From: an uncultured Saprospiraceae bacterium
Lineage (GTDB): Bacteria > Bacteroidota > Bacteroidia > Chitinophagales > Saprospiraceae
Reading direction: 5' to 3'
Length of the DNA stretch: 64,000 nt
Assembly (NCBI GenBank): GCA_937872385.1
Contig: CALMSO010000027.1
Span: 186,001-250,000, forward strand
Both the position numbers and the translations under genes were made by a program. Each line of letters starts with the position of its first letter. Within the stretch, counting starts at the first letter, position 1. Shown here piece by piece: positions 1-64,000 of this stretch. The notes beneath the pieces were generated by a model, which saw only the letters and a list, made by a program, of their open reading frames with translations, did no database searches and was not told the origin of the DNA.

Positions 1-150
1 CCGGCGGGTGCGTACTGCGTGTCCACTTCCAATCGCAATTTTGAAGGGCGGCAAGGTCCCGGCGCGCGCACCATTTTGGCCAGCCCGCTGACGGCTGCGG
101 CCGCCGCAATTGCTGGAAAAATCATGGATGTGCGGAAAGTGCTAAACTAA
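1..150 (+). CDS. leuC: 3-isopropylmalate dehydratase large subunit, C-terminal end (partial)
   Basis: The window opens inside this gene; frame 1 runs to a TAA at 148-150 and gives about 49 residues. The sequence [12 protein letters not shown] followed by an alanine-rich stretch and DVRKVLN is the typical end of LeuC, the [4Fe-4S] aconitase-family subunit that isomerises 2- to 3-isopropylmalate in leucine synthesis. The iron-sulphur cysteine region of the family is mostly upstream and not visible. leuD and leuB follow on the same strand, which supports the call. Partial only because of the window edge. Confidence 0.9.
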
Positions 151-206
151 ATAAACTTGCAAGGAATATAAATTTGCACGAACTTGCAGTGCATAAAGCA
201 AGTATT

Positions 207-863
207 ATGCATGAAGTTTTTAATCTGGACATAGAAAAGAAATATTCTTACGCAGACTATGTGAACTGGAGTTTTGCAGAGCGCATTGAACTTATCAGAG
301 GGCGTATTTTTAAAATGCCGCCATCGCCGATGGCCCGACATCAGATAACCGTGCAAAATATAGATGGGTTGGTCTGGAGCTATCTGCGAGGAAAGCCCTG
401 CCGCGTATTTCATGCGCCATTCGATGTGCGCCTGCCTTTGCCAGAAACCCTAAAAAAAACATTTAAACCGCTGAAAAAGAACGAAAAATATATATTCACA
501 AATATCCCTGACGATCAAATTTTCACAGTTGTACAGCCAGATATCTGTGTGATTTGCCAGTTGGCAAAAATAGACCGCCGAGGCTGCCTTGGCGCACCAG
601 ATTGGATTGTAGAGGTGATTTCAAAAGAAACCGCACATATGGACGTGCACGAAAAATTTCAGCTATACGAAGAAGCAGGAGTAAAAGAATATTGGTTAGT
701 TACGCCCGATGTAAAGCAGGTCACCGTTTTTGATTTAAATGAAGTAAATAAATATCAGTTGCGAAAAATGTATGCAGCGCCTGATGTAATCCCGGTGCAT
801 ATTTTCCCTGATTTGGTAATAGATTTAAACGAAGTATTTGATTGGCAAGAAGAAGAATATTAA
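207..863 (+). CDS. Uma2 family (DUF820) PD-(D/E)XK nuclease-fold protein
   Basis: A 218-residue protein if started at the ATG at 207; a TTG at 174 would add 11 residues, but the family usually begins near the sequence that follows 207. Recognisable Uma2 signatures: PDICVI (D112), PDWIVEVISKET (E136) and EAGVKEYWLV near residues 157-164, which form the restriction-endonuclease-like core in this family. The fold predicts metal-dependent nucleic acid cleavage, but the cellular role of Uma2 proteins is not established; many occur in large families in cyanobacteria and some Bacteroidota. The gene sits between leuC and leuD, 56 bp after leuC, so it interrupts an otherwise standard leucine operon. 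No partner toxin, antitoxin or methylase is visible next to it. Confidence 0.8.
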   Translation: MHEVFNLDIEKKYSYADYVNWSFAERIELIRGRIFKMPPSPMARHQITVQNIDGLVWSYLRGKPCRVFHAPFDVRLPLPETLKKTFKPLKKNEKYIFTNIPDDQIFTVVQPDICVICQLAKIDRRGCLGAPDWIVEVISKETAHMDVHEKFQLYEEAGVKEYWLVTPDVKQVTVFDLNEVNKYQLRKMYAAPDVIPVHIFPDLVIDLNEVFDWQEEEY

Positions 864-939
864 TATCGCTTTCCATGACGAACGGCGAGCCGCGAATAGC
901 AAATTGCAAATCACTGATTATCAATGATATAAAAACTAT

Positions 940-972
940 CCCAATTAACAAATAACAATATCCCATTACTTA
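940..972 (+). repeat. Dispersed intergenic repeat, AATTAACAAATAACAAT type (copy 1)
   Basis: Thirty-one bases here (942-972) match the reverse complement of 50404-50434 with one mismatch. A tandem variant with the same ends lies at 33617-33656. This copy ends 12 bp before the leuD start codon. Confidence 0.6.
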
Positions 973-983
973 TCAAGTTTTTT

Positions 984-1580
984 ATGCAACAATTCACCAC
1001 CATCATTTCCACCGCCGTACCACTGCCCATCGAGGATGTGGATACCGACCAGATTATTCCGGCGCGCTTCCTGAAAGCCACTACCCGCGAGGGTTTTGGC
1101 GAAAATCTCTTCCGCGACTGGCGCTACCACGCAGATGATACACCCAAAGCAGATTTTGTGCTCAACAACCCAATTTATACCGGACAGATTCTCGTCGCGG
1201 GGCGCAACTTCGGCTGCGGTTCCAGTAGAGAACACGCGGCCTGGGCCATTCAAGACTATGGCTTCCAAGTGGTGGTGTCGAGTTTTTTTGCCGATATTTT
1301 TCGCGGCAATGCGCTGAACAATGGGCTGCTACCGGTGCAGGTAAGCGACGCTTTTTTGCACGATATTTTTTCGGCAATGGAAGCCAATCCGCAAACCAAA
1401 ATTGAAATTAACCTTGAAAATCAGTCTATTACGCTTATAAAAACCGGCCACACCGAAACATTTGACATTGACCCGTATAAAAAAGTGTGCCTAATCAATG
1501 GCTACGATGATATTGATTATCTGCTGAGCATCAAGGATAAAATTGTGGCTTTTGAAAAGACAATAGACAATAGACAATAG
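984..1580 (+). CDS. leuD: 3-isopropylmalate dehydratase small subunit
   Basis: 198 residues, the normal length of LeuD. Near the N terminus [17 protein letters not shown] and further on [17 protein letters not shown] are the diagnostic motifs of the swivel domain that closes over the LeuC active site. With LeuC it converts 2-isopropylmalate into 3-isopropylmalate in the cytoplasm. The order leuC-(Uma2)-leuD-leuB on one strand fits a leucine operon, although 120 bp separate it from the Uma2 gene and 153 bp from leuB, so internal promoters are possible. The ATG at 984 gives the expected N terminus. Confidence 0.95.
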
Positions 1581-1595
1581 ATTTTAGATTTTAGA

Positions 1596-1730
1596 TGCTA
1601 GATTTTGGAACTGCCCATCAACCTTTTAACCTCTCAACTTTTAAACCCCTCTAAACCTATTCCCCAATTCCCCTATCACCCCATTCAACTTTTATAAACC
1701 TTTTCAACTTTTCAACCTAAAAAAAACATT
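1596..1730 (+). repeat. C/T-rich low-complexity leader upstream of leuB
   Basis: Short imperfect copies of CAACTTTTAAACC alternate with CCCCTATTCC-like blocks. A similar CCCCTATT tract lies at 56957-57003. No leader peptide with leucine codons and no clear attenuator hairpin was found here. Confidence 0.5.
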
Positions 1731-1733
1731 CCC

Positions 1734-2852
1734 ATGAAAAAGAAATTTGCAGTATTGCCCGGCGATGGTATCGGGCCGGAAGTGACCGAACAAGCGATGA
1801 AGGTATTGGATGCCATAGCAGATCGCTTCAATCATTTTTTTGAATATTGCTATTGCGAAGTGGGCGCTGCTGCCATTGACAGCACGGGCGACCCGCTGCC
1901 ACCGGCCACCCTCGACGCTTGCCTGCACGCCGACGCCATCCTCTTCGGGGCTATTGGTCACCCCAAATACGACAACGACCCCTCGGCGCCCGTGCGCCCA
2001 GAACAGGGGCTGCTGCGCCTGCGCAAAAGTCTGGGCTTATACGCCAACATCCGGCCGGTAGCAGCTTACAGCACCCTGCTGCACCTCTCGCCCCTGCGCG
2101 AAGACCGCGTGCGCGGCACCGATTTGGTGATCTTCCGTGAGCTAACCGGCGGTATTTATTTTGGCAATAAAGGCCGCAACGAAAGTGGCACCGAAGCTTA
2201 TGACCACTGCCACTACGCCGATTTTGAAATAGACCGTATTACGCACCTGGCCTTTGCCGCTGCTATGAGCCGCCGCCGCAAACTGACCCTCGTGGACAAA
2301 GCCAATGTATTAGAAACCAGTCGCTTGTGGCGCGAGCGCGTGACGATTATCGCCCGGCAATACCCAGAAGTTGCCTTCGATTGTATGTTTGTGGACAACG
2401 CCGCCATGCAATTGATTCAGTATCCTACCCAATTTGACGTCATCCTCACCGAAAATATGTTTGGCGACATTCTCTCGGATGAAGCCAGCGTACTGCCCGG
2501 CTCGATGGGGCTGCTACCCTCCGCATCCATTGGCGAAAAAACAGCCCTGTTTGAACCCATTCATGGCTCGTACCCACAGGCGGCAGGCAAAGATATTGCC
2601 AACCCGATGGCGGCCATCCTCTCGGCAGCCATGCTGCTGGAACACTTAGATATGCCAACAGAAGCCCATACCGTGCGCGAAGTGGTGACCAAAGTATTAG
2701 AGACGGGCATTGGTACGCCAGAGCTTTCGCCGAGTATTGTGCGAAGCTGCTCCGAAATTGGCGATTTGATTGCCTCCGGCATCAGCGACCCGGCTGGTGA
2801 TTTTCAGCTAAAGAAAGAAAAACTCGCAGAAAGCATTTCGACGATTATTTGA
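1734..2852 (+). CDS. leuB: 3-isopropylmalate dehydrogenase
   Basis: 372 residues, as expected for bacterial LeuB. It catalyses the NAD-dependent oxidation and decarboxylation of 3-isopropylmalate to 2-oxoisocaproate. Visible signatures are the N-terminal LPGDGIGPEV, the substrate-loop region RELTGGIYFG, the catalytic lysine segment LVDKANVLETSRLWR and the metal-binding NMFGDILSDEAS, followed by the nucleotide-binding EPIHGSYP. The tyrosine/lysine pair of beta-decarboxylating dehydrogenases is present. It is the last leucine gene visible; the dihydroorotase gene follows about 100 bp later. Confidence 0.96.
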   Translation: MKKKFAVLPGDGIGPEVTEQAMKVLDAIADRFNHFFEYCYCEVGAAAIDSTGDPLPPATLDACLHADAILFGAIGHPKYDNDPSAPVRPEQGLLRLRKSLGLYANIRPVAAYSTLLHLSPLREDRVRGTDLVIFRELTGGIYFGNKGRNESGTEAYDHCHYADFEIDRITHLAFAAAMSRRRKLTLVDKANVLETSRLWRERVTIIARQYPEVAFDCMFVDNAAMQLIQYPTQFDVILTENMFGDILSDEASVLPGSMGLLPSASIGEKTALFEPIHGSYPQAAGKDIANPMAAILSAAMLLEHLDMPTEAHTVREVVTKVLETGIGTPELSPSIVRSCSEIGDLIASGISDPAGDFQLKKEKLAESISTII

Positions 2853-2955
2853 ATGGGTGATGGGGTTGAAAAGGAACATAACTATAATACCTTACACCTT
2901 ACACGCCATTACCCCTACTTACATTTTTATATCATATTCCAAGTTTTTTATTATT

Positions 2956-4287
2956 ATGCAGTCTATTATTATAAAAAACGGGCAAATTATTAATCGCGGG
3001 CACATCATAAGCGGCGATATTTTTATTCAAAACGGTTTTATTGAGCAAATAAGTAAGCAAATAAATAAAAACGCCGACATTGAAATAAATGCCGAAGGTA
3101 AATATGTAATGCCGGGCATTATTGACGATCAGGTACACTTCCGCGAGCCGGGCCTCACGCACAAAGCCGATCTTTATACCGAAGCCCGCGCAGCCGTGGC
3201 GGGCGGCGTCACTTCTTACATGGAAATGCCCAATACCAAGCCTCCGGCGCTCACGCAGGCGCTTTTGCAAGAGAAATACGACCGGGCGGCGCAAGTTTCG
3301 CTGGCGAATTATTCTTTTTTTATGGGCACATCCAATGATAACTTGGACGAAGTATTAAAAACCGACCCGAAAAACGTCTGCGGCGTCAAAGTTTTTATGG
3401 GTTCCAGCACCGGCAATATGCTCGTGGACGCCCCCGATACCCTCGAAAAACTCTTTGCGCAATGCCCCATGCTCATCGCTACACATTGTGAAGACGAAGC
3501 TACTATCCGGCATAACGAATTGATTTTCAAAGAGAAATATGGTGAAGACCTGCCTGTGGCCATGCATCCGCACATCCGCAGCGTAGAGGCTTGTTTCCAA
3601 TCGTCGAGCTTAGCCGTGGAGTTGGCTAAAAAACATGATACACGACTGCATATTTTACATATTTCGACTAAAGATGAACTGGATTTATTTAGTAATGAGC
3701 TGCCATTAGCACAAAAACGCATCACGGCTGAGGTATGCGTGCACCACCTTTGGTTCAATGCCGATGATTATGAGCGCCTCGGCACGCGCATTAAGTGGAA
3801 TCCGGCGGTGAAAAGCCGAGAACACCAGCAGGCACTACTGCCGGCATTATTAAACAATCAGTTGGATGTAATTGCTACCGACCACGCGCCGCACACCCTT
3901 GAGGAAAAACAAAATACCTATTTTAGTGCTCCTTCGGGCGGGCCTTTGGTACAACATGCACTTAATATCATGTTGGAATTTTATCATAAAGGACTGATTT
4001 CTTTACAACAGATTATAGAAAAAATGTGCCATGCACCCGCTATTTGCTTTCGGATAGACCGGCGCGGCTTCCTCGACGAAGGCTACTGGGCGGATATAAC
4101 TATATTAGATTTAGATACTAAATGGCAGGTAAATAAAGACAACATTTTATATAAGTGCGGTTGGTCGCCTTTAGAAGGGCAGCCCTTTACCGGCAAGGTG
4201 TGTAGCACTATTGTCAGCGGGCATTTGGCATATCATAACGGACAGTTTTTTGAGGATAAAAAAGGCGAACGACTGCGATTTATGTAA
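2956..4287 (+). CDS. pyrC: Dihydroorotase (class I type), first histidine of HxH replaced by Gln
   Basis: 443 residues from the ATG at 2956; the frame is open back to 2857 but the extra residues are unlike the family, while IIIKNGQIIN is the normal beginning. The amidohydrolase converts carbamoyl-aspartate to dihydroorotate in pyrimidine synthesis. Motifs seen: DDQVHFREPG (59-66), MEMPNTKPP, KVFMGSSTGN, ATHCEDE, LHILHIST and DVIATDHAPH with the catalytic Asp. The first metal-binding His of the usual DxHxH is Gln59 here, which I recall as usual in Bacteroidota dihydroorotases of this subgroup. A role as an inactive partner of an aspartate carbamoyltransferase or as another cyclic amidase cannot be excluded from sequence. 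Confidence 0.85.
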   Translation: MQSIIIKNGQIINRGHIISGDIFIQNGFIEQISKQINKNADIEINAEGKYVMPGIIDDQVHFREPGLTHKADLYTEARAAVAGGVTSYMEMPNTKPPALTQALLQEKYDRAAQVSLANYSFFMGTSNDNLDEVLKTDPKNVCGVKVFMGSSTGNMLVDAPDTLEKLFAQCPMLIATHCEDEATIRHNELIFKEKYGEDLPVAMHPHIRSVEACFQSSSLAVELAKKHDTRLHILHISTKDELDLFSNELPLAQKRITAEVCVHHLWFNADDYERLGTRIKWNPAVKSREHQQALLPALLNNQLDVIATDHAPHTLEEKQNTYFSAPSGGPLVQHALNIMLEFYHKGLISLQQIIEKMCHAPAICFRIDRRGFLDEGYWADITILDLDTKWQVNKDNILYKCGWSPLEGQPFTGKVCSTIVSGHLAYHNGQFFEDKKGERLRFM

Positions 4288-4365
4288 GCAAGAGATGAGA
4301 CATTATGCTCAGGCACTTAATGGTATTTATTTTTTGCTATAAAAAGGGAAGTTTTTCCATTACAT

Positions 4366-5505
4366 TCACTGCACGCGCCGGCCTTTCCAATCGTATTGTT
4401 TAACCAAATTCGCTGCGAAACCAAGCACAACGATGTACAAAATATGCAGCACCTGCGCCGGTAGAAAATGACGCATCAGGTCTTTTCTATGAAAAAAACG
4501 GCACGCGCTCCCCAGCAATAGATAATCAAAAAACATTTTGACTGCCAATTGCAAGCCCAAGGCCACTGCTGCGGCTCGCCAAAAAGGACTTAGCACAGCG
4601 CACAATACAATATTGCAACAAAAGCAAAAAACGCCCGCCAGCATCAGTGTGATTTGCCATTCGCGGTAAGCACTCGACTTGGTAGCCCAGCGGATGCGTT
4701 GCTGCAAAAAACTCCGCCAGTTGGGCCGGGCATACGTAAAAACCGTTGCGGCTGCATTTTTTAAATAGTGCACATCGGCCGGATAGCGGGCGGCAATTTT
4801 TTGTACCAGTAGCATATCGTCGCCGGAGGCGAGGTGGTCAATACCAGCAAATCCGTTTACTTCTTCGAATACCGCCTTCGGATAAGCCAAATTGGCACCA
4901 TTGGCTAAGCGCATAAACCGCGCCCGAATACCTGCGCCCGTGAGCAGCATAGTGCCGGCAAAATCGAGCGACTGGAAGCGTTCGAGCAGCTTGGTTTCCT
5001 GATGAAAATTGACCGGAGCAGCGATGCACCGCGCTTGCTGGATTTCGTAAAAGGAGGCCAATAGCTGCAGCCAATCGGGTTGAGCCATACAATCGGCGTC
5101 GGTGGTCACGATGAGTTCGCCCCGCGCCTGCGCGATACCGACTTCGAGGGCTTTCTTTTTGTACGCCTTGAGCGGCTCGTTGTTTATAAAATCGGACAAA
5201 TGCAGCAGCCGGAGCTGGGGGTAGGCGTGTTGCAAACCTTGTACAATAGTGGCCGTAGCGTCGGTAGAATGGTCGTCTATAACGATAATTTCGTACAGTT
5301 CCGATGGATAGTTTTGTTGTAATATGGTTTCTACACAAGCGGCAATATTAGCGGCTTCGTTGCGAGCAGGTATCAGCACGGAAATGCTGGTGCGAGGCCG
5401 AAAACGCTGCGGCAGTTCCCACACAGGCAGGGCGCGCCAGTGCCACAGCGCAGCGGCGACCAGGGCAGTATAGAACAGACACAAAAACAGGCTAAGGGTA
5501 ATCAA
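4366..5505 (-). CDS. Family 2 glycosyltransferase, membrane-anchored
   Basis: 379 residues. One hydrophobic segment at 1-23 is followed by a GT-A domain: SVLIPARNE (42-50), VIDDHSTDAT (75-84), the DxD-type TTDAD at 134-138, SGDDM near 228 and QQRIRW at 268-273, which is the (Q/R)xxRW motif of processive synthases. Two to three more hydrophobic segments occupy 285-365. It probably transfers a sugar from a nucleotide donor to a lipid or growing glycan at the inner membrane; the substrate cannot be told. The gene for a small membrane protein lies 24 bp upstream on the same strand and is likely cotranscribed. Confidence 0.85.
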   Translation of the reverse strand: MITLSLFLCLFYTALVAAALWHWRALPVWELPQRFRPRTSISVLIPARNEAANIAACVETILQQNYPSELYEIIVIDDHSTDATATIVQGLQHAYPQLRLLHLSDFINNEPLKAYKKKALEVGIAQARGELIVTTDADCMAQPDWLQLLASFYEIQQARCIAAPVNFHQETKLLERFQSLDFAGTMLLTGAGIRARFMRLANGANLAYPKAVFEEVNGFAGIDHLASGDDMLLVQKIAARYPADVHYLKNAAATVFTYARPNWRSFLQQRIRWATKSSAYREWQITLMLAGVFCFCCNIVLCAVLSPFWRAAAVALGLQLAVKMFFDYLLLGSACRFFHRKDLMRHFLPAQVLHILYIVVLGFAANLVKQYDWKGRRVQ

Positions 5506-5529
5506 TCAGGTGGTGGTGAGCGGTGGTCA

Positions 5530-6009
5530 TTATTGAAAAAACTGGTCGTAGCGATCCTTGCGCGCCTCGTCTTCGCGGGTTTGTTTTTCAGTGCGCGGTA
5601 GTTTGAGCGGCTTTTCTTCTGGAATTTCCTCAAAATCTACGTAATCCCCCTCCTGAACGCCGCGCTGCGCTTCCTGTGCCTTGCGCACTTGCCGTTTGAA
5701 AAGCGCCCGCCCCAGCAGCAGCGCGCTGACTACCGGAAAGAACACCAACGAAAGGACAATAGCACCAATGCCAAAAACGGCGTTGCGGCGCGTGAGGTTG
5801 ACCAACCACTGCACATAATTGACCAGTACTTTGTAATCAATAATGAGTGTAGCAATAAGCATCAGCGGCGACAGATAATACAACACTTTAAAAACAAAAC
5901 GAGCCAGAATGTACAAAGCCACTAAGAAAACCACCATAAAAATGATGCTCACGATGGAGTTGAACGGGCTGCCATTCGGGTTGCTACGGTATTCGCCACG
6001 AAATTCCAT
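5530..6009 (-). CDS. Small membrane protein of unknown function
   Basis: 159 residues. Three to four hydrophobic segments (about 18-40, 44-62, 76-100) are followed by a charged tail rich in Lys, Arg and Glu with a KxxRxEKQ pattern, so the C terminus is probably cytoplasmic. I do not recognise a characterised family; a resemblance to short Bacteroidota membrane proteins of the DUF4834 kind is possible but not shown. It directly precedes the family 2 glycosyltransferase gene, suggesting work at the same membrane site. Confidence 0.6.
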   Translation of the reverse strand: MEFRGEYRSNPNGSPFNSIVSIIFMVVFLVALYILARFVFKVLYYLSPLMLIATLIIDYKVLVNYVQWLVNLTRRNAVFGIGAIVLSLVFFPVVSALLLGRALFKRQVRKAQEAQRGVQEGDYVDFEEIPEEKPLKLPRTEKQTREDEARKDRYDQFFQ

Positions 6010-6140
6010 AAAATCTGGTTTTAATGATTTAACCCTCTAAAGTAAGGAAAAGTTTGCCAATTGGCGAAAAGCATAGACCGAAGGCCGCGCTTTGGCCGAC
6101 CAATGCAGACGTTAAGGTGTCGTTAACACTTTTTTTTGCG

Positions 6141-6171
6141 TTGCTTTTACCGCAGAATCCATTTATTTTTG
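6141..6171 (+). promoter_or_regulatory. Bacteroidota-type promoter
   Basis: TATTTTTG at 6164-6171 matches the -7 consensus TAnnTTTG of the Bacteroidota primary sigma factor, with a TTG at 6141-6143 about 20 bp upstream. The start codon of the thioredoxin-like gene is 18 bp downstream. Confidence 0.5.
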
Positions 6172-6189
6172 ACGCATAAAATTGCAGAC

Positions 6190-7548
6190 ATGAAAATATG
6201 GACGAGTTTTGGCATCGCTTTGCTGGCGATTTTGCCTTTTGTTTCGGCACAAGAGACCGTCACGCTGACCTGTCACTTGAGCCAATGCTACGAAAAACCC
6301 AATCTGTACTATTTCAATGGGGTAGGTTTTGAGCTGTTTCAAGCACCGCAAGCCACTTCGGACAGCGTGCTGCGCTTTCGGGTACCGCGTACCGAAGAGC
6401 CGCGTTTTTACTACATTGGGCTGGGTACAGCCATGCGGCCACTGCTGCTCGGCACCGAAAAGGAAGTAAAAATGACCGGCAACTGCCCCGGTATTGCCTT
6501 GGCTAAAATAGTGGACTCGCCGACTAATGAAGCCTACGGCCAACTCAAGCAAGACCTCAACGATTTCAAGCAGCGCACGGGCAGCAATATTCAGCGCTAC
6601 CGACGTGCCGGCAACGACGAGGTGGAGAAAGCCAAAGTGGTGGAAGAGATGAAAATACTCGACGCCGAGAAAACAGCTTACCTCGAAAAAGTAAAAAAAA
6701 TGCAGCCCTATATGGCGAAAATTGCGGCGCTGGAGACTTACGTCAGCTACGATGGCAATGCCAACAAGGACAAATTTTTAAATGAAATAGACTACTTCGC
6801 CAATCAATTTTTCCAGTTTGTTGATTTTACCGATAAAACTTACGAGCAACTGCCCTGGGTGTACGAATCCTTCAAGGGCTACACTTCTACCTTGCTGGGC
6901 GTGGGGCTGTCGGATGGTGCTTTGAAAAAGTACCTCGAAAAAAGTTTACTATCCATTCCGGAAGGCTCGCGCACCCGGCTATTAGCTATGAGCGGCATGA
7001 TTGTAGCGCTGAAACAACGCCAAAACAGCAATTTTGTAAACTTCGCCGAGGCTTTTATCGAAGAATTCCGAGAGCTGATGCCCGCCGCGACCGCCGATTT
7101 GCAAGCGCAACTGGAAGGCGTCAAGGGCTTCAGTGTAGGAGGTACCGCACCTGATTTTGCGCAAAGCACTCCTGAAGGTACCGAACTGAAACTCAGCGAT
7201 CTGCGTGGCAAAGTATTGCTACTCGACTTCTGGGCAAGCTGGTGCGGCCCCTGCCGCCGCGAGAATCCCAACGTGGTAAAACTTTACAACCGTTACAAAG
7301 ACAAAGGCTTTGAAATACTCGGCGTCAGCCTCGACAAAGACCGCGACCGTTGGTTGCAAGCCATCGAAGCCGACCAATTAGCCTGGCACCATGTGAGCGA
7401 CCTCAAGGGCTGGAACAATACAGTGGCCCAGCAGTACAATGTGCGCTCCATTCCTTTCACTATGCTGCTCGATGCCGAGGGCAAGGTCATCGCGCTCAAC
7501 CTTCGGGGAGCTGCATTGGAGAAGCAACTCAGCGCGCTGTTTGATTGA
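6190..7548 (+). CDS. TlpA/ResA-like thioredoxin-domain protein, exported
   Basis: 452 residues from the ATG at 6190; upstream in-frame sequence to 6136 does not look like a signal peptide, whereas MKIWTSFGIALLAILPFVSAQ does. A DUF4369-like N-terminal beta domain (about 23-110) and a helical, charged middle (115-310) precede a thioredoxin domain with WASWCGPC (Cys352, Cys355), the cis-proline region RSIPFTML and a GVSLDKDR loop typical of TlpA. Such proteins reduce periplasmic disulphides, for example in cytochrome c maturation, or act in stress resistance; in Bacteroidota they form large families with unknown partners. No cytochrome genes are adjacent. Confidence 0.85.
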   Translation: MKIWTSFGIALLAILPFVSAQETVTLTCHLSQCYEKPNLYYFNGVGFELFQAPQATSDSVLRFRVPRTEEPRFYYIGLGTAMRPLLLGTEKEVKMTGNCPGIALAKIVDSPTNEAYGQLKQDLNDFKQRTGSNIQRYRRAGNDEVEKAKVVEEMKILDAEKTAYLEKVKKMQPYMAKIAALETYVSYDGNANKDKFLNEIDYFANQFFQFVDFTDKTYEQLPWVYESFKGYTSTLLGVGLSDGALKKYLEKSLLSIPEGSRTRLLAMSGMIVALKQRQNSNFVNFAEAFIEEFRELMPAATADLQAQLEGVKGFSVGGTAPDFAQSTPEGTELKLSDLRGKVLLLDFWASWCGPCRRENPNVVKLYNRYKDKGFEILGVSLDKDRDRWLQAIEADQLAWHHVSDLKGWNNTVAQQYNVRSIPFTMLLDAEGKVIALNLRGAALEKQLSALFD

Positions 7549-8140
7549 AGATTGATACCATTTGTCCGCTCTGCCCCAAAGTAGGTACAGCGCACGGGTG
7601 GAGATGTTGTTGCAGGTCGGCGCATTCATAAAATGTGGCTGCTCCAAACGATTGTTAATTCTGTACGCTTTGTTATACCTAAGGTAGTCTAACCAATGTA
7701 ACAATGAGATTGCCGCCAAGTGCCCGTTAGCAGTTCATGCTGCTTTAGCATTTTTCTGTTTCAATTTCATTGAGCTATTAAATGATTTCTTTTGGTGTTG
7801 TATATTAGCAAGTACTCCCTTTTGTTGGCCTCGGTTAAGAATGAATGGCTGATTAATGTTGCTACAAAAAGTTGCTTTTCTAAAAACGGATTTAATAGTT
7901 TCTCAACCTGGCTTTCGGCAACCCCAATCCTCAGCAAATTATTGACATGATTGGAACTTAACAGCCCTGCCCCTTGGGGTTCGTTTTTACGTATGCCTGA
8001 TGCTTTATACTATTTACGGTTTACAAAGTCCGATTTACGATTTTTAAGGTGTTGAAAATCAGAATTTTAAACCAAAACAAACCCGTCACGTTCAATTGAA
8101 ATCGGTATTAATCATTTGAACCCGATATTCGCATTTATTG
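7549..8140. other. 592 bp intergenic region with repeat remnants
   Basis: Convergent genes flank this stretch. It holds a short inverted repeat CCCCTTGGGG at 7970-7979 followed by TTCGTTTTTACG, which also occurs at 33563-33589, a copy of the ATCCGATTCAC-type repeat at 8018-8061, and AATCATTTGAACC at 8110-8122. No convincing gene, RNA or terminator was seen in 7549-7960. Confidence 0.6.
8018..8061 (+). repeat. Dispersed repeat, (A)TCCGATTCAC family (copy 1)
   Basis: GGTTTACAAAGTCCGATTTA followed by CGATTTTTAAGGTGTTGAAAA resembles 10023-10070 and the reverse complement of 48337-48380. It sits in a stretch that is absent from the related repeat at 33563-33610. Confidence 0.5.
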
Positions 8141-9049
8141 TTATTTATTAATCATCAGCCCATCAGCCTTTCCCACCCGCTTCTTCAACAACGGATAGCT
8201 AAACACCGCCAGTAGAATAATCACCACGCCCCAGTAAAAATGCTGGTTTAGGCTTTCGTGGTCTTTTAGTATAATCCACGCCATTACAATACCATAAACC
8301 GGCTCTAAGTTGATCGTCAGATTGGATGCAAAAGCCGATAGATGCCGCAGCGCCCGCAGTGCCAGCACATACGCCAGCGTGGTGCAAAGCAAAGACAAAA
8401 CGAGCAGGTACAGCCAATCGAGGCCCACTGGCCAAATAGCAATTGCCTCGCCGGCAAATAAAAAATAAACCGGCAGCACCAAGCTCAAAAATAGCCAGGC
8501 GCTACCCAGCTCCAGAAAAGTAACCTCCATCGCGTTGTGGTCGCCGATGAATTTCTTATTGAGCGTAGCAAATAGCGCCGCCAGAAAAGCAGATAAAAAC
8601 CCTACACCCAGCCCAGTCAGCATGGATAGCTCCATACCATTCACCACCAGCACCATACCAGGTATAATGAGCAGCCCCAGCGCAATTTCGTACCAAATAA
8701 CGCGCCGCCGCATGATGAGCGGCTCGATGAAAGCTGTGAAAAAAGAAGTTGTGGCCATCGCTACCAGCGCAATGGAGGCATTTGCTAACTTTACAGCGCC
8801 GTAAAAGGCCAACCAGTGTAGCGCCACCAGCACCCCAATGCCCATAAAACGCAGCGTTTGCGCACGCGGCAGCCTGCGAAACAACCGCATCACCCGGATC
8901 AAAAACACTAAGCTAAAACTGGTAAACAATACGCGCCACCACACCAAAGAGAGTGCCGGCAGGCTGATCAGATCGCCCAAAATCGCTGTAAAACCAAACA
9001 GAAAAACCGCAATATGCAGCTCGAGATATGCTTTGGAAATTGGATTCAT
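8141..9049 (-). CDS. DMT-superfamily (EamA) transporter
   Basis: 302 residues with about ten hydrophobic helices arranged as two EamA halves; the second half shows SLLCTTLAYVLALRALR and LEPVYGIVMAWIIL, typical of the drug/metabolite exporter family, and the first half has ANASIALVAMATTSFF. It is an inner-membrane carrier; substrates in the family range from amino acids to nucleotide sugars and cannot be predicted here. It is a single gene, divergent from the peroxiredoxin gene with about 130 bp between the start codons. Confidence 0.85.
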   Translation of the reverse strand: MNPISKAYLELHIAVFLFGFTAILGDLISLPALSLVWWRVLFTSFSLVFLIRVMRLFRRLPRAQTLRFMGIGVLVALHWLAFYGAVKLANASIALVAMATTSFFTAFIEPLIMRRRVIWYEIALGLLIIPGMVLVVNGMELSMLTGLGVGFLSAFLAALFATLNKKFIGDHNAMEVTFLELGSAWLFLSLVLPVYFLFAGEAIAIWPVGLDWLYLLVLSLLCTTLAYVLALRALRHLSAFASNLTINLEPVYGIVMAWIILKDHESLNQHFYWGVVIILLAVFSYPLLKKRVGKADGLMINK

Positions 9050-9179
9050 ATTTGCTGGTAAATTGGAGCGTAAAGGAACAAAATTTATCCTGTTTGATAG
9101 CAGCGCACGGCAAACAACTTGGCAATCAGAATGTTTGAAAAAGTGGAATCATTATTTTTTTATTCAAAAAACATCCAAT

Positions 9180-9650
9180 ATGTCCGTTAAAACAGGCGAA
9201 AAAGCACCCGTTTTTACCCTTTTTTCTTCCGACAAGGAGCAAATTGCACTCGAAAATTACCGCGGCAAGAACGTTGTACTACTGTTTTTCCCAATGGCTT
9301 TCACCGGCGTATGCACCACCGAATTGTGTACCATGCGCGATGATATTAGCAATTATAATAATTTGAACGCCCAGATTTTGGCGGCATCGGTAGATTCTCC
9401 TTTTGCGTTAGACAAATTTAAAAAAGAGCAGCAACTGAATTTTCCGCTATTGAGTGATTTCAATAAGGAAGTATCGCGCATGTATGGCGCACTGTACGAA
9501 GAGTTCGTCATGGGGCTGCGCGGCGTGTCGAAGCGCTCGGCTTTTGTCATTGACAAAGAAGGCGTGGTTCGGTATGCCGAAGTACTGGAGTCGGCTGGCG
9601 ATTTGCCCGATTTTGGGGCAATAAAGCAGACGCTGAGTCAGTTGAATTAA
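9180..9650 (+). CDS. Peroxiredoxin, AhpC/TSA family with CxxxxC arrangement
   Basis: 156 residues from ATG 9180; the frame is open much further upstream but overlaps the divergent transporter gene and lacks family similarity. The active-site segment FTGVCTTELC places the peroxidatic cysteine at 45 and a second cysteine at 50. The five-residue spacing recalls the PrxQ/BCP type, although the surrounding PMAF-TGVC is closer to AhpE-like enzymes. It reduces hydrogen peroxide or organic hydroperoxides in the cytoplasm with thioredoxin as the probable reductant. A strong hairpin terminator follows, so it is probably monocistronic. Confidence 0.88.
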   Translation: MSVKTGEKAPVFTLFSSDKEQIALENYRGKNVVLLFFPMAFTGVCTTELCTMRDDISNYNNLNAQILAASVDSPFALDKFKKEQQLNFPLLSDFNKEVSRMYGALYEEFVMGLRGVSKRSAFVIDKEGVVRYAEVLESAGDLPDFGAIKQTLSQLN

Positions 9651-9665
9651 TGATAAAATCTGTAC

Positions 9666-9705
9666 GAGACGCGGCCGGTGGTGCTCAGCAAATCGGCCGC
9701 GTTTC
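9666..9705 (+). terminator. Hairpin terminator after peroxiredoxin gene
   Basis: GAGACGCGGCCG and CGGCCGCGTTTC form a 12 bp stem with a single G-T type mismatch and a loop of about 16 bases; it starts 16 bp after the stop codon. Confidence 0.65.
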
Positions 9706-9722
9706 TATAAAGCCTTGATATA

Positions 9723-10022
9723 ATGTTGTACGATCTTTCAGTTGAACCGATGGAAGAAGTGTTGGTAGAAGAAGAAATATCGGACACCGACACCGGCGAC
9801 CCTGCGCATCTTGTTGTTTATAATGATGACCACAATACCTTCGACTGGGTCATAGAATGCTTTATCGAAATATTAGACCACACCTTGGAGCAAGCCGAAC
9901 AACTCGCCCTCATCATCCATTTAAAAGGTAAAGCGACCGTCAAAACTGCCCCGAAAAGCGTATTAAAGCCCAAAAAAGATGCCTTGGTGGACCGCGGGCT
10001 TTCGGCTGTTATTGAAGAGTAA
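9723..10022 (+). CDS. clpS: ATP-dependent Clp protease adaptor protein ClpS
   Basis: 99 residues. The core VVYNDDHNTFDWVIECF and LALIIHLKGKA is diagnostic. Asn34, Asp35 and His66 are at the positions that form the N-degron pocket in E. coli ClpS. It delivers proteins with destabilising N-terminal residues to the ClpAP or ClpCP protease. The first 28 residues are acidic and probably disordered, like the N-terminal extension that inserts into the Clp ATPase. No clp protease gene is next to it. Confidence 0.93.
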   Translation: MLYDLSVEPMEEVLVEEEISDTDTGDPAHLVVYNDDHNTFDWVIECFIEILDHTLEQAEQLALIIHLKGKATVKTAPKSVLKPKKDALVDRGLSAVIEE

Positions 10023-10070
10023 TACCATTTGCGAAATCCGATTCACGGTTTTGTAAAGTTTTGAAAAACA
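10023..10070 (+). repeat. Dispersed repeat, ATCCGATTCAC family (copy 2)
   Basis: TACCATTTGCGAAATCCGAT, then TCACGGTTTTGTAAA and TGAAAAACA. The reverse complement of 48337-48380 has the same order of blocks. It begins exactly at the clpS stop codon. Confidence 0.55.
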
Positions 10071-10110
10071 AGCTCTTGAGTATAAAATACACCATTTCCA
10101 ATGTGAAACC

Positions 10111-10173
10111 ACGAACTGCAAACCGCAAACTGCGAACCGCGAACCGCGAACCGCGAACTGCGAACCGCGAATA
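10111..10173 (+). repeat. Heptamer tandem repeat, GCGAACC type
   Basis: Nine consecutive 7-bp units of the form GC(G/A)AAC(C/T), ending in GCGAATA, fill 10111-10173, shortly upstream of the next gene. Related heptamers are at 892-912 and 56252-56279. Confidence 0.75.
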
Positions 10174-10186
10174 AAATCATCATATT

Positions 10187-10492
10187 ATGCACACTTATGA
10201 CACCCTCATCCAAGCGCTGACCGACCTGCGCGAGCGCGGCTATACCGAAGATTTCAACCTGTTGGAGAACTGTGTAGCGTGCAAATCGCGTCAAGCTACT
10301 TTCGATCCCGACCATTTCAACGTGGTAGAGGTATATCGCTTCGAAGGGATGAATAACCCGGCCGACAGCTCGGTGCTGTATGTTATCGAAACTGACGATG
10401 GCCTGCGTGGCACGCTGCTCGACGCTTACGGCGCCTATGCCGGAGCTATTTCGCCAGCCATGATTGCCAAATTGAACATCGTTGGGCATTGA
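10187..10492 (+). CDS. Conserved small protein of unknown function
   Basis: 101 residues, no signal peptide and no membrane segment. It resembles a short Bacteroidota family that is often mislabelled as phosphoribosylpyrophosphate synthetase; I see no PRPP-binding motif. Features are the segment YTEDFNLLENC with two cysteines (about 27 and 30), a FDPDHFNVVEVYRFEG block and a conserved LYVIETDDGLRGTLLDAYG end. The fold is probably a compact alpha/beta domain. It stands alone between clpS and the pirin gene, on the same strand. Confidence 0.6.
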   Translation: MHTYDTLIQALTDLRERGYTEDFNLLENCVACKSRQATFDPDHFNVVEVYRFEGMNNPADSSVLYVIETDDGLRGTLLDAYGAYAGAISPAMIAKLNIVGH

Positions 10493-10599
10493 ATACGGCT
10501 GCCCCTTTTTACCGGTGCGGCGGTCGTGCCAAGCAATGCAACCAAAGTGAATTGATTTTTGTTTATAATTCAATGTTTAAACTTTGAAAACGTAACATC

Positions 10600-11463
10600 A
10601 TGATTTCCAGAAGTATTGCACATATTCTGAAAGGCGAAAAGCTCAATGTAGGTGCCGCCGATGTCAAACAACCCTTGCCTACCACACGCGTGGATCAGAT
10701 CAGCCCGTTTCTGCTTTTGCATCATTTTGGGCCCAATGAAGCCGCGCCAGGTGAAGACCCGCTCGGCGTAGGGCCGCACCCACATCGGGGTTTTGAACCC
10801 GTCACTTTTCTGTATCGAGGCGGCATTCGGCACAAAGATAGCCGGGGCAACGAAGGTATCTTAGCTGATGGCGATGTACAATGGATGACGGCAGGTATGG
10901 GCATCATTCACAGCGAAATGTCGTCCGAGGCATTCCTCGAAAATGGCGGCGTAATGGAAGGCATCCAGCTTTGGATCAATTTGCCGCAGCGTTATAAAAT
11001 GGTGCAGCCCCGCTATCAGGACATCAAAGCGAGCGAAATGCCTCGTGTGCCTGTAGCTGATGACCGCGTACAACTGACCCTCGTGGCCGGAGAATTAGAC
11101 GGGCAGCGCGGCCCGGCTCAAACGTTTACGCCTATTTTGGCGGTCAAAGCCGATTTTCAGGCCGGCGGCGAGACTTTTATTCCAATCCCGGAAGATTTCA
11201 ACGCGATGGCTTACATCCTCAGCGGCGACATTGAACTGAGCAGCGGCTTTAGTTACCCCAGCGAAACGCTCCTGCATTTCAAAAACGACGGCGAAGGATT
11301 CTTGCTGAAAGCCAAAGCCGATAGCCGGGTGCTGATTTTGGCCGGAGCACCCATTGACGAGCCGGTGGCGCAGTGGGGGCCTTTTGTGATGAACACCCAA
11401 ACCGAGATTATGCAAGCCATGCGTGATTATCAGATGGGCAAAATGGGCGTCTATATTGATTGA
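10600..11463 (+). CDS. Pirin family protein
   Basis: 287 residues with the bicupin pirin layout. Metal ligands are visible as HPHRGFEPVTF (His60, His62) and GIIHSEM (His104, Glu106), with the DGDVQWMTAG block between them. Pirins bind iron and some have quercetinase activity; others act as regulators, and the bacterial role is mostly unknown. The second cupin (about 155-260) lacks the metal ligands, as in other members. It appears monocistronic. Confidence 0.9.
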   Translation: MISRSIAHILKGEKLNVGAADVKQPLPTTRVDQISPFLLLHHFGPNEAAPGEDPLGVGPHPHRGFEPVTFLYRGGIRHKDSRGNEGILADGDVQWMTAGMGIIHSEMSSEAFLENGGVMEGIQLWINLPQRYKMVQPRYQDIKASEMPRVPVADDRVQLTLVAGELDGQRGPAQTFTPILAVKADFQAGGETFIPIPEDFNAMAYILSGDIELSSGFSYPSETLLHFKNDGEGFLLKAKADSRVLILAGAPIDEPVAQWGPFVMNTQTEIMQAMRDYQMGKMGVYID

Positions 11464-11573
11464 GCGGTGCGATCTTGTAAGCCAAGCAGCGTTTTTGGAC
11501 GGCGGATAAAAAAAAAGGGTGCTCTTTGTTGTCTAATGAGCAGTTACAGACTTTTAACAAGCACCACTTGATT

Positions 11574-14500
11574 ATGAAATATCCTTCACTTCTCCTCCTG
11601 CTGCTGGCAGTAGCATGGCACGCACCTTTATTTGCGCAAAGCAACCCGAACAAGATATTCAGCGAATTGACGTTCCGGCACGTAGGCCCCACGCGCGGCG
11701 GGCGGGCTACGGCCGTGCAAGGCGTGGCCTCAGCCCCTAGCACTTTTTACATGGGCGCTACGGGCGGCGGCGTCTGGAAAACCACCGATTACGGCTTGTC
11801 ATGGTCGAATATTTCCGATGGCTATTTTGCAACACCCTCCATTGGCGCGATTGCCGTGGCGCGGAGCAATCCCAATGTCGTCTATGTAGGCACCGGCTCC
11901 GACGGGCTGCGCAGCAATGTCATTACTGGCAAAGGCGTCTATAAATCGTTGGATGCGGGCAAGACCTGGTCGCTGCTGGGGTTAGAAAAAACCGGTCAAA
12001 TCGGTGCTGTAGAAATTCATCCGACCAATCCGGACATTGTTTTTGTGGCGGCTATTGGCAATGCTTTTGCCCCCAATGCAGAGCGAGGCGTTTTTCGCAC
12101 CAAAGACGGTGGTAAAAACTGGGAAAAAGTACTTTTTATCGCCGATACCATTGGTGTAGCCGATATAGAATTGGCACCGGACGATCCCAACACCATCTAC
12201 GCTGCCGCCTGGCGCGCCGAGCGCAAGCCCTGGACCATCATCAGCGGGGGACGGGAAGGCGGTATTTATAAATCAACCAACGGCGGTGATACTTGGCAAA
12301 AGCTCAAAAATGGACTGCCGCAGGGGCTGATTGGAAAAATTGATCTGGCCGTGTCGCCCGCCAATCCAGACGTACTCTGGGCTTTGGTAGAAGCACCAAA
12401 AGGCGAAGGCGGGGTGTATCGCTCCAACGACCGAGGGGCAAGTTTTCAGTTGGTGAGCACCTTTGATCCCTTGCTCGACCGGCCATTCTATTATTGCAAT
12501 ATTTACGCCAATCCGAAAAACGCCGAATCGCTGTGGGTAAGTTCTACGCAGCTCTGGAAGTCGGATAATGGCGGCAAAAACTGGCAGCGGCGCAGCGTAC
12601 CCCACGGCGATACCCATGATATTTGGATTAATCCAAACGATACGCTTATCATGGTAGAATGCAATGATGGCGGTGCCAATGTGACGACCAATGGCGGCCG
12701 CACTTGGTCTTCGCAATTCAATCAACCCACTGCCGAGCTGTATCAAGTGGAGGTGGATGACCAGTTTCCGTACTGGCTCTATGCTGGGCAGCAGGATAAT
12801 TATACGACTATCGCCGTGCCGAGTTTGCCGCCATTCGGGGTGCAGGCTGGCCCCAATGCTTACGTGATTAATACTGGTGGCTGCGAGACGGGCCCCGCCG
12901 TGCCCAAGCCAGGCAATCCGGACATTGTCTATTCTAATTGCAAAGGCAATTTTGGCGTTTACAATAAAAAAACGGGGCAGGAAATGCAGTACCACGTAGG
13001 TGCTATGAACATTTATGGGCACGATCCGAAAGACCTGCCGTTTCGCTTCCAAAGGGTAGCGCCTATTCATGTGTCGCCGCACAATCCGGATGTGGTATAT
13101 CACTGCTCGCAATACGTGCACAAAACGACCGACGATGGTAAAACCTGGACGATTATTTCGCCGGATTTAACTGCCTTTACCCCAGAAACACAGGGGATTT
13201 CTGGCTCACCGATTACTCGCGACATTACCGGCGAGGAGTATTACAGCACCATTTATGACATCCGCGAGTCCACCTTGCAGGAAGGGCTAATTTGGGTAGG
13301 TGCCAATGACGGGCCAGTGCACGTAACGCGCAATGGCGGTGCTACCTGGACGAATGTGACCCCATCCGACCTGCCGCCCGGCGGTCGGGTAGATGCCGTA
13401 GAGCCTTCGCCGCACGATCCTGCCAAAGCCTACATTGCGGTGCTGCGCTATCAATTGGACGATTGGCAGCCCTACATTTACAGAACAAACGACTACGGCG
13501 CATCTTGGAAGCGGATTACCGAAGGTATCCCAACGGATTATCCCGTGCGCGTGGTGCGCGAAGACCCCGACCGGGCGGGTTTACTCTATGCCGGCACTGA
13601 GTTCGGGGTGTTTGTCTCTTTCGATGATGGTCAGAGCTGGCAGGCATTTCAGCAAAATCTACCCATAACGCCTATCACCGACATGAAAGTGCATCGCAAA
13701 GACTTAGTACTCTCCACTATGGGGCGTGGTTTTTGGATTATGGATGACCTGACCCCACTGCACCAATGGACGGCTGCCCCCGAAGTAACCTTTTTCCAGC
13801 CAGCTGATGCCCTGCGTCTGCGGCATCGGGCGACGCGCACCGACGATGTGGAGTATCCGGCACCGGGCGCTAAGTTGCATTATTATTTGCCCAAAGCAGC
13901 TACTGCCATCAGCCTTGAAATAATGGACGCAGCGGGCACAACGATTCGCGCGTTTTCTAACCAACAAGCGGAAACAGGCAGCCCGGCCACCCGCGATATG
14001 CAAACCAATTTTGTGCTGGGCGGAAATACCGGCCTGCAACTCGATACGCGCCCCGGTCTGCATCGTATAATATGGGATTTGCGGCACCTCGGCGCCTGGC
14101 AGTCGAATGCCAATGCTTCGGGCCGCGGGGGAGCGCTGGTGGCACCGGGCAGGTATCAGGCGCGCCTGACGGTGGACGGGCAGGCTTTCACACAATCGTT
14201 TTTTGTGCGCATGGACCCAAGGGTACAAACGAGCGGACAGCTCACTTTGCAGGATTTGCAGGCACAGGAAACCTTGGGGCTACAAGTGCGCGATTTACTT
14301 TCTGAGGCCAACCGATTAGTAGCGGCTATCAATGAGCGGGAAAAAGTGCTCAAACAAGCCGCAGAAACGCGCCAAAGCAAGAAAGAAACCGAACGCGCTC
14401 AGGCCGAATTGGCCACGCTGGCAGCTATCAAAGCAGAGTTGGTCACTGCCGAAGGGCGCTACATGCTACCTGGCTTGCTCAGTCAAATTGGCTATTTGAA

Positions 14501-14618
14501 TAATATGATCAACAGTGCCGACCAGCGCCCAGGGCAAGACGCCTACGAGCGCTTGGCGGAGCTGTCGCAACAACTGGCTGCCCTACAACAGCGCTGGCAG
14601 GGGCCGGGCAAGGCTTGA
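11574..14618 (+). CDS. Exported BNR/sortilin (VPS10-like) beta-propeller protein
   Basis: 1014 residues from the ATG at 11574, which begins the signal peptide MKYPSLLLLLLAVAWHAPLFAQ; the extra codons back to 11526 are unlikely to be used. Repeated Asp-box/BNR motifs such as KTTDYGLSWS, KSLDAGKTWS, RTKDGGKNWE, KSTNGGDTWQ, RSNDRGASFQ and KTTDDGKTW mark a multi-bladed propeller over about 40-720. A C-terminal part has an Ig-like or FlgD-like section (770-900) and a coiled coil near 910-980. Such proteins in Bacteroidota are annotated as glycosyl hydrolases but no sialidase catalytic residues are evident. No T9SS tail is visible. Probably periplasmic or outer surface. Confidence 0.8.
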   Translation: MKYPSLLLLLLAVAWHAPLFAQSNPNKIFSELTFRHVGPTRGGRATAVQGVASAPSTFYMGATGGGVWKTTDYGLSWSNISDGYFATPSIGAIAVARSNPNVVYVGTGSDGLRSNVITGKGVYKSLDAGKTWSLLGLEKTGQIGAVEIHPTNPDIVFVAAIGNAFAPNAERGVFRTKDGGKNWEKVLFIADTIGVADIELAPDDPNTIYAAAWRAERKPWTIISGGREGGIYKSTNGGDTWQKLKNGLPQGLIGKIDLAVSPANPDVLWALVEAPKGEGGVYRSNDRGASFQLVSTFDPLLDRPFYYCNIYANPKNAESLWVSSTQLWKSDNGGKNWQRRSVPHGDTHDIWINPNDTLIMVECNDGGANVTTNGGRTWSSQFNQPTAELYQVEVDDQFPYWLYAGQQDNYTTIAVPSLPPFGVQAGPNAYVINTGGCETGPAVPKPGNPDIVYSNCKGNFGVYNKKTGQEMQYHVGAMNIYGHDPKDLPFRFQRVAPIHVSPHNPDVVYHCSQYVHKTTDDGKTWTIISPDLTAFTPETQGISGSPITRDITGEEYYSTIYDIRESTLQEGLIWVGANDGPVHVTRNGGATWTNVTPSDLPPGGRVDAVEPSPHDPAKAYIAVLRYQLDDWQPYIYRTNDYGASWKRITEGIPTDYPVRVVREDPDRAGLLYAGTEFGVFVSFDDGQSWQAFQQNLPITPITDMKVHRKDLVLSTMGRGFWIMDDLTPLHQWTAAPEVTFFQPADALRLRHRATRTDDVEYPAPGAKLHYYLPKAATAISLEIMDAAGTTIRAFSNQQAETGSPATRDMQTNFVLGGNTGLQLDTRPGLHRIIWDLRHLGAWQSNANASGRGGALVAPGRYQARLTVDGQAFTQSFFVRMDPRVQTSGQLTLQDLQAQETLGLQVRDLLSEANRLVAAINEREKVLKQAAETRQSKKETERAQAELATLAAIKAELVTAEGRYMLPGLLSQIGYLNNMINSADQRPGQDAYERLAELSQQLAALQQRWQGPGKA

Positions 14619-14906
14619 AAGCCTACTTTTGTTCGAGTCATCATCCCGACAATTGTCGAGGTTATTTTGTCTCTTTGGTCAAAAGGGCATACTTTTAGAA
14701 TTGGCTGTTATAATTTTAAAATTTTGAGCGGATTTATGTTGTGGCAAGCGGTAAATTATTATACAAGTTTTGATATATGATGTAAATAAGGTTTTATATT
14801 GTTTTTCGCTTGTTGCAATGTAAAAATTTGATAATGAGCATTTTAAATAATATTGTTTTGTAAAAGCACTATTGTAACGAACATGCGAACCACTTAAATT
14901 ATTGTC

Positions 14907-17687
14907 ATGCCCTTTTTTTACATTTTATGCACTACGACATTTATATTTTTGTTGAGTTTTGTTATACTTCAGCCAGTTGAAGCTCAAAATAACGATACCT
15001 TACCTGCTGTCGCACAAGATCTTGGCGCTCTTCGGATAACTGGCGACTACCGTGGCGTTCGTATGACCGAGCTACTTACCATCTTACAAGGAAGATTCCA
15101 AATGCAATTCTATTTTGACCCAAGTTTATTGCCTGATTATGAAATTTTCGTACAATTTAGCCAAAAGCCTTTTTTTGAGGCTATGGCCATTATTCTGGAT
15201 GGCACTGGCTTAGTGTGCGCTCCGGCCCGCGTCGGGCTGGCACTCATTGTACCCAAAAGCGAGCTGAACCGGGTTTATGCTAATCAACTGATTGAGGCAT
15301 GGGAAAGTGGTAAAATGAAATTTCCAGATCGGCAGGTAATTTTGGAACAAACGCTTACGTTTGGCAGCGCTAACAAAAAAAGCAAAGCAAATTCGTTGGT
15401 TTTCAAGGGGTTATTATTAGATGCTGTTACAGAGGAACCCATAATAGGCGCTACTTTGTTTGATGCGGCTACCCAAGGTGGCACCGATACCGATGCTGAT
15501 GGTCGCTTCGAGCTATTGCTGCCACCCGGTGAGCACCAGCTGAAAATTCAATACATAGGCTACCAAAGGATTGATTTACAGTTGTTTTTATATGAAAATG
15601 CCGACACCCGATTGCTGTTGGAGCCAATGGCTTTTCGACTCAATGAGGTAGTCATTCGAGCCAAAGCAGATGATAGTAAAATACGCTCGACTCAAATTGG
15701 CGTGGAAAACCTGACTATTCAGAGTATCAAAGAACTGCCGACCGCTTTGGGCGAAGCTGATGTGGTAAGGTCTTTGGAAACCCTTCCTGGTGTTTCTACC
15801 GTAGGCGAAGGCGCGGCGGGGTTTAATGTACGTGGTGGCAGTATTGACCAGAACTTGATTTTGCAAGACGGCGCACCGATTTTCAACTCGGCACATGCGC
15901 TGGGGTTTTTTTCTGCATTCAATCCAGATGTAATCAGCGATGTTGCTTTATTTAAGGGCAGTGTTCCGGCTCAGTACGGGGGCAGGCTTTCTTCCGTGTT
16001 GAATGTACGTATCAAAGACGGCGATTTTCAAAACTATCACGCTACCGGTGGTATTGGTCTGGCTTACAGTCGGTTGGCGGTTGAGGGGCCTATTGTTCGC
16101 AATCGCACTTCATTTATAGTAGGGAGCCGTTTTTCGTATTCTGACTGGATGCTGCGTTTGGTGCGCGATGAAAATATCAGTAGAAGCAGTGTTAAATTTT
16201 ATGACCTGACGGCGAAGATTAGCCACCGTATTGGCGAAAGGCACTTTCTATCGTTGTCGGGTTTTCAAAGTAATGATTTCCTACGTTATGCCAAAGAATT
16301 TGGTTATGAATGGCAAACCCAGACGCTCACCCTCGGCTGGAATTTTTTGCTATCTGAAAAGCTCTCGGCTTCATTCAAGGCGGTATCGGGCGATTATAGC
16401 AGTGCGCTCTTTGAACCCTCTGGCAGTACGGCTTCTAATCTGAGTAACGGCTTGCAGTATTATCTGCTTCGAGAAAATATTTTTTATCAGCCCGGTGCAG
16501 CAAGCCAGTTTAATGCAGGCGTTGAATGGACACGCTACGTAGCCAAACCAGAAACACTGGAGCCATACCACAACGAGTCGAGCATTATTCCACAAACTAT
16601 TCACAAAGATATAGGTGATGAAACAGCACTTTACGCAAATGCTGAAATAAACCTGAACTCGCGTTTTGCACTCTCGCTCGGCCTTCGTTATGCTTACTAT
16701 CGGCAGTTGGGACCTCGTGAGGTATATACCTACGATGAAACCGTGCCGCGCCAGCCCAATACCCAGACGAATACCTTGCGCTATACTACTGGCGAAGTGG
16801 TGGAGTCTTATGCAGGCTGGGAACCCCGACTGGCGCTGAAGTACGAACTGGGCACCAATAGTTCCATTAAATTAGGCTACAATCGCCTACGGCAATATAT
16901 TCACCTTATTTCTAACAGCGCCGCCGCTACCCCGGTAGATGTCTGGCAGGTAAGTACCGTGCATATTCCGCCTCAGTCAGCACATAATTTTTCGTTGGGC
17001 TATTTTCATAACTTCAAACAGAATCTATGGCAAATAGCGGTCGAGGCTTATTACAAGCAAATGGAAAACCTTCTGACTTACAAAGAGTTACCCCAGTTGT
17101 TGCTCAATGAACAGGTTGAAACAGAACTACTTTCGGCTGAAGGGCAGGCGTACGGGCTGGAGTTTTCCATTCGCAAAACATCAGGCAAATGGAGTGGCTT
17201 GCTGGCCTATACTTTTTCGCGCAGTTGGCTACGCACGCCCGATGCTTTTCCCTCAGAAACAGTCAATAATGGCAATTGGTTTCCAGCCAATTTTGACCAA
17301 CCGCACCAGGTTAACCTGATTTTGAAACGCCAAACCAACCCCCTACAATCTTTTACGATAGCATTTGCCTACAAAAGCGGGCGTCCTTTTACTATCCCGA
17401 CTTCCAATTATGCAGTGTCTGGCATTGTAATTTCTCATTATTCGCCTCGCAATGAAGGACGCATTCCGGCTTATCATCGGCTCGATTTTAGCTACAATAT
17501 GGATAAAACGGCGGCACAAGAAAAAGGGTTTCGCAGTAGTTTCACTTTTTCGGTTTACAACTTGTATGCCCGCCGCAATCCTTTTTCGGTGTATTATCAA
17601 CGAAATGAACGCAACCAGCAGGCTGTCTATCGGCTCGCTATTCTTGGCACGGCGCTGCCTGCGCTGAGCTGGAATTTTGTGTTTTAA
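14907..17687 (+). CDS. TonB-dependent receptor with STN and carboxypeptidase-like domains
   Basis: 926 residues. A signal peptide (1-26, ending PVEAQ) precedes an STN (secretin/TonB short N-terminal) domain at about 45-115, a CarboxypepD_reg-like domain at 165-245 (GLLLDAVTEEPIIGATLFD), the plug at about 265-390 (LGEADVVRSLETLPGV, FNVRGGSIDQNLILQDGAPI) and a 22-strand barrel to the C-terminal phenylalanine. The STN domain suggests signalling to an anti-sigma factor, but no FecR or ECF sigma gene is adjacent. It lies 17 bp before a DUF4249 gene, a common pairing in Bacteroidota; the cargo is unknown. Confidence 0.88.
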   Translation: MPFFYILCTTTFIFLLSFVILQPVEAQNNDTLPAVAQDLGALRITGDYRGVRMTELLTILQGRFQMQFYFDPSLLPDYEIFVQFSQKPFFEAMAIILDGTGLVCAPARVGLALIVPKSELNRVYANQLIEAWESGKMKFPDRQVILEQTLTFGSANKKSKANSLVFKGLLLDAVTEEPIIGATLFDAATQGGTDTDADGRFELLLPPGEHQLKIQYIGYQRIDLQLFLYENADTRLLLEPMAFRLNEVVIRAKADDSKIRSTQIGVENLTIQSIKELPTALGEADVVRSLETLPGVSTVGEGAAGFNVRGGSIDQNLILQDGAPIFNSAHALGFFSAFNPDVISDVALFKGSVPAQYGGRLSSVLNVRIKDGDFQNYHATGGIGLAYSRLAVEGPIVRNRTSFIVGSRFSYSDWMLRLVRDENISRSSVKFYDLTAKISHRIGERHFLSLSGFQSNDFLRYAKEFGYEWQTQTLTLGWNFLLSEKLSASFKAVSGDYSSALFEPSGSTASNLSNGLQYYLLRENIFYQPGAASQFNAGVEWTRYVAKPETLEPYHNESSIIPQTIHKDIGDETALYANAEINLNSRFALSLGLRYAYYRQLGPREVYTYDETVPRQPNTQTNTLRYTTGEVVESYAGWEPRLALKYELGTNSSIKLGYNRLRQYIHLISNSAAATPVDVWQVSTVHIPPQSAHNFSLGYFHNFKQNLWQIAVEAYYKQMENLLTYKELPQLLLNEQVETELLSAEGQAYGLEFSIRKTSGKWSGLLAYTFSRSWLRTPDAFPSETVNNGNWFPANFDQPHQVNLILKRQTNPLQSFTIAFAYKSGRPFTIPTSNYAVSGIVISHYSPRNEGRIPAYHRLDFSYNMDKTAAQEKGFRSSFTFSVYNLYARRNPFSVYYQRNERNQQAVYRLAILGTALPALSWNFVF

Positions 17688-17704
17688 AATAAAAATGAAG
17701 TATC

Positions 17705-18724
17705 ATGAAAACATGGCTCTACGGTTTACTTTTATTGCTATCGCTGACTACCTGCGTGGATACTATTGAATTTACGCCGCAAGCTAAGGATGACTTTCTG
17801 GTAGTAGATGCTCGTATTACCGACCGCGAGGGGCCCCACATTGTAAAATTGACGCGCACAGATGTGGTGGGGCGCAGCGCAAGGTTTCCGGCAGAGGCAG
17901 GAGCAGAGGTGGTAATTATTGAAAATGAAGCCATTACGCACTATTTGAGCGAAGTGACGCCCGGCGAGTATCACTTGAACCAGGTTACTGGTGTGGCGGG
18001 GCATACTTACAAGTTGCGTATTCGCCTTGCCAATGGCCACCAGTACGAATCTGAGCAAGAAGTAATGCCCCAGCCTTTGCCGCTTAGCCGTAGCTTTTTT
18101 GAATTTGACCGCAACCAAACGCTTTCCGTTTTTAGCTATGTCACTATTCCTGAAGACATGTCAGAAGGTCCTTATCTTAAATGGCAATTCGAGCACGTCT
18201 ATCAAATCACCGATCTGGTATGTAATCCATTTGACCCGGCATTAACCTGTTATTTTCAGATACCACGCAACAATCAGCTGTTGCCGGTGCTGGATGCAAG
18301 TAAAATTGAGCGGGGCGCTACGGTACAGCAATTGATTAGCACAGTAGGAGTCACCGGCACTACTTTTGGGGAAAAGAACTATTTTACAATCGTTCGGGAA
18401 TCTATTACATTCAATGCGCTGGTTTACTGGGACCGAATCTCCCGACTCATCAGCAGCAGCGGCAGTATTTTTGATGTGCCACCAGGGGGAGTACGTAGCA
18501 ATATCCGTCGAAGCGATGCACCCGATGAATGGGTATTGGGCTACTTCTATGCGGCGGCAGAGCAAGTTGAGCACTTGCCGATTTTGCCATCCGATTTTGC
18601 CCCACTTAGGATCAATCCTTACTGCGGGGCGCTAGGCTTTCCACCAGTACCTTTTCCGCAGGAGTGTTGTTTTTGTACACTTCTGGTCAATAATCGAATT
18701 CCGAGGCCCGATTATTGGCGCTAA
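17705..18724 (+). CDS. DUF4249 domain lipoprotein, partner of TonB receptor
   Basis: 339 residues. The N terminus MKTWLYGLLLLLSLTTC has a lipobox with Cys17, so it is probably an outer-membrane lipoprotein. The sequence after it, including VVDARITDREGPHIVKLTRT and GEYHLNQVTGVAGHTYKLRI, is the DUF4249 pattern. Such proteins are regularly encoded just after STN-type TonB receptors and may act as a surface lid or binding partner in the way SusD does for SusC; that role is inferred. A cysteine-rich end (ECCFC) is present. Confidence 0.85.
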   Translation: MKTWLYGLLLLLSLTTCVDTIEFTPQAKDDFLVVDARITDREGPHIVKLTRTDVVGRSARFPAEAGAEVVIIENEAITHYLSEVTPGEYHLNQVTGVAGHTYKLRIRLANGHQYESEQEVMPQPLPLSRSFFEFDRNQTLSVFSYVTIPEDMSEGPYLKWQFEHVYQITDLVCNPFDPALTCYFQIPRNNQLLPVLDASKIERGATVQQLISTVGVTGTTFGEKNYFTIVRESITFNALVYWDRISRLISSSGSIFDVPPGGVRSNIRRSDAPDEWVLGYFYAAAEQVEHLPILPSDFAPLRINPYCGALGFPPVPFPQECCFCTLLVNNRIPRPDYWR

Positions 18725-18748
18725 ATAAAACCTGCCAAATTGAAAGCC

Positions 18749-21700
18749 TTACAATCGGATACGCACAAAGCGCAGCGGTGTACTGCTGAGTGCAGCATCT
18801 ACTGTTTGCAGATAGTACGTTCCTGTCGGTAATGCTTGAATATCAAGGTTGAACAGATTCTGTCCGGGCTGTATCGCTACGGTTTGTCTGAGTACTGGCC
18901 TGCCATAGGCATCATAAACCATGATTTCGAGTGTCGGCTGCGGCAGCCTGCTATTGATTGCTACCTGCAATATTGCAGTGGTGTTTGGATTTGGATATAG
19001 ATGTACCTCGGGCTGGTGCTGCGTGCAGGGGGATGGCACAAAAACAACCGGCGAATATTCGAAACTTTTATCTAAGTCAACCGATTTTAGTCGAAAATAC
19101 TGGTTTTGCCATGTTTGGCCTATTGTATAGCTGTAGGTTTGCTTATAGTTAGAATTGGCTGACGTAGGTTTCACTATTCCTACCGGAGCAAAGTGCCGCC
19201 CGTCCTTGGAGGCTTCAATTTGATAGTGCTGAAGATTGCGCTCGGTAGCGGTTTCCCAATACAAAAATGCTTCGCAGGCCCGGTGGCGCGCTTCGAACGT
19301 GAGCAATTCAATGGGAAGCGTAATGGGGGTATCGAAATCTTCTACTTCGCCGTTTATAAAACTGCCGCCGGGAGTATTCGGTACAGGATTGGCGGATACG
19401 ACAAGCCGCGCAGCGTACATTCCGCCGGCTGTAGCCAAAAGCGGATCGGGCGTAACATTCGGAAATACATCCACACTAAACGGCCCTGATGCCGGGCTGG
19501 TAGCCATGCCACTGTAGAAATCGTCAAAGACCCCGTCGTTATCCCAGTCAAACCAAAGCCCGTAGTACATATTGGTATTGGCAGTATTGGTATTCAAAAT
19601 AAGCTGAATAGCGCCCGGATTGGGCGAGCCGATAATCAATTCGGTCGTGTTGAAAATCAAACCGTCGGCATCGTCATTCATATTGGTAGCGTTTTCGGCA
19701 TCGGGCGGGTTGATGCCAGCCCAGACTTGCACGCCGCTGGCAGGTATGGTGGCATTGGCGGGCGGCCAGATGGCAGGGTCAAGATTACCGAAGTCATTAT
19801 CACCCATTGGGCAGTCGCTGGAAAGGGTTACTTGTAAATCGCCTGGAGGCCTGAAGGCAAAGGGCCCTTGCCCAACAAATATATAGTACTCTGTGCCGGC
19901 TGAGGACATCCATTGCACTGCCGAGCCACCGCTGTTCTCTGTATCCGTACCTCTATTCATGGTGCCGTTGGTCGTGTGAAAGGGGGTCGTATTTTCATCA
20001 TTGAGGTCGAGGCACGTCAGCATAGCGCAGCTACCTTCAAAAAGTGCCATTTCTGTATCATAATTGGTAAAAGGAAAATTGCTGGTAGAAGCGGTTATGG
20101 TGCAACCATTGCCCGTGACCTTGTACCATACGCCATTTCTTCCGTCCGGATTATTGGGGCTGCAGGTCAGGGCGTCATTGGTAGCGGTATGCACATTTTG
20201 ATTGTACAAACTTTCGGTAAACCCCGGATTGGTTAAGTCAACAGCGCCTGCGCAGTCGTCATTCACAGGTGGCGATGCTGGAATAGGTAGCAGCTCCCAT
20301 GCCAGTTCTGTATCGCCAAATTGCCTTGATAGCCAAGGCGATACGATGAAATAAGCTTCCTGTGGGGAGCCGGTGGTATTATCAAAGGTATGGGTCGCAA
20401 ATCCCGCCGCATTAAAGCACATTTCTTGAGTTGTTCCGGGGCAACCTCCTCCCCAGCGCAGCGTTATGTCAGGGTCGCCAAAGCCCTCATTATCAAACAC
20501 TCTTATTTGAAAGCGATAGCCATCGGGCACCGTGATCGTAGCTACAAAATCCCGGAAAGTATGTCTTTTTGAAGAAGCAGCGTGGCAATGCCCGGCAATA
20601 TTTCCCACCATATCGGTATTATTTACTATGATAGGGCTGGTGAGCATATTCAAATTGATCGGATTGCTACAATCGTCACCCGCCGGAACGGAAGTAAGCG
20701 GGTCAATTTCCCAGTCTAACTGGAAAGGTCCATTTTGCGGGCCACCCACCAAAACGTAAATCGTTTCGGTAGAACCGGTCGTGTTGTCATAAAACTGGAG
20801 GTCGGTAACATTGACCGAAGTATAACAGCCATCCACTGTGGTAGTACCTGGGCAGGCACCGCCGCGGCGTAGTTCGAATCGTTCTTGAGGAATAACCACT
20901 GGCGTAAACACGCGCAGGCGATGCCCGTCGGGTACGTCTATCTGAGCTATAAAATCGGCATTTACAAATGCAGCGCAAGACATGTAGCTATCATTGGCGA
21001 AGCCCGCCAAAGAGCCGGTGAAAGAACCGGAATTTCCGGTAAATGTAACAATGTTGGCACAATTATCGCCGCCGGGTGTTGAAAAATGCCACTCCAAATT
21101 AAAAGCGCCACAATCCGTCAGGGCATCTCCCCACACTAAATAGTAGGCAGTTTGCGTCATAGCGGTCGTATTCTCGTACGACGACCACTCTGTGTCGGTT
21201 GTGGAGCAGGTGATTTCCGTAGTGCCGGGGCAGGCCCCGCCTACGCGCAAAGAGTGGGAAGAATTGAAATCATCGGAAGGTTTACGAATGTTCAACTGCT
21301 GTCCTGCTGGTACATCAATGGTAAAAACCATAGAAGGCGAATTATTGGGAATGCAAGTACCTGCAATATCGCCCCCAACATTGCCGCAAGTGTAGTAGGA
21401 CTGTGGACTACTCAGCATATTCAAATCAATGGCTTCTGTGCAATCATCCCCAACTGGCGGACTAATTTCCCAATCAATGGTGACATCCCCACAGGAAAAA
21501 GAAAACCTGTTCCAAATAATATAGTATAATGACTGAGTGACACCAGTCGTATTGGCGTAGAAAAAATTCTGATTATAAGCAGCGGTCACACAACTCAATT
21601 GAGTGGTGCCGGGGCACGCTCCGTCCTCTCGCAAAGAGGCTCCCATTAAAGTGAAAGAACCAGCCCCCCCTCTAATTCTCAAGTTTTGCCCATCTGGCAC

Positions 21701-21916
21701 ATCTATTCTAAAAATCAAGGAGCCAAAAGTACTAATACAAGTCGGTGCGGGCATAATATCTCCGCCAGTGGCACTACATGTATTATACGTTTGTGGGCTA
21801 CTCAGCGCCGTCAGGTCAATGATGGTACTACAATCATCTCCGCTTTGGGCATGTACACGAACTGTTGCTATGAGCATCAGAAATATCCAGCAATAAGGGG
21901 TGAAAGATGTCTTCAT
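18749..21916 (-). CDS. Large T9SS-secreted protein with tandem beta domains and GEVED domain
   Basis: 1055 residues. After a signal peptide (to about residue 24) four repeats of about 125 residues each begin with GDDC(S/T)..I(D/N)L and include VPDG(Q/H)xL, GGACPGTT and a D/ANTTG motif; a fifth, diverged unit starts PPVNDDCAGAVDL. A GEVED domain (SFINGEVEDFDTPI) follows, then FEARHRACEAFLYWETATERNLQHY and a type A T9SS sorting domain (about 970-1055: YPNPNT, VYDAYGRPV, LPTGTYYLQ). It is thus exported across the outer membrane by the type IX system. The repeats resemble pre-peptidase or carbohydrate-binding beta sandwiches; no catalytic domain is seen, so an adhesin-like role is inferred. Confidence 0.82.
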   Translation of the reverse strand: MKTSFTPYCWIFLMLIATVRVHAQSGDDCSTIIDLTALSSPQTYNTCSATGGDIMPAPTCISTFGSLIFRIDVPDGQNLRIRGGAGSFTLMGASLREDGACPGTTQLSCVTAAYNQNFFYANTTGVTQSLYYIIWNRFSFSCGDVTIDWEISPPVGDDCTEAIDLNMLSSPQSYYTCGNVGGDIAGTCIPNNSPSMVFTIDVPAGQQLNIRKPSDDFNSSHSLRVGGACPGTTEITCSTTDTEWSSYENTTAMTQTAYYLVWGDALTDCGAFNLEWHFSTPGGDNCANIVTFTGNSGSFTGSLAGFANDSYMSCAAFVNADFIAQIDVPDGHRLRVFTPVVIPQERFELRRGGACPGTTTVDGCYTSVNVTDLQFYDNTTGSTETIYVLVGGPQNGPFQLDWEIDPLTSVPAGDDCSNPINLNMLTSPIIVNNTDMVGNIAGHCHAASSKRHTFRDFVATITVPDGYRFQIRVFDNEGFGDPDITLRWGGGCPGTTQEMCFNAAGFATHTFDNTTGSPQEAYFIVSPWLSRQFGDTELAWELLPIPASPPVNDDCAGAVDLTNPGFTESLYNQNVHTATNDALTCSPNNPDGRNGVWYKVTGNGCTITASTSNFPFTNYDTEMALFEGSCAMLTCLDLNDENTTPFHTTNGTMNRGTDTENSGGSAVQWMSSAGTEYYIFVGQGPFAFRPPGDLQVTLSSDCPMGDNDFGNLDPAIWPPANATIPASGVQVWAGINPPDAENATNMNDDADGLIFNTTELIIGSPNPGAIQLILNTNTANTNMYYGLWFDWDNDGVFDDFYSGMATSPASGPFSVDVFPNVTPDPLLATAGGMYAARLVVSANPVPNTPGGSFINGEVEDFDTPITLPIELLTFEARHRACEAFLYWETATERNLQHYQIEASKDGRHFAPVGIVKPTSANSNYKQTYSYTIGQTWQNQYFRLKSVDLDKSFEYSPVVFVPSPCTQHQPEVHLYPNPNTTAILQVAINSRLPQPTLEIMVYDAYGRPVLRQTVAIQPGQNLFNLDIQALPTGTYYLQTVDAALSSTPLRFVRIRL

Positions 21917-22085
21917 GTTGTATAAATTTATAATTGTGGTTCTAACCGGTTTGCTCGTTTGTTAAATAGAATAGCATGACAGCCCAAGGCAGCCCGGATT
22001 CTATCCAGCGCAGCCTGATGCGTCGGCCTCAAGTAGGGTAACTACGCGGATTTTTGTGTCTATCTGTGAGGAAAACTCAGAAATG

Positions 22086-22129
22086 AAAAACGGATAAGAC
22101 GATCCCTTAGGACTGCCTTATCCGTTTTT
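22086..22129 (-). terminator. Hairpin terminator downstream of glyS
   Basis: AAAAACGGATAAG (22086-22098) pairs perfectly with CTTATCCGTTTTT (22117-22129) around an 18-base loop; T-runs on both sides make it usable on either strand. It lies 38 bp after the glyS stop. Confidence 0.8.
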
Positions 22130-22166
22130 GTGTATTGATAAAATGATACGGTAAAGGTACGTAAAC

Positions 22167-23720
22167 TTATCCGAGTAGTAGGGATTTCATATTCACTTTT
22201 TTATTTACAATTTCCTCTACCTTGTCAACGGGCACGCGTTCCTGCTGCATCGAGTCGCGCTCACGAAGGGTCACGGTATTGTCTTCAAGTGTCTGAAAAT
22301 CAACGGTTACGCAGTAGGGCGTGCCGATAGCATCCTGGCGGCGGTAGCGGCGGCCGATGGCGTCTTTCTCATCGTATTGCGTGAGGAAAGAAAATTTCAG
22401 TTGCTGCACAATGTCGCGGGCTTTGCCGGTGAGTTCTTCCTTGTTTTTGAGCAGCGGCAGCACGGCGCACTTCACAGGGGCAAGGGCCGGCGGCAGTTTC
22501 ATCACCACGCGGGTAGAGTCTTCGCCTTGGGCGTCGGGCACTACTTCTTCCTTCAGGGCATTGCTGAGCATGGCTAAGAACATCCGGTCGCAACCAATGG
22601 ACGTTTCCACTACGTGCGGTACGTAACTTTCGTTTTTTTCCGGATCAAAATATTGCAATTTTTTGCCCGACAATTCCTGGTGGCTGCGCAGGTCAAAATC
22701 GGTACGCGCATGAATGCCCTCCAATTCTTTGAATCCGAAAGGAAATTCAAACTCTATATCCACCGCCGCTTTCGCGTAGTGCGCCAAATTGAGATGATCA
22801 TGAAAGCGGAGCTTTGCTTCGGGCGTGCCGAGGGCCCGGTGCCACTTCATGCGGGTTTCTTTCCAGTAGGCGTACCACTCCATGTCGGTGCCAGGCGGTA
22901 TAAAAAACTGCATTTCCATCTGCTCAAATTCGCGCATCCGAAAGATGAACTGCCGCGCCACTATTTCATTGCGAAAAGCCTTCCCGATTTGCGCAATACC
23001 GAAAGGAATCTTCTGTCGGGTCGTCTTTTGCACATTCAAAAAATTGACAAAAATGCCCTGTGCGGTCTCGGGCCGCAGGTAGAGCTTTTCTTCTTCGCCG
23101 GCAATGTTGCCCAATTGGGTAGAAAACATGAGGTTGAATTGGCGCACGTCGGTCCAGTTGCGCGAGCCGCCTTCGGGGTCACCGATTTCGAGGTCTTCAA
23201 TGATGGCTTTGAGTTCGGTCATATCGCCTTTGGTCATGGCCGCAGCGAGGCGGTCTTCCACAGCCTGGCGCTCGGTGGCGTACTTCAGCACCCGCTCGTT
23301 GGTTTGCCGAAACATCGCCTCGTCAAAAGTCTCACCAAACCGCTTGCGCGCTTTTTCCACTTCCTTGTTGGCTTTATCTTCGAGTTTGTCCATGTAGCCC
23401 TCGATGAGTTGGTCGGCGCGGTAGCGTTTTTTGGTGTCTTTATTGTCAACCATCGGATCGTTGAAAGCGTCCACATGCCCTGAAGCCTTCCAGGTTTTGG
23501 GGTGCATAAAAATGGCCGCATCAATGCCCACAATGTTTTCGTGCATTTGCACCATTGCGCGCCACCAATATTCCTTGATGTTGTTTTTCAATTCTACACC
23601 ATAAGGGCCATAATCATACACGGCGCTCAAGCCATCATATATTTCACTCGATTGGTAAATAAAACCGTATTCTTTACAATGGGCGGTCAGCTTTTTAAAT
23701 AAATCCGCTTGTTGGCTCAT
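22167..23720 (-). CDS. glyS: Glycyl-tRNA synthetase, single-chain (eukaryotic/archaeal-like) type
   Basis: 517 residues from the ATG at 23720; an in-frame start at 23783 would add residues foreign to the family. Class II signatures: GFIYQSSEIYDGLSAVYDYG at the N terminus (motif 1 region), FGIAQIGKAFRNEI with MREFEQME (motif 2), and ETSIGCDRMF (motif 3). An anticodon-binding domain (APVKCAVLPLL onward) completes it. It charges tRNA-Gly as a homodimer and is the form used by Bacteroidota instead of GlyQ/GlyS tetramers. It stands alone with its own terminator. Confidence 0.95.
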   Translation of the reverse strand: MSQQADLFKKLTAHCKEYGFIYQSSEIYDGLSAVYDYGPYGVELKNNIKEYWWRAMVQMHENIVGIDAAIFMHPKTWKASGHVDAFNDPMVDNKDTKKRYRADQLIEGYMDKLEDKANKEVEKARKRFGETFDEAMFRQTNERVLKYATERQAVEDRLAAAMTKGDMTELKAIIEDLEIGDPEGGSRNWTDVRQFNLMFSTQLGNIAGEEEKLYLRPETAQGIFVNFLNVQKTTRQKIPFGIAQIGKAFRNEIVARQFIFRMREFEQMEMQFFIPPGTDMEWYAYWKETRMKWHRALGTPEAKLRFHDHLNLAHYAKAAVDIEFEFPFGFKELEGIHARTDFDLRSHQELSGKKLQYFDPEKNESYVPHVVETSIGCDRMFLAMLSNALKEEVVPDAQGEDSTRVVMKLPPALAPVKCAVLPLLKNKEELTGKARDIVQQLKFSFLTQYDEKDAIGRRYRRQDAIGTPYCVTVDFQTLEDNTVTLRERDSMQQERVPVDKVEEIVNKKVNMKSLLLG

Positions 23721-24253
23721 GGTGTATAGTTTAGTTGAATGGTTGAATGGTGTTTTTTGGTTTTGAAGTTGCAAATTTCGCAAAAAAACGGGCTTCTCGA
23801 AACCCGAGGCAGCATAAATCTGCGAACGAGGGGTATAAAAGCACCAGAAAGACTACGCTTTTTGTCATTATGCAAACTAAATAGCGCCGGTAGAATGGTA
23901 AAATAACTAATTGTAAATGGCTGTTTACTTTATAAACAATTGATTATCATTTATTTAAATTGAATACATTAAATAGCTAACCCGTTTGATGGCTACCGAC
24001 AAAAATCTCCGTCGGCATTGACAATTATCATTACTATTCCGGCTTGTATTTGGCATTTTTGCAATAGAAGCCCGCCAAAATTATAAAAAACCAAATTCGC
24101 TATTGGTAGCGGGGAAAATGTACCTGCGAAATTTTCTTCGTCGGCGAAAAATCGCTTATTTTACAGCATACGCAAATAAAACCACATAGCGAGCCGATGG
24201 CTGTTCATCTGCCGTTATAACAAAAATTTTACCATTGTAAAAAGTCATTTATT
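23721..24253. other. 533 bp divergent intergenic region between glyS and pckG
   Basis: Both neighbours start here, so it must hold two promoters. The stretch is AT-rich; no perfect TAnnTTTG box at a sensible distance was found for either gene. A small TTTTAC-CATT-GTAAAA hairpin lies close before the pckG start. No open frame or RNA gene was recognised. Confidence 0.5.
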
Positions 24254-26128
24254 ATGATGCAAACAACAAAAGCAACCCATGCCCTGGAGCAAGACTATTC
24301 GGCGCAAGTCAAGAATAAGGAACTGCTCAAATGGGTAGAAGACATGGCCAAACTTTGCCAGCCCGACAACGTCTATTGGTGCAACGGCTCGGAAGCAGAG
24401 TACCACACCCTCACCGAAATGCTGGTGGAAAAAGGCACCTTCATCCGCCTGAACCCCGAAAAGCGCCCCAATAGTTTCGCCTGTTTTTCGCACCCCAGCG
24501 ACGTGGCGCGCGTGGAAGATCGCACCTATATTTGTAGCCGCCTGAAAGAAGACGCCGGGCCCACCAACAACTGGATGGAACCCAAAGAAATGAAAGTTAC
24601 CCTCAACGGGCTATTCGACGGCTGTATGCGCGGGCGCACTATGTACGTGATTCCTTTCTGCATGGGCCCTATCGGCTCGCCGCTCTCGCACATTGGCGTG
24701 GAAATAACCGACTCGGAGTATGTGGTGGTCAATATGAAAATTATGACCCGCATGGGCCGCCCGGTAGTTGATGCCCTTGGCAACGGCGAATTCGTCAAAT
24801 GCCTGCACTCAGTGGGCGCGCCTTTAGAACCCGGGCAAGAAGACGTGAAATGGCCTTGCAATGCCAATACCAAGTACATCGTACACTTCCCAGAGGAGCG
24901 CTCGATTATGTCATACGGTAGTGGCTATGGTGGTAATGCCTTGTTGGGTAAAAAATGTTTTGCCCTGCGCATCGCCTCCACCATGGCCCGCGAAGAAGGC
25001 TGGCTCGCCGAGCACATGCTCATCATGGGCGTAGAAAATCCGCAGGGTGAAAAAAACTACGTAGCGGCAGCCTTTCCCAGTGCTTGTGGCAAGACCAACT
25101 TCGCCATGCTCATTCCGCCCAAAGCTTTAGACGGCTGGAAAGTGACTACCGTTGGCGACGACATCGCTTGGATTAAGCCAGGCCCCGATGGCAAACTTTA
25201 CGCCATCAACCCGGAAGCGGGCTACTTCGGCGTGGCGCCAGGTACCAATATGAAAACCAATCCCAATGCGATGGCTTCGATCGCCGAAAATTCTATTTTT
25301 ACCAATGTAGCCATTACCCCCGACGGCGATGTATGGTGGGAGGACATGACCAAGGAAGTACCCGATGGGCTAACCGACTGGCACGGTGCGCCTTACGACA
25401 AAAACAGCGGCAAACCCGCCGCACACCCCAACGCGCGCTTTACGGCACCGGCTTCGCAATGCCCCAGCATTGACGATCGCTGGGAAGACCCACAGGGCGT
25501 GCCCATTGCTGCCTTTATCTTCGGTGGCCGCCGTAGCACTACAGTGCCGTTGGTTTATCAATCGTTCAACTGGAGTTTCGGAGTGTATCTCGCTGCTACC
25601 ATGGGGTCGGAAATGACGGCCGCTGCCTTCGGCGAAATCGGTAAGGTGCGCCGCGATCCTTTTGCTATGCTGCCTTTCCTCGGCTATCACATGGCAGATT
25701 ATTTTAATCACTGGCTACAATTCGGGCGCGAACTGCCCAATGCGCCGCGCATTTTTGGCGTGAACTGGTTCCGCAAGGACGAAAACGGCAAGTTTGCTTG
25801 GCCGGGCTTCGGCGAAAACATGCGCGTGCTCAAGTGGATTGTCAGCCGGGTGAAAGGCCGCGCCTCGGCCGTAGAAAGCCCCATTGGCTGGATGCCTCGC
25901 TACAAAGACATGGACTGGAGCGGCATGGAAAATTTCAGCCAGGAAGACTTTCAGAAAATCATGTCGGTAGATCGAGAAAACTGGAAACAGGAAGTGGTGG
26001 GCCACGAGGAGTTGTTCTCGAAATTGTACGACAAGCTGCCGAAAGAATTCCTTTTTATGCGCGAACTGCTGCTCTCTTCTCTCTGGCGCTCGCCCGAGCA
26101 CTGGGAAGGCAGCGATGAACTGGGCTGA
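24254..26128 (+). CDS. pckG: Phosphoenolpyruvate carboxykinase (GTP)
   Basis: 624 residues, the normal size of the GTP-dependent enzyme, which interconverts oxaloacetate and phosphoenolpyruvate in gluconeogenesis. The P-loop reads FPSACGKTN (274-282) with the reactive Cys278 and Lys280 of the GTP class, followed by [11 protein letters not shown] for metal binding and [12 protein letters not shown]. Many Bacteroidota use the ATP-type PckA instead, so the GTP form is a useful taxonomic hint. A convergent terminator follows. Confidence 0.96.
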
Positions 26129-26151
26129 TTAAAAATCCTATTCAGCAATTC

Positions 26152-26184
26152 AAACCATAGCTCAAATCGTTTGGGCTATGGTTT
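26152..26184. terminator. Bidirectional terminator between pckG and glycosidase gene
   Basis: AAACCATAGC (26152-26161) and GCTATGGTTT (26175-26184) form a perfect 10 bp stem between two convergent genes; a T-run follows on the plus strand. The right arm overlaps the stop codon of the glycosidase gene. Confidence 0.8.
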
Positions 26185-28270
26185 ATTTTTTTACAAACTT
26201 CAAATGCTGTCGTTGCTCGTTGGCGGTGATGCGCAGCACATAAACGCCAGGTTGTAGGCGGCTGAGGTCTAATGTTTGCAGGCGTGCTGCTCTGTCCACC
26301 GGAAAAGTGCGGGTTTGGGCCAGCCTTCCTTGTATGTCAAATACCTCTACCTGAATCTGTGCGGTGCCGCCGGGTTTGTAAAATTCAAGATGCAGTGCAT
26401 CAGCCGCCGGATTGGGAAAAATATTTTGCACCAGTAAGGTAGAATCGCCGGGCGGATCGAGCGGGCCATCGTTGAAGACAAACACTAAGCGCGGCGGGTG
26501 CTCGCGGCGTTCGCGGGCATTCCAGTTGACGGGATTCGCGGATTCATTCAAATTGCGGAGTGCAAAGGAAATATCGGTCTGTCCCAGGATGAGTTGCTCG
26601 CGCACATAGTCAGTTACATCCCAGCGGTAGTAGCGCGGCTGCGGCGTATTGATCGTGGTTTGGTCAAGTAGGGGTAGCTCGTTGTTGTTGCGTACCGTCC
26701 AGCGCAGGGTATTTTCATTCCAAGGGAAATTGGATAAGCCAAAGGCTGCAACCGTCACGCCCTCTAATTCGCCGCCGAATACTTCGAGATGTACCGAAGT
26801 AATGCCCCGTTGGGCAGTTTCACAATCAAAACCGATATAGGTTTCGCGGTTGAAGCCGCTGTTGGGTGGGTCATTACGCAGGCGGGTTTGGAGGCGCTGC
26901 GGGTCGGTTTGTCCGTGTCGGATATTGCTAAATTCGCCGTCGCGCATATAAGCGTCCTGATTGGCGAAGAGGATATTCGGATCGTCGCTCACTAAGGGCC
27001 CAAGCTCGGTACGGAAAGGTACATTTACCGTAGCAATGCCGCCTTGCCCATCGCGTACGAGCATAAAAAGCCGATAATTATTGAGGTTTTCGGGGGCATT
27101 GAAAGTAATGGTGTTGCCGGTTTGTTCTATAATCAAGCCCGGGATACCCTCGAAAGTGGGCCCCGATACAAGCCCGCGGCTGCCTTCTTCGGGTCGAAAA
27201 ATAAATTCAAAACTGAGCGGGTCGCCGTCGGGGTCTTCGGCCCGGATGATGGCTACGTTGTCTTTTTCGGCTGTAAGCACGGGGCTTTGGCTGGCGCTTC
27301 GTCCGTTGATGGTCGCTTCCAGAATGCGTGGCGCGTGATTGCCGGTGTAGTCTTGTCCTGTCCATTGTGCTTGCATGACCTCTACTACCTGTGTGGCTTC
27401 GTCTTTTACAAAAAGCCCATACCAAGTGGGGGTTTGTTCAAATTTGCTACCCCACAAAAACACATACGACCCAATGCAGCGCTCGGTGTCTTTCAAAATA
27501 ACATTCTCGTAGCGGTCGCGGTAGGTTTGGGCCTTATTCGTACTGCTGGGTTCGATGGGTGCGCGCCAGGCAGTGAGCGGCGATTCCCACTGACCGTTGG
27601 GCCCCCATTCGGTGATGAGATAAGGAATGTCCCATTCGGCTTGGCGCAGCGCATTGCTTACGCCGCCGATAGAGCCGTAGGCATTCACGCCGATGATGTC
27701 GAGATCGGGGGCGCGCTCTTTGATAATGCGGGCTTTGTTGACATCAATGCCGGCGGTAACGGTAAGTGTAGGGTGCTGCCCGTCCTCTTCGTGAATCATT
27801 TTGGCAATGTCATTGATAGCATTCCAAACTTTGAGGTTGTAAACGCTCAGCCCCAGTTCTACTTCATTGCCAATACCCCAGGCTAACACAGCCGGGTGGT
27901 CTTTGTAGCGAATGACCCAGCGCCGGAAGTCTTCTAATTGGCGTTGCACGGCCGCCTCGTCGTCGTAATTGAACCCATGTGCCTGATGCCCCACCCATAG
28001 CCCTACGAGTACGGTCAGTCCGTTGGCTTGTGCTGCGTCGAGAATGGCTTGCGTGTCATTGCCTACGCCCCAGGTACGGATGGAGTTGCCGCCATGCTGT
28101 GGCACCCGGTCAATGAATTCTGTACCACCGGCACCTTTTACAAAATAAGGCTCACCGCCGCGCAACAATTGGTATTGTCCATCTTGGAAAATGACTTCTA
28201 CGGGCACAGGCTGCGCCGCCAGCGACAGGAACCAAATACTGAAAACGAACCAGAAAGCGTACTTCTTCAT
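26183..28270 (-). CDS. GH-A clan glycoside hydrolase (GH2/GH5-like barrel) with T9SS tail
   Basis: 695 residues. Signal peptide 1-19, then a TIM barrel (about 30-320) with GIGNEVE (Asn135, Glu136 as acid/base) and YLITEWGP (Glu221 as nucleophile), the geometry of clan GH-A retaining enzymes such as GH2 beta-galactosidases or GH5. A cadherin-like section with AEDPDGDPLSFEF (about 330-420) and a DNRLRE-like domain (about 440-590) follow, then a type A T9SS sorting domain (IFPNPAADALHLEF, LQPGVYVLRI). The product is expected at the cell surface or secreted. Specificity is unknown. The lipoprotein gene 150 bp upstream on the same strand and the SusCD region beyond it suggest polysaccharide use. 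Confidence 0.8.
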   Translation of the reverse strand: MKKYAFWFVFSIWFLSLAAQPVPVEVIFQDGQYQLLRGGEPYFVKGAGGTEFIDRVPQHGGNSIRTWGVGNDTQAILDAAQANGLTVLVGLWVGHQAHGFNYDDEAAVQRQLEDFRRWVIRYKDHPAVLAWGIGNEVELGLSVYNLKVWNAINDIAKMIHEEDGQHPTLTVTAGIDVNKARIIKERAPDLDIIGVNAYGSIGGVSNALRQAEWDIPYLITEWGPNGQWESPLTAWRAPIEPSSTNKAQTYRDRYENVILKDTERCIGSYVFLWGSKFEQTPTWYGLFVKDEATQVVEVMQAQWTGQDYTGNHAPRILEATINGRSASQSPVLTAEKDNVAIIRAEDPDGDPLSFEFIFRPEEGSRGLVSGPTFEGIPGLIIEQTGNTITFNAPENLNNYRLFMLVRDGQGGIATVNVPFRTELGPLVSDDPNILFANQDAYMRDGEFSNIRHGQTDPQRLQTRLRNDPPNSGFNRETYIGFDCETAQRGITSVHLEVFGGELEGVTVAAFGLSNFPWNENTLRWTVRNNNELPLLDQTTINTPQPRYYRWDVTDYVREQLILGQTDISFALRNLNESANPVNWNARERREHPPRLVFVFNDGPLDPPGDSTLLVQNIFPNPAADALHLEFYKPGGTAQIQVEVFDIQGRLAQTRTFPVDRAARLQTLDLSRLQPGVYVLRITANEQRQHLKFVKK

Positions 28271-28351
28271 AGCTATAAGATTCTAAAATTGCAAAATTGA
28301 GGAATACGAGCACTGAGGCCGATGCCAGCACACATCTTGGATTTGAAAACA

Positions 28352-28387
28352 GAAAGCCAACCCTTCAGGATGAAAGAGTCGGCTTTC
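28352..28387 (-). terminator. Hairpin terminator after surface lipoprotein gene
   Basis: GAAAGCC and GGCTTTC (28352-28358, 28381-28387) with extra partial pairing enclose a loop; on the minus strand it lies 33 bp after the stop codon of the lipoprotein gene. Confidence 0.55.
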
Positions 28388-28419
28388 CGGGTTGTTTTGA
28401 TTTTTATGGATAAAGCCCT

Positions 28420-29658
28420 TTAGTTCGGGTTTTTGTCGTAATCAGCCGCATCAATAACACGGATATTGTCAATCAAATACGAGTTATGGTCATCGCGGAT
28501 ACGTACGGTCACATCTGCCCGCCAGCCATTGCCATCGCCAGGTATTTCAAAAACACCATCAATCGGGATACCCGCACTGAAGCCTGCGTTCACAATAAGC
28601 GCCATGTAATTGATTTGATCTAACCCGATATTGGGATCGTCCAAATAAGCCGACTGACTTGCGCCGGCGCGCAGTGGCACGAAATCACCTTGCGTATTTT
28701 CGCGTAGCGCACTGAAGGTAACGGTTTCCCAAGCGTTGGGTTTGGTCAATGAACCGGTCAAGAACATCTTCTTACCCAGCGGGTTGCCGTTGTTCCAGCT
28801 CCAAGCGGAAGCGTTGCCAATTTCTATCCGCAGCGGAATAGCTTGCACACTGTCTTGCGCATCATAATTCCAGGCGCGCTCAGCCAGCTTGAAGGTGTAG
28901 GATACATCGCGCTGTACGCGGGTACCGTCCACGTCGTTCGGGTTGGTATGCACTGCAATGACCTTCGGATTTTCCTGCATCAGGACGTTCATTTGCAGCA
29001 CACGGGAGCCATCGGCGAGGCCTGCCATGTCGTCTTCGCTCAAGAATTGGGTGAAGGTAGTAAACACCGCACCAAAACCCTGGAAGAACCATTCGCAAGC
29101 GCCGAGGCGATTAGCTCTCAACACGCGGTTGGCTACATTCATCGGGTCGGTAAAGTCGAGTGTGAGTGCGTAGGCAGCCTCCCATGAGTTGGGACCCGAG
29201 TCGAAGGTAATAGACTGTACCTGGGAGTTAGGGATGCTACTGTTGAAATCGGCCAGCATCACCGGGCTGCCGCGGAAGTCTGGGTTCTGAATGGTCAGAT
29301 TGGCCTCGAAGGAGCCGTTCTTAACGTTGGTTTGTGCGTCGGTTACTGTGAACGTGTAGGTGGTGGGACCCAATGTCGCCCCGGCTGGTACAGTGAATTC
29401 GTAGTCAAACTGGTCGGAAGTTTCACCAGCAGTGTAAGACTTAATCGTCATGCCATTCAATTCGACACGTGCCAACCCGCCCGGTGCAGTAGCCGTGATA
29501 CGGAAAGTGACCATATCACCCGGGAAAGGTTCTGAATTGTCGAACGTCACAGCAATCGTCGGAGCATTGAACTCCGGCGGCGTATCGTCCTTTTTACAGC
29601 TGCTGAGGCCCACCGCGAGTACTACGACAGAAAGCCATAACAGGTTAGTTAGTTTCAT
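28420..29658 (-). CDS. Surface lipoprotein with Ig-like and carbohydrate-binding-like domains
   Basis: 412 residues. The lipobox VGLSSCKKDD puts the lipidated cysteine at 21, and the following acidic residues (DD) fit a lipoprotein export signal of Bacteroidota. An Ig/PKD-like domain (about 35-125: GDMVTFRITATAPGGLARVELNG) is followed by a beta-rich domain (about 135-405) with an aromatic-rich centre (CEWFFQGFGAVFTTF) that resembles SusE/SusF-like or family-specific glycan-binding proteins. It is encoded just upstream of the GH-A enzyme on the same strand, so glycan binding for that enzyme is the best inference. The family itself is not recognised with certainty. Confidence 0.6.
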   Translation of the reverse strand: MKLTNLLWLSVVVLAVGLSSCKKDDTPPEFNAPTIAVTFDNSEPFPGDMVTFRITATAPGGLARVELNGMTIKSYTAGETSDQFDYEFTVPAGATLGPTTYTFTVTDAQTNVKNGSFEANLTIQNPDFRGSPVMLADFNSSIPNSQVQSITFDSGPNSWEAAYALTLDFTDPMNVANRVLRANRLGACEWFFQGFGAVFTTFTQFLSEDDMAGLADGSRVLQMNVLMQENPKVIAVHTNPNDVDGTRVQRDVSYTFKLAERAWNYDAQDSVQAIPLRIEIGNASAWSWNNGNPLGKKMFLTGSLTKPNAWETVTFSALRENTQGDFVPLRAGASQSAYLDDPNIGLDQINYMALIVNAGFSAGIPIDGVFEIPGDGNGWRADVTVRIRDDHNSYLIDNIRVIDAADYDKNPN

Positions 29659-29683
29659 ATTCGAAATGATTTTAGTTCAGTCG

Positions 29684-29715
29684 CAAAGATACAACCGATA
29701 TTGTAGATTGTACAA
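29684..29715 (-). promoter_or_regulatory. Bacteroidota-type promoter for surface lipoprotein gene
   Basis: On the minus strand TATCTTTG at 29691-29684 matches TAnnTTTG exactly, and a TTG at 29715-29713 lies 21 bp upstream of it. The start codon is 25 bp downstream, so the leader is short. Confidence 0.6.
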
Positions 29716-29945
29716 TAAGTTTTTGAAAAATAAATGCAGTTTTGCCAAAATCAGCAATTTTAATGCGGAAAAAATATTGAATAGTGAAATTTAATGCTGA
29801 ATTAAAAACATTAAAATAACATCTCAAGAGCAGCGCACTTTTGAGGAAAGGTAGGAAAATAAATACTGTTGTTTTGTTTGCTGATAGTTTGTTTTGAACA
29901 AATTTTTTTTGCTGAAAACCGAGGCACTCAATAGCTATTATTCAT

Positions 29946-29953
29946 TAACTTTG
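29946..29953 (+). promoter_or_regulatory. -7 box upstream of first CRTAC1-like gene
   Basis: TAACTTTG fits TAnnTTTG and lies 41 bp before the ATG at 29995. A -33 TTTG at the right spacing is not evident. Confidence 0.4.
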
Positions 29954-29994
29954 TTAATTCTGTAAACATTCCTTCACCAAAAGGGTTGCCCAAA

Positions 29995-32900
29995 ATGACA
30001 CGATACGCCGTTTTGTACGTCTGCGCGACATTTTTTCTTTTGCAATGTAGCCGCGCGCCCAGCGAAATGGACACTTCCGCACCGCTTTTTGTCGCCGTAT
30101 CCCCGGAGCATTCGGGCATCCGCTTTATGAATACAATCAAAGAAAATCCGGTAATTAACTATCACAATACTAAATACATATATAATGGTGCTGGCGTAGC
30201 CATCGGCGATATTAATAACGATGGGTTGCCCGATATCTATTTTTCAAGTAATATCTATTCCAATAAATTATACCTCAACAAGGGCAATTTGCAATTTGAA
30301 GACATCAGCCGCAGCGCCGATGTGGAGGCCTCGCGCGGATTCAAATCCGGAGTGGCTATGGTGGACCTCAATGGCGACGGCTGGCTCGATATTTTTGTCT
30401 GCCGCACCAGTCATCCCGATCCTGCCCTGCGCAATAATCTCGTTTATATCAACAATCAAGACGGTACCTTCACCGAGCGCGGCGCCGAAATGGGCCTCCA
30501 CGACCAGTCTTACACCAACCAAGCGGTTTTTTTAGATTATGATAACGATGGCGACCTAGATATTTACCTCGTCAATCATCCTATTGATTTTGACCAAGCT
30601 ATTCGAGTGCGCACTCGCCTCGACGAGCAGGGCCGCCGCATCCGCAAAATTAGCCCCGACGAGCAGTATGTCTCCGACCAGCTCTATCGCAACAATGGCG
30701 ACGGCACCTTCACCGACGTCAGCGCGGAGGCTGGTATTCGCAACCAAACCTTCGGCCTAAGCGCGGCGGTGATAGATGTCAATAACGATGGTTATCCCGA
30801 CATCTTCGTAGCCAACGATTTCATCGAGCCGGATATGTTGTACATTAATAATGGCAACGGCACTTTCGCTGAGGCTTTCGCCGAATACTTCCGCCACACC
30901 AGTCACAATAGCATGGGTTCGGATGCAGCCGATTTTAATAACGACGGGCTGGAAGACCTCATCGTGCTCGATATGCTGCCCGAAGACAATAAACGCCAGA
31001 AACTGCTCGCCACTTCAATGGTCTTAGAGCGCTACAATACGCTGGTACAATATGGCTATCAGCACCAATTGATGCGCAATGTATTGCAACTAAACAATGG
31101 CAACGGCTCGTTTAGTGATATTGCCGAGCTGGCAGGCGTAGCCAAAACCGACTGGAGCTGGGCGGCACTCTTCGCTGATTTTGATAATGACGGCTGGAAA
31201 GACATTTTCATCGGCAACGGCATCAAGCACGATATGACCAACATGGATTACTTGGATTTTAAAACAGACTCCCTGCAAAAAGCTGCCGCTGCGGGCCGCC
31301 CGCTCATCACTGAGCAAAATTATCTCGATTGGATCAATTTTATGCCCTCCAATAAGCTGCGCAATTATATGTATCGCAATACCCACGACTTGCGCTTCGC
31401 CGATGTATCTGAAGCCTGGGGCCTCACCGAAAAGCTTTTTTCCAATGGCGCGGCCTATGCCGACCTCGACAATGATGGCGACCTCGACCTCGTACTCAAT
31501 AACTTAGACGACACCGCCGCTGTTTATGAAAATAAAAGCAACGAACTTCGTCTGCATAACTATCTGAAAATCAATTTTGAAGGACCTTCGCCCAATCGTT
31601 TTGGCGTGGGTGCCGCGGCGCGCGTATATGCTCAGGGTACTACACAGGTGCACCAGCTCAAGGTGGCGCGTGGCTTCCTTTCGTCCATGCCGATGGAGCT
31701 GCACTTTGGGCTGGGCGAAGCCAAACAAGCAGATTCTATTCGCATTTTCTGGCCCGACGGGCGGAGTGAATTATTGCAAAACGTGCCCGCCAATCAAACG
31801 CTGACGGCGGCTTACGCCAATGCACGCCCGGGCCGCTGGACGGAGCCAGTTGCGGCTGCGCCGATATTTGAAGCATTAGCCAATAGTATTGATTTTCAGC
31901 ATATTGAAGATGATTTTAATGATTTTAAACGGGAGCCGCTCTTGCCGCATCAGTTGTCTCGGTTGGGACCTTTCCTCGCCACAGGCGATGTAAATGGCGA
32001 TGGATTGGACGATTGCTACATTGGCGGTGCGAGCGGGCAGGCGGGCGTTTTGTTTTTACAACAAGCGGATGGGCAATGGCGGCCGCAGGCTTTCGCCGAA
32101 GATGCTGCCTGCGAAGACATGGGTGCCCTTTTCTTCGATGCCGATGCCGATGGCGACCTCGATCTGTACGTAGTGAGCGGAGGATATGCTTTTGCGAATG
32201 GGGATGAGCGCTACCAAGACCGGCTCTACCTGAACGATGGGCAGGGCAACTTTACTAAAGCGCGAGACCGGCTGCCCAATTTTCGGAGCAACGGCTCGGT
32301 GGTGGTCGCGGCTGATTTTGACCAAGACGGCGACCTCGATCTGTTCATCGGCGGACGCGCCCTGCCGGATGCCTATCCAATGGCACCTCGTAGCTATCTC
32401 TTACAAAACGATAAAGGTTATTTTAAAGACGTAACTGCCTCATTATCAAAAGAATTATTACAGCCAGGACTCGTCACGGATGCCCTTTGGCTCGATCTGG
32501 ACCGCGATGGCTACGACGACCTCATCTTAGTTGGGGAATGGATGCCGATTACCATTTTTAAAAATGAGGGCGGAAAACATTTTAATAACCAAACCCGGGC
32601 ATATGGCTTGGCGCAAACAGCCGGTTGGTGGAACACCCTGCGCGCCGCCGACCTCAATGGCGACGGGCATCCCGACCTCATAGCGGGCAACCTCGGCTGG
32701 AACAGTTTGCTGCGCGCTACCCCTGCGCAACCACTTACGATTCACGCCGCCGATTTTGACAACAATGGCTCCATCGAAGGCATCATCTGCAACTACGTAC
32801 AGGGTCAAAGCTGGCCGCTGCCGCGCAAGGAAGTACTCGATAAAATTTTGCCGCTCATCAAGCGCAGATTTATTCGCTTTGAGGATTATGCCGTAGCCCG

Positions 32901-33330
32901 TATTGAAGAATTTTTTCCGAAAGAGCAATTGCGTAAGGCACACTATTTGGAGGCGCACACGCTGGCTTCGGCCGTGTTGCTCAATGATGGTAAAGGTCGT
33001 TTTTCGATGCAACCCCTGCCGGTAATGGCCCAATTGGCCCCGGTGAATGGTTTGCTTGCCGAAGATTTCAACGGCGACGGCATTGTAGATATTTTGCTGG
33101 TAGGCAATCGCTATCATTGCGAAGTGGAAATCGGGCGCATGGACGCCAGCAACGGCTTGCTACTACTGGGCAATGGCGACGGTACTTTCCGGGCGGTATG
33201 GCCCCGGCACAGTGGATTTGTAGCCAACCGCGACGCGCGAGACCTGCGCATGCTGCGCGCTGCCAATGGCCACCGACTCATAGTAGTGACGAACAACGAC
33301 GGCCCAGTGCAGGTGTGGCAACAAAATTGA
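29995..33330 (+). CDS. CRTAC1-like FG-GAP/VCBS repeat lipoprotein with ASPIC/UnbV domain (paralogue 1)
   Basis: About 1111 residues from the ATG at 29995; a TTG nine bases earlier is less likely. The N terminus MTRYAVLYVCATFFLLQC has a weak lipobox. Many calcium-loop repeats follow, for example GDINNDGLPDIYF, DLNGDGWLDIFV, DYDNDGDLDIYL and DFDNDGWKDIFI, which build a beta propeller. Around 510-600 lies an ASPIC/UnbV domain (RFGVGAAARVYA, IFWPDGRSELLQNV). A second propeller block occupies 640-1110. Proteins of this kind are frequent beside SusC/SusD pairs in Bacteroidota; ligand or enzymatic function is not known. The next large gene is a paralogue with the same layout. Confidence 0.82.
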   Translation: MTRYAVLYVCATFFLLQCSRAPSEMDTSAPLFVAVSPEHSGIRFMNTIKENPVINYHNTKYIYNGAGVAIGDINNDGLPDIYFSSNIYSNKLYLNKGNLQFEDISRSADVEASRGFKSGVAMVDLNGDGWLDIFVCRTSHPDPALRNNLVYINNQDGTFTERGAEMGLHDQSYTNQAVFLDYDNDGDLDIYLVNHPIDFDQAIRVRTRLDEQGRRIRKISPDEQYVSDQLYRNNGDGTFTDVSAEAGIRNQTFGLSAAVIDVNNDGYPDIFVANDFIEPDMLYINNGNGTFAEAFAEYFRHTSHNSMGSDAADFNNDGLEDLIVLDMLPEDNKRQKLLATSMVLERYNTLVQYGYQHQLMRNVLQLNNGNGSFSDIAELAGVAKTDWSWAALFADFDNDGWKDIFIGNGIKHDMTNMDYLDFKTDSLQKAAAAGRPLITEQNYLDWINFMPSNKLRNYMYRNTHDLRFADVSEAWGLTEKLFSNGAAYADLDNDGDLDLVLNNLDDTAAVYENKSNELRLHNYLKINFEGPSPNRFGVGAAARVYAQGTTQVHQLKVARGFLSSMPMELHFGLGEAKQADSIRIFWPDGRSELLQNVPANQTLTAAYANARPGRWTEPVAAAPIFEALANSIDFQHIEDDFNDFKREPLLPHQLSRLGPFLATGDVNGDGLDDCYIGGASGQAGVLFLQQADGQWRPQAFAEDAACEDMGALFFDADADGDLDLYVVSGGYAFANGDERYQDRLYLNDGQGNFTKARDRLPNFRSNGSVVVAADFDQDGDLDLFIGGRALPDAYPMAPRSYLLQNDKGYFKDVTASLSKELLQPGLVTDALWLDLDRDGYDDLILVGEWMPITIFKNEGGKHFNNQTRAYGLAQTAGWWNTLRAADLNGDGHPDLIAGNLGWNSLLRATPAQPLTIHAADFDNNGSIEGIICNYVQGQSWPLPRKEVLDKILPLIKRRFIRFEDYAVARIEEFFPKEQLRKAHYLEAHTLASAVLLNDGKGRFSMQPLPVMAQLAPVNGLLAEDFNGDGIVDILLVGNRYHCEVEIGRMDASNGLLLLGNGDGTFRAVWPRHSGFVANRDARDLRMLRAANGHRLIVVTNNDGPVQVWQQN

Positions 33331-33476
33331 GGCAAAACCATTTACCAAATCTTTACTTGGGTAAATAATCATGTTTTAAGCAACCAGACATAATTATTAA
33401 AAAATAAGCAATGCGAATGTCGAGCTAAGCCCGAAGGGGTGAAAAATCCATAAATAATTGATAATCAATGTCCTTG

Positions 33477-33527
33477 AACCCCAACAGGGTGACACGTGTC
33501 CGTATAATATATCACCCCGCTGGGGTT
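33477..33527. repeat. Long intergenic hairpin, ACCCC...GGGGT type
   Basis: AACCCCAACAGGGTGA (33477-33492) pairs with TCACCCCGCTGGGGTT (33512-33527), 16 bp with two G-T pairs, loop of 19. It may stop transcription between the two paralogues, and resembles short palindromic repeats common in Bacteroidota intergenic DNA. Confidence 0.65.
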
Positions 33528-33562
33528 TAATTCGCCTTATTTATATCCTTATAATTATATTA

Positions 33563-33610
33563 CCCCTACGGGGTTCGTTTTTACGCATGTAATCATTTGA
33601 ACCGAATATC
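33563..33610 (+). repeat. Dispersed repeat shared with 7970-8130
   Basis: CCCCTACGGGGTTCGTTTTT plus ACGCATG and then AATCATTTGAACCGAATATC occur directly joined here; at 7970-8130 the same two blocks are separated by about 112 bp. Confidence 0.55.
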
Positions 33611-33624
33611 CATATAAACCACCC

Positions 33625-33652
33625 CAATTAACAATTAACAATTAACAATTAC
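33625..33652 (+). repeat. ACAATTA heptamer tandem repeat
   Basis: About four units of the 7-bp sequence CAATTAA/ACAATTA in a row, 22 bp before the start of the next gene. The flanks resemble the dispersed repeat at 940-972. Confidence 0.65.
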
Positions 33653-33673
33653 TTACTTAAATAAAACAAGCTT

Positions 33674-36600
33674 TTGCAATCTGCATTTTATTACATTATT
33701 ATAATAATACTCGGCCTGCTGACCTCGTGCCGCCAGGAAGATGCCGTATTTCAACTGCTACCGCCGGAACGCACGGGCCTCACCTTTCGCAATGACCTGA
33801 CTGAAACGGATTCCGTTAATATTCTCACTTACGAATATGTGTATAACGGTGGTGGCGTGGCAGTTGGCGACATTAACAACGATGGGCTGGAAGACCTCTT
33901 TTTTACAGGCAATACTACTTCGTGTCGGCTGTTTTTGAATCGTGGTAATCTCGAATTTACGGATATTTCGGAAATAGCAGGTATCCAAACTGACGGCTGG
34001 GCTACAGGCGCCACAATGGTGGACATCAACGACGACGGCTGGCTCGATATGTATGTATGCAGGGCAGGGCATCCTGATGCAAAGCGCCGCCAAAACCTGC
34101 TTTTCATCAATCAGGGCGTGGATGCAAATGGGCAGCACCGCGGCTTCAAGGAGCAAGCTGCTGCCTTTGGCCTCAATGACGACGGCTACTCCACGCAAGC
34201 CGTATTTTTTGATTATGACCGCGACGGCGACCTCGATATGTACTTGCTCACCCATTCTAATGGCGACCGCGACCCCAGCACCCTGCGCCCCATTGCACGT
34301 GATGGTACTATGCCGAGTACAGATCGGCTTTATCGCAACAATGGCGATGGCTCTTTTACCAATGTAAGCTCCCAGGTGGGCATTCTGGTAGAAGGATATG
34401 GGCTGGGTATTGGTATTATAGATGTAAATAATGATGGCTGGGATGATATTTACATCGCTAATGATTATGTGTTTAATGATTTATTATATGTAAATAACGG
34501 CAACGGTACCTTTACGGAAAGCTTGGCGCAATTTTTCCGACATACCAGTCATTTTTCAATGGGGATGGACGTAGCGGATTTCAATAACGACACCCTGCCC
34601 GACCTTATCGTAGCCGATATGTTGCCACCGGATAACTACCGCCAGAAGCTGCTCAGCGGCCCCATGAATTACAATCGCTACCGCATGGCCCTTGACCTCG
34701 ACTACCATCCGAAGTTTATGCGCAATACCTTACAACTCAATCGTGGCAAGGGTTTCAGCGAAATCGGGATGCTCGCGGGCGTGCACCAAACCGACTGGAC
34801 CTGGGCAGCGCTCTTCGCCGATTTTGACAATGACGGCCATAAAGACCTCTTTTTTGCCAATGGCTACGTGAAAAATATTACCGACCGCGACTTCGCCGAT
34901 TTTACCTTCCAACAACGCCTCGGGCGCGTGCAGGAAGGTACCCATCGGGACAATCTGCGCACCGCATTGGCGCAACTCGACAGCGCTAAACTCGTCAATT
35001 TTGTCTTTCAAAATCTCGGTTCCTATCGTTTTGCCGATCGCTCGCGCGCTTGGGGCTTTTCGGTGCCTACTTTTTCCAATGGAGCGGCTTACGCCGATTT
35101 GGACAATGACGGCGACTTAGATTTGGTCGTTCATAATATTAACGATTTTGTACATTTATACGAAAACCGCATTGCAGATAAAGGGCGGCGCAACTTTTTG
35201 CGCGTACAACTGCAAGGGCCACCCGGCAATCGCTTTGGCGAGGGCGCTACACTCATCCTCTATCGCAATGGGCAGCCCTGGCAACGCATGGACAAACGCG
35301 CCGTACGCGGCTACCAGTCGTCGGTATCGAATACTTTGCTGTTCGGGCTGGATACGCTTGCCTTCCTAGAACGCCTCGATATTCGCTGGCCCGATGGGCA
35401 AGTAGAAATTGTATCGCAAATATCTGCAAATCAAACGATTGAGATAAAACATGCCGATGCCCGCTTACCGCAAACAGTAGCCGCAGCACCTTATAATAGT
35501 GGCACGATATTGAGCAAAGCCGATATTCCTGGCCTCACCTTTCAGCATCAAGAAGACGAGCACGCTGATTTTTACAAGCAGCCGCTTATTCCGCACCAGA
35601 ATGCACGCCAGGGGCCCTGCATCGCCATAGCGGACATCAATGGCGACGGGCGGGAAGACTTCTTCATCGGCGGCGCAGCCGGATTGCCGGGGCATTTTTT
35701 CATACAACAACCCAACGGTACTTTCGAGCAACAGCCTTTCTTAATACACGCTGTGTACGAAGATACTCATGCGCTCTTTTTCGATGCCAATGGTGATGGC
35801 GCACCCGACCTCTACGTGGTGAGCGGCGGCAGTGCTTACTTTCCGGATACGGATTACTATCAGGATCGGCTGTATCTGAATGACGGGCAAGGCAATTTTA
35901 CTTGGGCCGAGCAAGCCCTACCGCAGCTCTTTGCCAGCGGTAGTTGTGTGGTAGCTCTCGATTTTGATGGCGATGGCGACCTCGACCTATGGGTGGGCGG
36001 GCAAAGTTATCCGACGCGCTATCCTTTGCCGGATAAGAGCTATTTACTTGAAAATCAAGGTAGTAAATTTGTAGATGTCACGGAAGCGCGGGCCCCAGGC
36101 TTGCGGCGCATCGGCATTATCCATGCGGCAGTCAGCACCGATTTCGATGGCGACGGCTGGCCCGATCTGGTCTTGGCGGGCGAGTACATGCCAGTTACTT
36201 TTTTGCGCAACGAAGCTGGTAGCTTTCGCAATGTGACTCCACAAAGTGGTGTGGGCGAGTGGAATGGCTGGTGGCAAAGCATTGCAGCCGCAGATTTTGA
36301 TGGCGATGGCGATATAGACTTTATGGTAGGCAACTGGGGGCTGAACAATCCTTATGCGCCCACGCCACAGGCACCACTGACCACCATTGCCAAAGATTTT
36401 GACCAAAATGGCAGCCTTGATGCTTTTCTGACGCGCATGGTAGGCGGAGAGCGGCACTTGCTGGCGTCTAAAGATATGTTTGTGGGGCAATTGCCAGCTG
36501 AAAAAAAACGCTACAATCGCTACGCGGATTATGCACAAGCCGGGCTGCGCGATATTTTTACCGAGGCAGCATTGCGACAAGCCTACATTCTACAAGCGCA

Positions 36601-36976
36601 TGATTTTCAGAGTGTTTATCTTGAGAATTTGGGCAATGGTCGTTTTCGGCGGCATCCCTTGCCGATAGAAGCGCAGTTTGCACCCGTGACGGCTATCTTA
36701 CCGATAGATTTGGACGGTGACGGGCGGTTGGATGTATTGCTGGGCGGCAATCGGCTGGATACCGAGACTATTTATGGCCCTTACGATGCTTTTCGGGGGC
36801 TGCATTTACGCGGCGACGGGCGGGGTGGTTTTCAAGTGCAGCCATTCCGCGAAAGCGGGTTTCAGGCGCAAGGGATGGTGCGATTTTTGCAAGCAATTGA
36901 TTATCAGAAAGATAAATTGGTGTTGGTTGGGCAAAATGCAGATGCGCTGCTTGTTTTTCGACGCAGAGAAAATTAA
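33674..36976 (+). CDS. CRTAC1-like FG-GAP/VCBS repeat lipoprotein with ASPIC/UnbV domain (paralogue 2)
   Basis: 1100 residues from a TTG at 33674; no better in-frame ATG precedes the signal sequence, and the lipobox GLLTSC with Cys19 follows at the right distance, so the unusual start codon is accepted. The domain order equals that of the preceding gene: GDINNDGLEDLFF, DINDDGWLDMYV, DYDRDGDLDMYL and similar calcium loops, an ASPIC/UnbV domain at about 500-590 (RFGEGATLILYR, IRWPDGQVEIVS), then a second propeller. The pair probably arose by tandem duplication. SusC and SusD genes follow 193 bp later on the same strand. Function inferred only as surface ligand binding linked to the SusCD system. 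Confidence 0.8.
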   Translation: MQSAFYYIIIIILGLLTSCRQEDAVFQLLPPERTGLTFRNDLTETDSVNILTYEYVYNGGGVAVGDINNDGLEDLFFTGNTTSCRLFLNRGNLEFTDISEIAGIQTDGWATGATMVDINDDGWLDMYVCRAGHPDAKRRQNLLFINQGVDANGQHRGFKEQAAAFGLNDDGYSTQAVFFDYDRDGDLDMYLLTHSNGDRDPSTLRPIARDGTMPSTDRLYRNNGDGSFTNVSSQVGILVEGYGLGIGIIDVNNDGWDDIYIANDYVFNDLLYVNNGNGTFTESLAQFFRHTSHFSMGMDVADFNNDTLPDLIVADMLPPDNYRQKLLSGPMNYNRYRMALDLDYHPKFMRNTLQLNRGKGFSEIGMLAGVHQTDWTWAALFADFDNDGHKDLFFANGYVKNITDRDFADFTFQQRLGRVQEGTHRDNLRTALAQLDSAKLVNFVFQNLGSYRFADRSRAWGFSVPTFSNGAAYADLDNDGDLDLVVHNINDFVHLYENRIADKGRRNFLRVQLQGPPGNRFGEGATLILYRNGQPWQRMDKRAVRGYQSSVSNTLLFGLDTLAFLERLDIRWPDGQVEIVSQISANQTIEIKHADARLPQTVAAAPYNSGTILSKADIPGLTFQHQEDEHADFYKQPLIPHQNARQGPCIAIADINGDGREDFFIGGAAGLPGHFFIQQPNGTFEQQPFLIHAVYEDTHALFFDANGDGAPDLYVVSGGSAYFPDTDYYQDRLYLNDGQGNFTWAEQALPQLFASGSCVVALDFDGDGDLDLWVGGQSYPTRYPLPDKSYLLENQGSKFVDVTEARAPGLRRIGIIHAAVSTDFDGDGWPDLVLAGEYMPVTFLRNEAGSFRNVTPQSGVGEWNGWWQSIAAADFDGDGDIDFMVGNWGLNNPYAPTPQAPLTTIAKDFDQNGSLDAFLTRMVGGERHLLASKDMFVGQLPAEKKRYNRYADYAQAGLRDIFTEAALRQAYILQAHDFQSVYLENLGNGRFRRHPLPIEAQFAPVTAILPIDLDGDGRLDVLLGGNRLDTETIYGPYDAFRGLHLRGDGRGGFQVQPFRESGFQAQGMVRFLQAIDYQKDKLVLVGQNADALLVFRRREN

Positions 36977-37033
36977 TTATCAAAATGTCGTATTTTTAAC
37001 ATTAGTGTTGCTTTTACAATAAGAGAGTATTCG

Positions 37034-37041
37034 TATCTTTG
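37034..37041 (+). promoter_or_regulatory. -7 promoter box for the SusC operon
   Basis: TATCTTTG is an exact TAnnTTTG match; a TTG at 37008-37010 lies 23 bp upstream, slightly further than usual. The leader to the ATG at 37170 would be about 125 bases. Confidence 0.5.
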
Positions 37042-37169
37042 TATAATCAATGTGGCTTTTCGCAAAATATCATTCCGCGAAATCAAATCACAGACAAAGA
37101 ACAAAAGGAAATTAGAAACGGAACCTTTCGGATGTTCCATTGTTAAACAGAAACTAACTAAACCGGCGT

Positions 37170-40100
37170 ATGAGAGCTATTCTACTCGCGTGTCTATTAC
37201 TATGCGTGTGCTGCAGCATCCTTTCCGCACAAGAACGCACCATTCGAGGCAAGGTCACCGACGCCAATCGGGAAGCACTAATCGGCGTCAATATTCAGGT
37301 GAAAAATACGACCAAAGGCACCGTCACCGAGATAGACGGCAGCTACGAATTGGAAGGGGTAGCACCCACCGACGTGCTGGTGGTTACTTACATTGGGATG
37401 CTCCGGCAGGAACTTCGGGTGGGCAATCGTAGCACGATTGACATTACCATGAGCGAAGACGCCAACCAACTCGATGAAGTCATTGTGGTGGGCTACGGTA
37501 CTACGCGCCGGCGCGACGTGATGTCTTCCATTGCATCAGTAAGCGCCGAAGAAGTGAGCCGGATGCCAGTAGCCAGTATTGACCAAGCAATACAAGGGCG
37601 TGCCGCCGGGGTGCAGGTTATCAAAAATACTGGCGCGCCGGGCGGGGGCGTATCCATTAGGGTGCGCGGCACAGGCTCCATCAATGGCAACCAAGAACCC
37701 CTCTACGTAATAGATGGCGTACCGATTAACAATACTTTTAGTGGTTCGACTACACCGGCCGGGGCCAATTTTAACTATGGAGGTCAGGCTGGCAATGAAG
37801 TAATTAATGGTTTGGCGGGTATCAATTTCGATGACATTGAGTCCATCGAGATATTGAAAGACGCCGCTTCTGCCAGTATTTATGGGGCCCGAGCCGCCAA
37901 TGGCGTAGTACTCATCACTACCAAACGCGGGCAGGTTGGGCGTTCGCAAATCAGCATCAATTCCTACTTTGGTTTCCAAAATCTTGCTCGCCGGTACGAC
38001 CTGCTCAATGCACAGCAGTTTGCTGCGGTAGTCAATGAAGCCCAAGTTAGAGCTGGTGCCCTCGATCCTGTGTTCATCCGCGATACCCCATTCGATACCG
38101 ACTGGCAGAACGAAATCTTCCGCACCGCGCCGATGGTCAATACTTCGCTATCGTTTTCCGGCGGATCCGACAAGACGCAGTACCTCGTGTCCTTATCCTA
38201 TTTCAACCAGCAGGGTATTGTGATCAATTCTGGCTTCGACCGCGTAGGCTTCCGTACCAATTTAGACCATAAAATCAGCGATCGCTTCAAAGTAGGCACT
38301 AATTTGTTTTTGAGCTACAGCAATAGCCAACGCTTGCGCAACACGGGCGGGCCCAATGTGCAAGACGATTTCAATGGCAACGCGGTGTTCGGCCCCAGTG
38401 TCATTGCTTCGGCGCTTACCGCCAGCCCACTTATTCCGGTTTTTGATCCGAATACAGGTTTCTACGCAGCAGATACGCTCAACTCTATTAAGAATCCGGT
38501 GGCATTGGCCCGCGAACTCGACCTGAACTCCTACAGCTTGCGTGCTTTAGGCAACTTTTTTGCCGAACTCGAATTGATAAAAGGCTTGCGTTTTCGCACT
38601 AACCTGGGCGCAGATATCCGCGACGAGAATGAAGAATTTTTCTTCGGCGAAACTCCGGGCGTGGGCGGTAGCGGGCGTTTGCAGCGGCGGAGCTTTCGCG
38701 AATTAATCTGGTTATCAGAGAATTATCTAACTTACAATACCAAATTAGGCGAAAGCCATTCGATAGAACTACTCGGCGGCGCGAGCTTTCAGAAGTCTGT
38801 CAACGACGGCTACACCATTGGTTTGGGTAGTATCATTGGTACCCAAGTGACTAACCTGAGCGCCAGCAACGACATTTTGGCTCCTTATTCCGACCCCGAC
38901 AACACCTGGGCCATGGTCTCGTACTTCACGCGGGCACGCTACGATTTTCAAAACAAATACTACTTTTCTGGCACTATGCGCGTGGACGGCTCGTCGCGGT
39001 TTGGCCCCAATCGTCAGTATGGTTTCTTTCCTTCGGGTTCGTTGGGCTGGCGCGTGTCAGAAGAAGCGTTTTTCGGCAACCTGAAATCTGCCATCAATGA
39101 GCTGAAAGTGCGCGGTAGTTACGGCCTTACCGGCAATGACCAGATACCACCCTTTGGCTGGCGGGCTTCAGCGGTGCAACTCAATACGAACTACATCGGG
39201 CAAATCGGAACGGTGCCTATTTCCATTCAAAACGAGGACTACTCGTGGGAAAGTACCGTGCAATTGGACGTTGGTGTGGACATTGGTTTGTTTGAAGACC
39301 GCTTTGGCCTCGTGGTGGATTATTATAAAAAAACCTCGCGCGATTTGCTGCTGTTTGTGCCGCTGCCGCAAACAACGGGCTTTGGTTCGGCGTTGTCTAA
39401 TATTGGTTCTATCGAAAATCGGGGCTGGGAATTTGGCCTCACCGGCCGCCTGATTGATACCCGCAATTTTAGCTGGAGCGGCAATTTTAATATCACGTTT
39501 AATCAAAATGAAGTGCTCGAACTCGTTGGGGGACAAGACGTTACAAGTGGCAGCTTTGGTTATGCGAATGTAGCACGCGTGGGGCTGCCTATTTCCTTTC
39601 AGTTATTCCGGCTCGAAGAAACAGTGGACCCCGTGACGGGCAACCGGCGAGTGCGCGACCTGAATGGCAATGGCATCCGCGACGCTGGCGATATTGAAAT
39701 CGTTGGCAGCCCGCTACCCAAGCATTTTGGTGGCTTTTCCAATAATTTCCGCTATAAAAACTTCGATGCCAATTTGTTTTTCCAATGGTCGTATGGCAAT
39801 TTGATCATCAACAACACCCGCAGTTTTATTCAAAACGATGGAAAATCTACCATCAATCGAATTGGCACTAACCTCAGCACAGAAGCGCTCAACCGCTGGC
39901 AGCGCGAAGGCGACGTGACGAATTTTCCAGCCATTGACTACACCAACAATCAAAATGTGGTGAATGGACTCAGCGCGGCAGGTGTGCCCACCGACCAAAA
40001 CCTCGAAGACGGCTCGTATCTGCGCCTGAAAAACTTGACTATTGGCTACACGCTGCCCAAAACATTATTGACGAAATGGGGCATGAGCTCGGCACGTATC

Positions 40101-40256
40101 TATTTCACTGCCAATAACTTATTGACTTTTACCCGCTATTCGGGCTACGACCCGGAAGTGAATCATAATACGCTGACCAACCTTGCAGTAGGCTACGACG
40201 ACGGTACCTATCCGCAGGCGCGGGTTTTTCTTTTTGGTTTTAATGTAAATCTGTAA
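37170..40256 (+). CDS. SusC/RagA family TonB-linked outer membrane transporter
   Basis: 1028 residues. Signal peptide to about residue 20, CarboxypepD_reg domain at 22-100 (IRGKVTDANREALIGVNIQV), the SusC-type TonB box region DEVIVVGYGT near 107-116, the plug with IRVRGTGSINGNQEPLYVIDG and the ILKDAASASIYGARAANGV motif that defines the RagA class, then the barrel ending in NVNL. It imports oligosaccharides or peptides across the outer membrane with TonB energy, together with the SusD lid encoded 4 bp downstream. Heads a four-gene operon ending with a GH31 enzyme, which favours glucans or related glycans as cargo. Confidence 0.95.
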   Translation: MRAILLACLLLCVCCSILSAQERTIRGKVTDANREALIGVNIQVKNTTKGTVTEIDGSYELEGVAPTDVLVVTYIGMLRQELRVGNRSTIDITMSEDANQLDEVIVVGYGTTRRRDVMSSIASVSAEEVSRMPVASIDQAIQGRAAGVQVIKNTGAPGGGVSIRVRGTGSINGNQEPLYVIDGVPINNTFSGSTTPAGANFNYGGQAGNEVINGLAGINFDDIESIEILKDAASASIYGARAANGVVLITTKRGQVGRSQISINSYFGFQNLARRYDLLNAQQFAAVVNEAQVRAGALDPVFIRDTPFDTDWQNEIFRTAPMVNTSLSFSGGSDKTQYLVSLSYFNQQGIVINSGFDRVGFRTNLDHKISDRFKVGTNLFLSYSNSQRLRNTGGPNVQDDFNGNAVFGPSVIASALTASPLIPVFDPNTGFYAADTLNSIKNPVALARELDLNSYSLRALGNFFAELELIKGLRFRTNLGADIRDENEEFFFGETPGVGGSGRLQRRSFRELIWLSENYLTYNTKLGESHSIELLGGASFQKSVNDGYTIGLGSIIGTQVTNLSASNDILAPYSDPDNTWAMVSYFTRARYDFQNKYYFSGTMRVDGSSRFGPNRQYGFFPSGSLGWRVSEEAFFGNLKSAINELKVRGSYGLTGNDQIPPFGWRASAVQLNTNYIGQIGTVPISIQNEDYSWESTVQLDVGVDIGLFEDRFGLVVDYYKKTSRDLLLFVPLPQTTGFGSALSNIGSIENRGWEFGLTGRLIDTRNFSWSGNFNITFNQNEVLELVGGQDVTSGSFGYANVARVGLPISFQLFRLEETVDPVTGNRRVRDLNGNGIRDAGDIEIVGSPLPKHFGGFSNNFRYKNFDANLFFQWSYGNLIINNTRSFIQNDGKSTINRIGTNLSTEALNRWQREGDVTNFPAIDYTNNQNVVNGLSAAGVPTDQNLEDGSYLRLKNLTIGYTLPKTLLTKWGMSSARIYFTANNLLTFTRYSGYDPEVNHNTLTNLAVGYDDGTYPQARVFLFGFNVNL

Positions 40257-40260
40257 TCAG

Positions 40261-41778
40261 ATGAAAAGAATACACATTTCCCTGCTTTTATTGGCTTTGG
40301 CCGGTTTGTTAGTGACTTGCCGCGATCTGCTCGACGTAGCGCCCAACGACCGCATTGACCTCGATTCTTTCTATACATCGCCTTCCGATGCTGAGGCCGC
40401 GTTGATTGGGGCTTATAATTATACGTTTCGCAGCGATTTGCTAAGCAACATCATTTTCTACAGCAATCGTTCGTCCGATGATCTGACGGCGCCTTTAGAA
40501 GGCCGCCAGAGCGACCCGCTGATGTTTCGTCCGGCGCTCAATTCGGGTAGCGGCGAGCCAGCTGGGCTGTGGCGCGCCAGTTATGAAGCATTGGCTACCA
40601 TCAATTTGCTGCTGGAACGTGCTCCCGCCATTAACGAAAACCTTTTTAACAATGCCAATCCGGGCAGTGGTACCATTCAAGTAAACCGGAAGGCTGCATT
40701 GCTGGGCGAAGCACATTTTCTACGGGCATTCATTTATTATCATTTGGTGCAGTTTTTTGGAGATGTGCCGCTGATTATCGAATTTCCGAAAAGCTCGCGC
40801 CCGGAAGACAATCGCGTGCCGCGCACCCCGCAAGCACAGGTGATGCAACAGGTGATGAACGACTTAGATTTTGCTACCGAAAATCTGCCTTGGAATCATA
40901 ACAATCTTGGCGTACTCGATGCCGACCAACTCATCCAGAGCAAGGGCCGCGCTACCAAAGGGGCGGCGCTGCTGCTGCGGGCGCGCATCCATCAGCAAAA
41001 CCGGGAATGGCAGAAAGCCATTGACTTGTGCCGGGAAATTATGAATTCTGGTCAGTTCCGATTGGTAGAGCGCTGGGTGACAATTTTTGATGCTGGCAAT
41101 GGCTCGCAAAATACTTCTGAATCCATTCTGGAAACACAAACGCGCACCGGCCCCGGCGAATTTAACAATACCGGAGGCTACGCTTGGTTTCATCAAGATG
41201 GGCGCCCCCGGCGCGGTGCTACCCTGGAGGCTTACAATCTTTTTGAAGGTACAGCCGCCGAACCACGCGACGTACGCAAGGTCTTTTCTATGTCACAACG
41301 CACCGACAATCCCGACCAGATTTATGCTGTAAAATATGCCAATTCTTTCCCTTGGTGGGCACCAGAAGACCCCTTCAACTTTGTGCCGATGCGCCTGACC
41401 GAGTGCTATCTCATTATTGCCGAGGCATTGAATGAACTGGGTTTCCCTAATGACGAAGCCATGGCATACATCAACCTAATCCGCGAGCGCTCGAAAGACC
41501 TCAACTTTACAACGGGCCCGATTCCTGGTGTAGAGCCGTTTTCGTTTGCCGATATTCGTAGCCAAGCAGAATTTCGACAGAAAATACGCGAAGAGCGCCG
41601 CCGCGAGCTGATGTTTGAAGGGCACCGCTTTTTCGACCTGATGCGCTACGATGCTATGGACAATGGCGACCGCACCATGAAGGCACTGGGCCTGACCTCG
41701 CCAGACAAACTGATGTTTCCCATTCCGGAAAGTGAATTGGTGAACAACCCGCTGCTAACGCAGAATCCGGGCTATTAA
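40261..41778 (+). CDS. SusD/RagB family nutrient-binding outer membrane lipoprotein
   Basis: 505 residues. The lipobox LLVTC gives a lipidated Cys20, followed by RDLLDVAPNDRID, a typical SusD beginning. TPR-like helices with ALLLRARIHQ and the C-terminal signature REERRRELMFEGHRFFDLMRY identify the family. It caps the SusC transporter from outside and binds the glycan. The 4 bp gap to susC means tight coupling. Confidence 0.95.
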   Translation: MKRIHISLLLLALAGLLVTCRDLLDVAPNDRIDLDSFYTSPSDAEAALIGAYNYTFRSDLLSNIIFYSNRSSDDLTAPLEGRQSDPLMFRPALNSGSGEPAGLWRASYEALATINLLLERAPAINENLFNNANPGSGTIQVNRKAALLGEAHFLRAFIYYHLVQFFGDVPLIIEFPKSSRPEDNRVPRTPQAQVMQQVMNDLDFATENLPWNHNNLGVLDADQLIQSKGRATKGAALLLRARIHQQNREWQKAIDLCREIMNSGQFRLVERWVTIFDAGNGSQNTSESILETQTRTGPGEFNNTGGYAWFHQDGRPRRGATLEAYNLFEGTAAEPRDVRKVFSMSQRTDNPDQIYAVKYANSFPWWAPEDPFNFVPMRLTECYLIIAEALNELGFPNDEAMAYINLIRERSKDLNFTTGPIPGVEPFSFADIRSQAEFRQKIREERRRELMFEGHRFFDLMRYDAMDNGDRTMKALGLTSPDKLMFPIPESELVNNPLLTQNPGY

Positions 41779-41838
41779 GCAAGACCCATTGGTTGTACAA
41801 TAAAACCAGCACATCAACATTAGCAAATTGATTGACGT

Positions 41839-42861
41839 ATGCAAAAGTTACAATACTTCTTCCTGCTTGGTGCGGCTTTGCTGCTTTGGCGATGCGATGA
41901 CGGCATTGAGATCAGAGACCCCGGCGAGCCGCCCGTGGCGGATTTTATTTTTCAAACAGACGTAAACAACCCGCGCCGGATAAACTTTGCTTCTACTTCG
42001 CAGAATGCTACCGTTATCAGTTGGAATTTTGGTGATGGCATTGGCCGCTCTTCGCAGCAGTCCACCTCGTATGTATATCCTAAAAACGGCACCTACGAAG
42101 TAGCGCTCACCGCGAGCAATTTGGCAGGTATTCATACCAAACGCGCCACCATCACCGTAGAAGGCCCCGTAGCGCCTACCGCCGATTTTGCCTTGAGTTT
42201 TGAAAACATTCAGAACAACCTGCAAGTGCGTATCGTCAATCGCTCGGAAAATGCCCGAACCTACAACTGGCAATTTGGCGATGGCAATACCTCCACCGCT
42301 GCCGAGCCGGGGCTTTACACCTATGCTCAGCCCGGCACTTATACTATCCAGTTGGATGTAGTGGGCGAAAGAGAAAACCTGACCGCACGGCGGCGCCTCA
42401 CCTTATTGGTACTCGACAATCGTCAACTGAGCGGCCCCACCAGCAAAACTTGGCAGTTTTTCACCGGCGAACGCAACGGGCTGCCCGGCTACTACGTCAC
42501 GCGCAATGGTTTGTTTGCTTTTGCTACGCAATTTAAGGATTGCGAATTGGACGATGAATATACTTTTACGGCCAACGGCAACTACGACAACGACAATAAG
42601 GGCACGGCCCGACTCTTTAGTCAGGGGGGCGAGTGTCGCACTTTCCCCAATCCGGCGCCTACGCGCTTCAGCTTGCAACGCACCTCGCTCACGAACTTTC
42701 AGTTGGAAGTGGGCAACTCCTATCTTGGCGATGCAGAAACCAATACCTTGTACCGTTTGGTAGAATTATCAGAACAATTTCTGGTGGTGCAATACGAAAA
42801 AAACAACCCCCTCAATCCTGCCCAACGCGACGTGGTCATCATGACGTTTCAACCAAAGTAA
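41839..42861 (+). CDS. PKD-domain lipoprotein in SusE-like position
   Basis: 340 residues. Lipobox-like ALLLWRC with Cys19, then two PKD domains (about 32-112 and 114-200) with the signature ISWNFGDG and YNWQFGDG. The C-terminal part (205-340) is a lipocalin-like or family-specific beta domain containing SKTWQFFTGERNGLPGYY and a DDEYTFTANGNYDND segment, similar to surface glycan-binding proteins encoded after SusD. The position, 60 bp after susD and before a glycosidase, supports a role in holding the polysaccharide at the cell surface. Confidence 0.75.
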   Translation: MQKLQYFFLLGAALLLWRCDDGIEIRDPGEPPVADFIFQTDVNNPRRINFASTSQNATVISWNFGDGIGRSSQQSTSYVYPKNGTYEVALTASNLAGIHTKRATITVEGPVAPTADFALSFENIQNNLQVRIVNRSENARTYNWQFGDGNTSTAAEPGLYTYAQPGTYTIQLDVVGERENLTARRRLTLLVLDNRQLSGPTSKTWQFFTGERNGLPGYYVTRNGLFAFATQFKDCELDDEYTFTANGNYDNDNKGTARLFSQGGECRTFPNPAPTRFSLQRTSLTNFQLEVGNSYLGDAETNTLYRLVELSEQFLVVQYEKNNPLNPAQRDVVIMTFQPK

Positions 42862-42930
42862 TTTGCAATGGGTAGAAAAATGGATAGCGTAATAAATACA
42901 TCAGCATAGCAGCTAAATGGTAAATAAAAA

Positions 42931-45126
42931 ATGGTAAATCCTTACTTCTGGCGCCTGGCATTGCTATTAATCGCACAGCTTCCGACCCTTTGCGTAGCAT
43001 TCTTTTCTTTGCAAATAGCTGTGGCACAGCCAGTTCCGTCTGATGTAATTGTATTGCCCGTGCGGCAAAGCACGGTGCACCCCGGCTGGGAGGAGCGCGA
43101 ATATTATACCGGCATGGTATTAGCCATGAATGCAGATTCGGTTCAAAATTTTATTCAACTTGATGTGCGCATACCGGCGGCGGGCACGTACTATCTTTGG
43201 GCTTTAGCCGCCAGTAGCCGCTATGATACAAGTGCGAATAACCTGTTGAAAGTCAGGGTAGAAAATCAAACTGCCCAACTTCGCGTCAAAAATACCCGCG
43301 CCACCGAATGGAGCAATCTACCGGCTTCTGCCAATGAGCGTTCTGTACTCTCATTTGCGCAAAGCGGCACCTATACCCTGCGCATAGAAGGGCAACCGCA
43401 GCCGCAGCATCGTATTTTCCTCGATCATATCTTACTGACTACCAATGCGAATTACCAACCAGCGGGGTACGTGAGTGATAATCGCGGTGTGCCGCTGCCT
43501 CCCGCTTGGGCCTTTGGCGTGGTATATGGCGGCTACACCAATCAAGCAGACACCCGCGCCCGCGTGGAGCGCCTTATAGCTGAGGATTATCCGATTGACG
43601 GCTACTGGGTGGATTCCTGGTTTTGGGATTATCAGCGCCGGGGCAAGGGGCCCAAAGGCTACCTCGATTTTGTAGGCGATACGGTCGCGTTTCCGAATGT
43701 GGCAGACTTATGGAGCTTTATGGATGCCAATCATGTAAAATCCGGTATCTGGGTTTGGAATACCATTCTGAAAAATGGTAACGAGCCTGTTTTTCAAGAT
43801 TTTACGCAGCGCGGTTTTTTCAAAAATGTAGAACTAAACACCATCGGCTGGCACAATGAAGGCAACAACTCGCTCGACGGCATCATTGATTTTACGAACG
43901 AAGCGGCGGTGCGCTACTGGCAGCAGCAGTTGCAACCGTTTTTCGATAAAGGGCTGGATTTTCTCAAGCTCGATCGCTCCTCGGCAGCGCCCTACCTGCG
44001 GGCAGCTTACAATCTAACTCGCGGCCAAAACCGGCGCGGCTACATCTTGTCACATTTGCACAGCACCTACGATCCGGCAAGTAAACAATACCCAATTAAA
44101 TGGACCGGCGACGCCAAAATCGCTTGGTCACAACCCGACTACCCCGACCTCGGGCAGTATGCCATGGGAGGTCTCAAAGAAAATATTGCCATGCTGGCCA
44201 ATCCGCTCAAGACTACCTGGGATGTGCCTTACCTCGCGCACGATGCAGGCGGCTATAACTTCTTTGGCAGCCAAGACATGAGCGACGAACTCTACATGCG
44301 CTGGACGCAATTCAGCCTCTTTACGCCCATTACGCAGGTGTTTTCCACTGCCGATAATCCTACGGCCAATATGCCTTTCCACTTTTCCGAGCAGGCGCAA
44401 GCGAACTTCCGCTACCATGCCCACTGGAAAATGCGGCTTTTCCCGTATTTGTACAGCTACGCGCACGTTTTGCATCGCAGGGGTGAAAAAATCACACGCG
44501 GCGACGGCGGTCAGCACCCTTGGCAATATCTGTTGGGCGAATCCTTGCTCGTAGCGCCAGTTTATGAACCTGGGGCGCGCACCTGGCGCTTGTGGTTGCC
44601 GCCGGGGCGTTGGGCCGACTGGCACACCCGCACGGTATATGAAGGCAATCGCTATTTAGATATGCCCACGGAAATGGATCGGCTACCACTTTTTGCGAAA
44701 GCGGATGCTATTATTCCCCTACGCGCTTACACTCGCGCCATTGAATCGGGCAATAACAATTTGCTTACGCTGCTGGTTTGCGAACCCGGCGAGGCCGCTA
44801 CTTTTACTTTGTATGAGGACGACGGAGTCAGTGAAGCGTATCAGCAAGGTGAAGTCGCCCTGACTACTTTTGCTTATCGCAAAAAAGGCAAGCGTATTTT
44901 ATTGGAAATCAGTAAAATAGAAGGTAATTATTCTGGAATGCCTGCAACACGCAGTTATCAGGTTGAATTGGGTAAAACCGACACCAAGCAGGTGCGCGTG
45001 AACGGTCGAAAGCTGCCGCGCTTGCGCAATGCCGCCCAGTCGAGTTGGGACGTAGCAGATGGCGTACTTCGTATTTCTCTGCCCGAATATGCTCGAAATC
45101 AGTCAATTCTCATTTCTATTCGGTAA
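42931..45126 (+). CDS. GH31 family glycoside hydrolase (alpha-glucosidase/alpha-xylosidase type)
   Basis: 731 residues. A signal peptide (to about residue 33) is followed by a beta-sandwich that looks like a carbohydrate-binding module (about 38-175: AAGTYYLWALAASSR, IFLDHILLTT). The catalytic barrel has GYWVDSWFWDY, the nucleophile region FLKLDRSS (Asp348), the acid/base region WTGDAKIAW (Asp394) and the GH31 blocks HDAGGYNFF, RFRYHAHWK-like NFRYHAHWKMRLFPYLYSYA and LLGESLLVAPV. A distal beta domain closes the protein. It releases alpha-linked sugars, probably in the periplasm; exact linkage unknown. Last gene of the SusCD operon. Confidence 0.9.
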   Translation: MVNPYFWRLALLLIAQLPTLCVAFFSLQIAVAQPVPSDVIVLPVRQSTVHPGWEEREYYTGMVLAMNADSVQNFIQLDVRIPAAGTYYLWALAASSRYDTSANNLLKVRVENQTAQLRVKNTRATEWSNLPASANERSVLSFAQSGTYTLRIEGQPQPQHRIFLDHILLTTNANYQPAGYVSDNRGVPLPPAWAFGVVYGGYTNQADTRARVERLIAEDYPIDGYWVDSWFWDYQRRGKGPKGYLDFVGDTVAFPNVADLWSFMDANHVKSGIWVWNTILKNGNEPVFQDFTQRGFFKNVELNTIGWHNEGNNSLDGIIDFTNEAAVRYWQQQLQPFFDKGLDFLKLDRSSAAPYLRAAYNLTRGQNRRGYILSHLHSTYDPASKQYPIKWTGDAKIAWSQPDYPDLGQYAMGGLKENIAMLANPLKTTWDVPYLAHDAGGYNFFGSQDMSDELYMRWTQFSLFTPITQVFSTADNPTANMPFHFSEQAQANFRYHAHWKMRLFPYLYSYAHVLHRRGEKITRGDGGQHPWQYLLGESLLVAPVYEPGARTWRLWLPPGRWADWHTRTVYEGNRYLDMPTEMDRLPLFAKADAIIPLRAYTRAIESGNNNLLTLLVCEPGEAATFTLYEDDGVSEAYQQGEVALTTFAYRKKGKRILLEISKIEGNYSGMPATRSYQVELGKTDTKQVRVNGRKLPRLRNAAQSSWDVADGVLRISLPEYARNQSILISIR

Positions 45127-45174
45127 TAGGGCAGTGACCGGGTGACTCCAAGCCACTCGGCCACTGGTAACGCA

Positions 45175-45666
45175 CTATTTCAATACATAACGAACACTCA
45201 ACGCACCGTAGCCACCACCAAAGCCGCTGCCGAATCCGTTGACAAAGAAGGTCGGTACCCAGTCGAGCGAAGCATTGATGGGCGCATCCTTAAATTTGTA
45301 GTCAAGCCCCAACACACCAAGGATGCCGAAGCTGGTATTGGTACCTGCATCTCCAACAAAGGTACTTCTAAAATTCCAGAAAAACACAGAAGCGCCACCG
45401 CCGTAGTACCAGCTCAGTCCGTCTAATTCGGAAATCGGGTTGTGTACCTGATACATCGCGCCGAGGTTGACCCAGCTGTAGCCAGAGAACCCACGGAAGC
45501 CCGCGAAGGCTTCGACGGCTCCTTTTTCGCTTAGAAACGTTTTGTAAGACACTGAAGCAGGATAGCCCAAACGCAGGCCAATAGCGGAGTTATACTCCTG
45601 AGCCTGAGCGGCGAAATTGCAGGCAAATAATAGCACTGCCAAGAAAAGTAAGGTTCTGATTTTCAT
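45175..45666 (-). CDS. Small outer-membrane beta-barrel protein
   Basis: 163 residues. The signal peptide MKIRTLLFLAVLLFACNFAAQAQ is followed by alternating strands such as SAIGLRLGYPASVSYKTF and GAVEAFAGFRGF, ending in VRYVLK. This is the layout of eight-stranded barrels of the OmpX/OMP_b-brl type, common and functionally uncharacterised in Bacteroidota. It is convergent with the GH31 gene and probably independent of that operon. Confidence 0.7.
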   Translation of the reverse strand: MKIRTLLFLAVLLFACNFAAQAQEYNSAIGLRLGYPASVSYKTFLSEKGAVEAFAGFRGFSGYSWVNLGAMYQVHNPISELDGLSWYYGGGASVFFWNFRSTFVGDAGTNTSFGILGVLGLDYKFKDAPINASLDWVPTFFVNGFGSGFGGGYGALSVRYVLK

Positions 45667-45797
45667 TTTGCAATATTTTTTGGTTTTAAGATAGGTTAAA
45701 GATACAGCAAATTGCAGGACTTGTAGTGCTCGACTGCCCGTATTTTATTTTTTTGCAAGCGTTGTAATTACAATATTATGCTGGTCGCTTATTGTCT

Positions 45798-46841
45798 TTA
45801 CTCGATTTCGAGGTTCGGAAACAGCGTTTGGCTGCGGCCCGGCGGCACCACGCCGAGGTGTTTGTAAGCTTTTTCGGTGGCTTCGCGGCCGCGCGGCGTA
45901 CGCTGGATGTAGCCTTCCATGATGAGAAATGGCTCGTGCACTTCCTCGATGGTGCCAGCTTCTTCGCCCACAGCGGTAGCGATGGTGCTGATGCCTACCG
46001 GGCCACCCTTGAATTTATGAATGATTGTGGACAAAATTTTGTTGTCCATTTCGTCTAATCCGTGCTCGTCCACGTTGAGTGCAGCGAGTCCATATTTTGC
46101 AATTTCGGCTTCAATGGTGCCGTCGCCTTTGATTTGGGCAAAGTCGCGGATGCGGCGTAATAAGGCATTGGCAATACGCGGCGTACCTCGGCTACGGCGG
46201 GCTATTTCGTGTGCGCCTTCGGGCGTGATGGGCACTTTCAGGATGTCGGCTGAGCGATGAATGATGCCTTCCAAGGTTTTTACATCATAATAATCGAGAT
46301 GGCAATTGATGCCAAAACGAGCGCGCATCGGTGCGGTGAGCAAGCCCATGCGCGTGGTAGCGCCCACGAGTGTAAAAGGATGCAACGTAATTTGAATACT
46401 GCGTGCGCTGGGGCCGCTGTCAATCATTATATCAATGCGATAATCTTCCATTGCTGAGTAGAGGTACTCCTCCACGACGGTATTGAGCCGGTGAATTTCG
46501 TCAATAAATAGCACATCACCTTCTTCCAGGTTGGTGAGCAGCCCGGCTAAGTCGCCCGGCTTTTCGAGCACGGGGCCGGAGGTCATTTTCAAATTGGCAC
46601 CCAGTTCAATAGCAATAATATGTGAGAGTGTCGTTTTGCCCAAGCCCGGTGGCCCATGCAGCAGCACATGGTCGAGCGCCTCGCCGCGTTGTTTGGCAGC
46701 CGCGATGAAAACGTGCAGGTTGTCTACAATTTTGGGCTGCCCGCTGAAATCCTGTAAGGCCTTGGGGCGCAGCGAGGTTTCCAATTGCTGTTCCTCCGGA
46801 TTCAGATTCGACTCGCTCGGGTCTAATAATGGATTCATCAT
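45798..46841 (-). CDS. ruvB: Holliday junction branch migration DNA helicase RuvB
   Basis: 347 residues. AAA+ core with Walker A GPPGLGKT (63-70), Walker [10 protein letters not shown], sensor 1 GATTRMGLL and the arginine-finger region APMRARFG, then a winged-helix end with [13 protein letters not shown], which contacts DNA. It drives branch migration with RuvA in recombinational repair. The gene is divergent from icd. Confidence 0.97.
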
Positions 46842-47020
46842 GAATGATTAACTTGCGGTTTTACAGCGTACTGTATCAGAAAAAACGGGCATCTAATGTT
46901 TTAAAATCGAGCTTTCAAGCCCTCATAAAACGAATAAATGCTTACTTTTACCAGCCATTAGCGAAAATTTATCTACACATTTTTTGTCAAACAAACAACC
47001 TAACAAAATACAACAAAAAA

Positions 47021-48265
47021 ATGAACGGAACAAAAGTAACGATTCAAAACGGCAAATTGGTAGTGCCAAATGACCCCATTATTCCTTTTATTGAAGGCGA
47101 CGGTACGGGCCCCGATATCTGGCGGGCTTCGGTACGCGTATTTGATGCAGCGGTAGAAAAAGCTTACGGCGGCACGCGCAAAATCCAGTGGCACGAAGTG
47201 CTGGCGGGCGAAAAGGCTTTCAATCAGACGGGTAGCTGGCTGCCGGATGCCACCGTGACTGATATTTCTGAATATTTGATTGCTATCAAAGGGCCTTTGA
47301 CCACCCCGATAGGTGGCGGTATTCGCTCTTTGAATGTGGCTATTCGCCAATTGCTCGATCTCTATGCCTGTGTGCGGCCGGTGCGTTGGTTTACGGGGGT
47401 ACCCAGCCCAGTGCGGCATCCGGAGCAGGTGGATATGGTCATCTATCGGGAAAACACGGAAGATATTTACGCCGGGATTGATTTTGAAGCCGGTGGCGAA
47501 AAAGCTGTGAAAACAATGGAGTTTTTGCAAGCTACTTTCCCGGATCAATTCAAAAAAATCCGCTTTGGCAGCGAAACGCCCAATGAAGTAGGCATAGGCA
47601 TCAAACCAGTGAGCAAAACAGGCACCCAGCGCTTAGTGCGCGCCGCCATTGAATATGCCATTCAGCAAAACCGCAAAAGCGTCACGCTGGTGCACAAGGG
47701 CAATATTATGAAATACACCGAAGGCGCTTTTATGGAATGGGGCTACGACTTGGCGAAAAAAGAATACGGCGCAGTAGAACTCGACGGCGGCCCCTGGTGT
47801 ACGATGCAAAACCCGAATACGGGGCAGGAAATTATCATCAAAGATGCTATTGCCGACATTACCCTTCAGCAGGTGCTGACGCGCCCAGCGGAATTTGACG
47901 TCATTGCTACGCTCAATCTCAACGGCGACTACCTCTCTGATGCGCTGGCGGCCCAAGTGGGCGGCATCGGCATTGCGCCAGGCGCCAATATCAACTATAT
48001 CACTGGCCACGCTGTGTTTGAAGCTACGCACGGTACGGCACCTAAGTACGCCAATCAGGACAAAGTGAACCCCAGCTCGGTCATCCTCTCCGGTGTCATG
48101 ATGCTCGAATACATGGGCTGGCAAGAAGCTGCCGACATGATTGTAAGCGGCATCGAAAAGAGCATTGCCGCCAAGCACGTAACCTACGACTTTGCCCGCC
48201 TGATGGACGGCGCAACCGAAATCAAGTGCTCGGAATTTGGTGACGAGATTATCAAAAATATGTAA
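47021..48265 (+). CDS. icd: Isocitrate dehydrogenase (NADP type)
   Basis: 414 residues from the ATG at 47021; the frame is open to 46844 but that part is unlike the family and would overlap the region needed for the ruvB promoter. Signatures: [14 protein letters not shown], the substrate loop [54 protein letters not shown] and [10 protein letters not shown]. The enzyme converts isocitrate to 2-oxoglutarate in the TCA cycle. The residues around KYAN are those usual in NADP-specific enzymes. A terminator hairpin follows. Confidence 0.95.
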
Positions 48266-48293
48266 CTCCGAAGTACAATTTTTCTAAATGCGA

Positions 48294-48324
48294 CAAAGCC
48301 CTGGAGCAATACTCCGGGGCTTTG
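48294..48324 (+). terminator. Hairpin terminator after icd
   Basis: CAAAGCCCTGGAG and CTCCGGGGCTTTG form a 13 bp stem with one mismatch and a CAATA loop, followed by TTTG; 28 bp after the stop codon. Confidence 0.8.
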
Positions 48325-48336
48325 TTTGTAAAAGTC

Positions 48337-48380
48337 TGTTTTTCAGGTATTTACAAAAAGTGAATCGGATTTCACAAAGC
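48337..48380 (-). repeat. Dispersed repeat, ATCCGATTCAC family (copy 3)
   Basis: Read on the minus strand: CTTTGTGAAATCCGATTCAC, TTTTTGTAAATACCTGAAAAACA. This is the closest match to the copy at 10023-10070. Confidence 0.55.
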
Positions 48381-48424
48381 GTATTATAGCGCAAAAATGA
48401 TGTCCGAGGGTTTTAAAAACAGCC

Positions 48425-50008
48425 TTAATTGCCACCAAACACATTGAAAGACAGCCCAACGAAAAAGCCCGTTTCATAGACCAAGCGGGTAGGCACGGCA
48501 TTGACCGAAGAAATGAACGTGTCGCCTTCGCGTAGCCCCTGCCCGAGACGCTCCACGCGCGACCCCATCAGCCCGGTGCTCAGCACCACCCGATCGGAAT
48601 TGCCAATGATGAGGCTTGGCCCCAAGAAGAAAGAGGCCGATTGTCCTGCATTACCACCTGTGATGGGCAAACCAATGCCAAAAGAGCCGCCGAGCGTAGC
48701 ATTTTTGCGGCTTTGGCTATAAAAATGAAAAAACGAGGAAATCACCGGATAGAAGCTGTCTTTGGTTTCGCCAAAAATGACATTATCGCGGGTAAAATAA
48801 TCGAGTGGACGATTAAAAAACTGCCCAAAAGCCACGCCAATACTGGCATTGACCTTAAAACCGCCGATAACGGGTACCTCAATGGGGGCCATTTGTAAGG
48901 CTGGTACCGGCTGGTCGCCAGTGGCTGTGCCGGGCGTAAACCGGATGTTGAAAGTCATATTGTCGCCTTTGGCCGGAGCGCGGTAGCTTTTGTCGAACGG
49001 ATTGGAAAGTAGCGCTTCGTATTCGCGCCAGAGCCTGGCAAGCTGCAGGGCATCTGTATCGGGCATAGCGGCAATGAGGCCGCCGAGGCTGTCTTCAAAA
49101 GTCGTGTAATCGCTATCCTGCGCTTCTACCTGATCGTAGGTCTGCACTACCGGCATTACAAAAAGCGTGTTCACAACGGGCTTGCCAGTGAAGGTGTTAC
49201 TCATAGATTCCCTGAGGTTGTTCATTTTGGCAATTTCCCGGCGGTACTTATTGTGCTCGGCGCGTACTTCGTCAAATTTGGTGCTTAGCTGGCGGCGCAC
49301 ATTGCCCTTTTCTAAGAGGTATTCGAGGTTGACGTCCGCGTCGTTTTCTACACTTAGCACTTTGCGCATATATTCGCGGGTCATTTTCTTGATTTTGTCC
49401 GGTGGCAGCGAGGGGTCGCGTTTGATGTTTTCAATTTCCTGCAATACAAAAGCGTTGATTTGATGCACTTCGGTGAGCGACTGTACTTCTCGGCGTTTTT
49501 GTGTGATGGTTTCATCAATTTCCTGAACGCGCTTGAGCGAAGTGCCAAACTCTTCCACCCAGCGATTGAGCTGATCGTATTCTTGCCTGCCAATGCCCAA
49601 TGAAGCATCGTAAGGGCGGGGCTCACCGCGGCCGTCTTCTGTGCCGGCGAGGTTGAATTTGCTGTCGCCAATGCCCCTTTGCCCACCGGAGCCGAGCGCC
49701 AAAAAGTTCATGGAGTTTTGGCCCAAAGTTGGAAACATCTGCGCAATCGAGCCACCCGAAGCACTGGAAGGCAACCGGATTTCCCGGTTTTCTACTTCAA
49801 TGACCACATCATAGACGTAGTTGTTGTAGTTTTCAATGTGTAAAATGACATTGCTGCCGCGGCGCACGTACGGCCGATCCACCCGCTGGCTATCTATGAC
49901 ATAACGCGGCGTTTGGGTTTGCATATCATAATATACGTGCAGGTCTTGCGCCTGAAGCGCGGCGGTGGTGCATAAGCAGCTGAGACAAAAGATGAACAAT
50001 GGTTTCAT
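48425..50008 (-). CDS. Exported protein with coiled-coil centre and barrel-like end, unknown function
   Basis: 527 residues; not recognised. Signal peptide to about residue 20 (TTAALQAQ), then a beta domain (21-90: YDMQTQTPRYVIDSQ, RRGSNVILHIENYNNYVYDV), a low-complexity Gly/Ser part, and a long charged helical section (about 140-285) with heptads such as LKRVQEIDETITQKRREVQ. The last 150 residues alternate strands (VPVIGGFKVNASIGVAFG, GSFGIGLPITGG, FFVGLSFNVFGGN), similar to an outer-membrane barrel. The layout suggests a protein spanning from periplasm to outer membrane. No informative neighbour. Confidence 0.55.
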   Translation of the reverse strand: MKPLFIFCLSCLCTTAALQAQDLHVYYDMQTQTPRYVIDSQRVDRPYVRRGSNVILHIENYNNYVYDVVIEVENREIRLPSSASGGSIAQMFPTLGQNSMNFLALGSGGQRGIGDSKFNLAGTEDGRGEPRPYDASLGIGRQEYDQLNRWVEEFGTSLKRVQEIDETITQKRREVQSLTEVHQINAFVLQEIENIKRDPSLPPDKIKKMTREYMRKVLSVENDADVNLEYLLEKGNVRRQLSTKFDEVRAEHNKYRREIAKMNNLRESMSNTFTGKPVVNTLFVMPVVQTYDQVEAQDSDYTTFEDSLGGLIAAMPDTDALQLARLWREYEALLSNPFDKSYRAPAKGDNMTFNIRFTPGTATGDQPVPALQMAPIEVPVIGGFKVNASIGVAFGQFFNRPLDYFTRDNVIFGETKDSFYPVISSFFHFYSQSRKNATLGGSFGIGLPITGGNAGQSASFFLGPSLIIGNSDRVVLSTGLMGSRVERLGQGLREGDTFISSVNAVPTRLVYETGFFVGLSFNVFGGN

Positions 50009-50191
50009 GCGGTGTTGTGTTTTTTTTTACAAAAAGCTGGTTACCAGTGTGGTGCAAGGTGGGGAGGGCATGGTTTTTGCGTATTTTTACTATAAATTCG
50101 ACAAGCGCTATACAAATATAGTACGAAATATGTGTTTTCCAATCAATTCGCAATAGTTTCTTGCGGATCCAGGTGCGGCGAGCGTAGATGA

Positions 50192-50231
50192 AAAAACCGG
50201 AACGCCTGCGGCAGGTAGCATTCCGGTTTTT
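50192..50231. terminator. Bidirectional terminator-like hairpin
   Basis: AAAAACCGGAA (50192-50202) pairs perfectly with TTCCGGTTTTT (50221-50231); the loop contains a further CCTGC-GGCAGG palindrome. It closes the minus-strand cassette region before the next gene. Confidence 0.7.
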
Positions 50232-50403
50232 GGCAGCGGATTTTTTTTATTATAAAATGGCTTTGTTAAAAGTAGGTGGACATTGTAATACCTTGTTATC
50301 TTGAGGTCAAAGATGTAAGCATATCCAAACTACAGGAGAATGCTGCTTTAATGTTTAACAAAAAAGTTACGAACAACATTTTAAAGCATTTCTAATTGAC
50401 CAT

Positions 50404-50434
50404 TAAGTAATGGGACATTGTTATTTGTTAATTG
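50404..50434 (-). repeat. Dispersed intergenic repeat, AATTAACAAATAACAAT type (copy 2)
   Basis: The minus strand reads CAATTAACAAATAACAATGT plus CCCATTACTTA and matches 942-972 in 30 of 31 positions. Confidence 0.65.
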
Positions 50435-50529
50435 AAATAGCCGTTGTGCGTTTGATAATCAGTTGTTTACTCGTTTTTTATCGAAAATAATTATGTCCGG
50501 GTAATTAAGACAAATAAACATTACAGCCA

Positions 50530-51711
50530 TTAATTCTTCTCGTCATAGGGAATGTAGTTTTGCCACCGCCAAGGTGTAAAAGTGTCGCCAATTGAATAAG
50601 CTAATAATTCTTTAAAAATGCTTTCTCCATTGTCGTTATTTGTCATAATTAGGATGGCAATTTTTTTGTCAGGAAAACAAATTGAATAATGTCCCCAGCC
50701 ATCATCGTGTCCTTCTTTGAAAAATGCTCTGCCATAAGGCGTTTTGAAAACCCCAACTCCTAAGCCATAACCTAATTGTATATTGTCATTATCTGTACTA
50801 TCAATTTTTGCAAGTGGCCCGAATTGGCTTCTTGATTTAATGCTGACTTGCGTATTTGTCATGGTTTTAAAACTTTTTTTTGAAAGCCCATTGTTACGTA
50901 TTAAAGCTGTATAAAATTTTGTGAAGTCCTCCAGCGTTGTACTCATAGAACCTCCTGCACTTGCTTCTTTCCATTTCATTAGTTCGTATGGTTCGCCTTT
51001 TTCGTTGTGTCCATAACAAATATTTGCGTCAAAACGGGGTTGCCAAACTTGGCTTGTATTTGTCATACCCAGAGGTTTAAAAACGCTTTCTTGTGAAATA
51101 GTTTCATAGTCTTTTCCTGTTACCTGTTCAATGACAAATTGCAGAAGGTAAAGTCCTTCGCCTGAATAGCTGTAACGAGTGCCCGGGTCAAACTTAAATT
51201 TTAGTTTCTTGTCTGCTTCAAACCAACGCCAATTGGGAAAACCTGTTGTATGTGTTAGGCACATACGAGCTGTTATTTTTTTATAGCGGTCATCATTTTT
51301 TAAGTCTTCATAACCTCTGTTCCAACCATTTATTTTATAATCTGGCAAAGGTTTACTTAAATATTCTACAAGTGGTTTGTCAAGGTCAATAACCTTTTCT
51401 TGAACAAATTGCATTGCAATGTAGGCAAACACCATTTTGGCAAAAGACGCTCCATACAGAACGGATGATTGTTGAAAGGGTATATTCTTATGCACATGCG
51501 CAAGTCCATAAGTTTTACTAAATATTGGTTTGTTGTGGTTAAAAACTGAAATAGCGATACCCGAAACATTTGCAGTTTTCATTAGGTGCTCAATTTTTGC
51601 ATCTAAACTGTCGGCTGAAATTTTAGTACCGTCAATTCTTTTGATGGTCTGTCCAAAAGTTAGCGTTGTAAGTGAACCCCAAATTGTCGCAAGTAAGATG
51701 TAATGATTCAT
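50530..51711 (-). CDS. Serine hydrolase, class C beta-lactamase fold (cassette gene)
   Basis: 393 residues with a signal peptide (1-20). The SxxK motif is GASFAK with Ser89 and Lys92; the second motif reads YSYSG near 180-184, where the asparagine of the usual YxN is replaced by glycine; a GHDDGWGH segment near 330 could supply the third element. This family includes beta-lactamases, D-aminopeptidases and esterases; resistance should not be assumed. It is the last gene of array 1: its cassette begins at 51750 with TTAGTTGCCA, but no complementary TGGCAACTAA box is found after the gene, so its attC-like site has been lost or replaced. Confidence 0.82.
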   Translation of the reverse strand: MNHYILLATIWGSLTTLTFGQTIKRIDGTKISADSLDAKIEHLMKTANVSGIAISVFNHNKPIFSKTYGLAHVHKNIPFQQSSVLYGASFAKMVFAYIAMQFVQEKVIDLDKPLVEYLSKPLPDYKINGWNRGYEDLKNDDRYKKITARMCLTHTTGFPNWRWFEADKKLKFKFDPGTRYSYSGEGLYLLQFVIEQVTGKDYETISQESVFKPLGMTNTSQVWQPRFDANICYGHNEKGEPYELMKWKEASAGGSMSTTLEDFTKFYTALIRNNGLSKKSFKTMTNTQVSIKSRSQFGPLAKIDSTDNDNIQLGYGLGVGVFKTPYGRAFFKEGHDDGWGHYSICFPDKKIAILIMTNNDNGESIFKELLAYSIGDTFTPWRWQNYIPYDEKN

Positions 51712-51750
51712 AATTGTTTACTATCTGGTGAGGTCTTTAATGGCAACTAA

Positions 51751-51881
51751 CGTTTTGGCGGCTTGGCGCAGTGGCGGATTTCGGAGCACAAAATTGTCAA
51801 TCCAGCACTAAAGTTAAATTGAAAACTAAACTAACACTTTAAACTGTACCCAGCAATTTTGCATATATTTTGTTAGCGGCA
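51751..51881 (-). repeat. attC-like site after the four-helix protein gene (131 bp)
   Basis: On the minus strand it starts TGCCGCTAAC (51881-51872) and ends CCAAGCCGCCAAAACG with crossover before TTAGTTGCC. The outer box is a perfect 10-base complement of the start of its own cassette (GTTAGCGGCA at 52455-52446). The half next to the gene has lost the TTTGGC stem seen in the other sites. Confidence 0.65.
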
Positions 51882-51892
51882 TAGTCAATTTC

Positions 51893-52381
51893 TTATGTCG
51901 AAGGTGTTGTCAAACTATTAGTATGCTTTACTACTTTATATAGCATTATAAAATTCGTTATTGCCAATAATATCATCGGTATCTTTCTATAAATTAAATC
52001 AGTTGATATAAGCCGTTCAATTAATTCCAGAGAAAATCTTTTGTCAAGTTCGATTTGAATAGGTATTTGAATTGTTATAGTTGAAACCACGGCTATCAAC
52101 TTAAAAAGTAGTGCTAGTCCAACCAACCACTTGCTTATTATCATCGGTCGAAACCAAAACAATAAAATCAGTGGGATGAAGGTTAAGAAAGTGGGAACAA
52201 CAAAGAAGGGAATGATGAGCGAGCTGTCAACTTGATGAAATTTAGGAAATTCATTTGCGCCTACCCAACGCCATGTGGGGTAACCCACAAAGGAATTTAC
52301 CATACTCCCACCGAAAGCATAGAAAGCTAATAGAATATAGACCGCGAATACAATACTTGAAATCTTGTTGTTATTTGTCAT
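51893..52381 (-). CDS. Small four-helix membrane protein (cassette gene)
   Basis: 162 residues with four hydrophobic helices (about 8-30, 56-78, 82-105, 133-152). The loop GSMVNSFVGYPTWRWVGANE and an EFPKFHQVDS segment between helices 1 and 2 look conserved and recall the DUF1772 (anthrone oxygenase-like) pattern, but I would not assign a reaction. The TAA stop is 11 bp before the attC-like box. The cassette start lies 73 bp upstream of the ATG. Confidence 0.65.
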   Translation of the reverse strand: MTNNNKISSIVFAVYILLAFYAFGGSMVNSFVGYPTWRWVGANEFPKFHQVDSSLIIPFFVVPTFLTFIPLILLFWFRPMIISKWLVGLALLFKLIAVVSTITIQIPIQIELDKRFSLELIERLISTDLIYRKIPMILLAITNFIMLYKVVKHTNSLTTPST

Positions 52382-52454
52382 TTTATAATTTTTTAATTTT
52401 AATCATGCTATGTATAATTCTTTGTCTCAGTGCTAACGTCTGACTTGCCGCTAA

Positions 52455-52584
52455 CGTTTTCGGGCTTTGCGTTCGGGCGGGGCTTTTCAGCACTACCGTC
52501 ATTTGGAAAACTGCACTTCAATTATACGAAAAAACTGTTAACCGAAGCACTGCACCCGCTATTACGCCAAACTACTGTTGTGCG
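52455..52584 (-). repeat. attC-like site after the DUF4303 gene (130 bp)
   Basis: On the minus strand CGCACAACAG (from 52584) ends with CCCGAAAACG and crossover before TTAGCGGCA. Inner arms are TAGTTTGGCG and CGCAAAGCCCG. Its outer box matches the start of its own cassette (TTATGCGG) only partly (two differences in nine), unlike the perfect boxes of the other cassettes. A second CG|TTAGCA lies 17 bp further. Confidence 0.6.
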
Positions 52585-52590
52585 TTCGGC

Positions 52591-53142
52591 TTATTGACCC
52601 CAAGTTTTCATCCAAGTTAAGTATTCAGTTTTATATTCATTTTCGTTAAGTCGCTCAACTATTTTTTTTAAGTCTTTCGCCTCAAATTCATAGTCAGAAA
52701 CAGTAAAAATTAGAAAAATATCTTTACCTACAATATTTTTGAAGAAATTCTCATTTTTTAATTTTTCTAAAACGTTAATGCAAGTTTCATAAAGTTCGCT
52801 TTGAAACTTTAAACACCATTCTTCATTATATTCGTCATTTTCTAGAAATTCATTTTCGTCAAGCTCTGCTCTTAATTGCGTACAGATGTCATCAAACTCA
52901 TTGTCTGCGCCTTCCGCTTCGTATTTCCATGCAGCGGGTTCAAACTTGTGATATATCAAATCATTTTGGTCAACAGTTGTCAGATGTTTTAAAGTGTTTG
53001 TTGAAGGACATACAGTCATTGCATCTCCATCACTATAAAGTGCAAATCCATAAATTTCATCAGCACCATATTTTTCAAACATTTCGATAAATGCTTTTTT
53101 GGTTGCGTCTTCTATATTTTGTCTTAAATTTTCAAAATTCAT
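52591..53142 (-). CDS. DUF4303 family protein (cassette gene)
   Basis: 183 residues from the ATG at 53142; upstream in-frame codons run into the attC-like site and are excluded. The N-terminal helix KKAFIEMFEKYGADEIYGFALYSD is typical of DUF4303, an acidic cytoplasmic family sometimes seen in polymorphic toxin immunity or SMI1-like contexts. No signal or membrane segment; very acidic in 95-125. No toxin gene is next to it. Function unknown. Confidence 0.7.
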   Translation of the reverse strand: MNFENLRQNIEDATKKAFIEMFEKYGADEIYGFALYSDGDAMTVCPSTNTLKHLTTVDQNDLIYHKFEPAAWKYEAEGADNEFDDICTQLRAELDENEFLENDEYNEEWCLKFQSELYETCINVLEKLKNENFFKNIVGKDIFLIFTVSDYEFEAKDLKKIVERLNENEYKTEYLTWMKTWGQ

Positions 53143-53201
53143 ATTATAATTTTTTATATTTTTTTTGTCAATCGTTGCAGTTAGAGAAAGCTGCCGCATA
53201 A

Positions 53202-53329
53202 CGGTTTGGCGCTTGGCGAAGGTGGCGATTTCGAAGCACTAAACTGTCAACCTGCACTGAAGCTGAATAGGAGCACAAACCTTCAATTAACCACGTCACC
53301 GCCACTTGCGGCAAACGGCTGTTATAGCC
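53202..53329 (-). repeat. attC-like site after the DUF1648 gene (128 bp)
   Basis: On the minus strand it starts GGCTATAACAG (53329) and ends GCCAAGCGCCAAACCG with crossover before TTATGCGG. Inner arms CCGTTTGCCGC and GCGCCAAAC pair, followed by GTGGCGGTGAC against a CGCCACC block. The outer box GGCTATAAC is the exact complement of G|TTATAGCC at 53892-53884, where this cassette begins. Confidence 0.72.
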
Positions 53330-53346
53330 TGTGCTTTGTATTCTCG

Positions 53347-53847
53347 TCATTTTTTTGGTTTGAGTGTTTTGATTAGGTAATAAGTCATTGGAATAAAAAT
53401 CAACCCCATTGTCAAGGGTAAAAACCAAATACCAAGTCCACCCGCTTCTCCGTTTGCATTTTGAATTGTCTTGAAAGCAATTAGTCCGAAAATAACAACA
53501 ATGTTAAGTTTCAAATATCTAATCATCCTTGTGGCATTTGTATATTGTCTTAATGCGTTGTCTTTTGTTATGTTGGTCGGATAATTAAAAATGTGAGGAA
53601 ACTTATTTAAGATTGTCAATCCAATGAATAGAACTGTTGCGATTAGAGGTAAAGTCAAAATAGTTGCCTTTCTACCAAATCCGTCTGCTTGCCCTGATCC
53701 ATTATAATGTATCGGAATAGTGTCAGGTAAGTTTGCATAGTTTGTAATTGTCAAACCCCAAAGAGAAATAATTAAAAGCCAACCAATAATTTCAAATATT
53801 TTGTCGGCTGTGCTAAGTTCTAATTTTATTTTTGGTCTTTCTGTCAT
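53347..53847 (-). CDS. DUF1648 domain membrane protein (cassette gene)
   Basis: 166 residues with four hydrophobic helices. The extracytoplasmic loop LPDTIPIHYNGSGQADGFGRK after helix 1 is the DUF1648 signature found in SdpI-like immunity proteins and in many unassigned membrane proteins. The rest (GLGIWFLPLTMGLIFIPMTYYLIK) forms helices 3 and 4. A role in immunity against a peptide toxin is possible only by analogy. The ATG lies 44 bp after the cassette start; the stop is 18 bp before the attC-like box. Confidence 0.75.
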   Translation of the reverse strand: MTERPKIKLELSTADKIFEIIGWLLIISLWGLTITNYANLPDTIPIHYNGSGQADGFGRKATILTLPLIATVLFIGLTILNKFPHIFNYPTNITKDNALRQYTNATRMIRYLKLNIVVIFGLIAFKTIQNANGEAGGLGIWFLPLTMGLIFIPMTYYLIKTLKPKK

Positions 53848-53891
53848 TGTCGTTTAAATTTCTCGTTGTCGTCTTTTAGCATTGGCTATAA

Positions 53892-54071
53892 CGGCAGCAG
53901 GGCTGACGCAGTTTTTGAAAAATTCCGCGCAGCGGAAAAAATTTTTCAAAAATTGACGTCAGTCCGGTGTTGTACGATGGTGCCGAGCGTAGCGAGGCGC
54001 CGAGTGCAGCACCGGCGTCAGCCCTGCTGCCGTTGTTCAAGATGCCGAGCGCAGCGAGGTATCTTGAACAA
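53892..54071 (-). mobile_element. Gene-less mini-cassette, 180 bp
   Basis: On the minus strand the element begins TTGTTCAAGAT directly after the crossover G of the preceding site and after 17 bases shows ATCTTGAACAAC, its exact complement, so start and outer box are only 40 bp apart and no gene fits between them. The attC-like part (54043-53892) has arms CGGCAGCAGGGCTGACGC and GCGTCAGCCCTGCTGCCG (18 bp, perfect) and two inner hairpins. A 104 bp section (53975-54078) is identical to 60346-60449. Confidence 0.65.
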
Positions 54072-54200
54072 CGTTTTGCCGCTTGGCGAAGGGCGGGTTT
54101 TCTAGCACTGAACTTCGTAGAAAGCACTAAACTTGGATTTAGCACTTCACTTTCAAAGAAGCACAAAACCCCGCCTTTTGCCAAACGGCTGTTAGCAGAA
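54072..54200 (-). repeat. attC-like site after the HD gene (129 bp)
   Basis: On the minus strand it starts TTCTGCTAACAG (54200) and ends CCAAGCGGCAAAACG with crossover before TTGTTCAAG. Long arms CCGTTTGGCAAAAGGCGGGG and AAACCCGCCCTTCGCCAAG pair; the loop has four copies of GTGCT. The outer box is a perfect 10-base complement of GTTAGCAGAA at 54797-54788, where this cassette begins. Confidence 0.75.
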
Positions 54201-54215
54201 GTGCTTATTTCTCAG

Positions 54216-54758
54216 TTAATTGATGTACTTGTCATATTCATTAATTTTTTTTAATAATCTATTTTCCAAAAATTCGTTTCCTCCTTTTAGTAATTCTAAA
54301 ATTATTTTCGCCTCTTTTTTATATTCTGTTTTTTTTGAAATATCCCAATGTTGCGGTGGTTTTTGTAAGTTTGTTATTCTGTCAGCCAATTTTACTGCCC
54401 AAACTTCTTTGCGTAATTCTTTTGTTCTATTTAAACTATCTAACATTTTTTCGCTTTTTGGCAATAAGTCATTTTTTGTTAATGCTAAAACTCCTTTTGC
54501 AATTTCACTTCCAAATTCTGATTCTAATTCTTCAAAAGTTGTATTTGTGTCTTCCAAAGTGTCGTGCAATAATGCAACTTGGATAGCAAATTCGATGTTA
54601 AAATTCTTGGTATTTTGAGATGCAATTAATATTTCCATTGCAACATTACTTAAGTGTACAACGTATGGAATTTCTGTTCCAGGTATTGTTTGTCCTTTCT
54701 GTAAATGTTTTAAAGTGGCAAAAATTATTGTCTTTTGATATATAGTTTGTATGTCCAT
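54216..54758 (-). CDS. HD-domain protein, small alarmone hydrolase (SpoT-HD/MESH1)-like (cassette gene)
   Basis: 180 residues, the length of stand-alone (p)ppGpp hydrolases. The metal and catalytic motifs of the RelA/SpoT hydrolase domain are in order: PYVVHLSNVA (His35), VALLHDTLEDT (His65, Asp66, Glu69, Asp70), FGSEIAKGVLALTK and VKLADRITNLQ. No synthetase, TGS or ACT domain is present. It would degrade ppGpp or a related nucleotide in the cytoplasm; this is inferred from motifs. First cassette of array 1: its ATG is 38 bp after the crossover point, and its stop is 15 bp before the attC-like site. Confidence 0.8.
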   Translation of the reverse strand: MDIQTIYQKTIIFATLKHLQKGQTIPGTEIPYVVHLSNVAMEILIASQNTKNFNIEFAIQVALLHDTLEDTNTTFEELESEFGSEIAKGVLALTKNDLLPKSEKMLDSLNRTKELRKEVWAVKLADRITNLQKPPQHWDISKKTEYKKEAKIILELLKGGNEFLENRLLKKINEYDKYIN

Positions 54759-54801
54759 TTTATTTTCAGGGGTTGCTCAAAAAGCATTTCTGCTAACATT
54801 T

Positions 54802-54827
54802 GTATAAACGCCATATGGCGTTTATAC
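54802..54827. promoter_or_regulatory. 26 bp perfect palindrome between recombinase stub and first cassette
   Basis: GTATAAACGCCAT and ATGGCGTTTATAC abut with no spacer. It begins 3 bp after the stub's stop codon and ends 4 bp before the crossover G at 54797, so it occupies the place where an integron attI site is expected. It could equally be a terminator-less operator; no function is shown. Confidence 0.55.
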
Positions 54828-54830
54828 ACC

Positions 54831-55043
54831 TTATGTATCGGGCTTCAATTTAGTATTTTTTTCTTTTGGTGGCAAGTCCTGGGCGGGTATTTTTATAGAC
54901 AAAAACTCCAAAGGGCTTCGCAGTTGTGCTTTTTTGTGTTGGGTTATGTGGGTATAGATTTCGGTGGTCTTGCTCGAGTTGTGCCCCAGTAGGTGCTGAA
55001 TGTAGCGCAGGTCTGTACCGCCAATAGCGCTAAAAACGGACAC
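54831..55043 (-). pseudogene. Tyrosine recombinase, C-terminal stub (array 1)
   Basis: Open frame of 70 codons from a GTG; similarity to integrases begins at GGTDLRYIQHLLGH (from 55022) and includes the late His and the nucleophile Tyr in TTEIYTHIT, then LRSPLEFLSIK. The LRSPL ending resembles integron integrases, whose C terminus has RSPLD in the same place. The Arg-Lys-His-Arg part of the active site and the whole N-terminal domain are missing, so it cannot be active. It reads in the same direction as the cassettes, with its stop codon beside them. Confidence 0.75.
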
Positions 55044-55083
55044 AAACGTTTAATAATTGTTTGTAAACGGTTCTTGAAGGGCA

Positions 55084-56139
55084 TTATTCCAGCCCCAGTA
55101 TCTGGCGGTTGCTGGTTTCGTCGGCTTGCCCGCCGGCGAAGTCGTCGAAGGCTTTTTGAGTGACTTCAATGATATGATCTTTGATGAAGGGGCCCCCTTC
55201 GCGCGCGCCTTGTTCGGGCGATTTGATGCAGCATTCCCATTCGAGTACTGCCCAGCCGTCGTAGCTGTATTGCGAGAGCTTACTGAAAATGGCGCCGAAG
55301 TCCACGTGCCCGTCGCCGAGCGAGCGGAAGCGGCCGGGCCGATCCACCCAGTCTTGGTAGCCACCGTACACGCCGGAACGGCCGCTGGGGTTGTACTCGG
55401 CATCTTTTACATGAAACATTTTGATGTAATCGCGGTAAATATCAATGTAAGCTAAATAATCGAGCTGCATGAGTATAAAATGGCTGGGGTCATAGAGCAG
55501 ATTGACGCGGGGGTGATCGTTGGTAGCCTCTAAGAAGCGCTCAAACGAGACGCCGTCGTGCAGATCTTCGCCGGCGTGTACTTCGTAGCAAAGGTCCACA
55601 CCCGCCTCGTCGTAGGCGTTGAGAATGGGCAGCCAGCGCTTGGCGAGTTCTTTAAAACCGGTCTCTACCAGCCCTTTGGGGCGCTGTGGCCAAGGATAAA
55701 CTGTGTGCCAGAGGAACGCACCGGAAAAGGTGACCGAGCGGTCAAGGCCAAGGCGGCGGCTGGCTTGGGCGGCATAGCGCACCTGATGGACGGCCCACTC
55801 TTGCCGGGCTTGGGGGTTGCGCTTTACGGCATCGGGTGCGAAGACGTCGAACATGGTGTCGTAAGCTGGGTGTACGGCGACTAATTGCCCTTGCAGATGT
55901 GTGGATAACTCACTGATTTGCAAGCCAAAAGACTCGATTTTGCCTTTTAGGTCATCGCAGTAGGTTTGGCTCTCGGCGGCGGTTTTGAGGTCTATCAGAC
56001 GGGTTTCCCAGGTGGGTATTTGCACGCCGATGTAGCCGAGGTCGGCCGCCCATTGGCAGATGCTTTCGAGGGTGTTGAAGGGGGCTTCGTCGCCCATGAA
56101 TTGTGCAAGGAAGATGGCAGGGCCTTTGATGGTGTTCAT
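55084..56139 (-). CDS. Sugar phosphate isomerase/epimerase (xylose isomerase-like TIM barrel)
   Basis: 351 residues of the AP-endonuclease-2/xylose isomerase-like fold. Visible pieces: GYIGVQIPTW near the start, LCYEVHAGEDLHDG with a metal-ligand Glu and His, LLYDPSHFILMQLDYLAYI, MFHVKDAEYNPSGR (His ligand) and WAVLEWECCIKS (Glu ligand). Such enzymes isomerise or epimerise sugars or inositol derivatives. Together with the Gfo/Idh/MocA dehydrogenase encoded about 880 bp upstream on the same strand it forms a frequent Bacteroidota pair for modified sugars or inositol. Cytoplasmic, no signal peptide. Confidence 0.85.
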   Translation of the reverse strand: MNTIKGPAIFLAQFMGDEAPFNTLESICQWAADLGYIGVQIPTWETRLIDLKTAAESQTYCDDLKGKIESFGLQISELSTHLQGQLVAVHPAYDTMFDVFAPDAVKRNPQARQEWAVHQVRYAAQASRRLGLDRSVTFSGAFLWHTVYPWPQRPKGLVETGFKELAKRWLPILNAYDEAGVDLCYEVHAGEDLHDGVSFERFLEATNDHPRVNLLYDPSHFILMQLDYLAYIDIYRDYIKMFHVKDAEYNPSGRSGVYGGYQDWVDRPGRFRSLGDGHVDFGAIFSKLSQYSYDGWAVLEWECCIKSPEQGAREGGPFIKDHIIEVTQKAFDDFAGGQADETSNRQILGLE

Positions 56140-56195
56140 GATTGTGATGTTATGATGTTATGATATTATGATATTGGGATATTATGATATTGGGG
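56140..56195. repeat. ATGATATT-type tandem repeat at the isomerase start
   Basis: Imperfect copies of ATGATGTT, ATGATATT and ATGATATTGGG are directly adjacent to the start codon at 56139, i.e. in the leader on the minus strand. Confidence 0.65.
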
Positions 56196-56251
56196 TGATT
56201 TTTGATATAACAATTTGATTTATAAAAATTTAATAATCAATTACTTGCGTG

Positions 56252-56279
56252 GCGAAAGGCGAATAGCTAACAGCGAAAA
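56252..56279 (+). repeat. Heptamer repeat, GCGAANN type
   Basis: Four 7-bp units GCGAAAG, GCGAATA, GCTAACA, GCGAAAA in a row; same pattern as 10111-10173. Confidence 0.5.
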
Positions 56280-56290
56280 GCGCGATGATT

Positions 56291-56701
56291 TTAGTATTTT
56301 TTCCAGGCACCGAGGATGAAGCCGGCTATGGCGTAAATGATAATATTTACTCCGCCGTTGATCCATGATAAAGCATAGGGCCGAAATTCAAACTGGCTTG
56401 TGACGATATTCGGGACGTGCGTAAAGGCAAAACCAATGAGTGCGCCGGTGAGCAGCCCTTGTACTCCGGTTGTGATATTCATTTTGGTGAATAAATGCGC
56501 CATCGTGTATGTAATAATAAGGCTGCCGATAACGCTGGCGATGTAAGGCGTACTGGACTGGTTTTCGGTAATAAAATCCATGGTAAAGTTATTTAGTTTC
56601 ATCCAGCTATCCGTGAAAAGCCCGTACCAAAGCGCTGGAATAATTTGTGCAATAACTATAATGGTAAATACTGCCAAATGATTGATTTTCAGTGATTTCA
56701 T
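56291..56701 (-). CDS. DUF1761 family small membrane protein
   Basis: 136 residues with four hydrophobic helices (about 8-28, 52-72, 80-100, 112-132). The N-terminal NHLAVFTIIVIAQIIPALWYG followed by SWMKLNNF is the DUF1761 pattern (helix, WYG, then a soluble loop). Function unknown. It lies 150 bp upstream of the isomerase gene on the same strand but is separated from it by repeats, so cotranscription is uncertain. Confidence 0.7.
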   Translation of the reverse strand: MKSLKINHLAVFTIIVIAQIIPALWYGLFTDSWMKLNNFTMDFITENQSSTPYIASVIGSLIITYTMAHLFTKMNITTGVQGLLTGALIGFAFTHVPNIVTSQFEFRPYALSWINGGVNIIIYAIAGFILGAWKKY

Positions 56702-57016
56702 GTTTTTTGTTTTGTTTGATTATTTGATAGTGGGCCAAAACGGTTGTTTTTTTGTTCAGATTTCGCAAATCTCAAAGATTTACAAAATCATATCCACCCA
56801 TTTGACCCAGCACCAATTATTTTAAATGTTTATGCCAAAATGATGCAGGCTATAATTTTAAATCATGTAATGCTTTGCAAAAGGAAAGTAAATAAACCGT
56901 TAATTACCCAACAAGTTGTTCGCTATTATACCTTTACAAAATTATAAAAATTTTACACCCCCCTCATCCCCTATTCCCCTATTCCCCTATCCCCCTATTC
57001 CCCCATCAACCCCTCC
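56702..57016. other. 315 bp intergenic region with CCCCTATT repeats
   Basis: Tract 56957-57003 consists of about five CCCCTATTC-like units just after the dehydrogenase gene (minus strand). The remainder is AT-rich without a gene. Confidence 0.6.
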
Positions 57017-58168
57017 TCACCATTTCACCCACTTCTGCTTGCTTTTACCCGATTCTATCACTTTGTAAATAAACTCCATGCCGCGCACCCCGTCGTCAAT
57101 GCTGGGAAAATCGGTATAAACCGGGTCGGGTTCCTTGCCCTCGATGCGGGCGCGGATGCAGTAGGCGAAGTTGCGGTACAGATTGGCGAAGGCCTCTAAG
57201 TACCCCTCCGGGTGGCCGGCCGGTACGCGTGTGTGGGCTTGCACCTCCGGGTACAGCGCGCCTACGCCGGTGCGATACATCTGGGTGTGTCTATCTAACC
57301 ATTTGACCCACAGAGTGTTGGGTTCCATTTGCCGCCATTCTAAGCCGCCTTTTTCACCATAGACGTAGATTTTGATGTTGTTCTCCTCGCCAGCGGCTAT
57401 TTGGCTGACCACCAATGCCCCTTTGGCACCGTTATTGAAACGTAGCAGCACATTACCATCGTCGTCGAGCAGGCGGCCGGGCACTATGGTACTTATTTCG
57501 GCGCACATTTCGGTGATTTGCAAACCGGTGACGTATTCCGCGAGGTTTTCGGCGTGGGTGCCAATGTCGCCCATTGCGCCAGCAATGCCCGAACGGTTGG
57601 GGTCGTTGCGCCAAGCGGCCTGTTTTTGGTTCGCATCTTCAATTTTTTCCGAGAGCCAGCCCTGCGGGTATTCTACGACGACCTTGCGAATGGGGCCCAA
57701 TTCCCCATTTTTAATCATCAGACGCGCCTGCTTCACCATGGGGTAGCCGGTGTAGGTGTGCGTCAGCCCAAAGAGCAGCCCACTGGCATGGACTATTTTT
57801 TGCAATGCGTAAGCCTCTTCGAGATTGAAACTCAGGGGTTTATCGCACATCACGTGGAAGCCGTTTTCCAGCGCCATTTTGGCGGGCCCGAAGTGTACGT
57901 GGTTGGGCGTGACGATAGACACAAAATCCATGCGCTCGCCATCGGGCAGAGCTTTTTCGCGCAAGATCATCTCTTCGTAATTGGCATACACCCGATTGGG
58001 ATGTAGATAGAGCATTTCGCCGGAGGCTTTGGAGCGGTCGGGGTCGCTGCTGAAAGCACCGCACACGAGTTCGATTTCACCGTCTAAATTGGCGGCCATG
58101 CGATGCACCGCGCCGATGAACGCACCAATGCCGCCGCCCACCATGCCCATTTTGATTTTGCGTTTCAT
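57017..58168 (-). CDS. Gfo/Idh/MocA family oxidoreductase
   Basis: 383 residues. Rossmann fold at the N terminus with MGMVGGGIGAFIGAVHR, a later VSIVTPNHVHFGPAKMALENGFHVMCDKPLS (the EKP-type motif appears as CDKP), and the catalytic region GDIGTHAENLAEYVTG with the His that serves in proton transfer. It oxidises a sugar or cyclitol with NAD(P). A C-terminal beta domain carries GHPEGYLEAFANLYRNF. The glgE gene starts on the same strand 30 bp upstream of it, so these may be cotranscribed. Confidence 0.9.
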   Translation of the reverse strand: MKRKIKMGMVGGGIGAFIGAVHRMAANLDGEIELVCGAFSSDPDRSKASGEMLYLHPNRVYANYEEMILREKALPDGERMDFVSIVTPNHVHFGPAKMALENGFHVMCDKPLSFNLEEAYALQKIVHASGLLFGLTHTYTGYPMVKQARLMIKNGELGPIRKVVVEYPQGWLSEKIEDANQKQAAWRNDPNRSGIAGAMGDIGTHAENLAEYVTGLQITEMCAEISTIVPGRLLDDDGNVLLRFNNGAKGALVVSQIAAGEENNIKIYVYGEKGGLEWRQMEPNTLWVKWLDRHTQMYRTGVGALYPEVQAHTRVPAGHPEGYLEAFANLYRNFAYCIRARIEGKEPDPVYTDFPSIDDGVRGMEFIYKVIESGKSKQKWVKW

Positions 58169-58198
58169 GTTTTTTCGTTTTTATCGAAACGAGTGATT

Positions 58199-60142
58199 TC
58201 AACTATTTTCTACCTTGAAAATATGTATCGGATACTTCGAAGGGTTCAGCTCCACGTAGTTCCAGTCATTGAACCAGTAGTACGATTCGTTGGTCAGCAA
58301 GTCGGTGACGCGCAGGTGTACGCGCCCTTCGATGCCGAGTAGTTTTTTGGGCAATTCGACGTAGCCGGCTTGCTTGAATTTGGTATCAAAATTGGCGATG
58401 CACCAAATGACGCTACTTTTATCATCGGAATATTTGATGTAGCTCATCAGCAGGTCGTTGTCGGTGCGGGTAAAATGGATATTCCAAGTCGTTTGCAAGG
58501 CTTTATTTTCCTTGCGAATGCGGTTGATGGCGGTGTATAAATCGGTGAGCCGATTGCGTGTTTCCCAGTTGTAATGGCGAATTTCGTATTTTTCTGAATT
58601 GAAATATTCGTCCTTGCCAGTGGTGTCGTTGCCCGTATTTTCTAAAAATTCGTAGGCAGGGCCGTACAAGCCATAATTGCTCGACAGCGTAGCCGCGAGG
58701 GCGTAGCGCAGCGCGAAGGCATTAGAATCGGCGCCCATGAGTTCGTAGGGCAGGATGTCCGGCGTATTGGGCCAGAAGTTGGGCCGGAAGTATTCGCGCA
58801 TCTCGGTTTGGGTCAGCTCGGTCAGGTAGGTTTCCATCTCCTTGCGCGTGGTGCGCCAGGTGAAGTAAGTGTAGCTTTGCGTGAAGCCGCCTTTGGCCAA
58901 TTGCCCCATGACTTTGGGCCGCGTGAACGATTCCGACAGGAAGATGGTATCGGGGTATTCTTTTTGTACCGCCGCGATGGCCCATTGCCAGAAGCGGAAA
59001 GGCTTGGTGTGCGGATTGTCCACCCGAAAAATGCCGATGCCTTGCTCGCACCAATAAATTAGCACACTTTTCAGCTCGTCCCAAAGGTTTTTCCAGTCTT
59101 CGGTTTCAAAATTGATAGGCACGATGTCTTGATATTTCTTGGGCGGATTTTCGGCGTAAGCAATGGTACCGTCGGGGCGCCAAAGAAACCAATCGGGATG
59201 CTCCTTGACCCAGGGGTGGTCGGGCGCGCACTGGAAGGCGATGTCCATAGCGATTTCGAGGCCGAATTTTTGCGCTTCTTTTATCAAATATTGAAAATCG
59301 GCAAGTGTACCGAGTTCAGAATGAATAGCTTTGTGACCGCCGTCTTGGCTGCCAATGGCCCAAGGCGAGCCGGGTTCGCCGGGTTGGGCCGTCACGGCGT
59401 TGTTTTTGCCTTTTCGATTCAATTCGCCAATCGGATGAATGGGCGGTAGGTACAGCACATCGAAGCCCATCTCTTGCAAGCGCGGCAGCAGGCCCGCCAC
59501 ATCGCGGAAAGTGCCGGTACGCTCTGGATCGGGGCTGGCCGAGCGCGGAAACAACTCGTACCAGGTGCTGAACAGTTCTTTTTCGCGCCCGACGCGCACT
59601 TGCAGGTTGTTGTCGTACTCGGTTTGAAATTGCTTCATCGGGAAGTCATGCACCAATTGGGCGAAAGCCTTGTCGAGTACAGTATCCACAGCCGTTTCGT
59701 AGGTATCGCTTTCGAGGCGAGCGGCGAGGTCAGTCAAGGGTTTGGCTTTGGTTTTGGCGTAGCCTTTGGCGGTTTGGCGTAGTAGTTTGGCGCCGATTTG
59801 CAATTCGACGCCCATGGCCTGCCCGTCTTCGTATTTTTTGCGAAAGCCTTGCAGCCAGTTGAGCAGATGATCGACCCAGGCTTCGAGTTTGTATTGATAA
59901 AATCCTTTTTTCGTCACGGTGAAGCTGCCCGTCCAAATGTCGTTGGGGAGGTCTTTCATAAATACTTCCGACCATTTTTTGTCGCCATCGTGCTTATACC
60001 AAAGCGAGGCGCGGAGGGTGTCGTGGCCGTCAGAAAAAATATCGGCGGTGACTTCCACCTGCTCGCCGACCACACGCTTGATAAAGAATTTGCCACCGTC
60101 AAGCTCCGGCTTTACATTTTCAATAATGACGCGATTTCTCAT
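58199..60142 (-). CDS. glgE: Alpha-1,4-glucan:maltose-1-phosphate maltosyltransferase
   Basis: 647 residues, the size of GlgE. An N-terminal beta sandwich (1-95, VTADIFSDGHDTLRASLWYK) and helical insert precede the GH13_3 barrel with VLYLPPIHPIGE, the nucleophile motif FRVDNPHTKPFRFW (Asp375) and the general acid in FLSESFTRPKVM (Glu404). It extends alpha-glucan from maltose 1-phosphate. No TreS, maltokinase, GlgC or GlgB gene is within the window, so the donor supply must be encoded elsewhere. The dehydrogenase gene follows 30 bp after its stop. Confidence 0.93.
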   Translation of the reverse strand: MRNRVIIENVKPELDGGKFFIKRVVGEQVEVTADIFSDGHDTLRASLWYKHDGDKKWSEVFMKDLPNDIWTGSFTVTKKGFYQYKLEAWVDHLLNWLQGFRKKYEDGQAMGVELQIGAKLLRQTAKGYAKTKAKPLTDLAARLESDTYETAVDTVLDKAFAQLVHDFPMKQFQTEYDNNLQVRVGREKELFSTWYELFPRSASPDPERTGTFRDVAGLLPRLQEMGFDVLYLPPIHPIGELNRKGKNNAVTAQPGEPGSPWAIGSQDGGHKAIHSELGTLADFQYLIKEAQKFGLEIAMDIAFQCAPDHPWVKEHPDWFLWRPDGTIAYAENPPKKYQDIVPINFETEDWKNLWDELKSVLIYWCEQGIGIFRVDNPHTKPFRFWQWAIAAVQKEYPDTIFLSESFTRPKVMGQLAKGGFTQSYTYFTWRTTRKEMETYLTELTQTEMREYFRPNFWPNTPDILPYELMGADSNAFALRYALAATLSSNYGLYGPAYEFLENTGNDTTGKDEYFNSEKYEIRHYNWETRNRLTDLYTAINRIRKENKALQTTWNIHFTRTDNDLLMSYIKYSDDKSSVIWCIANFDTKFKQAGYVELPKKLLGIEGRVHLRVTDLLTNESYYWFNDWNYVELNPSKYPIHIFKVENS

Positions 60143-60345
60143 GTTTTACAAGAGTCTTAGGAGTTTTTTCAGGCAATTGAATTTTTTCACTGACAATTAT
60201 AGGAAAAATACTTGAAGGTGGAAAAAAGATAGGGGGCTTGTTTTTGAAATTTGGTGCGCAAGTACTATTTTACATGTATGTGCCGTAGCCGATTAGAAGC
60301 ACTTTCCTGTCCATTCAGCACAAAGCTTCGTAAAAGCACAGCCCT
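60143..60345. other. Region upstream of glgE, with remnant of a cassette loop
   Basis: The part at 60290-60345, read on the minus strand, has three GTGCT copies as found in the loops of the attC-like sites, so array 2 probably once continued here. It abuts the mini-cassette copy. A TATCTTTT sequence (minus strand, near 60230) could be the -7 box for glgE. Confidence 0.45.
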
Positions 60346-60449
60346 CGATGGTGCCGAGCGTAGCGAGGCGCCGAGTGCAGCACCGGCGTCAGCCCTGCTG
60401 CCGTTGTTCAAGATGCCGAGCGCAGCGAGGTATCTTGAACAACGTTTTG
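60346..60449 (-). repeat. 104 bp direct repeat, second copy of 53975-54078
   Basis: Identical base by base to 53975-54078 in the same orientation; comprises the start of the gene-less mini-cassette and the last bases of the attC-like site before it. The two copies are about 6.4 kb apart. Confidence 0.85.
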
Positions 60450-60571
60450 GCGCTTGGCGCAGTGGCGGATTTCGGAGCACAAAACTGTTCATACACCATA
60501 AAAGTTGATGCGAGGCATAATGTTCAATTAACCACGTCACTCGCTATTGAGCCAAACGTCTGTTATGTAGC
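60443..60571 (-). repeat. attC-like site after the AlbA_2 gene (129 bp)
   Basis: On the minus strand it starts GCTACATAACAG and ends CCAAGCGCCAAAACG, crossover before TTGTTCAAG. Inner arms are GACGTTTGGCTC and GCGCCAAAA. The TAA of the outer box is the stop codon of the gene, as often in integron cassettes. Confidence 0.72.
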
Positions 60572-61951
60572 GTTTTTCTTTTTCCAAGCGATAATTTTTG
60601 TTCCATTAATGCTGTAGATAGGTTCAATTAGATTCTTGTTTCTTAAATCGTAGAAATGTCTTTTCATTACGTTTTCAGATTTTATACCTGTTAAAAGACG
60701 AGCTTGTTTGTTTTTGATGCTAGGATTAGAATTTAGAAAATTCATTATTTGTTCTTCAGGTGATGCTAATGAAGTGTGTGCAATAATTACTTTAATATAA
60801 TTTCCATCTTCAATTATTTTTGGTGCTTTAAGTCTAAATTCTTCCATTCTTTGAAATGCAGTGTTTAAGCCTTCTCCCATATCTTTATTTGCAGGATTTT
60901 TGTATTTGTTTAAAACACGAACAATTTTTGAATTTCTAGAAAATCTCGCATCCAATATGTTTTCTATCGTAACATAACCTGGCAATCTGCCGGGGCTTTT
61001 TATTTCTATTCTATTGTTAAATACTAAAACTTGAATGTCGTCTGAAATTGAATAATCCCTATGAATCACGGCATTTACAAGAATTTCCCAAATTGTTTCA
61101 GGTGGATATTTGACTCTTTCAAGTCCACTTTCCCCCATAATTTGTACCGACTCCATTATTTCTGTAATTCTTGATGACGCTTGTTTTATTTGTTCATTTA
61201 GGCATCCTTCAATCGAATATTGTTCTTTTAAATGTATTCTTTCTGGGATCTCTTCTGATGTATCATACCTAGTTATTTTTATACCACAGCGCTTTGGCAT
61301 TAGTGGAGTAGGATTATCACTAAATAATAAAATTCCTGCTGTTCTTGGGTCATAGGACTTTCTATCAACTAAATTTTGGTTTACTGTGAAGTCAATAGGG
61401 TCTGATTGAGGAGAGTAATCTTTTAGAAATTTGATAATTTCCTTTGATTCAAATATATCTTCTGCTAAAGCTGAATTAATGATTGTATCTTCAAACGAAG
61501 ATTCACCTTTAGCATAAGAAAGTGCTTGAATTTGTGCAGGGTCTTTAAGTGGGATTGATTGAGATGATTTTCTTACATATACTGTGTTATTTGCCGTTTT
61601 ATGTACAGACTCACTTTTCTCAATCGTAATTCTCAAGGAATATTTATTATTGTCGTCTTGAAGAAATTCGTAACTATGAGGAATTGTTGGAGTTAGTTCA
61701 GTTAAGTTTTGAAACACAAAGTTAAAAGATTCCATATCTTCAACTCCTTGCCACCTTTTAAATGGGTCATTTTCTTCTTTTTTATCTTTTATACCGATAA
61801 TAAACTCTCCACCATCAGCATTTGCAAATGCTACAGCAATTTTTTGAATTTTGTCGCCTTTTATTTCAAAGGCTTTGTTGTCATAAAAATGACTTTCTTC
61901 TCGTTGTGCTAGGTCAATTATTTCTGGTGTGGATACTTTTCTTATTTTCAT
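60563..61951 (-). CDS. AlbA_2/Schlafen-type putative regulator with ATPase-like C-terminal domain (cassette gene)
   Basis: 462 residues, no signal peptide. The N-terminal AlbA_2 (Schlafen) domain covers about 10-150, with REESHFYDNKAFEI, AFANADGGEFIIGIKD and VYVRKSSQS. A HATPase_c_4-like domain follows at about 270-395 (PPETIWEILVNAVIHRDYS, GRLPGYVTIEN, NKDMGEGLNTAFQRM), then a winged-helix-like end. These proteins are annotated as transcriptional regulators or ATP-dependent helicase-like; some relatives take part in phage defence. The actual role here is unknown. The gene ends exactly in the attC-like box and starts 28 bp after the crossover point, so it is the cargo of array 2. Confidence 0.82.
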   Translation of the reverse strand: MKIRKVSTPEIIDLAQREESHFYDNKAFEIKGDKIQKIAVAFANADGGEFIIGIKDKKEENDPFKRWQGVEDMESFNFVFQNLTELTPTIPHSYEFLQDDNNKYSLRITIEKSESVHKTANNTVYVRKSSQSIPLKDPAQIQALSYAKGESSFEDTIINSALAEDIFESKEIIKFLKDYSPQSDPIDFTVNQNLVDRKSYDPRTAGILLFSDNPTPLMPKRCGIKITRYDTSEEIPERIHLKEQYSIEGCLNEQIKQASSRITEIMESVQIMGESGLERVKYPPETIWEILVNAVIHRDYSISDDIQVLVFNNRIEIKSPGRLPGYVTIENILDARFSRNSKIVRVLNKYKNPANKDMGEGLNTAFQRMEEFRLKAPKIIEDGNYIKVIIAHTSLASPEEQIMNFLNSNPSIKNKQARLLTGIKSENVMKRHFYDLRNKNLIEPIYSINGTKIIAWKKKNAT

Positions 61952-61980
61952 TTTTCGGTTATTTTAAAATGCTACATAAC

Positions 61981-62012
61981 GGCAGCAGGGCTGACGCAAC
62001 TGCGTTGCGTGG
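61981..62012 (-). promoter_or_regulatory. attI-like junction between recombinase stub and AlbA_2 cassette
   Basis: Thirty-two bases between the stub's stop codon and the crossover G. It has an inverted repeat ACGCAAC/GTTGCGT (arms 61994-62000 and 62004-62010) and shares a 23 bp stretch (61976-61998) with 53888-53910, the end of the mini-cassette site. Confidence 0.5.
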
Positions 62013-62150
62013 TTACCCCATATCTTCTAAGTTGTCCAAGGGGCTTTTCAGCCGCTTTTTGGCATAATCCGTAATCTGGAATGTATATTTCGGTGGTCTT
62101 GGTGGAATGCTACCCCAGTAGCTTCTGAATGTAGCGTAGGTCGTTGCGTT
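62013..62150 (-). pseudogene. Tyrosine recombinase, C-terminal stub with stop and frameshift (array 2)
   Basis: On the minus strand DLRYIQKLLG is followed by an in-frame TAG, then HSTKTTEIY, and after a frameshift ITDYAKKRLKSPLDNLEDMG. The KSPLDNL end is that of Bacteroidota integrases and resembles the RSPL end of the stub in array 1. The preserved part starts at almost the same residue (before DLRYIQ) as the other stub. Confidence 0.72.
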
Positions 62151-62384
62151 TATTGGGGTTTGTATTCCTTTCAATACCGCTTCCAAATGTACAGGCATTC
62201 CGCAGAACAAGCAAGTGTATTTCGCTCTTTTTTAGAGCGGTACGTATTTTTTGGTAGGTGTATTTGCGCGCAAGGCGGCGGCGGGGGAGGTATCTGGTTA
62301 TCTGGTGATTCGGTTATCTGGTGAGCGATAACTCCGGGGTACTGCAATAGCTATTTATACCATTTAAGATTGGCGAAGTCCGAT
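62151..62384. other. Region between stub 2 and DUF1697 gene, with short repeats
   Basis: Holds a CGCTCT-TTTTT-AGAGCG hairpin (62223-62239), two direct copies of GGTTATCTGGTGA (62296-62308, 62312-62324) and a partial copy of the ATCCGATTCA repeat family at 62357-62388. No gene. Confidence 0.55.
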
Positions 62385-62948
62385 TCATTTATCTTTATCG
62401 GTTGCGGTTACTTCTTCGGCCATCCGTAGGAGCGTGTTCACCGTTTTCCAGTTGCGCGTGGTAGCCGCTACTTGCAGCCTGCTTTCGATGAAGGTGTTGG
62501 TCAGTTTGGTGCGGCCATAGCCGTTGGGGCAATACAGATACACGGCTTCGGGCGTGCAGGCGATGGCTTCGCCCGGGGACAGCTTCGCTTCGATGGCTAT
62601 TTCATCTATGTGCGCGGGCGGGGCGGCTAAAAAAGTAATATGCAGGAAATTTTCGTCTTTGGTGCTATCGTCAGCAAAGGGGTTGTGCGCGACAATGCGT
62701 TGTAGCTGCGGCATGGCCAACACAAACACCGGCACCGAGAAGCCAAATTTCTGCTCAATGGCGGCGGCAATGTCCGCTGCTAAGGGGCCCGGCTCCCGGT
62801 CGCTCCGGAAAACGACATTCCCACTCTGAATCCAGGTTTGTACCTGTTGCAGCCCCAGCGTTTCGTAAAGGGCTTTCAGCGCGTCCATTTTCATTGGTTT
62901 TTGCCCGCTCACATTAATGCCGCGCAGCATAGAAATATAGGTAGCCAT
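62385..62948 (-). CDS. DUF1697 family protein
   Basis: 187 residues. The N-terminal MATYISMLRGINVSGQKPMKM, then VQTWIQSGNVVFRSD and YCPNGYGRTKLTN and the end RNWKTVNTLLRMAEE are diagnostic of DUF1697, a widespread cytoplasmic family with no established biochemical role. It is encoded singly. The start at the ATG 62948 gives the expected N terminus. Confidence 0.9.
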   Translation of the reverse strand: MATYISMLRGINVSGQKPMKMDALKALYETLGLQQVQTWIQSGNVVFRSDREPGPLAADIAAAIEQKFGFSVPVFVLAMPQLQRIVAHNPFADDSTKDENFLHITFLAAPPAHIDEIAIEAKLSPGEAIACTPEAVYLYCPNGYGRTKLTNTFIESRLQVAATTRNWKTVNTLLRMAEEVTATDKDK

Positions 62949-63020
62949 TGCAGATTGATTTTTTCACGGATGGTCAAATGTACGCCGCTTTTGCAGAAAA
63001 GCAAGCCCGTTGGAACAAAA

Positions 63021-63051
63021 AAGCCGGCTTGCACTGTGTACAAACCGGCTT
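63021..63051 (-). terminator. Hairpin terminator after gliding-type adhesin gene
   Basis: AAGCCGG (63021-63027) and CCGGCTT (63045-63051) form a perfect 7 bp stem; on the minus strand it starts 22 bp after the stop codon and is followed by a T-run (complement of 63016-63020). Confidence 0.6.
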
Positions 63052-63072
63052 CGTTGCGTCAAATGGTTATTT

Positions 63073-64000
63073 TTATCGCAATAGCGTCACGCTGCCTTGG
63101 TTTTCGTAGCGTTCGCCGCCCGGACAAACCGTCACTACCCGGTAGCCATATACATCCGGCGGTAGCTGGCGTCCATTGAGCGTGCCATCCCAACCAACGA
63201 AGGGGTCGCGGGTTTCAAATACCTTTTGTCCCCAGCGGTTATATACGACGAGATAGGCTTCGCCTTCGTCCTTGAGTTGTTGTAAAGAATTGCTACGCAT
63301 CCGCCACACGTCGTTCACGCCGTCACCATTGGGTGTAAAGGCATTGGGTAGGAAGACCACCGGATCGCAGGAACGCACCACGAGGGTAACCGATGCGCTG
63401 GCCGAACAGCCATTGGTATCCGTGACTTGCACGGTGTAAGTGGTGGTTTCAGAAGGAGAAACCGTCGGGTTGGCAATGTTCGGATTGCTAATGGTATTGT
63501 CGTTTGGCGCGGATGTCCAGGTGTAGGTGCAATCCATGCAGCCCTGTACGTTTAGTTGTGCCGTTGCGCCCCGGTTGATGGTATCTGGATTGACCGTAGC
63601 CACTAAGGTGGCGGGCAGGTCTATAATGCGAATGATACCCATGAGTGTGTCGCGGCAGCCAAACTGGTTTTCTAAAGCAACGGTAAATACATTGGTAAGC
63701 GTTGGGTTCATACGGACGGTTTCGGCATTGCCCCCGCTGATAATAGCCCCTACTGGCGACCACGCGTAGCTCAGTACTTGATTGGCGTCCAAATTGGTAA
63801 CCGTGATGACCGCTTCATCCGTTGGCAAACAGACAATGATTTCATCCGGCACGGAGGCATCAAGCGGAGCCACCACAATGGTGATGGACGCAGTCGCTTC
63901 ACAGCTATTGGCATCGGTCACCGTCACGTTGTACGTGGTAGTTTGTACCGGATTGACATTTTGCACCGCATCCGTACCGAGGTCGTTATCCCAGACATAC
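63073..64000 (-). CDS. T9SS type B (gliding motility CHU_C) sorting-domain protein, C-terminal part
   Basis: About 309 residues are visible; the frame continues past the end of the window, so this is the C terminus of a longer protein. Two or more PKD/Ig-like repeats with TTYNVTVTDANSCEATASITIVV and TTYTVQVTDTNGCSASASVTLVV (shown here only to their type) precede the CHU_C domain: VFLPNAFTPNGDGVNDVW, YNRWGQKVFET, WDGTLNG and the final PPDVYGYRVV. Type B T9SS cargo is attached or released at the cell surface; repeats of this kind occur in large adhesins of gliding Bacteroidota. Adhesion is inferred. Confidence 0.88.
   Translation of the reverse strand, partial: YVWDNDLGTDAVQNVNPVQTTTYNVTVTDANSCEATASITIVVAPLDASVPDEIIVCLPTDEAVITVTNLDANQVLSYAWSPVGAIISGGNAETVRMNPTLTNVFTVALENQFGCRDTLMGIIRIIDLPATLVATVNPDTINRGATAQLNVQGCMDCTYTWTSAPNDNTISNPNIANPTVSPSETTTYTVQVTDTNGCSASASVTLVVRSCDPVVFLPNAFTPNGDGVNDVWRMRSNSLQQLKDEGEAYLVVYNRWGQKVFETRDPFVGWDGTLNGRQLPPDVYGYRVVTVCPGGERYENQGSVTLLR

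Follow-up and report, generated by a model that had tools for sequence, protein, structure and literature searches.

In attI1, the site of class 1 integrons, an L arm is followed by a short spacer and then by the G^TT crossover, the R box of which comes to form the end of the cassette; extra integrase sites are found beside this core as accessory direct repeats. Outside class 1, attI sites have been described poorly, as stated in the IntegronFinder 2.0 paper (PMC9024848), and a 1997 title by Hansson et al. called attI sites 'non-palindromic' (cited in PMC4792948). In the reverse integrons of Treponema, the integrase gene is transcribed towards attI, in the direction of the cassettes, and attI, which presents a GTT-type R box, separates the first cassette from the 3′ end of the integrase gene (PMC3607928). 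The integron integrase IntI is distinguished by an integron-specific domain according to the IntegronFinder 2.0 paper, the survey of which listed a single complete integron, that of Salinibacter ruber, for Bacteroidetes proper (PMC9024848). In another study, this insert was described as not fully conserved in an integron-like subgroup, yet essential for integron function (PMC8138268).

The window analysed here, a whole stretch of 64,000 nucleotides (C27:186001-250000), belongs to a 4.85-Mb assembly in 113 contigs and holds two cassette arrays (arrays 1 and 2), both with the layout of the Treponema-type reverse integrons. At the head of array 1 a long perfect palindrome was found, and we consider it probable, at roughly 0.66, that it forms the upstream part of attI and would provide paired recombinase-binding arms to an integron-like array of reverse layout.

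A Perfect Palindrome at the Array 1 Junction

On the minus strand, on which all window features described below are placed, array 1 runs in one direction from an integrase remnant through the palindrome to the gene cassettes. The remnant (GTDLRYIQHLLGHNSSKTTEIYTHI..., 54831-55043) is a 70-residue stub corresponding to the C-terminal end of a tyrosine recombinase, and the palindrome (TGTATAAACGCCAT|ATGGCGTTTATACA, 54801-54828) consists of TGTATAAACGCCAT joined to its own reverse complement, with an arm of 14 and a spacer of 0. Such symmetry is far beyond chance: the second-longest perfect spacer-0 palindrome within the 64 kb has an arm of 8, the largest arm across 50 dinucleotide shuffles of the window was 9, and the expected number of palindromes with an arm of at least 14 was 0.00024. 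The initial annotation had placed a perfect palindrome of 26 bp within 54797-54830; its presence and position were borne out, and its length was corrected to 28 bp.

The right arm of the palindrome (TGGCGTTTAT, 54804-54813) corresponds to the left (L) arm that is conserved in the attI core described below and lies 7 nt before the crossover, and the left arm (ATAAACGCCA, 54816-54825) is an inverted copy of this core arm, matching it at 10/10 positions with a spacer of 2. The G^TT crossover triplet occupies 54795-54797, with the first cassette starting at 54796, and the junction fits the core motif exactly (TGGCGTTTAT-acaa-ATG^TTAGCAG). A search against Rfam gave 0 matches within window positions 50000-64000.

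Integrase Remnants and the Intact Family Gene

Directly before the stub, a block at 55034-55098 is 91% identical to C40:3705-3767, a segment upstream of an intact gene of the same family on another contig of the genome, and it probably represents the 5′ flank of the deleted gene. By this alignment, the window integrase gene appears to have kept its 5′ flank and 3′ end and lost its middle. Since this gene is a remnant, the array would be either frozen or served in trans by the intact C40 integrase, a protein of 350 aa (L010:3854-4906). Upstream of the intact gene, CGTTT/AAACG repeats were observed (L010, ~3731-3810), partly kept at window 55034-55098, and a promoter or operator function is possible for them.

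The catalytic residues were invariant in 17/17 aligned integrases, and the integron-specific insert, an extra domain near the C terminus by which integron integrases are defined, was absent from the same 17/17, with residues 181-242 of IntI4 (62 aa) standing opposite 19 positions of the integrase profile. The C40 protein scored 186 with TIGR02249, below the cut-off of 265, and its highest-scoring NCBIfam model was NF040815 (191.9, below the cut-off of 220). In a Foldseek search with its predicted structure (pLDDT 84, pTM 0.60), the integron integrase 2A3V ranked first and XerA came next. In the same genome, C72 and C5 also gave weaker recombinase matches, which were regarded as probable Xer genes, the array-type integrase being that of C40.

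A relative of the integrase at E ≤ 1e-30 was found in 94/150 sampled genomes of the family, not each of them at an array; an order-level search (283/298 genomes) was not used as an integrase count, its profile probably matching Xer genes as well. In one locus (L099:262-1889), an integrase relative lies directly before an IS91-type transposase gene (Zn_Tnp_IS91, Y2_Tnp), the listed ORFs overlapping, and a few other junctions resemble this arrangement by eye only. Relatives were also seen in records labelled Deltaproteobacteria, Firmicutes and Spirochaetota, two of them with attI-like cores (L156, L183) and two with the integrase only (L169, L181), which could reflect transfer or misbinned contigs. 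Many contigs (L055-L134) stop no more than ~2 kb behind the integrase; assemblies would be expected to break in this way at repeated attC arrays, in which case the arrays are underestimated.

A Conserved attI Core behind Homologous Integrases

The core was learned with an iterative two-block matrix, in which symmetry was not used, from 95 distinct junctions behind homologous integrases, drawn from genomes among the 94/150 with an integrase match. The null threshold was the 99% level from dinucleotide shuffles. Duplicates, junctions with no stop codon, sites below the null threshold and sites with a left flank shorter than 60 nt were dropped before the respective counts, and the collection leaves aside matches at contig ends and 10/90 listed regions. 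The training matrix converged on TTGCGGATAT-n4-AAG^TTR, giving the conserved core TTGCGGATAT-n4-AAG^TT; 52/95 training junctions, scored with the matrix that they themselves had trained, exceeded the 99% null, and the gap was 4 in 63/75 sites used for training.

With the matrix fixed, a second set of 171 other junctions, taken from named records and further genomes of the order, yielded 62 above the 99% null, where ~2 would be expected, and 109/171 had no core above the threshold. The two sets consist of related sequences and are not independent draws. Among the second-set matches, the gap was exactly 4 in 58/62, and the core was located inside the integrase gene in 2/62 and at or beyond its 3′ end in 60/62. 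A primary attI site beside the integrase gene, as found in integrons, is therefore present after the stop codon in this family (52/95 and 62/171 above null), and the reverse layout of the two window arrays is shared by 60/62 of the second-set matches. The motif is also usable in practice, as it makes the scattered arrays in this group searchable.

An Inverted Copy of the Core Arm among Homologous Loci

The flank to the left of the core arm was examined for an inverted copy over 10 positions, with a spacer of up to 16 nt. At 34/106 sites the left flank matched its own core arm at ≥8/10 positions, against a mean of 7.8 and a maximum of 15 sites in 500 trials with swapped flanks; at ≥9/10 positions, it was 22/106 against 1.7 (maximum 5). 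When spacers of up to 40 nt were admitted, both halves of the data concurred (20/46 against 4.9 and 20/60 against 5.0). The palindrome is thus recurrent, not universal. Because swapping the flanks lowers the match, left arms tend to follow the core arm of their own locus, which would suit two copies of the site of one cognate recombinase.

The initial annotation had suggested that short palindromes at the junctions may be recombinase-binding arms and had named the lack of a conserved palindrome at intact homologous loci as evidence against this. Such a palindrome was found: with ORFs of 335-429 codons, the left arm matched at ≥8/10 in 25/85 sites (swapped flanks, mean 5.6, maximum 13), while at the genome's own intact C40 locus, where the core lies ~300 nt after the integrase stop, the match was weak (6/10). 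The suggestion therefore has partial support, in that the right arm coincides with the conserved core arm and its inverted copy on the left is enriched in homologous loci, but 72/106 sites present no clear inverted left arm. The palindrome also occurs with ORFs of 260-334 codons (3 of 10 such cases), and on this ground the N-terminal segment of the integrase was dropped as a candidate binder of the extra arm.

As controls, decoy right arms placed 10, 15 and 20 nt upstream had inverted matches of ≥8/10 in 2/104, 6/99 and 9/95 flanks, and of ≥9/10 in 0, 2 and 6, which indicates that inverted repeats also occur away from the core arm. A decoy placed in the cassette start gave 0/106. On a quick tree of 103 integrases, the palindrome state changes at least 15 times, and it is therefore not required everywhere.

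The spacers of the 40 matches of ≥8 were clustered at 0-5 (24), 7 (1), 13-16 (9) and 23-40 nt (6), with 0/40 at 8-12 and 17-22. At a period of 10.5 the clustering reached R 0.52, against 0.32 in the swapped control. Proteins placed on one face of the helix would produce such clusters, and the pattern is suggestive of this among few and related sites, with a swapped control that is partly alike. Helical phasing as strong proof was dropped, part of the same pattern being seen in that control.

A transcript-level role had also been put forward for the palindrome, as a transcription terminator or RNA hairpin that ends the integrase gene and insulates the cassettes. The palindrome folds strongly as RNA (-21.4 kcal/mol, z -4.1), and a consensus scan found it terminator-like on the plus strand, that is, the strand opposite the integrase. 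However, intrinsic terminators have a T-run behind the stem-loop on the strand that is transcribed, and in 34/34 palindromic sites no T-run longer than 2 occurs on the integrase strand in the 12 nt that follow the right arm. A hairpin acting in the transcript also predicts an excess of G-T over A-C mismatches between the arms, whereas 15 G-T, 12 A-C and 58 other mismatches were counted, with no G-U bias, which argues against an RNA hairpin. In addition, the right arm stays at a fixed distance from the crossover even at sites that lack the palindrome. Termination is thus disfavoured and seems rather improbable.

Operators of dimeric regulators typically show perfect symmetry, and the palindrome has this usual form; it could be such an operator, or part of a cassette promoter, that overlaps attI by chance. 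The LexA, CRP, H-NS, IHF and FIS sites described for the class 1 attI region speak for regulation at this place (PMC8876359, passage on regulatory signals). This explanation is nevertheless unlikely, as the arm spacer ranges from 0 to 16 nt over the 34 sites, and the arm sequence varies by locus yet tracks its own core arm, which would be expected of a cognate recombinase and not of one shared regulator.

Cassette Boundaries, attC Pairing and Base 11

The junctions were tested through the cassettes: at a true junction, complementarity is expected between the cassette start (R′) and the R″ box in the attC at the opposite end of the cassette. A downstream stretch of at least 700 nt was available at 76 sites, of which 27 presented an R″ match to the cassette start of 11/12, where 0.3 was expected from swapped starts, and an exact 9-nt R″ match was found at 44/106 sites. 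Of the attC candidates, 41 had sufficient length for a test, and GTT[AG] formed the end of 39 of them; the L″/L′ score of these 39 averaged 11.2 against 6.3 for shuffles, and in 33/39 it was reached by at most 1/30 shuffles. The G^TT crossover is confirmed by this R″/R′ and L″/L′ complementarity of the following attC, and attC sites with R″-L″-L′-R′ boxes and a G^TT crossover, which belong to the definition of integrons, are present.

In the window, an R″ box was found for 6/9 cassette starts tried. The first cassette of array 1 carries a gene for an HD domain protein (54216-54758), and the R″ box of its attC (54191-54198) is complementary to the cassette start. The candidate attI that the initial annotation had seen at this junction is accordingly upheld by three observations, namely the core motif common after homologous integrases, the cassette beginning at G(54797)^TT and the complementary R″ box. 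Array 1 also contains a gene-less cassette (53893-54072), extending from the crossover at 54072 to that at 53892, with R″ at 54032-54039. Further R″ boxes belong to the DUF1648 cassette (start 53892; R″ at 53321-53328), to the cassette start at 52455 (51872-51879) and to the first cassette of array 2 (start 61980; 60562-60569). The gene-less cassette, made of nested inverted repeats, was also observed in partial form at the far end of array 2 (60346-60443) and on C96 (L009, ~4015-4195).

With the bases of R′ numbered from the G of the crossover triplet (base 1), base 11 was A in 44/44 R″/R′ pairs and matched in 0/44, and pairing was resumed at bases 12, 13 and 14 in 37, 36 and 31 of the 44. 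The same base was A at 102/106 attI sites and at the next cassette start in 28/39 attC sites. In the window, base 11 was unpaired for the cassettes at 54797 (an A opposite a non-partner), 53892, 52455 and 61980, but the two copies of the gene-less cassette have a paired base here. The unpaired A may be a strand-choice signal.

Array 2 and Further Copies of the Site

The second inverted repeat of the initial annotation, ACGCAAC/GTTGCGT in array 2, is present as ACGCAAC-gca-GTTGCGT at 61994-62010 and is homologous to the attI palindrome, of which it is a remnant that appears to be joined to the right half of an attC. The integrase remnant of array 2 (62013-62210) appears from its alignment to carry an internal deletion. 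The junction reads CCACGCAACGCAGTTGCGT-CAGCCCTGCTGCCG^TT, and a same-genus attI, the integrase frame of which is also truncated (L106), reads CCACGCAACGGTATTGCG-TAGTTACGAATG^TT. The array 2 junction resembles the latter at its start and, at its end, the right half of the gene-less cassette's attC; it looks like an attI/attC chimera, in which the core to the right of the palindrome would have been replaced by an attC right half.

Two further copies of the site were found in the genome, at 265 kb of C27 and on C96, each matching at 9/10 arm positions. The former (L008:15135-15356, C27:265135-265356) is a 222-bp copy of the stub end and attI with 97% identity, lying 24 kb from array 1 in inverted orientation with another first cassette. 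In a same-genus alignment read by eye, array 2 and this third copy on C27 appear to share an internal deletion of the integrase unlike that of array 1.

Junctions like that of array 2 bear on one more explanation, in which the symmetry would be a by-product of core arms duplicated and inverted by past recombination, with no present function. The patchy distribution of the palindrome on the integrase tree (at least 15 changes) and the inverted repeats 20 nt further upstream in 9/95 flanks are compatible with it, as is the chimeric appearance itself. However, matches of ≥9/10 in 22/106 sites against 1.7 after swapping, between arms whose sequences differ from locus to locus, suggest that the matching is maintained, and a functionless origin is highly improbable. 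A paired recombinase-binding arm is the most likely role of the palindrome.

Proposed Role of the Palindrome and Comparison with Known Systems

In the mechanism that we propose, one integrase monomer would bind the core arm on duplex DNA and a second monomer would bind the inverted left arm; the other side of the core comes from the R′ end of the incoming cassette. The extra arm might then stabilise the complex at attI by which a folded bottom-strand attC is captured, in a manner similar to the accessory integrase sites of attI1.

Among the literature matches listed, taken by titles and abstract openings, neither a palindromic attI in Bacteroidota nor insert-less integrases at attC arrays were found. 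There is about an even chance that Bacteroidota hold a widespread integron lineage missed by domain searches, with an insert-less integrase and its own site code, made of the doubled inverted attI arm and the unpaired base-11 A. Under this same even-odds proposal, the inverted arm pair would serve duplex binding by a recombinase dimer, and the base-11 A would replace or add to the extrahelical bases that guide strand choice in known attC sites. Should attC sites of this kind prove to be recombined by integrases that lack the insert, that insert, called essential in PMC8138268, would not be universal, and the step from a Xer recombinase to an integron would become testable. These observations suggest that the system is related to the integrons known for spreading antibiotic resistance, but as a relative that has been little recognised.

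Compared with described systems, the likeness to IS91-type transposons with a tyrosine recombinase is limited to the L099 arrangement, and the junction there has no attI core above the threshold (score 8.5). With XerA/XerC-type recombinases (NF040815; 4A8E, 5HXY), the integrases share a catalytic architecture that lacks the IntI insert, but the genes studied here are located at cassette arrays carrying attI and attC sites, and the C40 protein is longer at its N terminus by a segment of ~75 residues. Treponema reverse integrons are alike in the direction of the integrase gene, the place of attI and the GTT-type R box; they differ in that the integrases aligned here have no integron-specific insert, and because of this the system, although it would function in the manner of a reverse integron, departs from the definition of integrons in one respect. 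The attI described here also has a conserved L arm, with an inverted copy in 34/106 sites, whereas the R box alone is named for the Treponema attI in the corresponding passage of PMC3607928. Class 1 attI1 shares the L arm, the short spacer, the G^TT crossover and the extra sites near the core, although its accessory sites are direct repeats, while the additional arm found here is an inverted copy.

Follow-up and report, generated by a model that had tools for sequence, protein, structure and literature searches.

We report that two short gene arrays in the window, the whole 64,000-nt stretch analysed here (C27:186001-250000, part of a 4.85 Mb draft genome), are most probably decayed "reverse" integrons of a Bacteroidota type, each made up of an integrase without the IntI extra domain (hereafter domain-less), an attI site and cassettes. 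Array 2, read on the minus strand from 62.2 to 60.3 kb, is a short integron-type array in which a tyrosine-recombinase relic is followed by an attI remnant, a single SLFN_AlbA_2 cassette and a 41-nt ORF-less mini-cassette. The preliminary description, which gave the AlbA_2 gene unsigned coordinates, had already seen a second attC/cassette array around it, and the boundaries, a 10-nt match and Pfam (SLFN_AlbA_2) bear this out; the gene and its array lie on the minus strand, and the gene is one cassette of a relic integron array. The features of array 2 are:

61994 to 62191, minus strand: integrase relic of platform B, ..KRY(stop)KEYKPQ fused by an internal deletion to DLRYIQKLLG..KKRLKSPLDNLEDMG(stop), with internal stops (by comparison with G001:C231).
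61981 to 62015, minus strand: what is left of the platform B attI (CCACGCAACGCAGTTGCGTCAGCCCTGCTGCC), where the 3' half of the mini-cassette attC has taken the place of the right half (compared with the platform B attI of C57 and G001).
60444 to 61980, minus strand: gene cassette 1, from GTTATGTAGC up to the base before the next GTT, with 10-nt complementarity between its own start and its own end.
60563 to 61951, minus strand: cassette cargo, a 462-aa protein with SLFN_AlbA_2 and HATPase_c_4 (RecG C-terminal like) domains (Pfam E 4.8e-13 and 5.9e-16).
60437 to 60571, minus strand: attC of the AlbA_2 cassette, R'' GCTACATAAC, L'' AGACGTTTGGC .. L' GCCAAGCGCCAAAAC, R' GTTGTTC (from the fold and homologous sites elsewhere in the genome).
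60403 to 60443, minus strand: core of the ORF-less mini-cassette, GTTGTTCAAGATACCTCGCTGCGCTCGGCATCTTGAACAAC (7 genome copies, most at attI or attC junctions).
60283 to 60402, minus strand: truncated mini-cassette attC, the end of array 2 (aligned with the intact copy at 54.03-53.89 kb).

In integrons, the end box of a cassette is complementary to the start of that same cassette, and the arrays of the window show this pattern. The AlbA_2 cassette starts with GTTATGTAGC at 61980 (minus strand), 29 bp upstream of the ATG, and its end box GCTACATAAC at 60571-60562 includes the TAA stop, as had been noted before, and pairs with the cassette's own start over 10 nt. The bottom strand of this attC folds more stably than the top strand (-19.7 versus -13.5, and -15.6 versus -12 in a second calculation), with weak z values of -1.8 and -0.1. 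The cargo protein also matched PADLOC models for pAgo (E 4.6e-19) and for SIR2-pAgo-associated proteins, probably because its domains are common to those models.

Array 1 (55.0-50.5 kb) follows the same design, with its own relic and its own attI:

54834 to 55019, minus strand: integrase 3'-end relic of platform A (GTDLRYIQHLLGHNSSKTTEIYTHIT..RSPLEFL..KPDT, then a stop; compared with the C40 region).
54798 to 54833, minus strand: attI of platform A, GTGTATAAACGCCATATGGCGTTTATACAAAT before and GTTAGCAG after the crossover, with 11-nt inverted arms 3 nt from the crossover.
54073 to 54797, minus strand: HD_4-domain gene cassette with attC (gene 54216-54758; 10-nt complementarity).
53893 to 54072, minus strand: mini-cassette with a complete palindromic attC (from copy comparison and fold).
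53203 to 53892, minus strand: DUF1648 gene cassette (gene 53347-53847; 9-nt complementarity and Pfam).
52456 to 53202, minus strand: DUF4303 gene cassette (gene 52591-53199; Pfam; R'' with one mismatch).
51752 to 52455, minus strand: cassette coding for a 162-aa protein outside any known family (gene 51893-52381; 10-nt complementarity).
50530 to 51751, minus strand: serine hydrolase (beta-lactamase fold) gene after the last cassette start (Pfam).

No closing attC was recognised for the serine hydrolase unit. Among the five ORF cassettes with a findable end, four show a match of 9-10 nt between own start and own end, placed precisely at the predicted boundaries, and the fifth (DUF4303) has one mismatch; a single 9-nt match alone is not rare, with 22 per strand in the window against 7-15 in shuffles. 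The HD_4 attC is the strongest hairpin among the ORF cassettes here, but its top strand is slightly more stable.

Both arrays are headed by the 3' end of a tyrosine-recombinase gene (62191-61994 and 55019-54834), a relic that also occurs at two further places and of which the preliminary description made no mention. The platform B relic is 85% identical at the DNA level, in two blocks, to a longer fragment in the sister species (G001:C231), and the 58 nt preceding the platform A relic show 91% identity to sequence upstream of the integrase gene on C40, which is intact. The array 2 relic and a copy at C27:265.1 kb (array 3) have one internal deletion in common, while a copy on C57 has a different deletion with the same left end. 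At all three places (61994-62191; L005, C27:265 kb; L009, C57), the left breakpoint falls after the KEYKPQ codons, and two of them have both breakpoints in common; the pattern looks like the outcome of copying of the deleted platform itself. A promoter reading of the conserved stretch ahead of the relics (TTG-N20-TACATTTG) was dropped because the stretch is integrase coding sequence (LYLKRYLKEYKPQ).

The site beside the integrase remnant has the properties of an attI, namely an attI-like inverted repeat and, on one and the same attI, varying first cassettes. The array 1 attI (TGTATAAACGCCATATGGCGTTTATACAAAT before and GTTAGCAG after the crossover) recurs at C27:265 kb with one base changed and with a different first cassette (contig positions 241 versus 265 kb). 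The 41-nt mini-cassette is present at seven places in the genome; its junctions with two different attI (C57, C96) and with four different attC lie precisely at the core TT. Such exact junctions, together with one attI carrying different first cassettes, are the trace expected of site-specific insertion.

The relics belong to a family of domain-less integrases. With the C40 integrase as query, relatives were found in 35 of 61 genomes, and those with record names are mostly from Bacteroidota (Lewinella, Flavobacteriaceae and others). Spacing between the KGxKDR and HxLRH motifs is 58-59 residues in the Bacteroidota family versus 100 in IntI, and in an alignment the canonical IntI of one genome (G029) is about 40 residues longer between these motifs than each of 16 others. 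The family thus lacks the extra domain and does not exceed the cut-off of the integron integrase model TIGR02249, which only G029 among 150 genomes of the order surpassed; some 40 more of these genomes gave incomplete, two-piece matches with the extra-domain stretch unaligned. In a tree with XerC/D as outgroup, the IntI clade (100/100) excludes the family integrases. One group with moderate support (92/92) holds the array-bearing Bacteroidota enzymes and some that have no arrays, together with one Spirochaetota enzyme, the two rAID recombinases and the G001 fragment. This sister-species fragment, from the integrase lineage of array 2, has no extra domain and groups with array-bearing members (98/96).

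No intact platform A or platform B integrase was found in this genome. Its only full family integrase is C40 (L055), whose subclade is mostly without arrays; C40 was accordingly set aside as a possible but weak candidate for the active integrase of the window arrays. Behind it, at a distance of 325 nt, is a methyltransferase cassette with a 10-nt match. Many Acinetobacter plasmids (matches H10-H20) carry a relative of the integrase catalytic region, with 52% identity over 62% of the query, and one record bears the name TnpF.

In the principal alternative, a canonical IntI, active earlier or acting in trans, built the arrays, which would then be ordinary CALINs, and the neighbouring domain-less recombinases would be bystanders. 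The features of the attC sites are canonical and one genome of the order does possess a canonical IntI (G029), yet that is one genome in 150, whereas in many families a domain-less integrase stands immediately before an array with an attI-like site, and relics of this integrase family head the window's own arrays; we therefore consider this explanation unlikely. The G029 enzyme (L128, G029:C40) has the extra domain, and a search for an array upstream of it yielded no more than one 12-nt link.

The association of domain-less integrases with cassettes extends across the phylum. A purely structural attC detector had no power, so the cassette rule, own-start/own-end complementarity, was used instead, and cassette chains were scored behind integrases at 80 named loci from GTDB genomes. 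Against shuffled sequence (Markov or dinucleotide), a null that leaves repeats out of account, the chain score exceeded the 95th percentile in 25 of 64 Bacteroidota members (3 expected) versus 1 of 18 others. A first link of at least 9 nt was found behind 24 of the 60 family integrases with at least 1 kb downstream (20 with 10 nt), versus 1 of 12 XerC/D (none with 10 nt). Cassettes behind the integrase number seven in Seonamhaeicola aphaedonensis, five in a Flavobacteriaceae isolate, four in Winogradskyella ursingii, eight in Rufibacter (some links weak), seven in a Sphingobacteriales genome and eight in G005, from the window's own family; in tandem chains of 4-8 cassettes the spacers measure 117-119 nt or about 50 nt. 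Many family integrases show no array, in part because contigs end.

These integrases often run directly into an attI-like inverted repeat followed by tandem cassettes with hairpin attC. In several families the inverted arms of the attI-like sites surround a 6-9 nt centre and end 3-6 nt before G/TT. Cassette boundaries have a GTTRRRY-type core, reading GTTA or GTTG with RRRY relaxed, and an R'' complementary to their own R'. The 56 candidate attC, some of them likely false, are as a set imperfect hairpins favouring the bottom strand, which is the more stable in 45 and the less stable in 10 (45 of 55 informative); the median fold z is -2.6, and 37 of 56 lie below -2. Individual sites in the window are mixed, with z about 0 for the DUF1648, DUF4303 and 52-kb sites. 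Rfam gave no matching family, and no two strains were seen to differ by a single cassette. The evidence is comparative throughout, and at the level of sequence it establishes cassette boundaries, attC and attI architecture, relics and association across the phylum.

The preliminary description suggests a link between the two arrays through a moved block running from the isomerase to glgE, and it is true that the arrays lie 6 kb apart and have a mini-cassette start in common, GTTGTTCAAGATACC at 60443 being identical to that at 54072, as was claimed. The comparisons nevertheless do not support the link. Part of the block is conserved in relatives, the isomerase standing beside the dehydrogenase and/or DUF1761, with glgE not adjacent, in G014, G015, G017, G019, G020 and G021, and in the sister species G001 glgE is located elsewhere with no array beside it. 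The platforms also differ, with an attI of TATAAACGCC-ATAT-GGCGTTTATA at array 1 and of ACGCAAC..GTTGCGT at array 2, and a mini-cassette found at seven places does not tie two arrays together by being present in both. A single moved block is thus highly improbable, and the gene order in relatives favours separate platforms beside older genes. Between DUF1761 and the dehydrogenase gene (56720-56828) lies a dispersed repeat of about 100 nt, with more than 30 copies in G001 at 79-98% identity. Least probable of all is that the repeats are REP/palindromic or other dispersed elements instead of recombination sites: the mini-cassette is palindromic and multi-copy and this genus has other dispersed repeats, yet across different contexts the boundaries coincide with the core site, and start boxes are complemented by their own end boxes around genes that differ.

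In the intact state of such a reverse integron, a domain-less tyrosine recombinase gene would be followed directly behind its stop codon by attI and then by cassettes in the same orientation. A circular cassette, with its attC folded from the bottom strand, would be joined by the integrase at G/TT either to attI or to a further attC, whereby each cassette would arrive with the start box that its own end box complements. Internal deletions have reduced the integrase genes of this locus to their 3' end, with attI still in place, and the cassettes would now be stranded, or movable only by an enzyme acting in trans. Catalysis by this family, the single-strand mechanism and the direction of insertion are what we infer from the arrangement of genes and sites.

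A plasmid search led to Bacteroides ovatus and Parabacteroides distasonis plasmids on which a recombinase is followed by SMI1/KNR4, Imm26, PoNi and Tdi1 immunity genes, an arrangement that fits the published description of rAID clusters (PMC12247911). The rAID recombinase, with 58-59 residues in the diagnostic gap, is a member of the domain-less family. Applied with a TTA core, the cassette rule gave tandem chains of 11 and 8 units with own-start/own-end complementarity, scoring 34.5 and 30.3 bits against maxima of 25.3 and 16.3 bits in 100 shuffles; single links are short (7-11 nt), and the spacers, mostly 37-42 nt, are hairpin-shaped. A pair search with an ATTA core and fixed first base had no success because R'' keeps C opposite A. 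A Chryseobacterium plasmid scored 23 bits, and the NCBI name of its enzyme, "site-specific tyrosine recombinase/integron integrase", suggests that annotation already hints at a relation to integrons. While rAID itself is known, its interpretation as an integron is a proposal of the present analysis.

Most family members have an extra N-terminal domain of about 80 residues, predicted as beta-beta-alpha-beta-beta-alpha-beta (pLDDT 84). Pfam matched HARP (E 0.0013) in 2 of 21 members and DUF5710 (7.5e-5) in 6; Foldseek returned XPB with probability 0.93 (E 0.15) and HARP 4o66 with 0.35 (E 0.78), and a profile match to 4o66 had E 1.2. In sequence and fold the domain may thus faintly resemble HARP, XPB-DRD and DUF5710-like domains, which we take as a lead only, and we hypothesize that it could read the folded attC in place of the IntI insert. 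The domain is not universal: array-bearing L068, L115, L071 and L160 gave no or weak match, and its profile found no match in the rAID enzymes. That Bacteroidota have an integron superfamily of their own, with integrases devoid of the hairpin-recognition insert of IntI, an N-terminal domain that may do its job and is similar to domains for structure-specific DNA binding (HARP of SMARCAL1, XPB DRD, DUF5710), and the rAID arrays of human gut bacteria as such integrons, is to our mind an evenly balanced proposition.

Hardly any integrons were recovered in Bacteroidetes by surveys requiring the extra domain (PMC9024848). If cassette movement is the work of domain-less integrases, integrons would be common in Bacteroidota and folded attC would have to be recognised in another way; the acquisition of immunity genes by rAID arrays, called unclear in PMC12247911, would become a question of attC x attI recombination. 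The literature covered, mostly without subscription papers, contained no account in which domain-less integrases drive cassette arrays or in which rAID is read as an integron.

Integrons and CALINs are the nearest known systems, and the arrays described here share with them mostly one gene per cassette, a GTTRRRY-type core, an R'' complementary to its own R', imperfect hairpin attC with the more stable bottom strand, ORF-less cassettes and an attI beside the integrase. They differ in that the integrase is without the IntI extra domain, points toward the array and has an N-terminal extra domain; passages of PMC9668308 and PMC8138268 treat the IntI extra domain as defining and necessary for integron recombination. 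An integrase orientation opposite to the usual is also found in the reverse integrons of Spirochaetota (PMC9668308), compared here by description only, whose enzymes are however reported as IntI. In the available part of PMC8138268, members of the "Integron-like" tyrosine recombinase subgroup without the extra domain are not tied to cassette arrays. The rAID clusters of gut Bacteroidales (PMC12247911) likewise have a tyrosine recombinase from this family ahead of a run of small genes in the same orientation, with conserved intergenic motifs, but their core is (A)TTA versus GTT, their attC measure 37-42 nt and their cargo consists of immunity genes.
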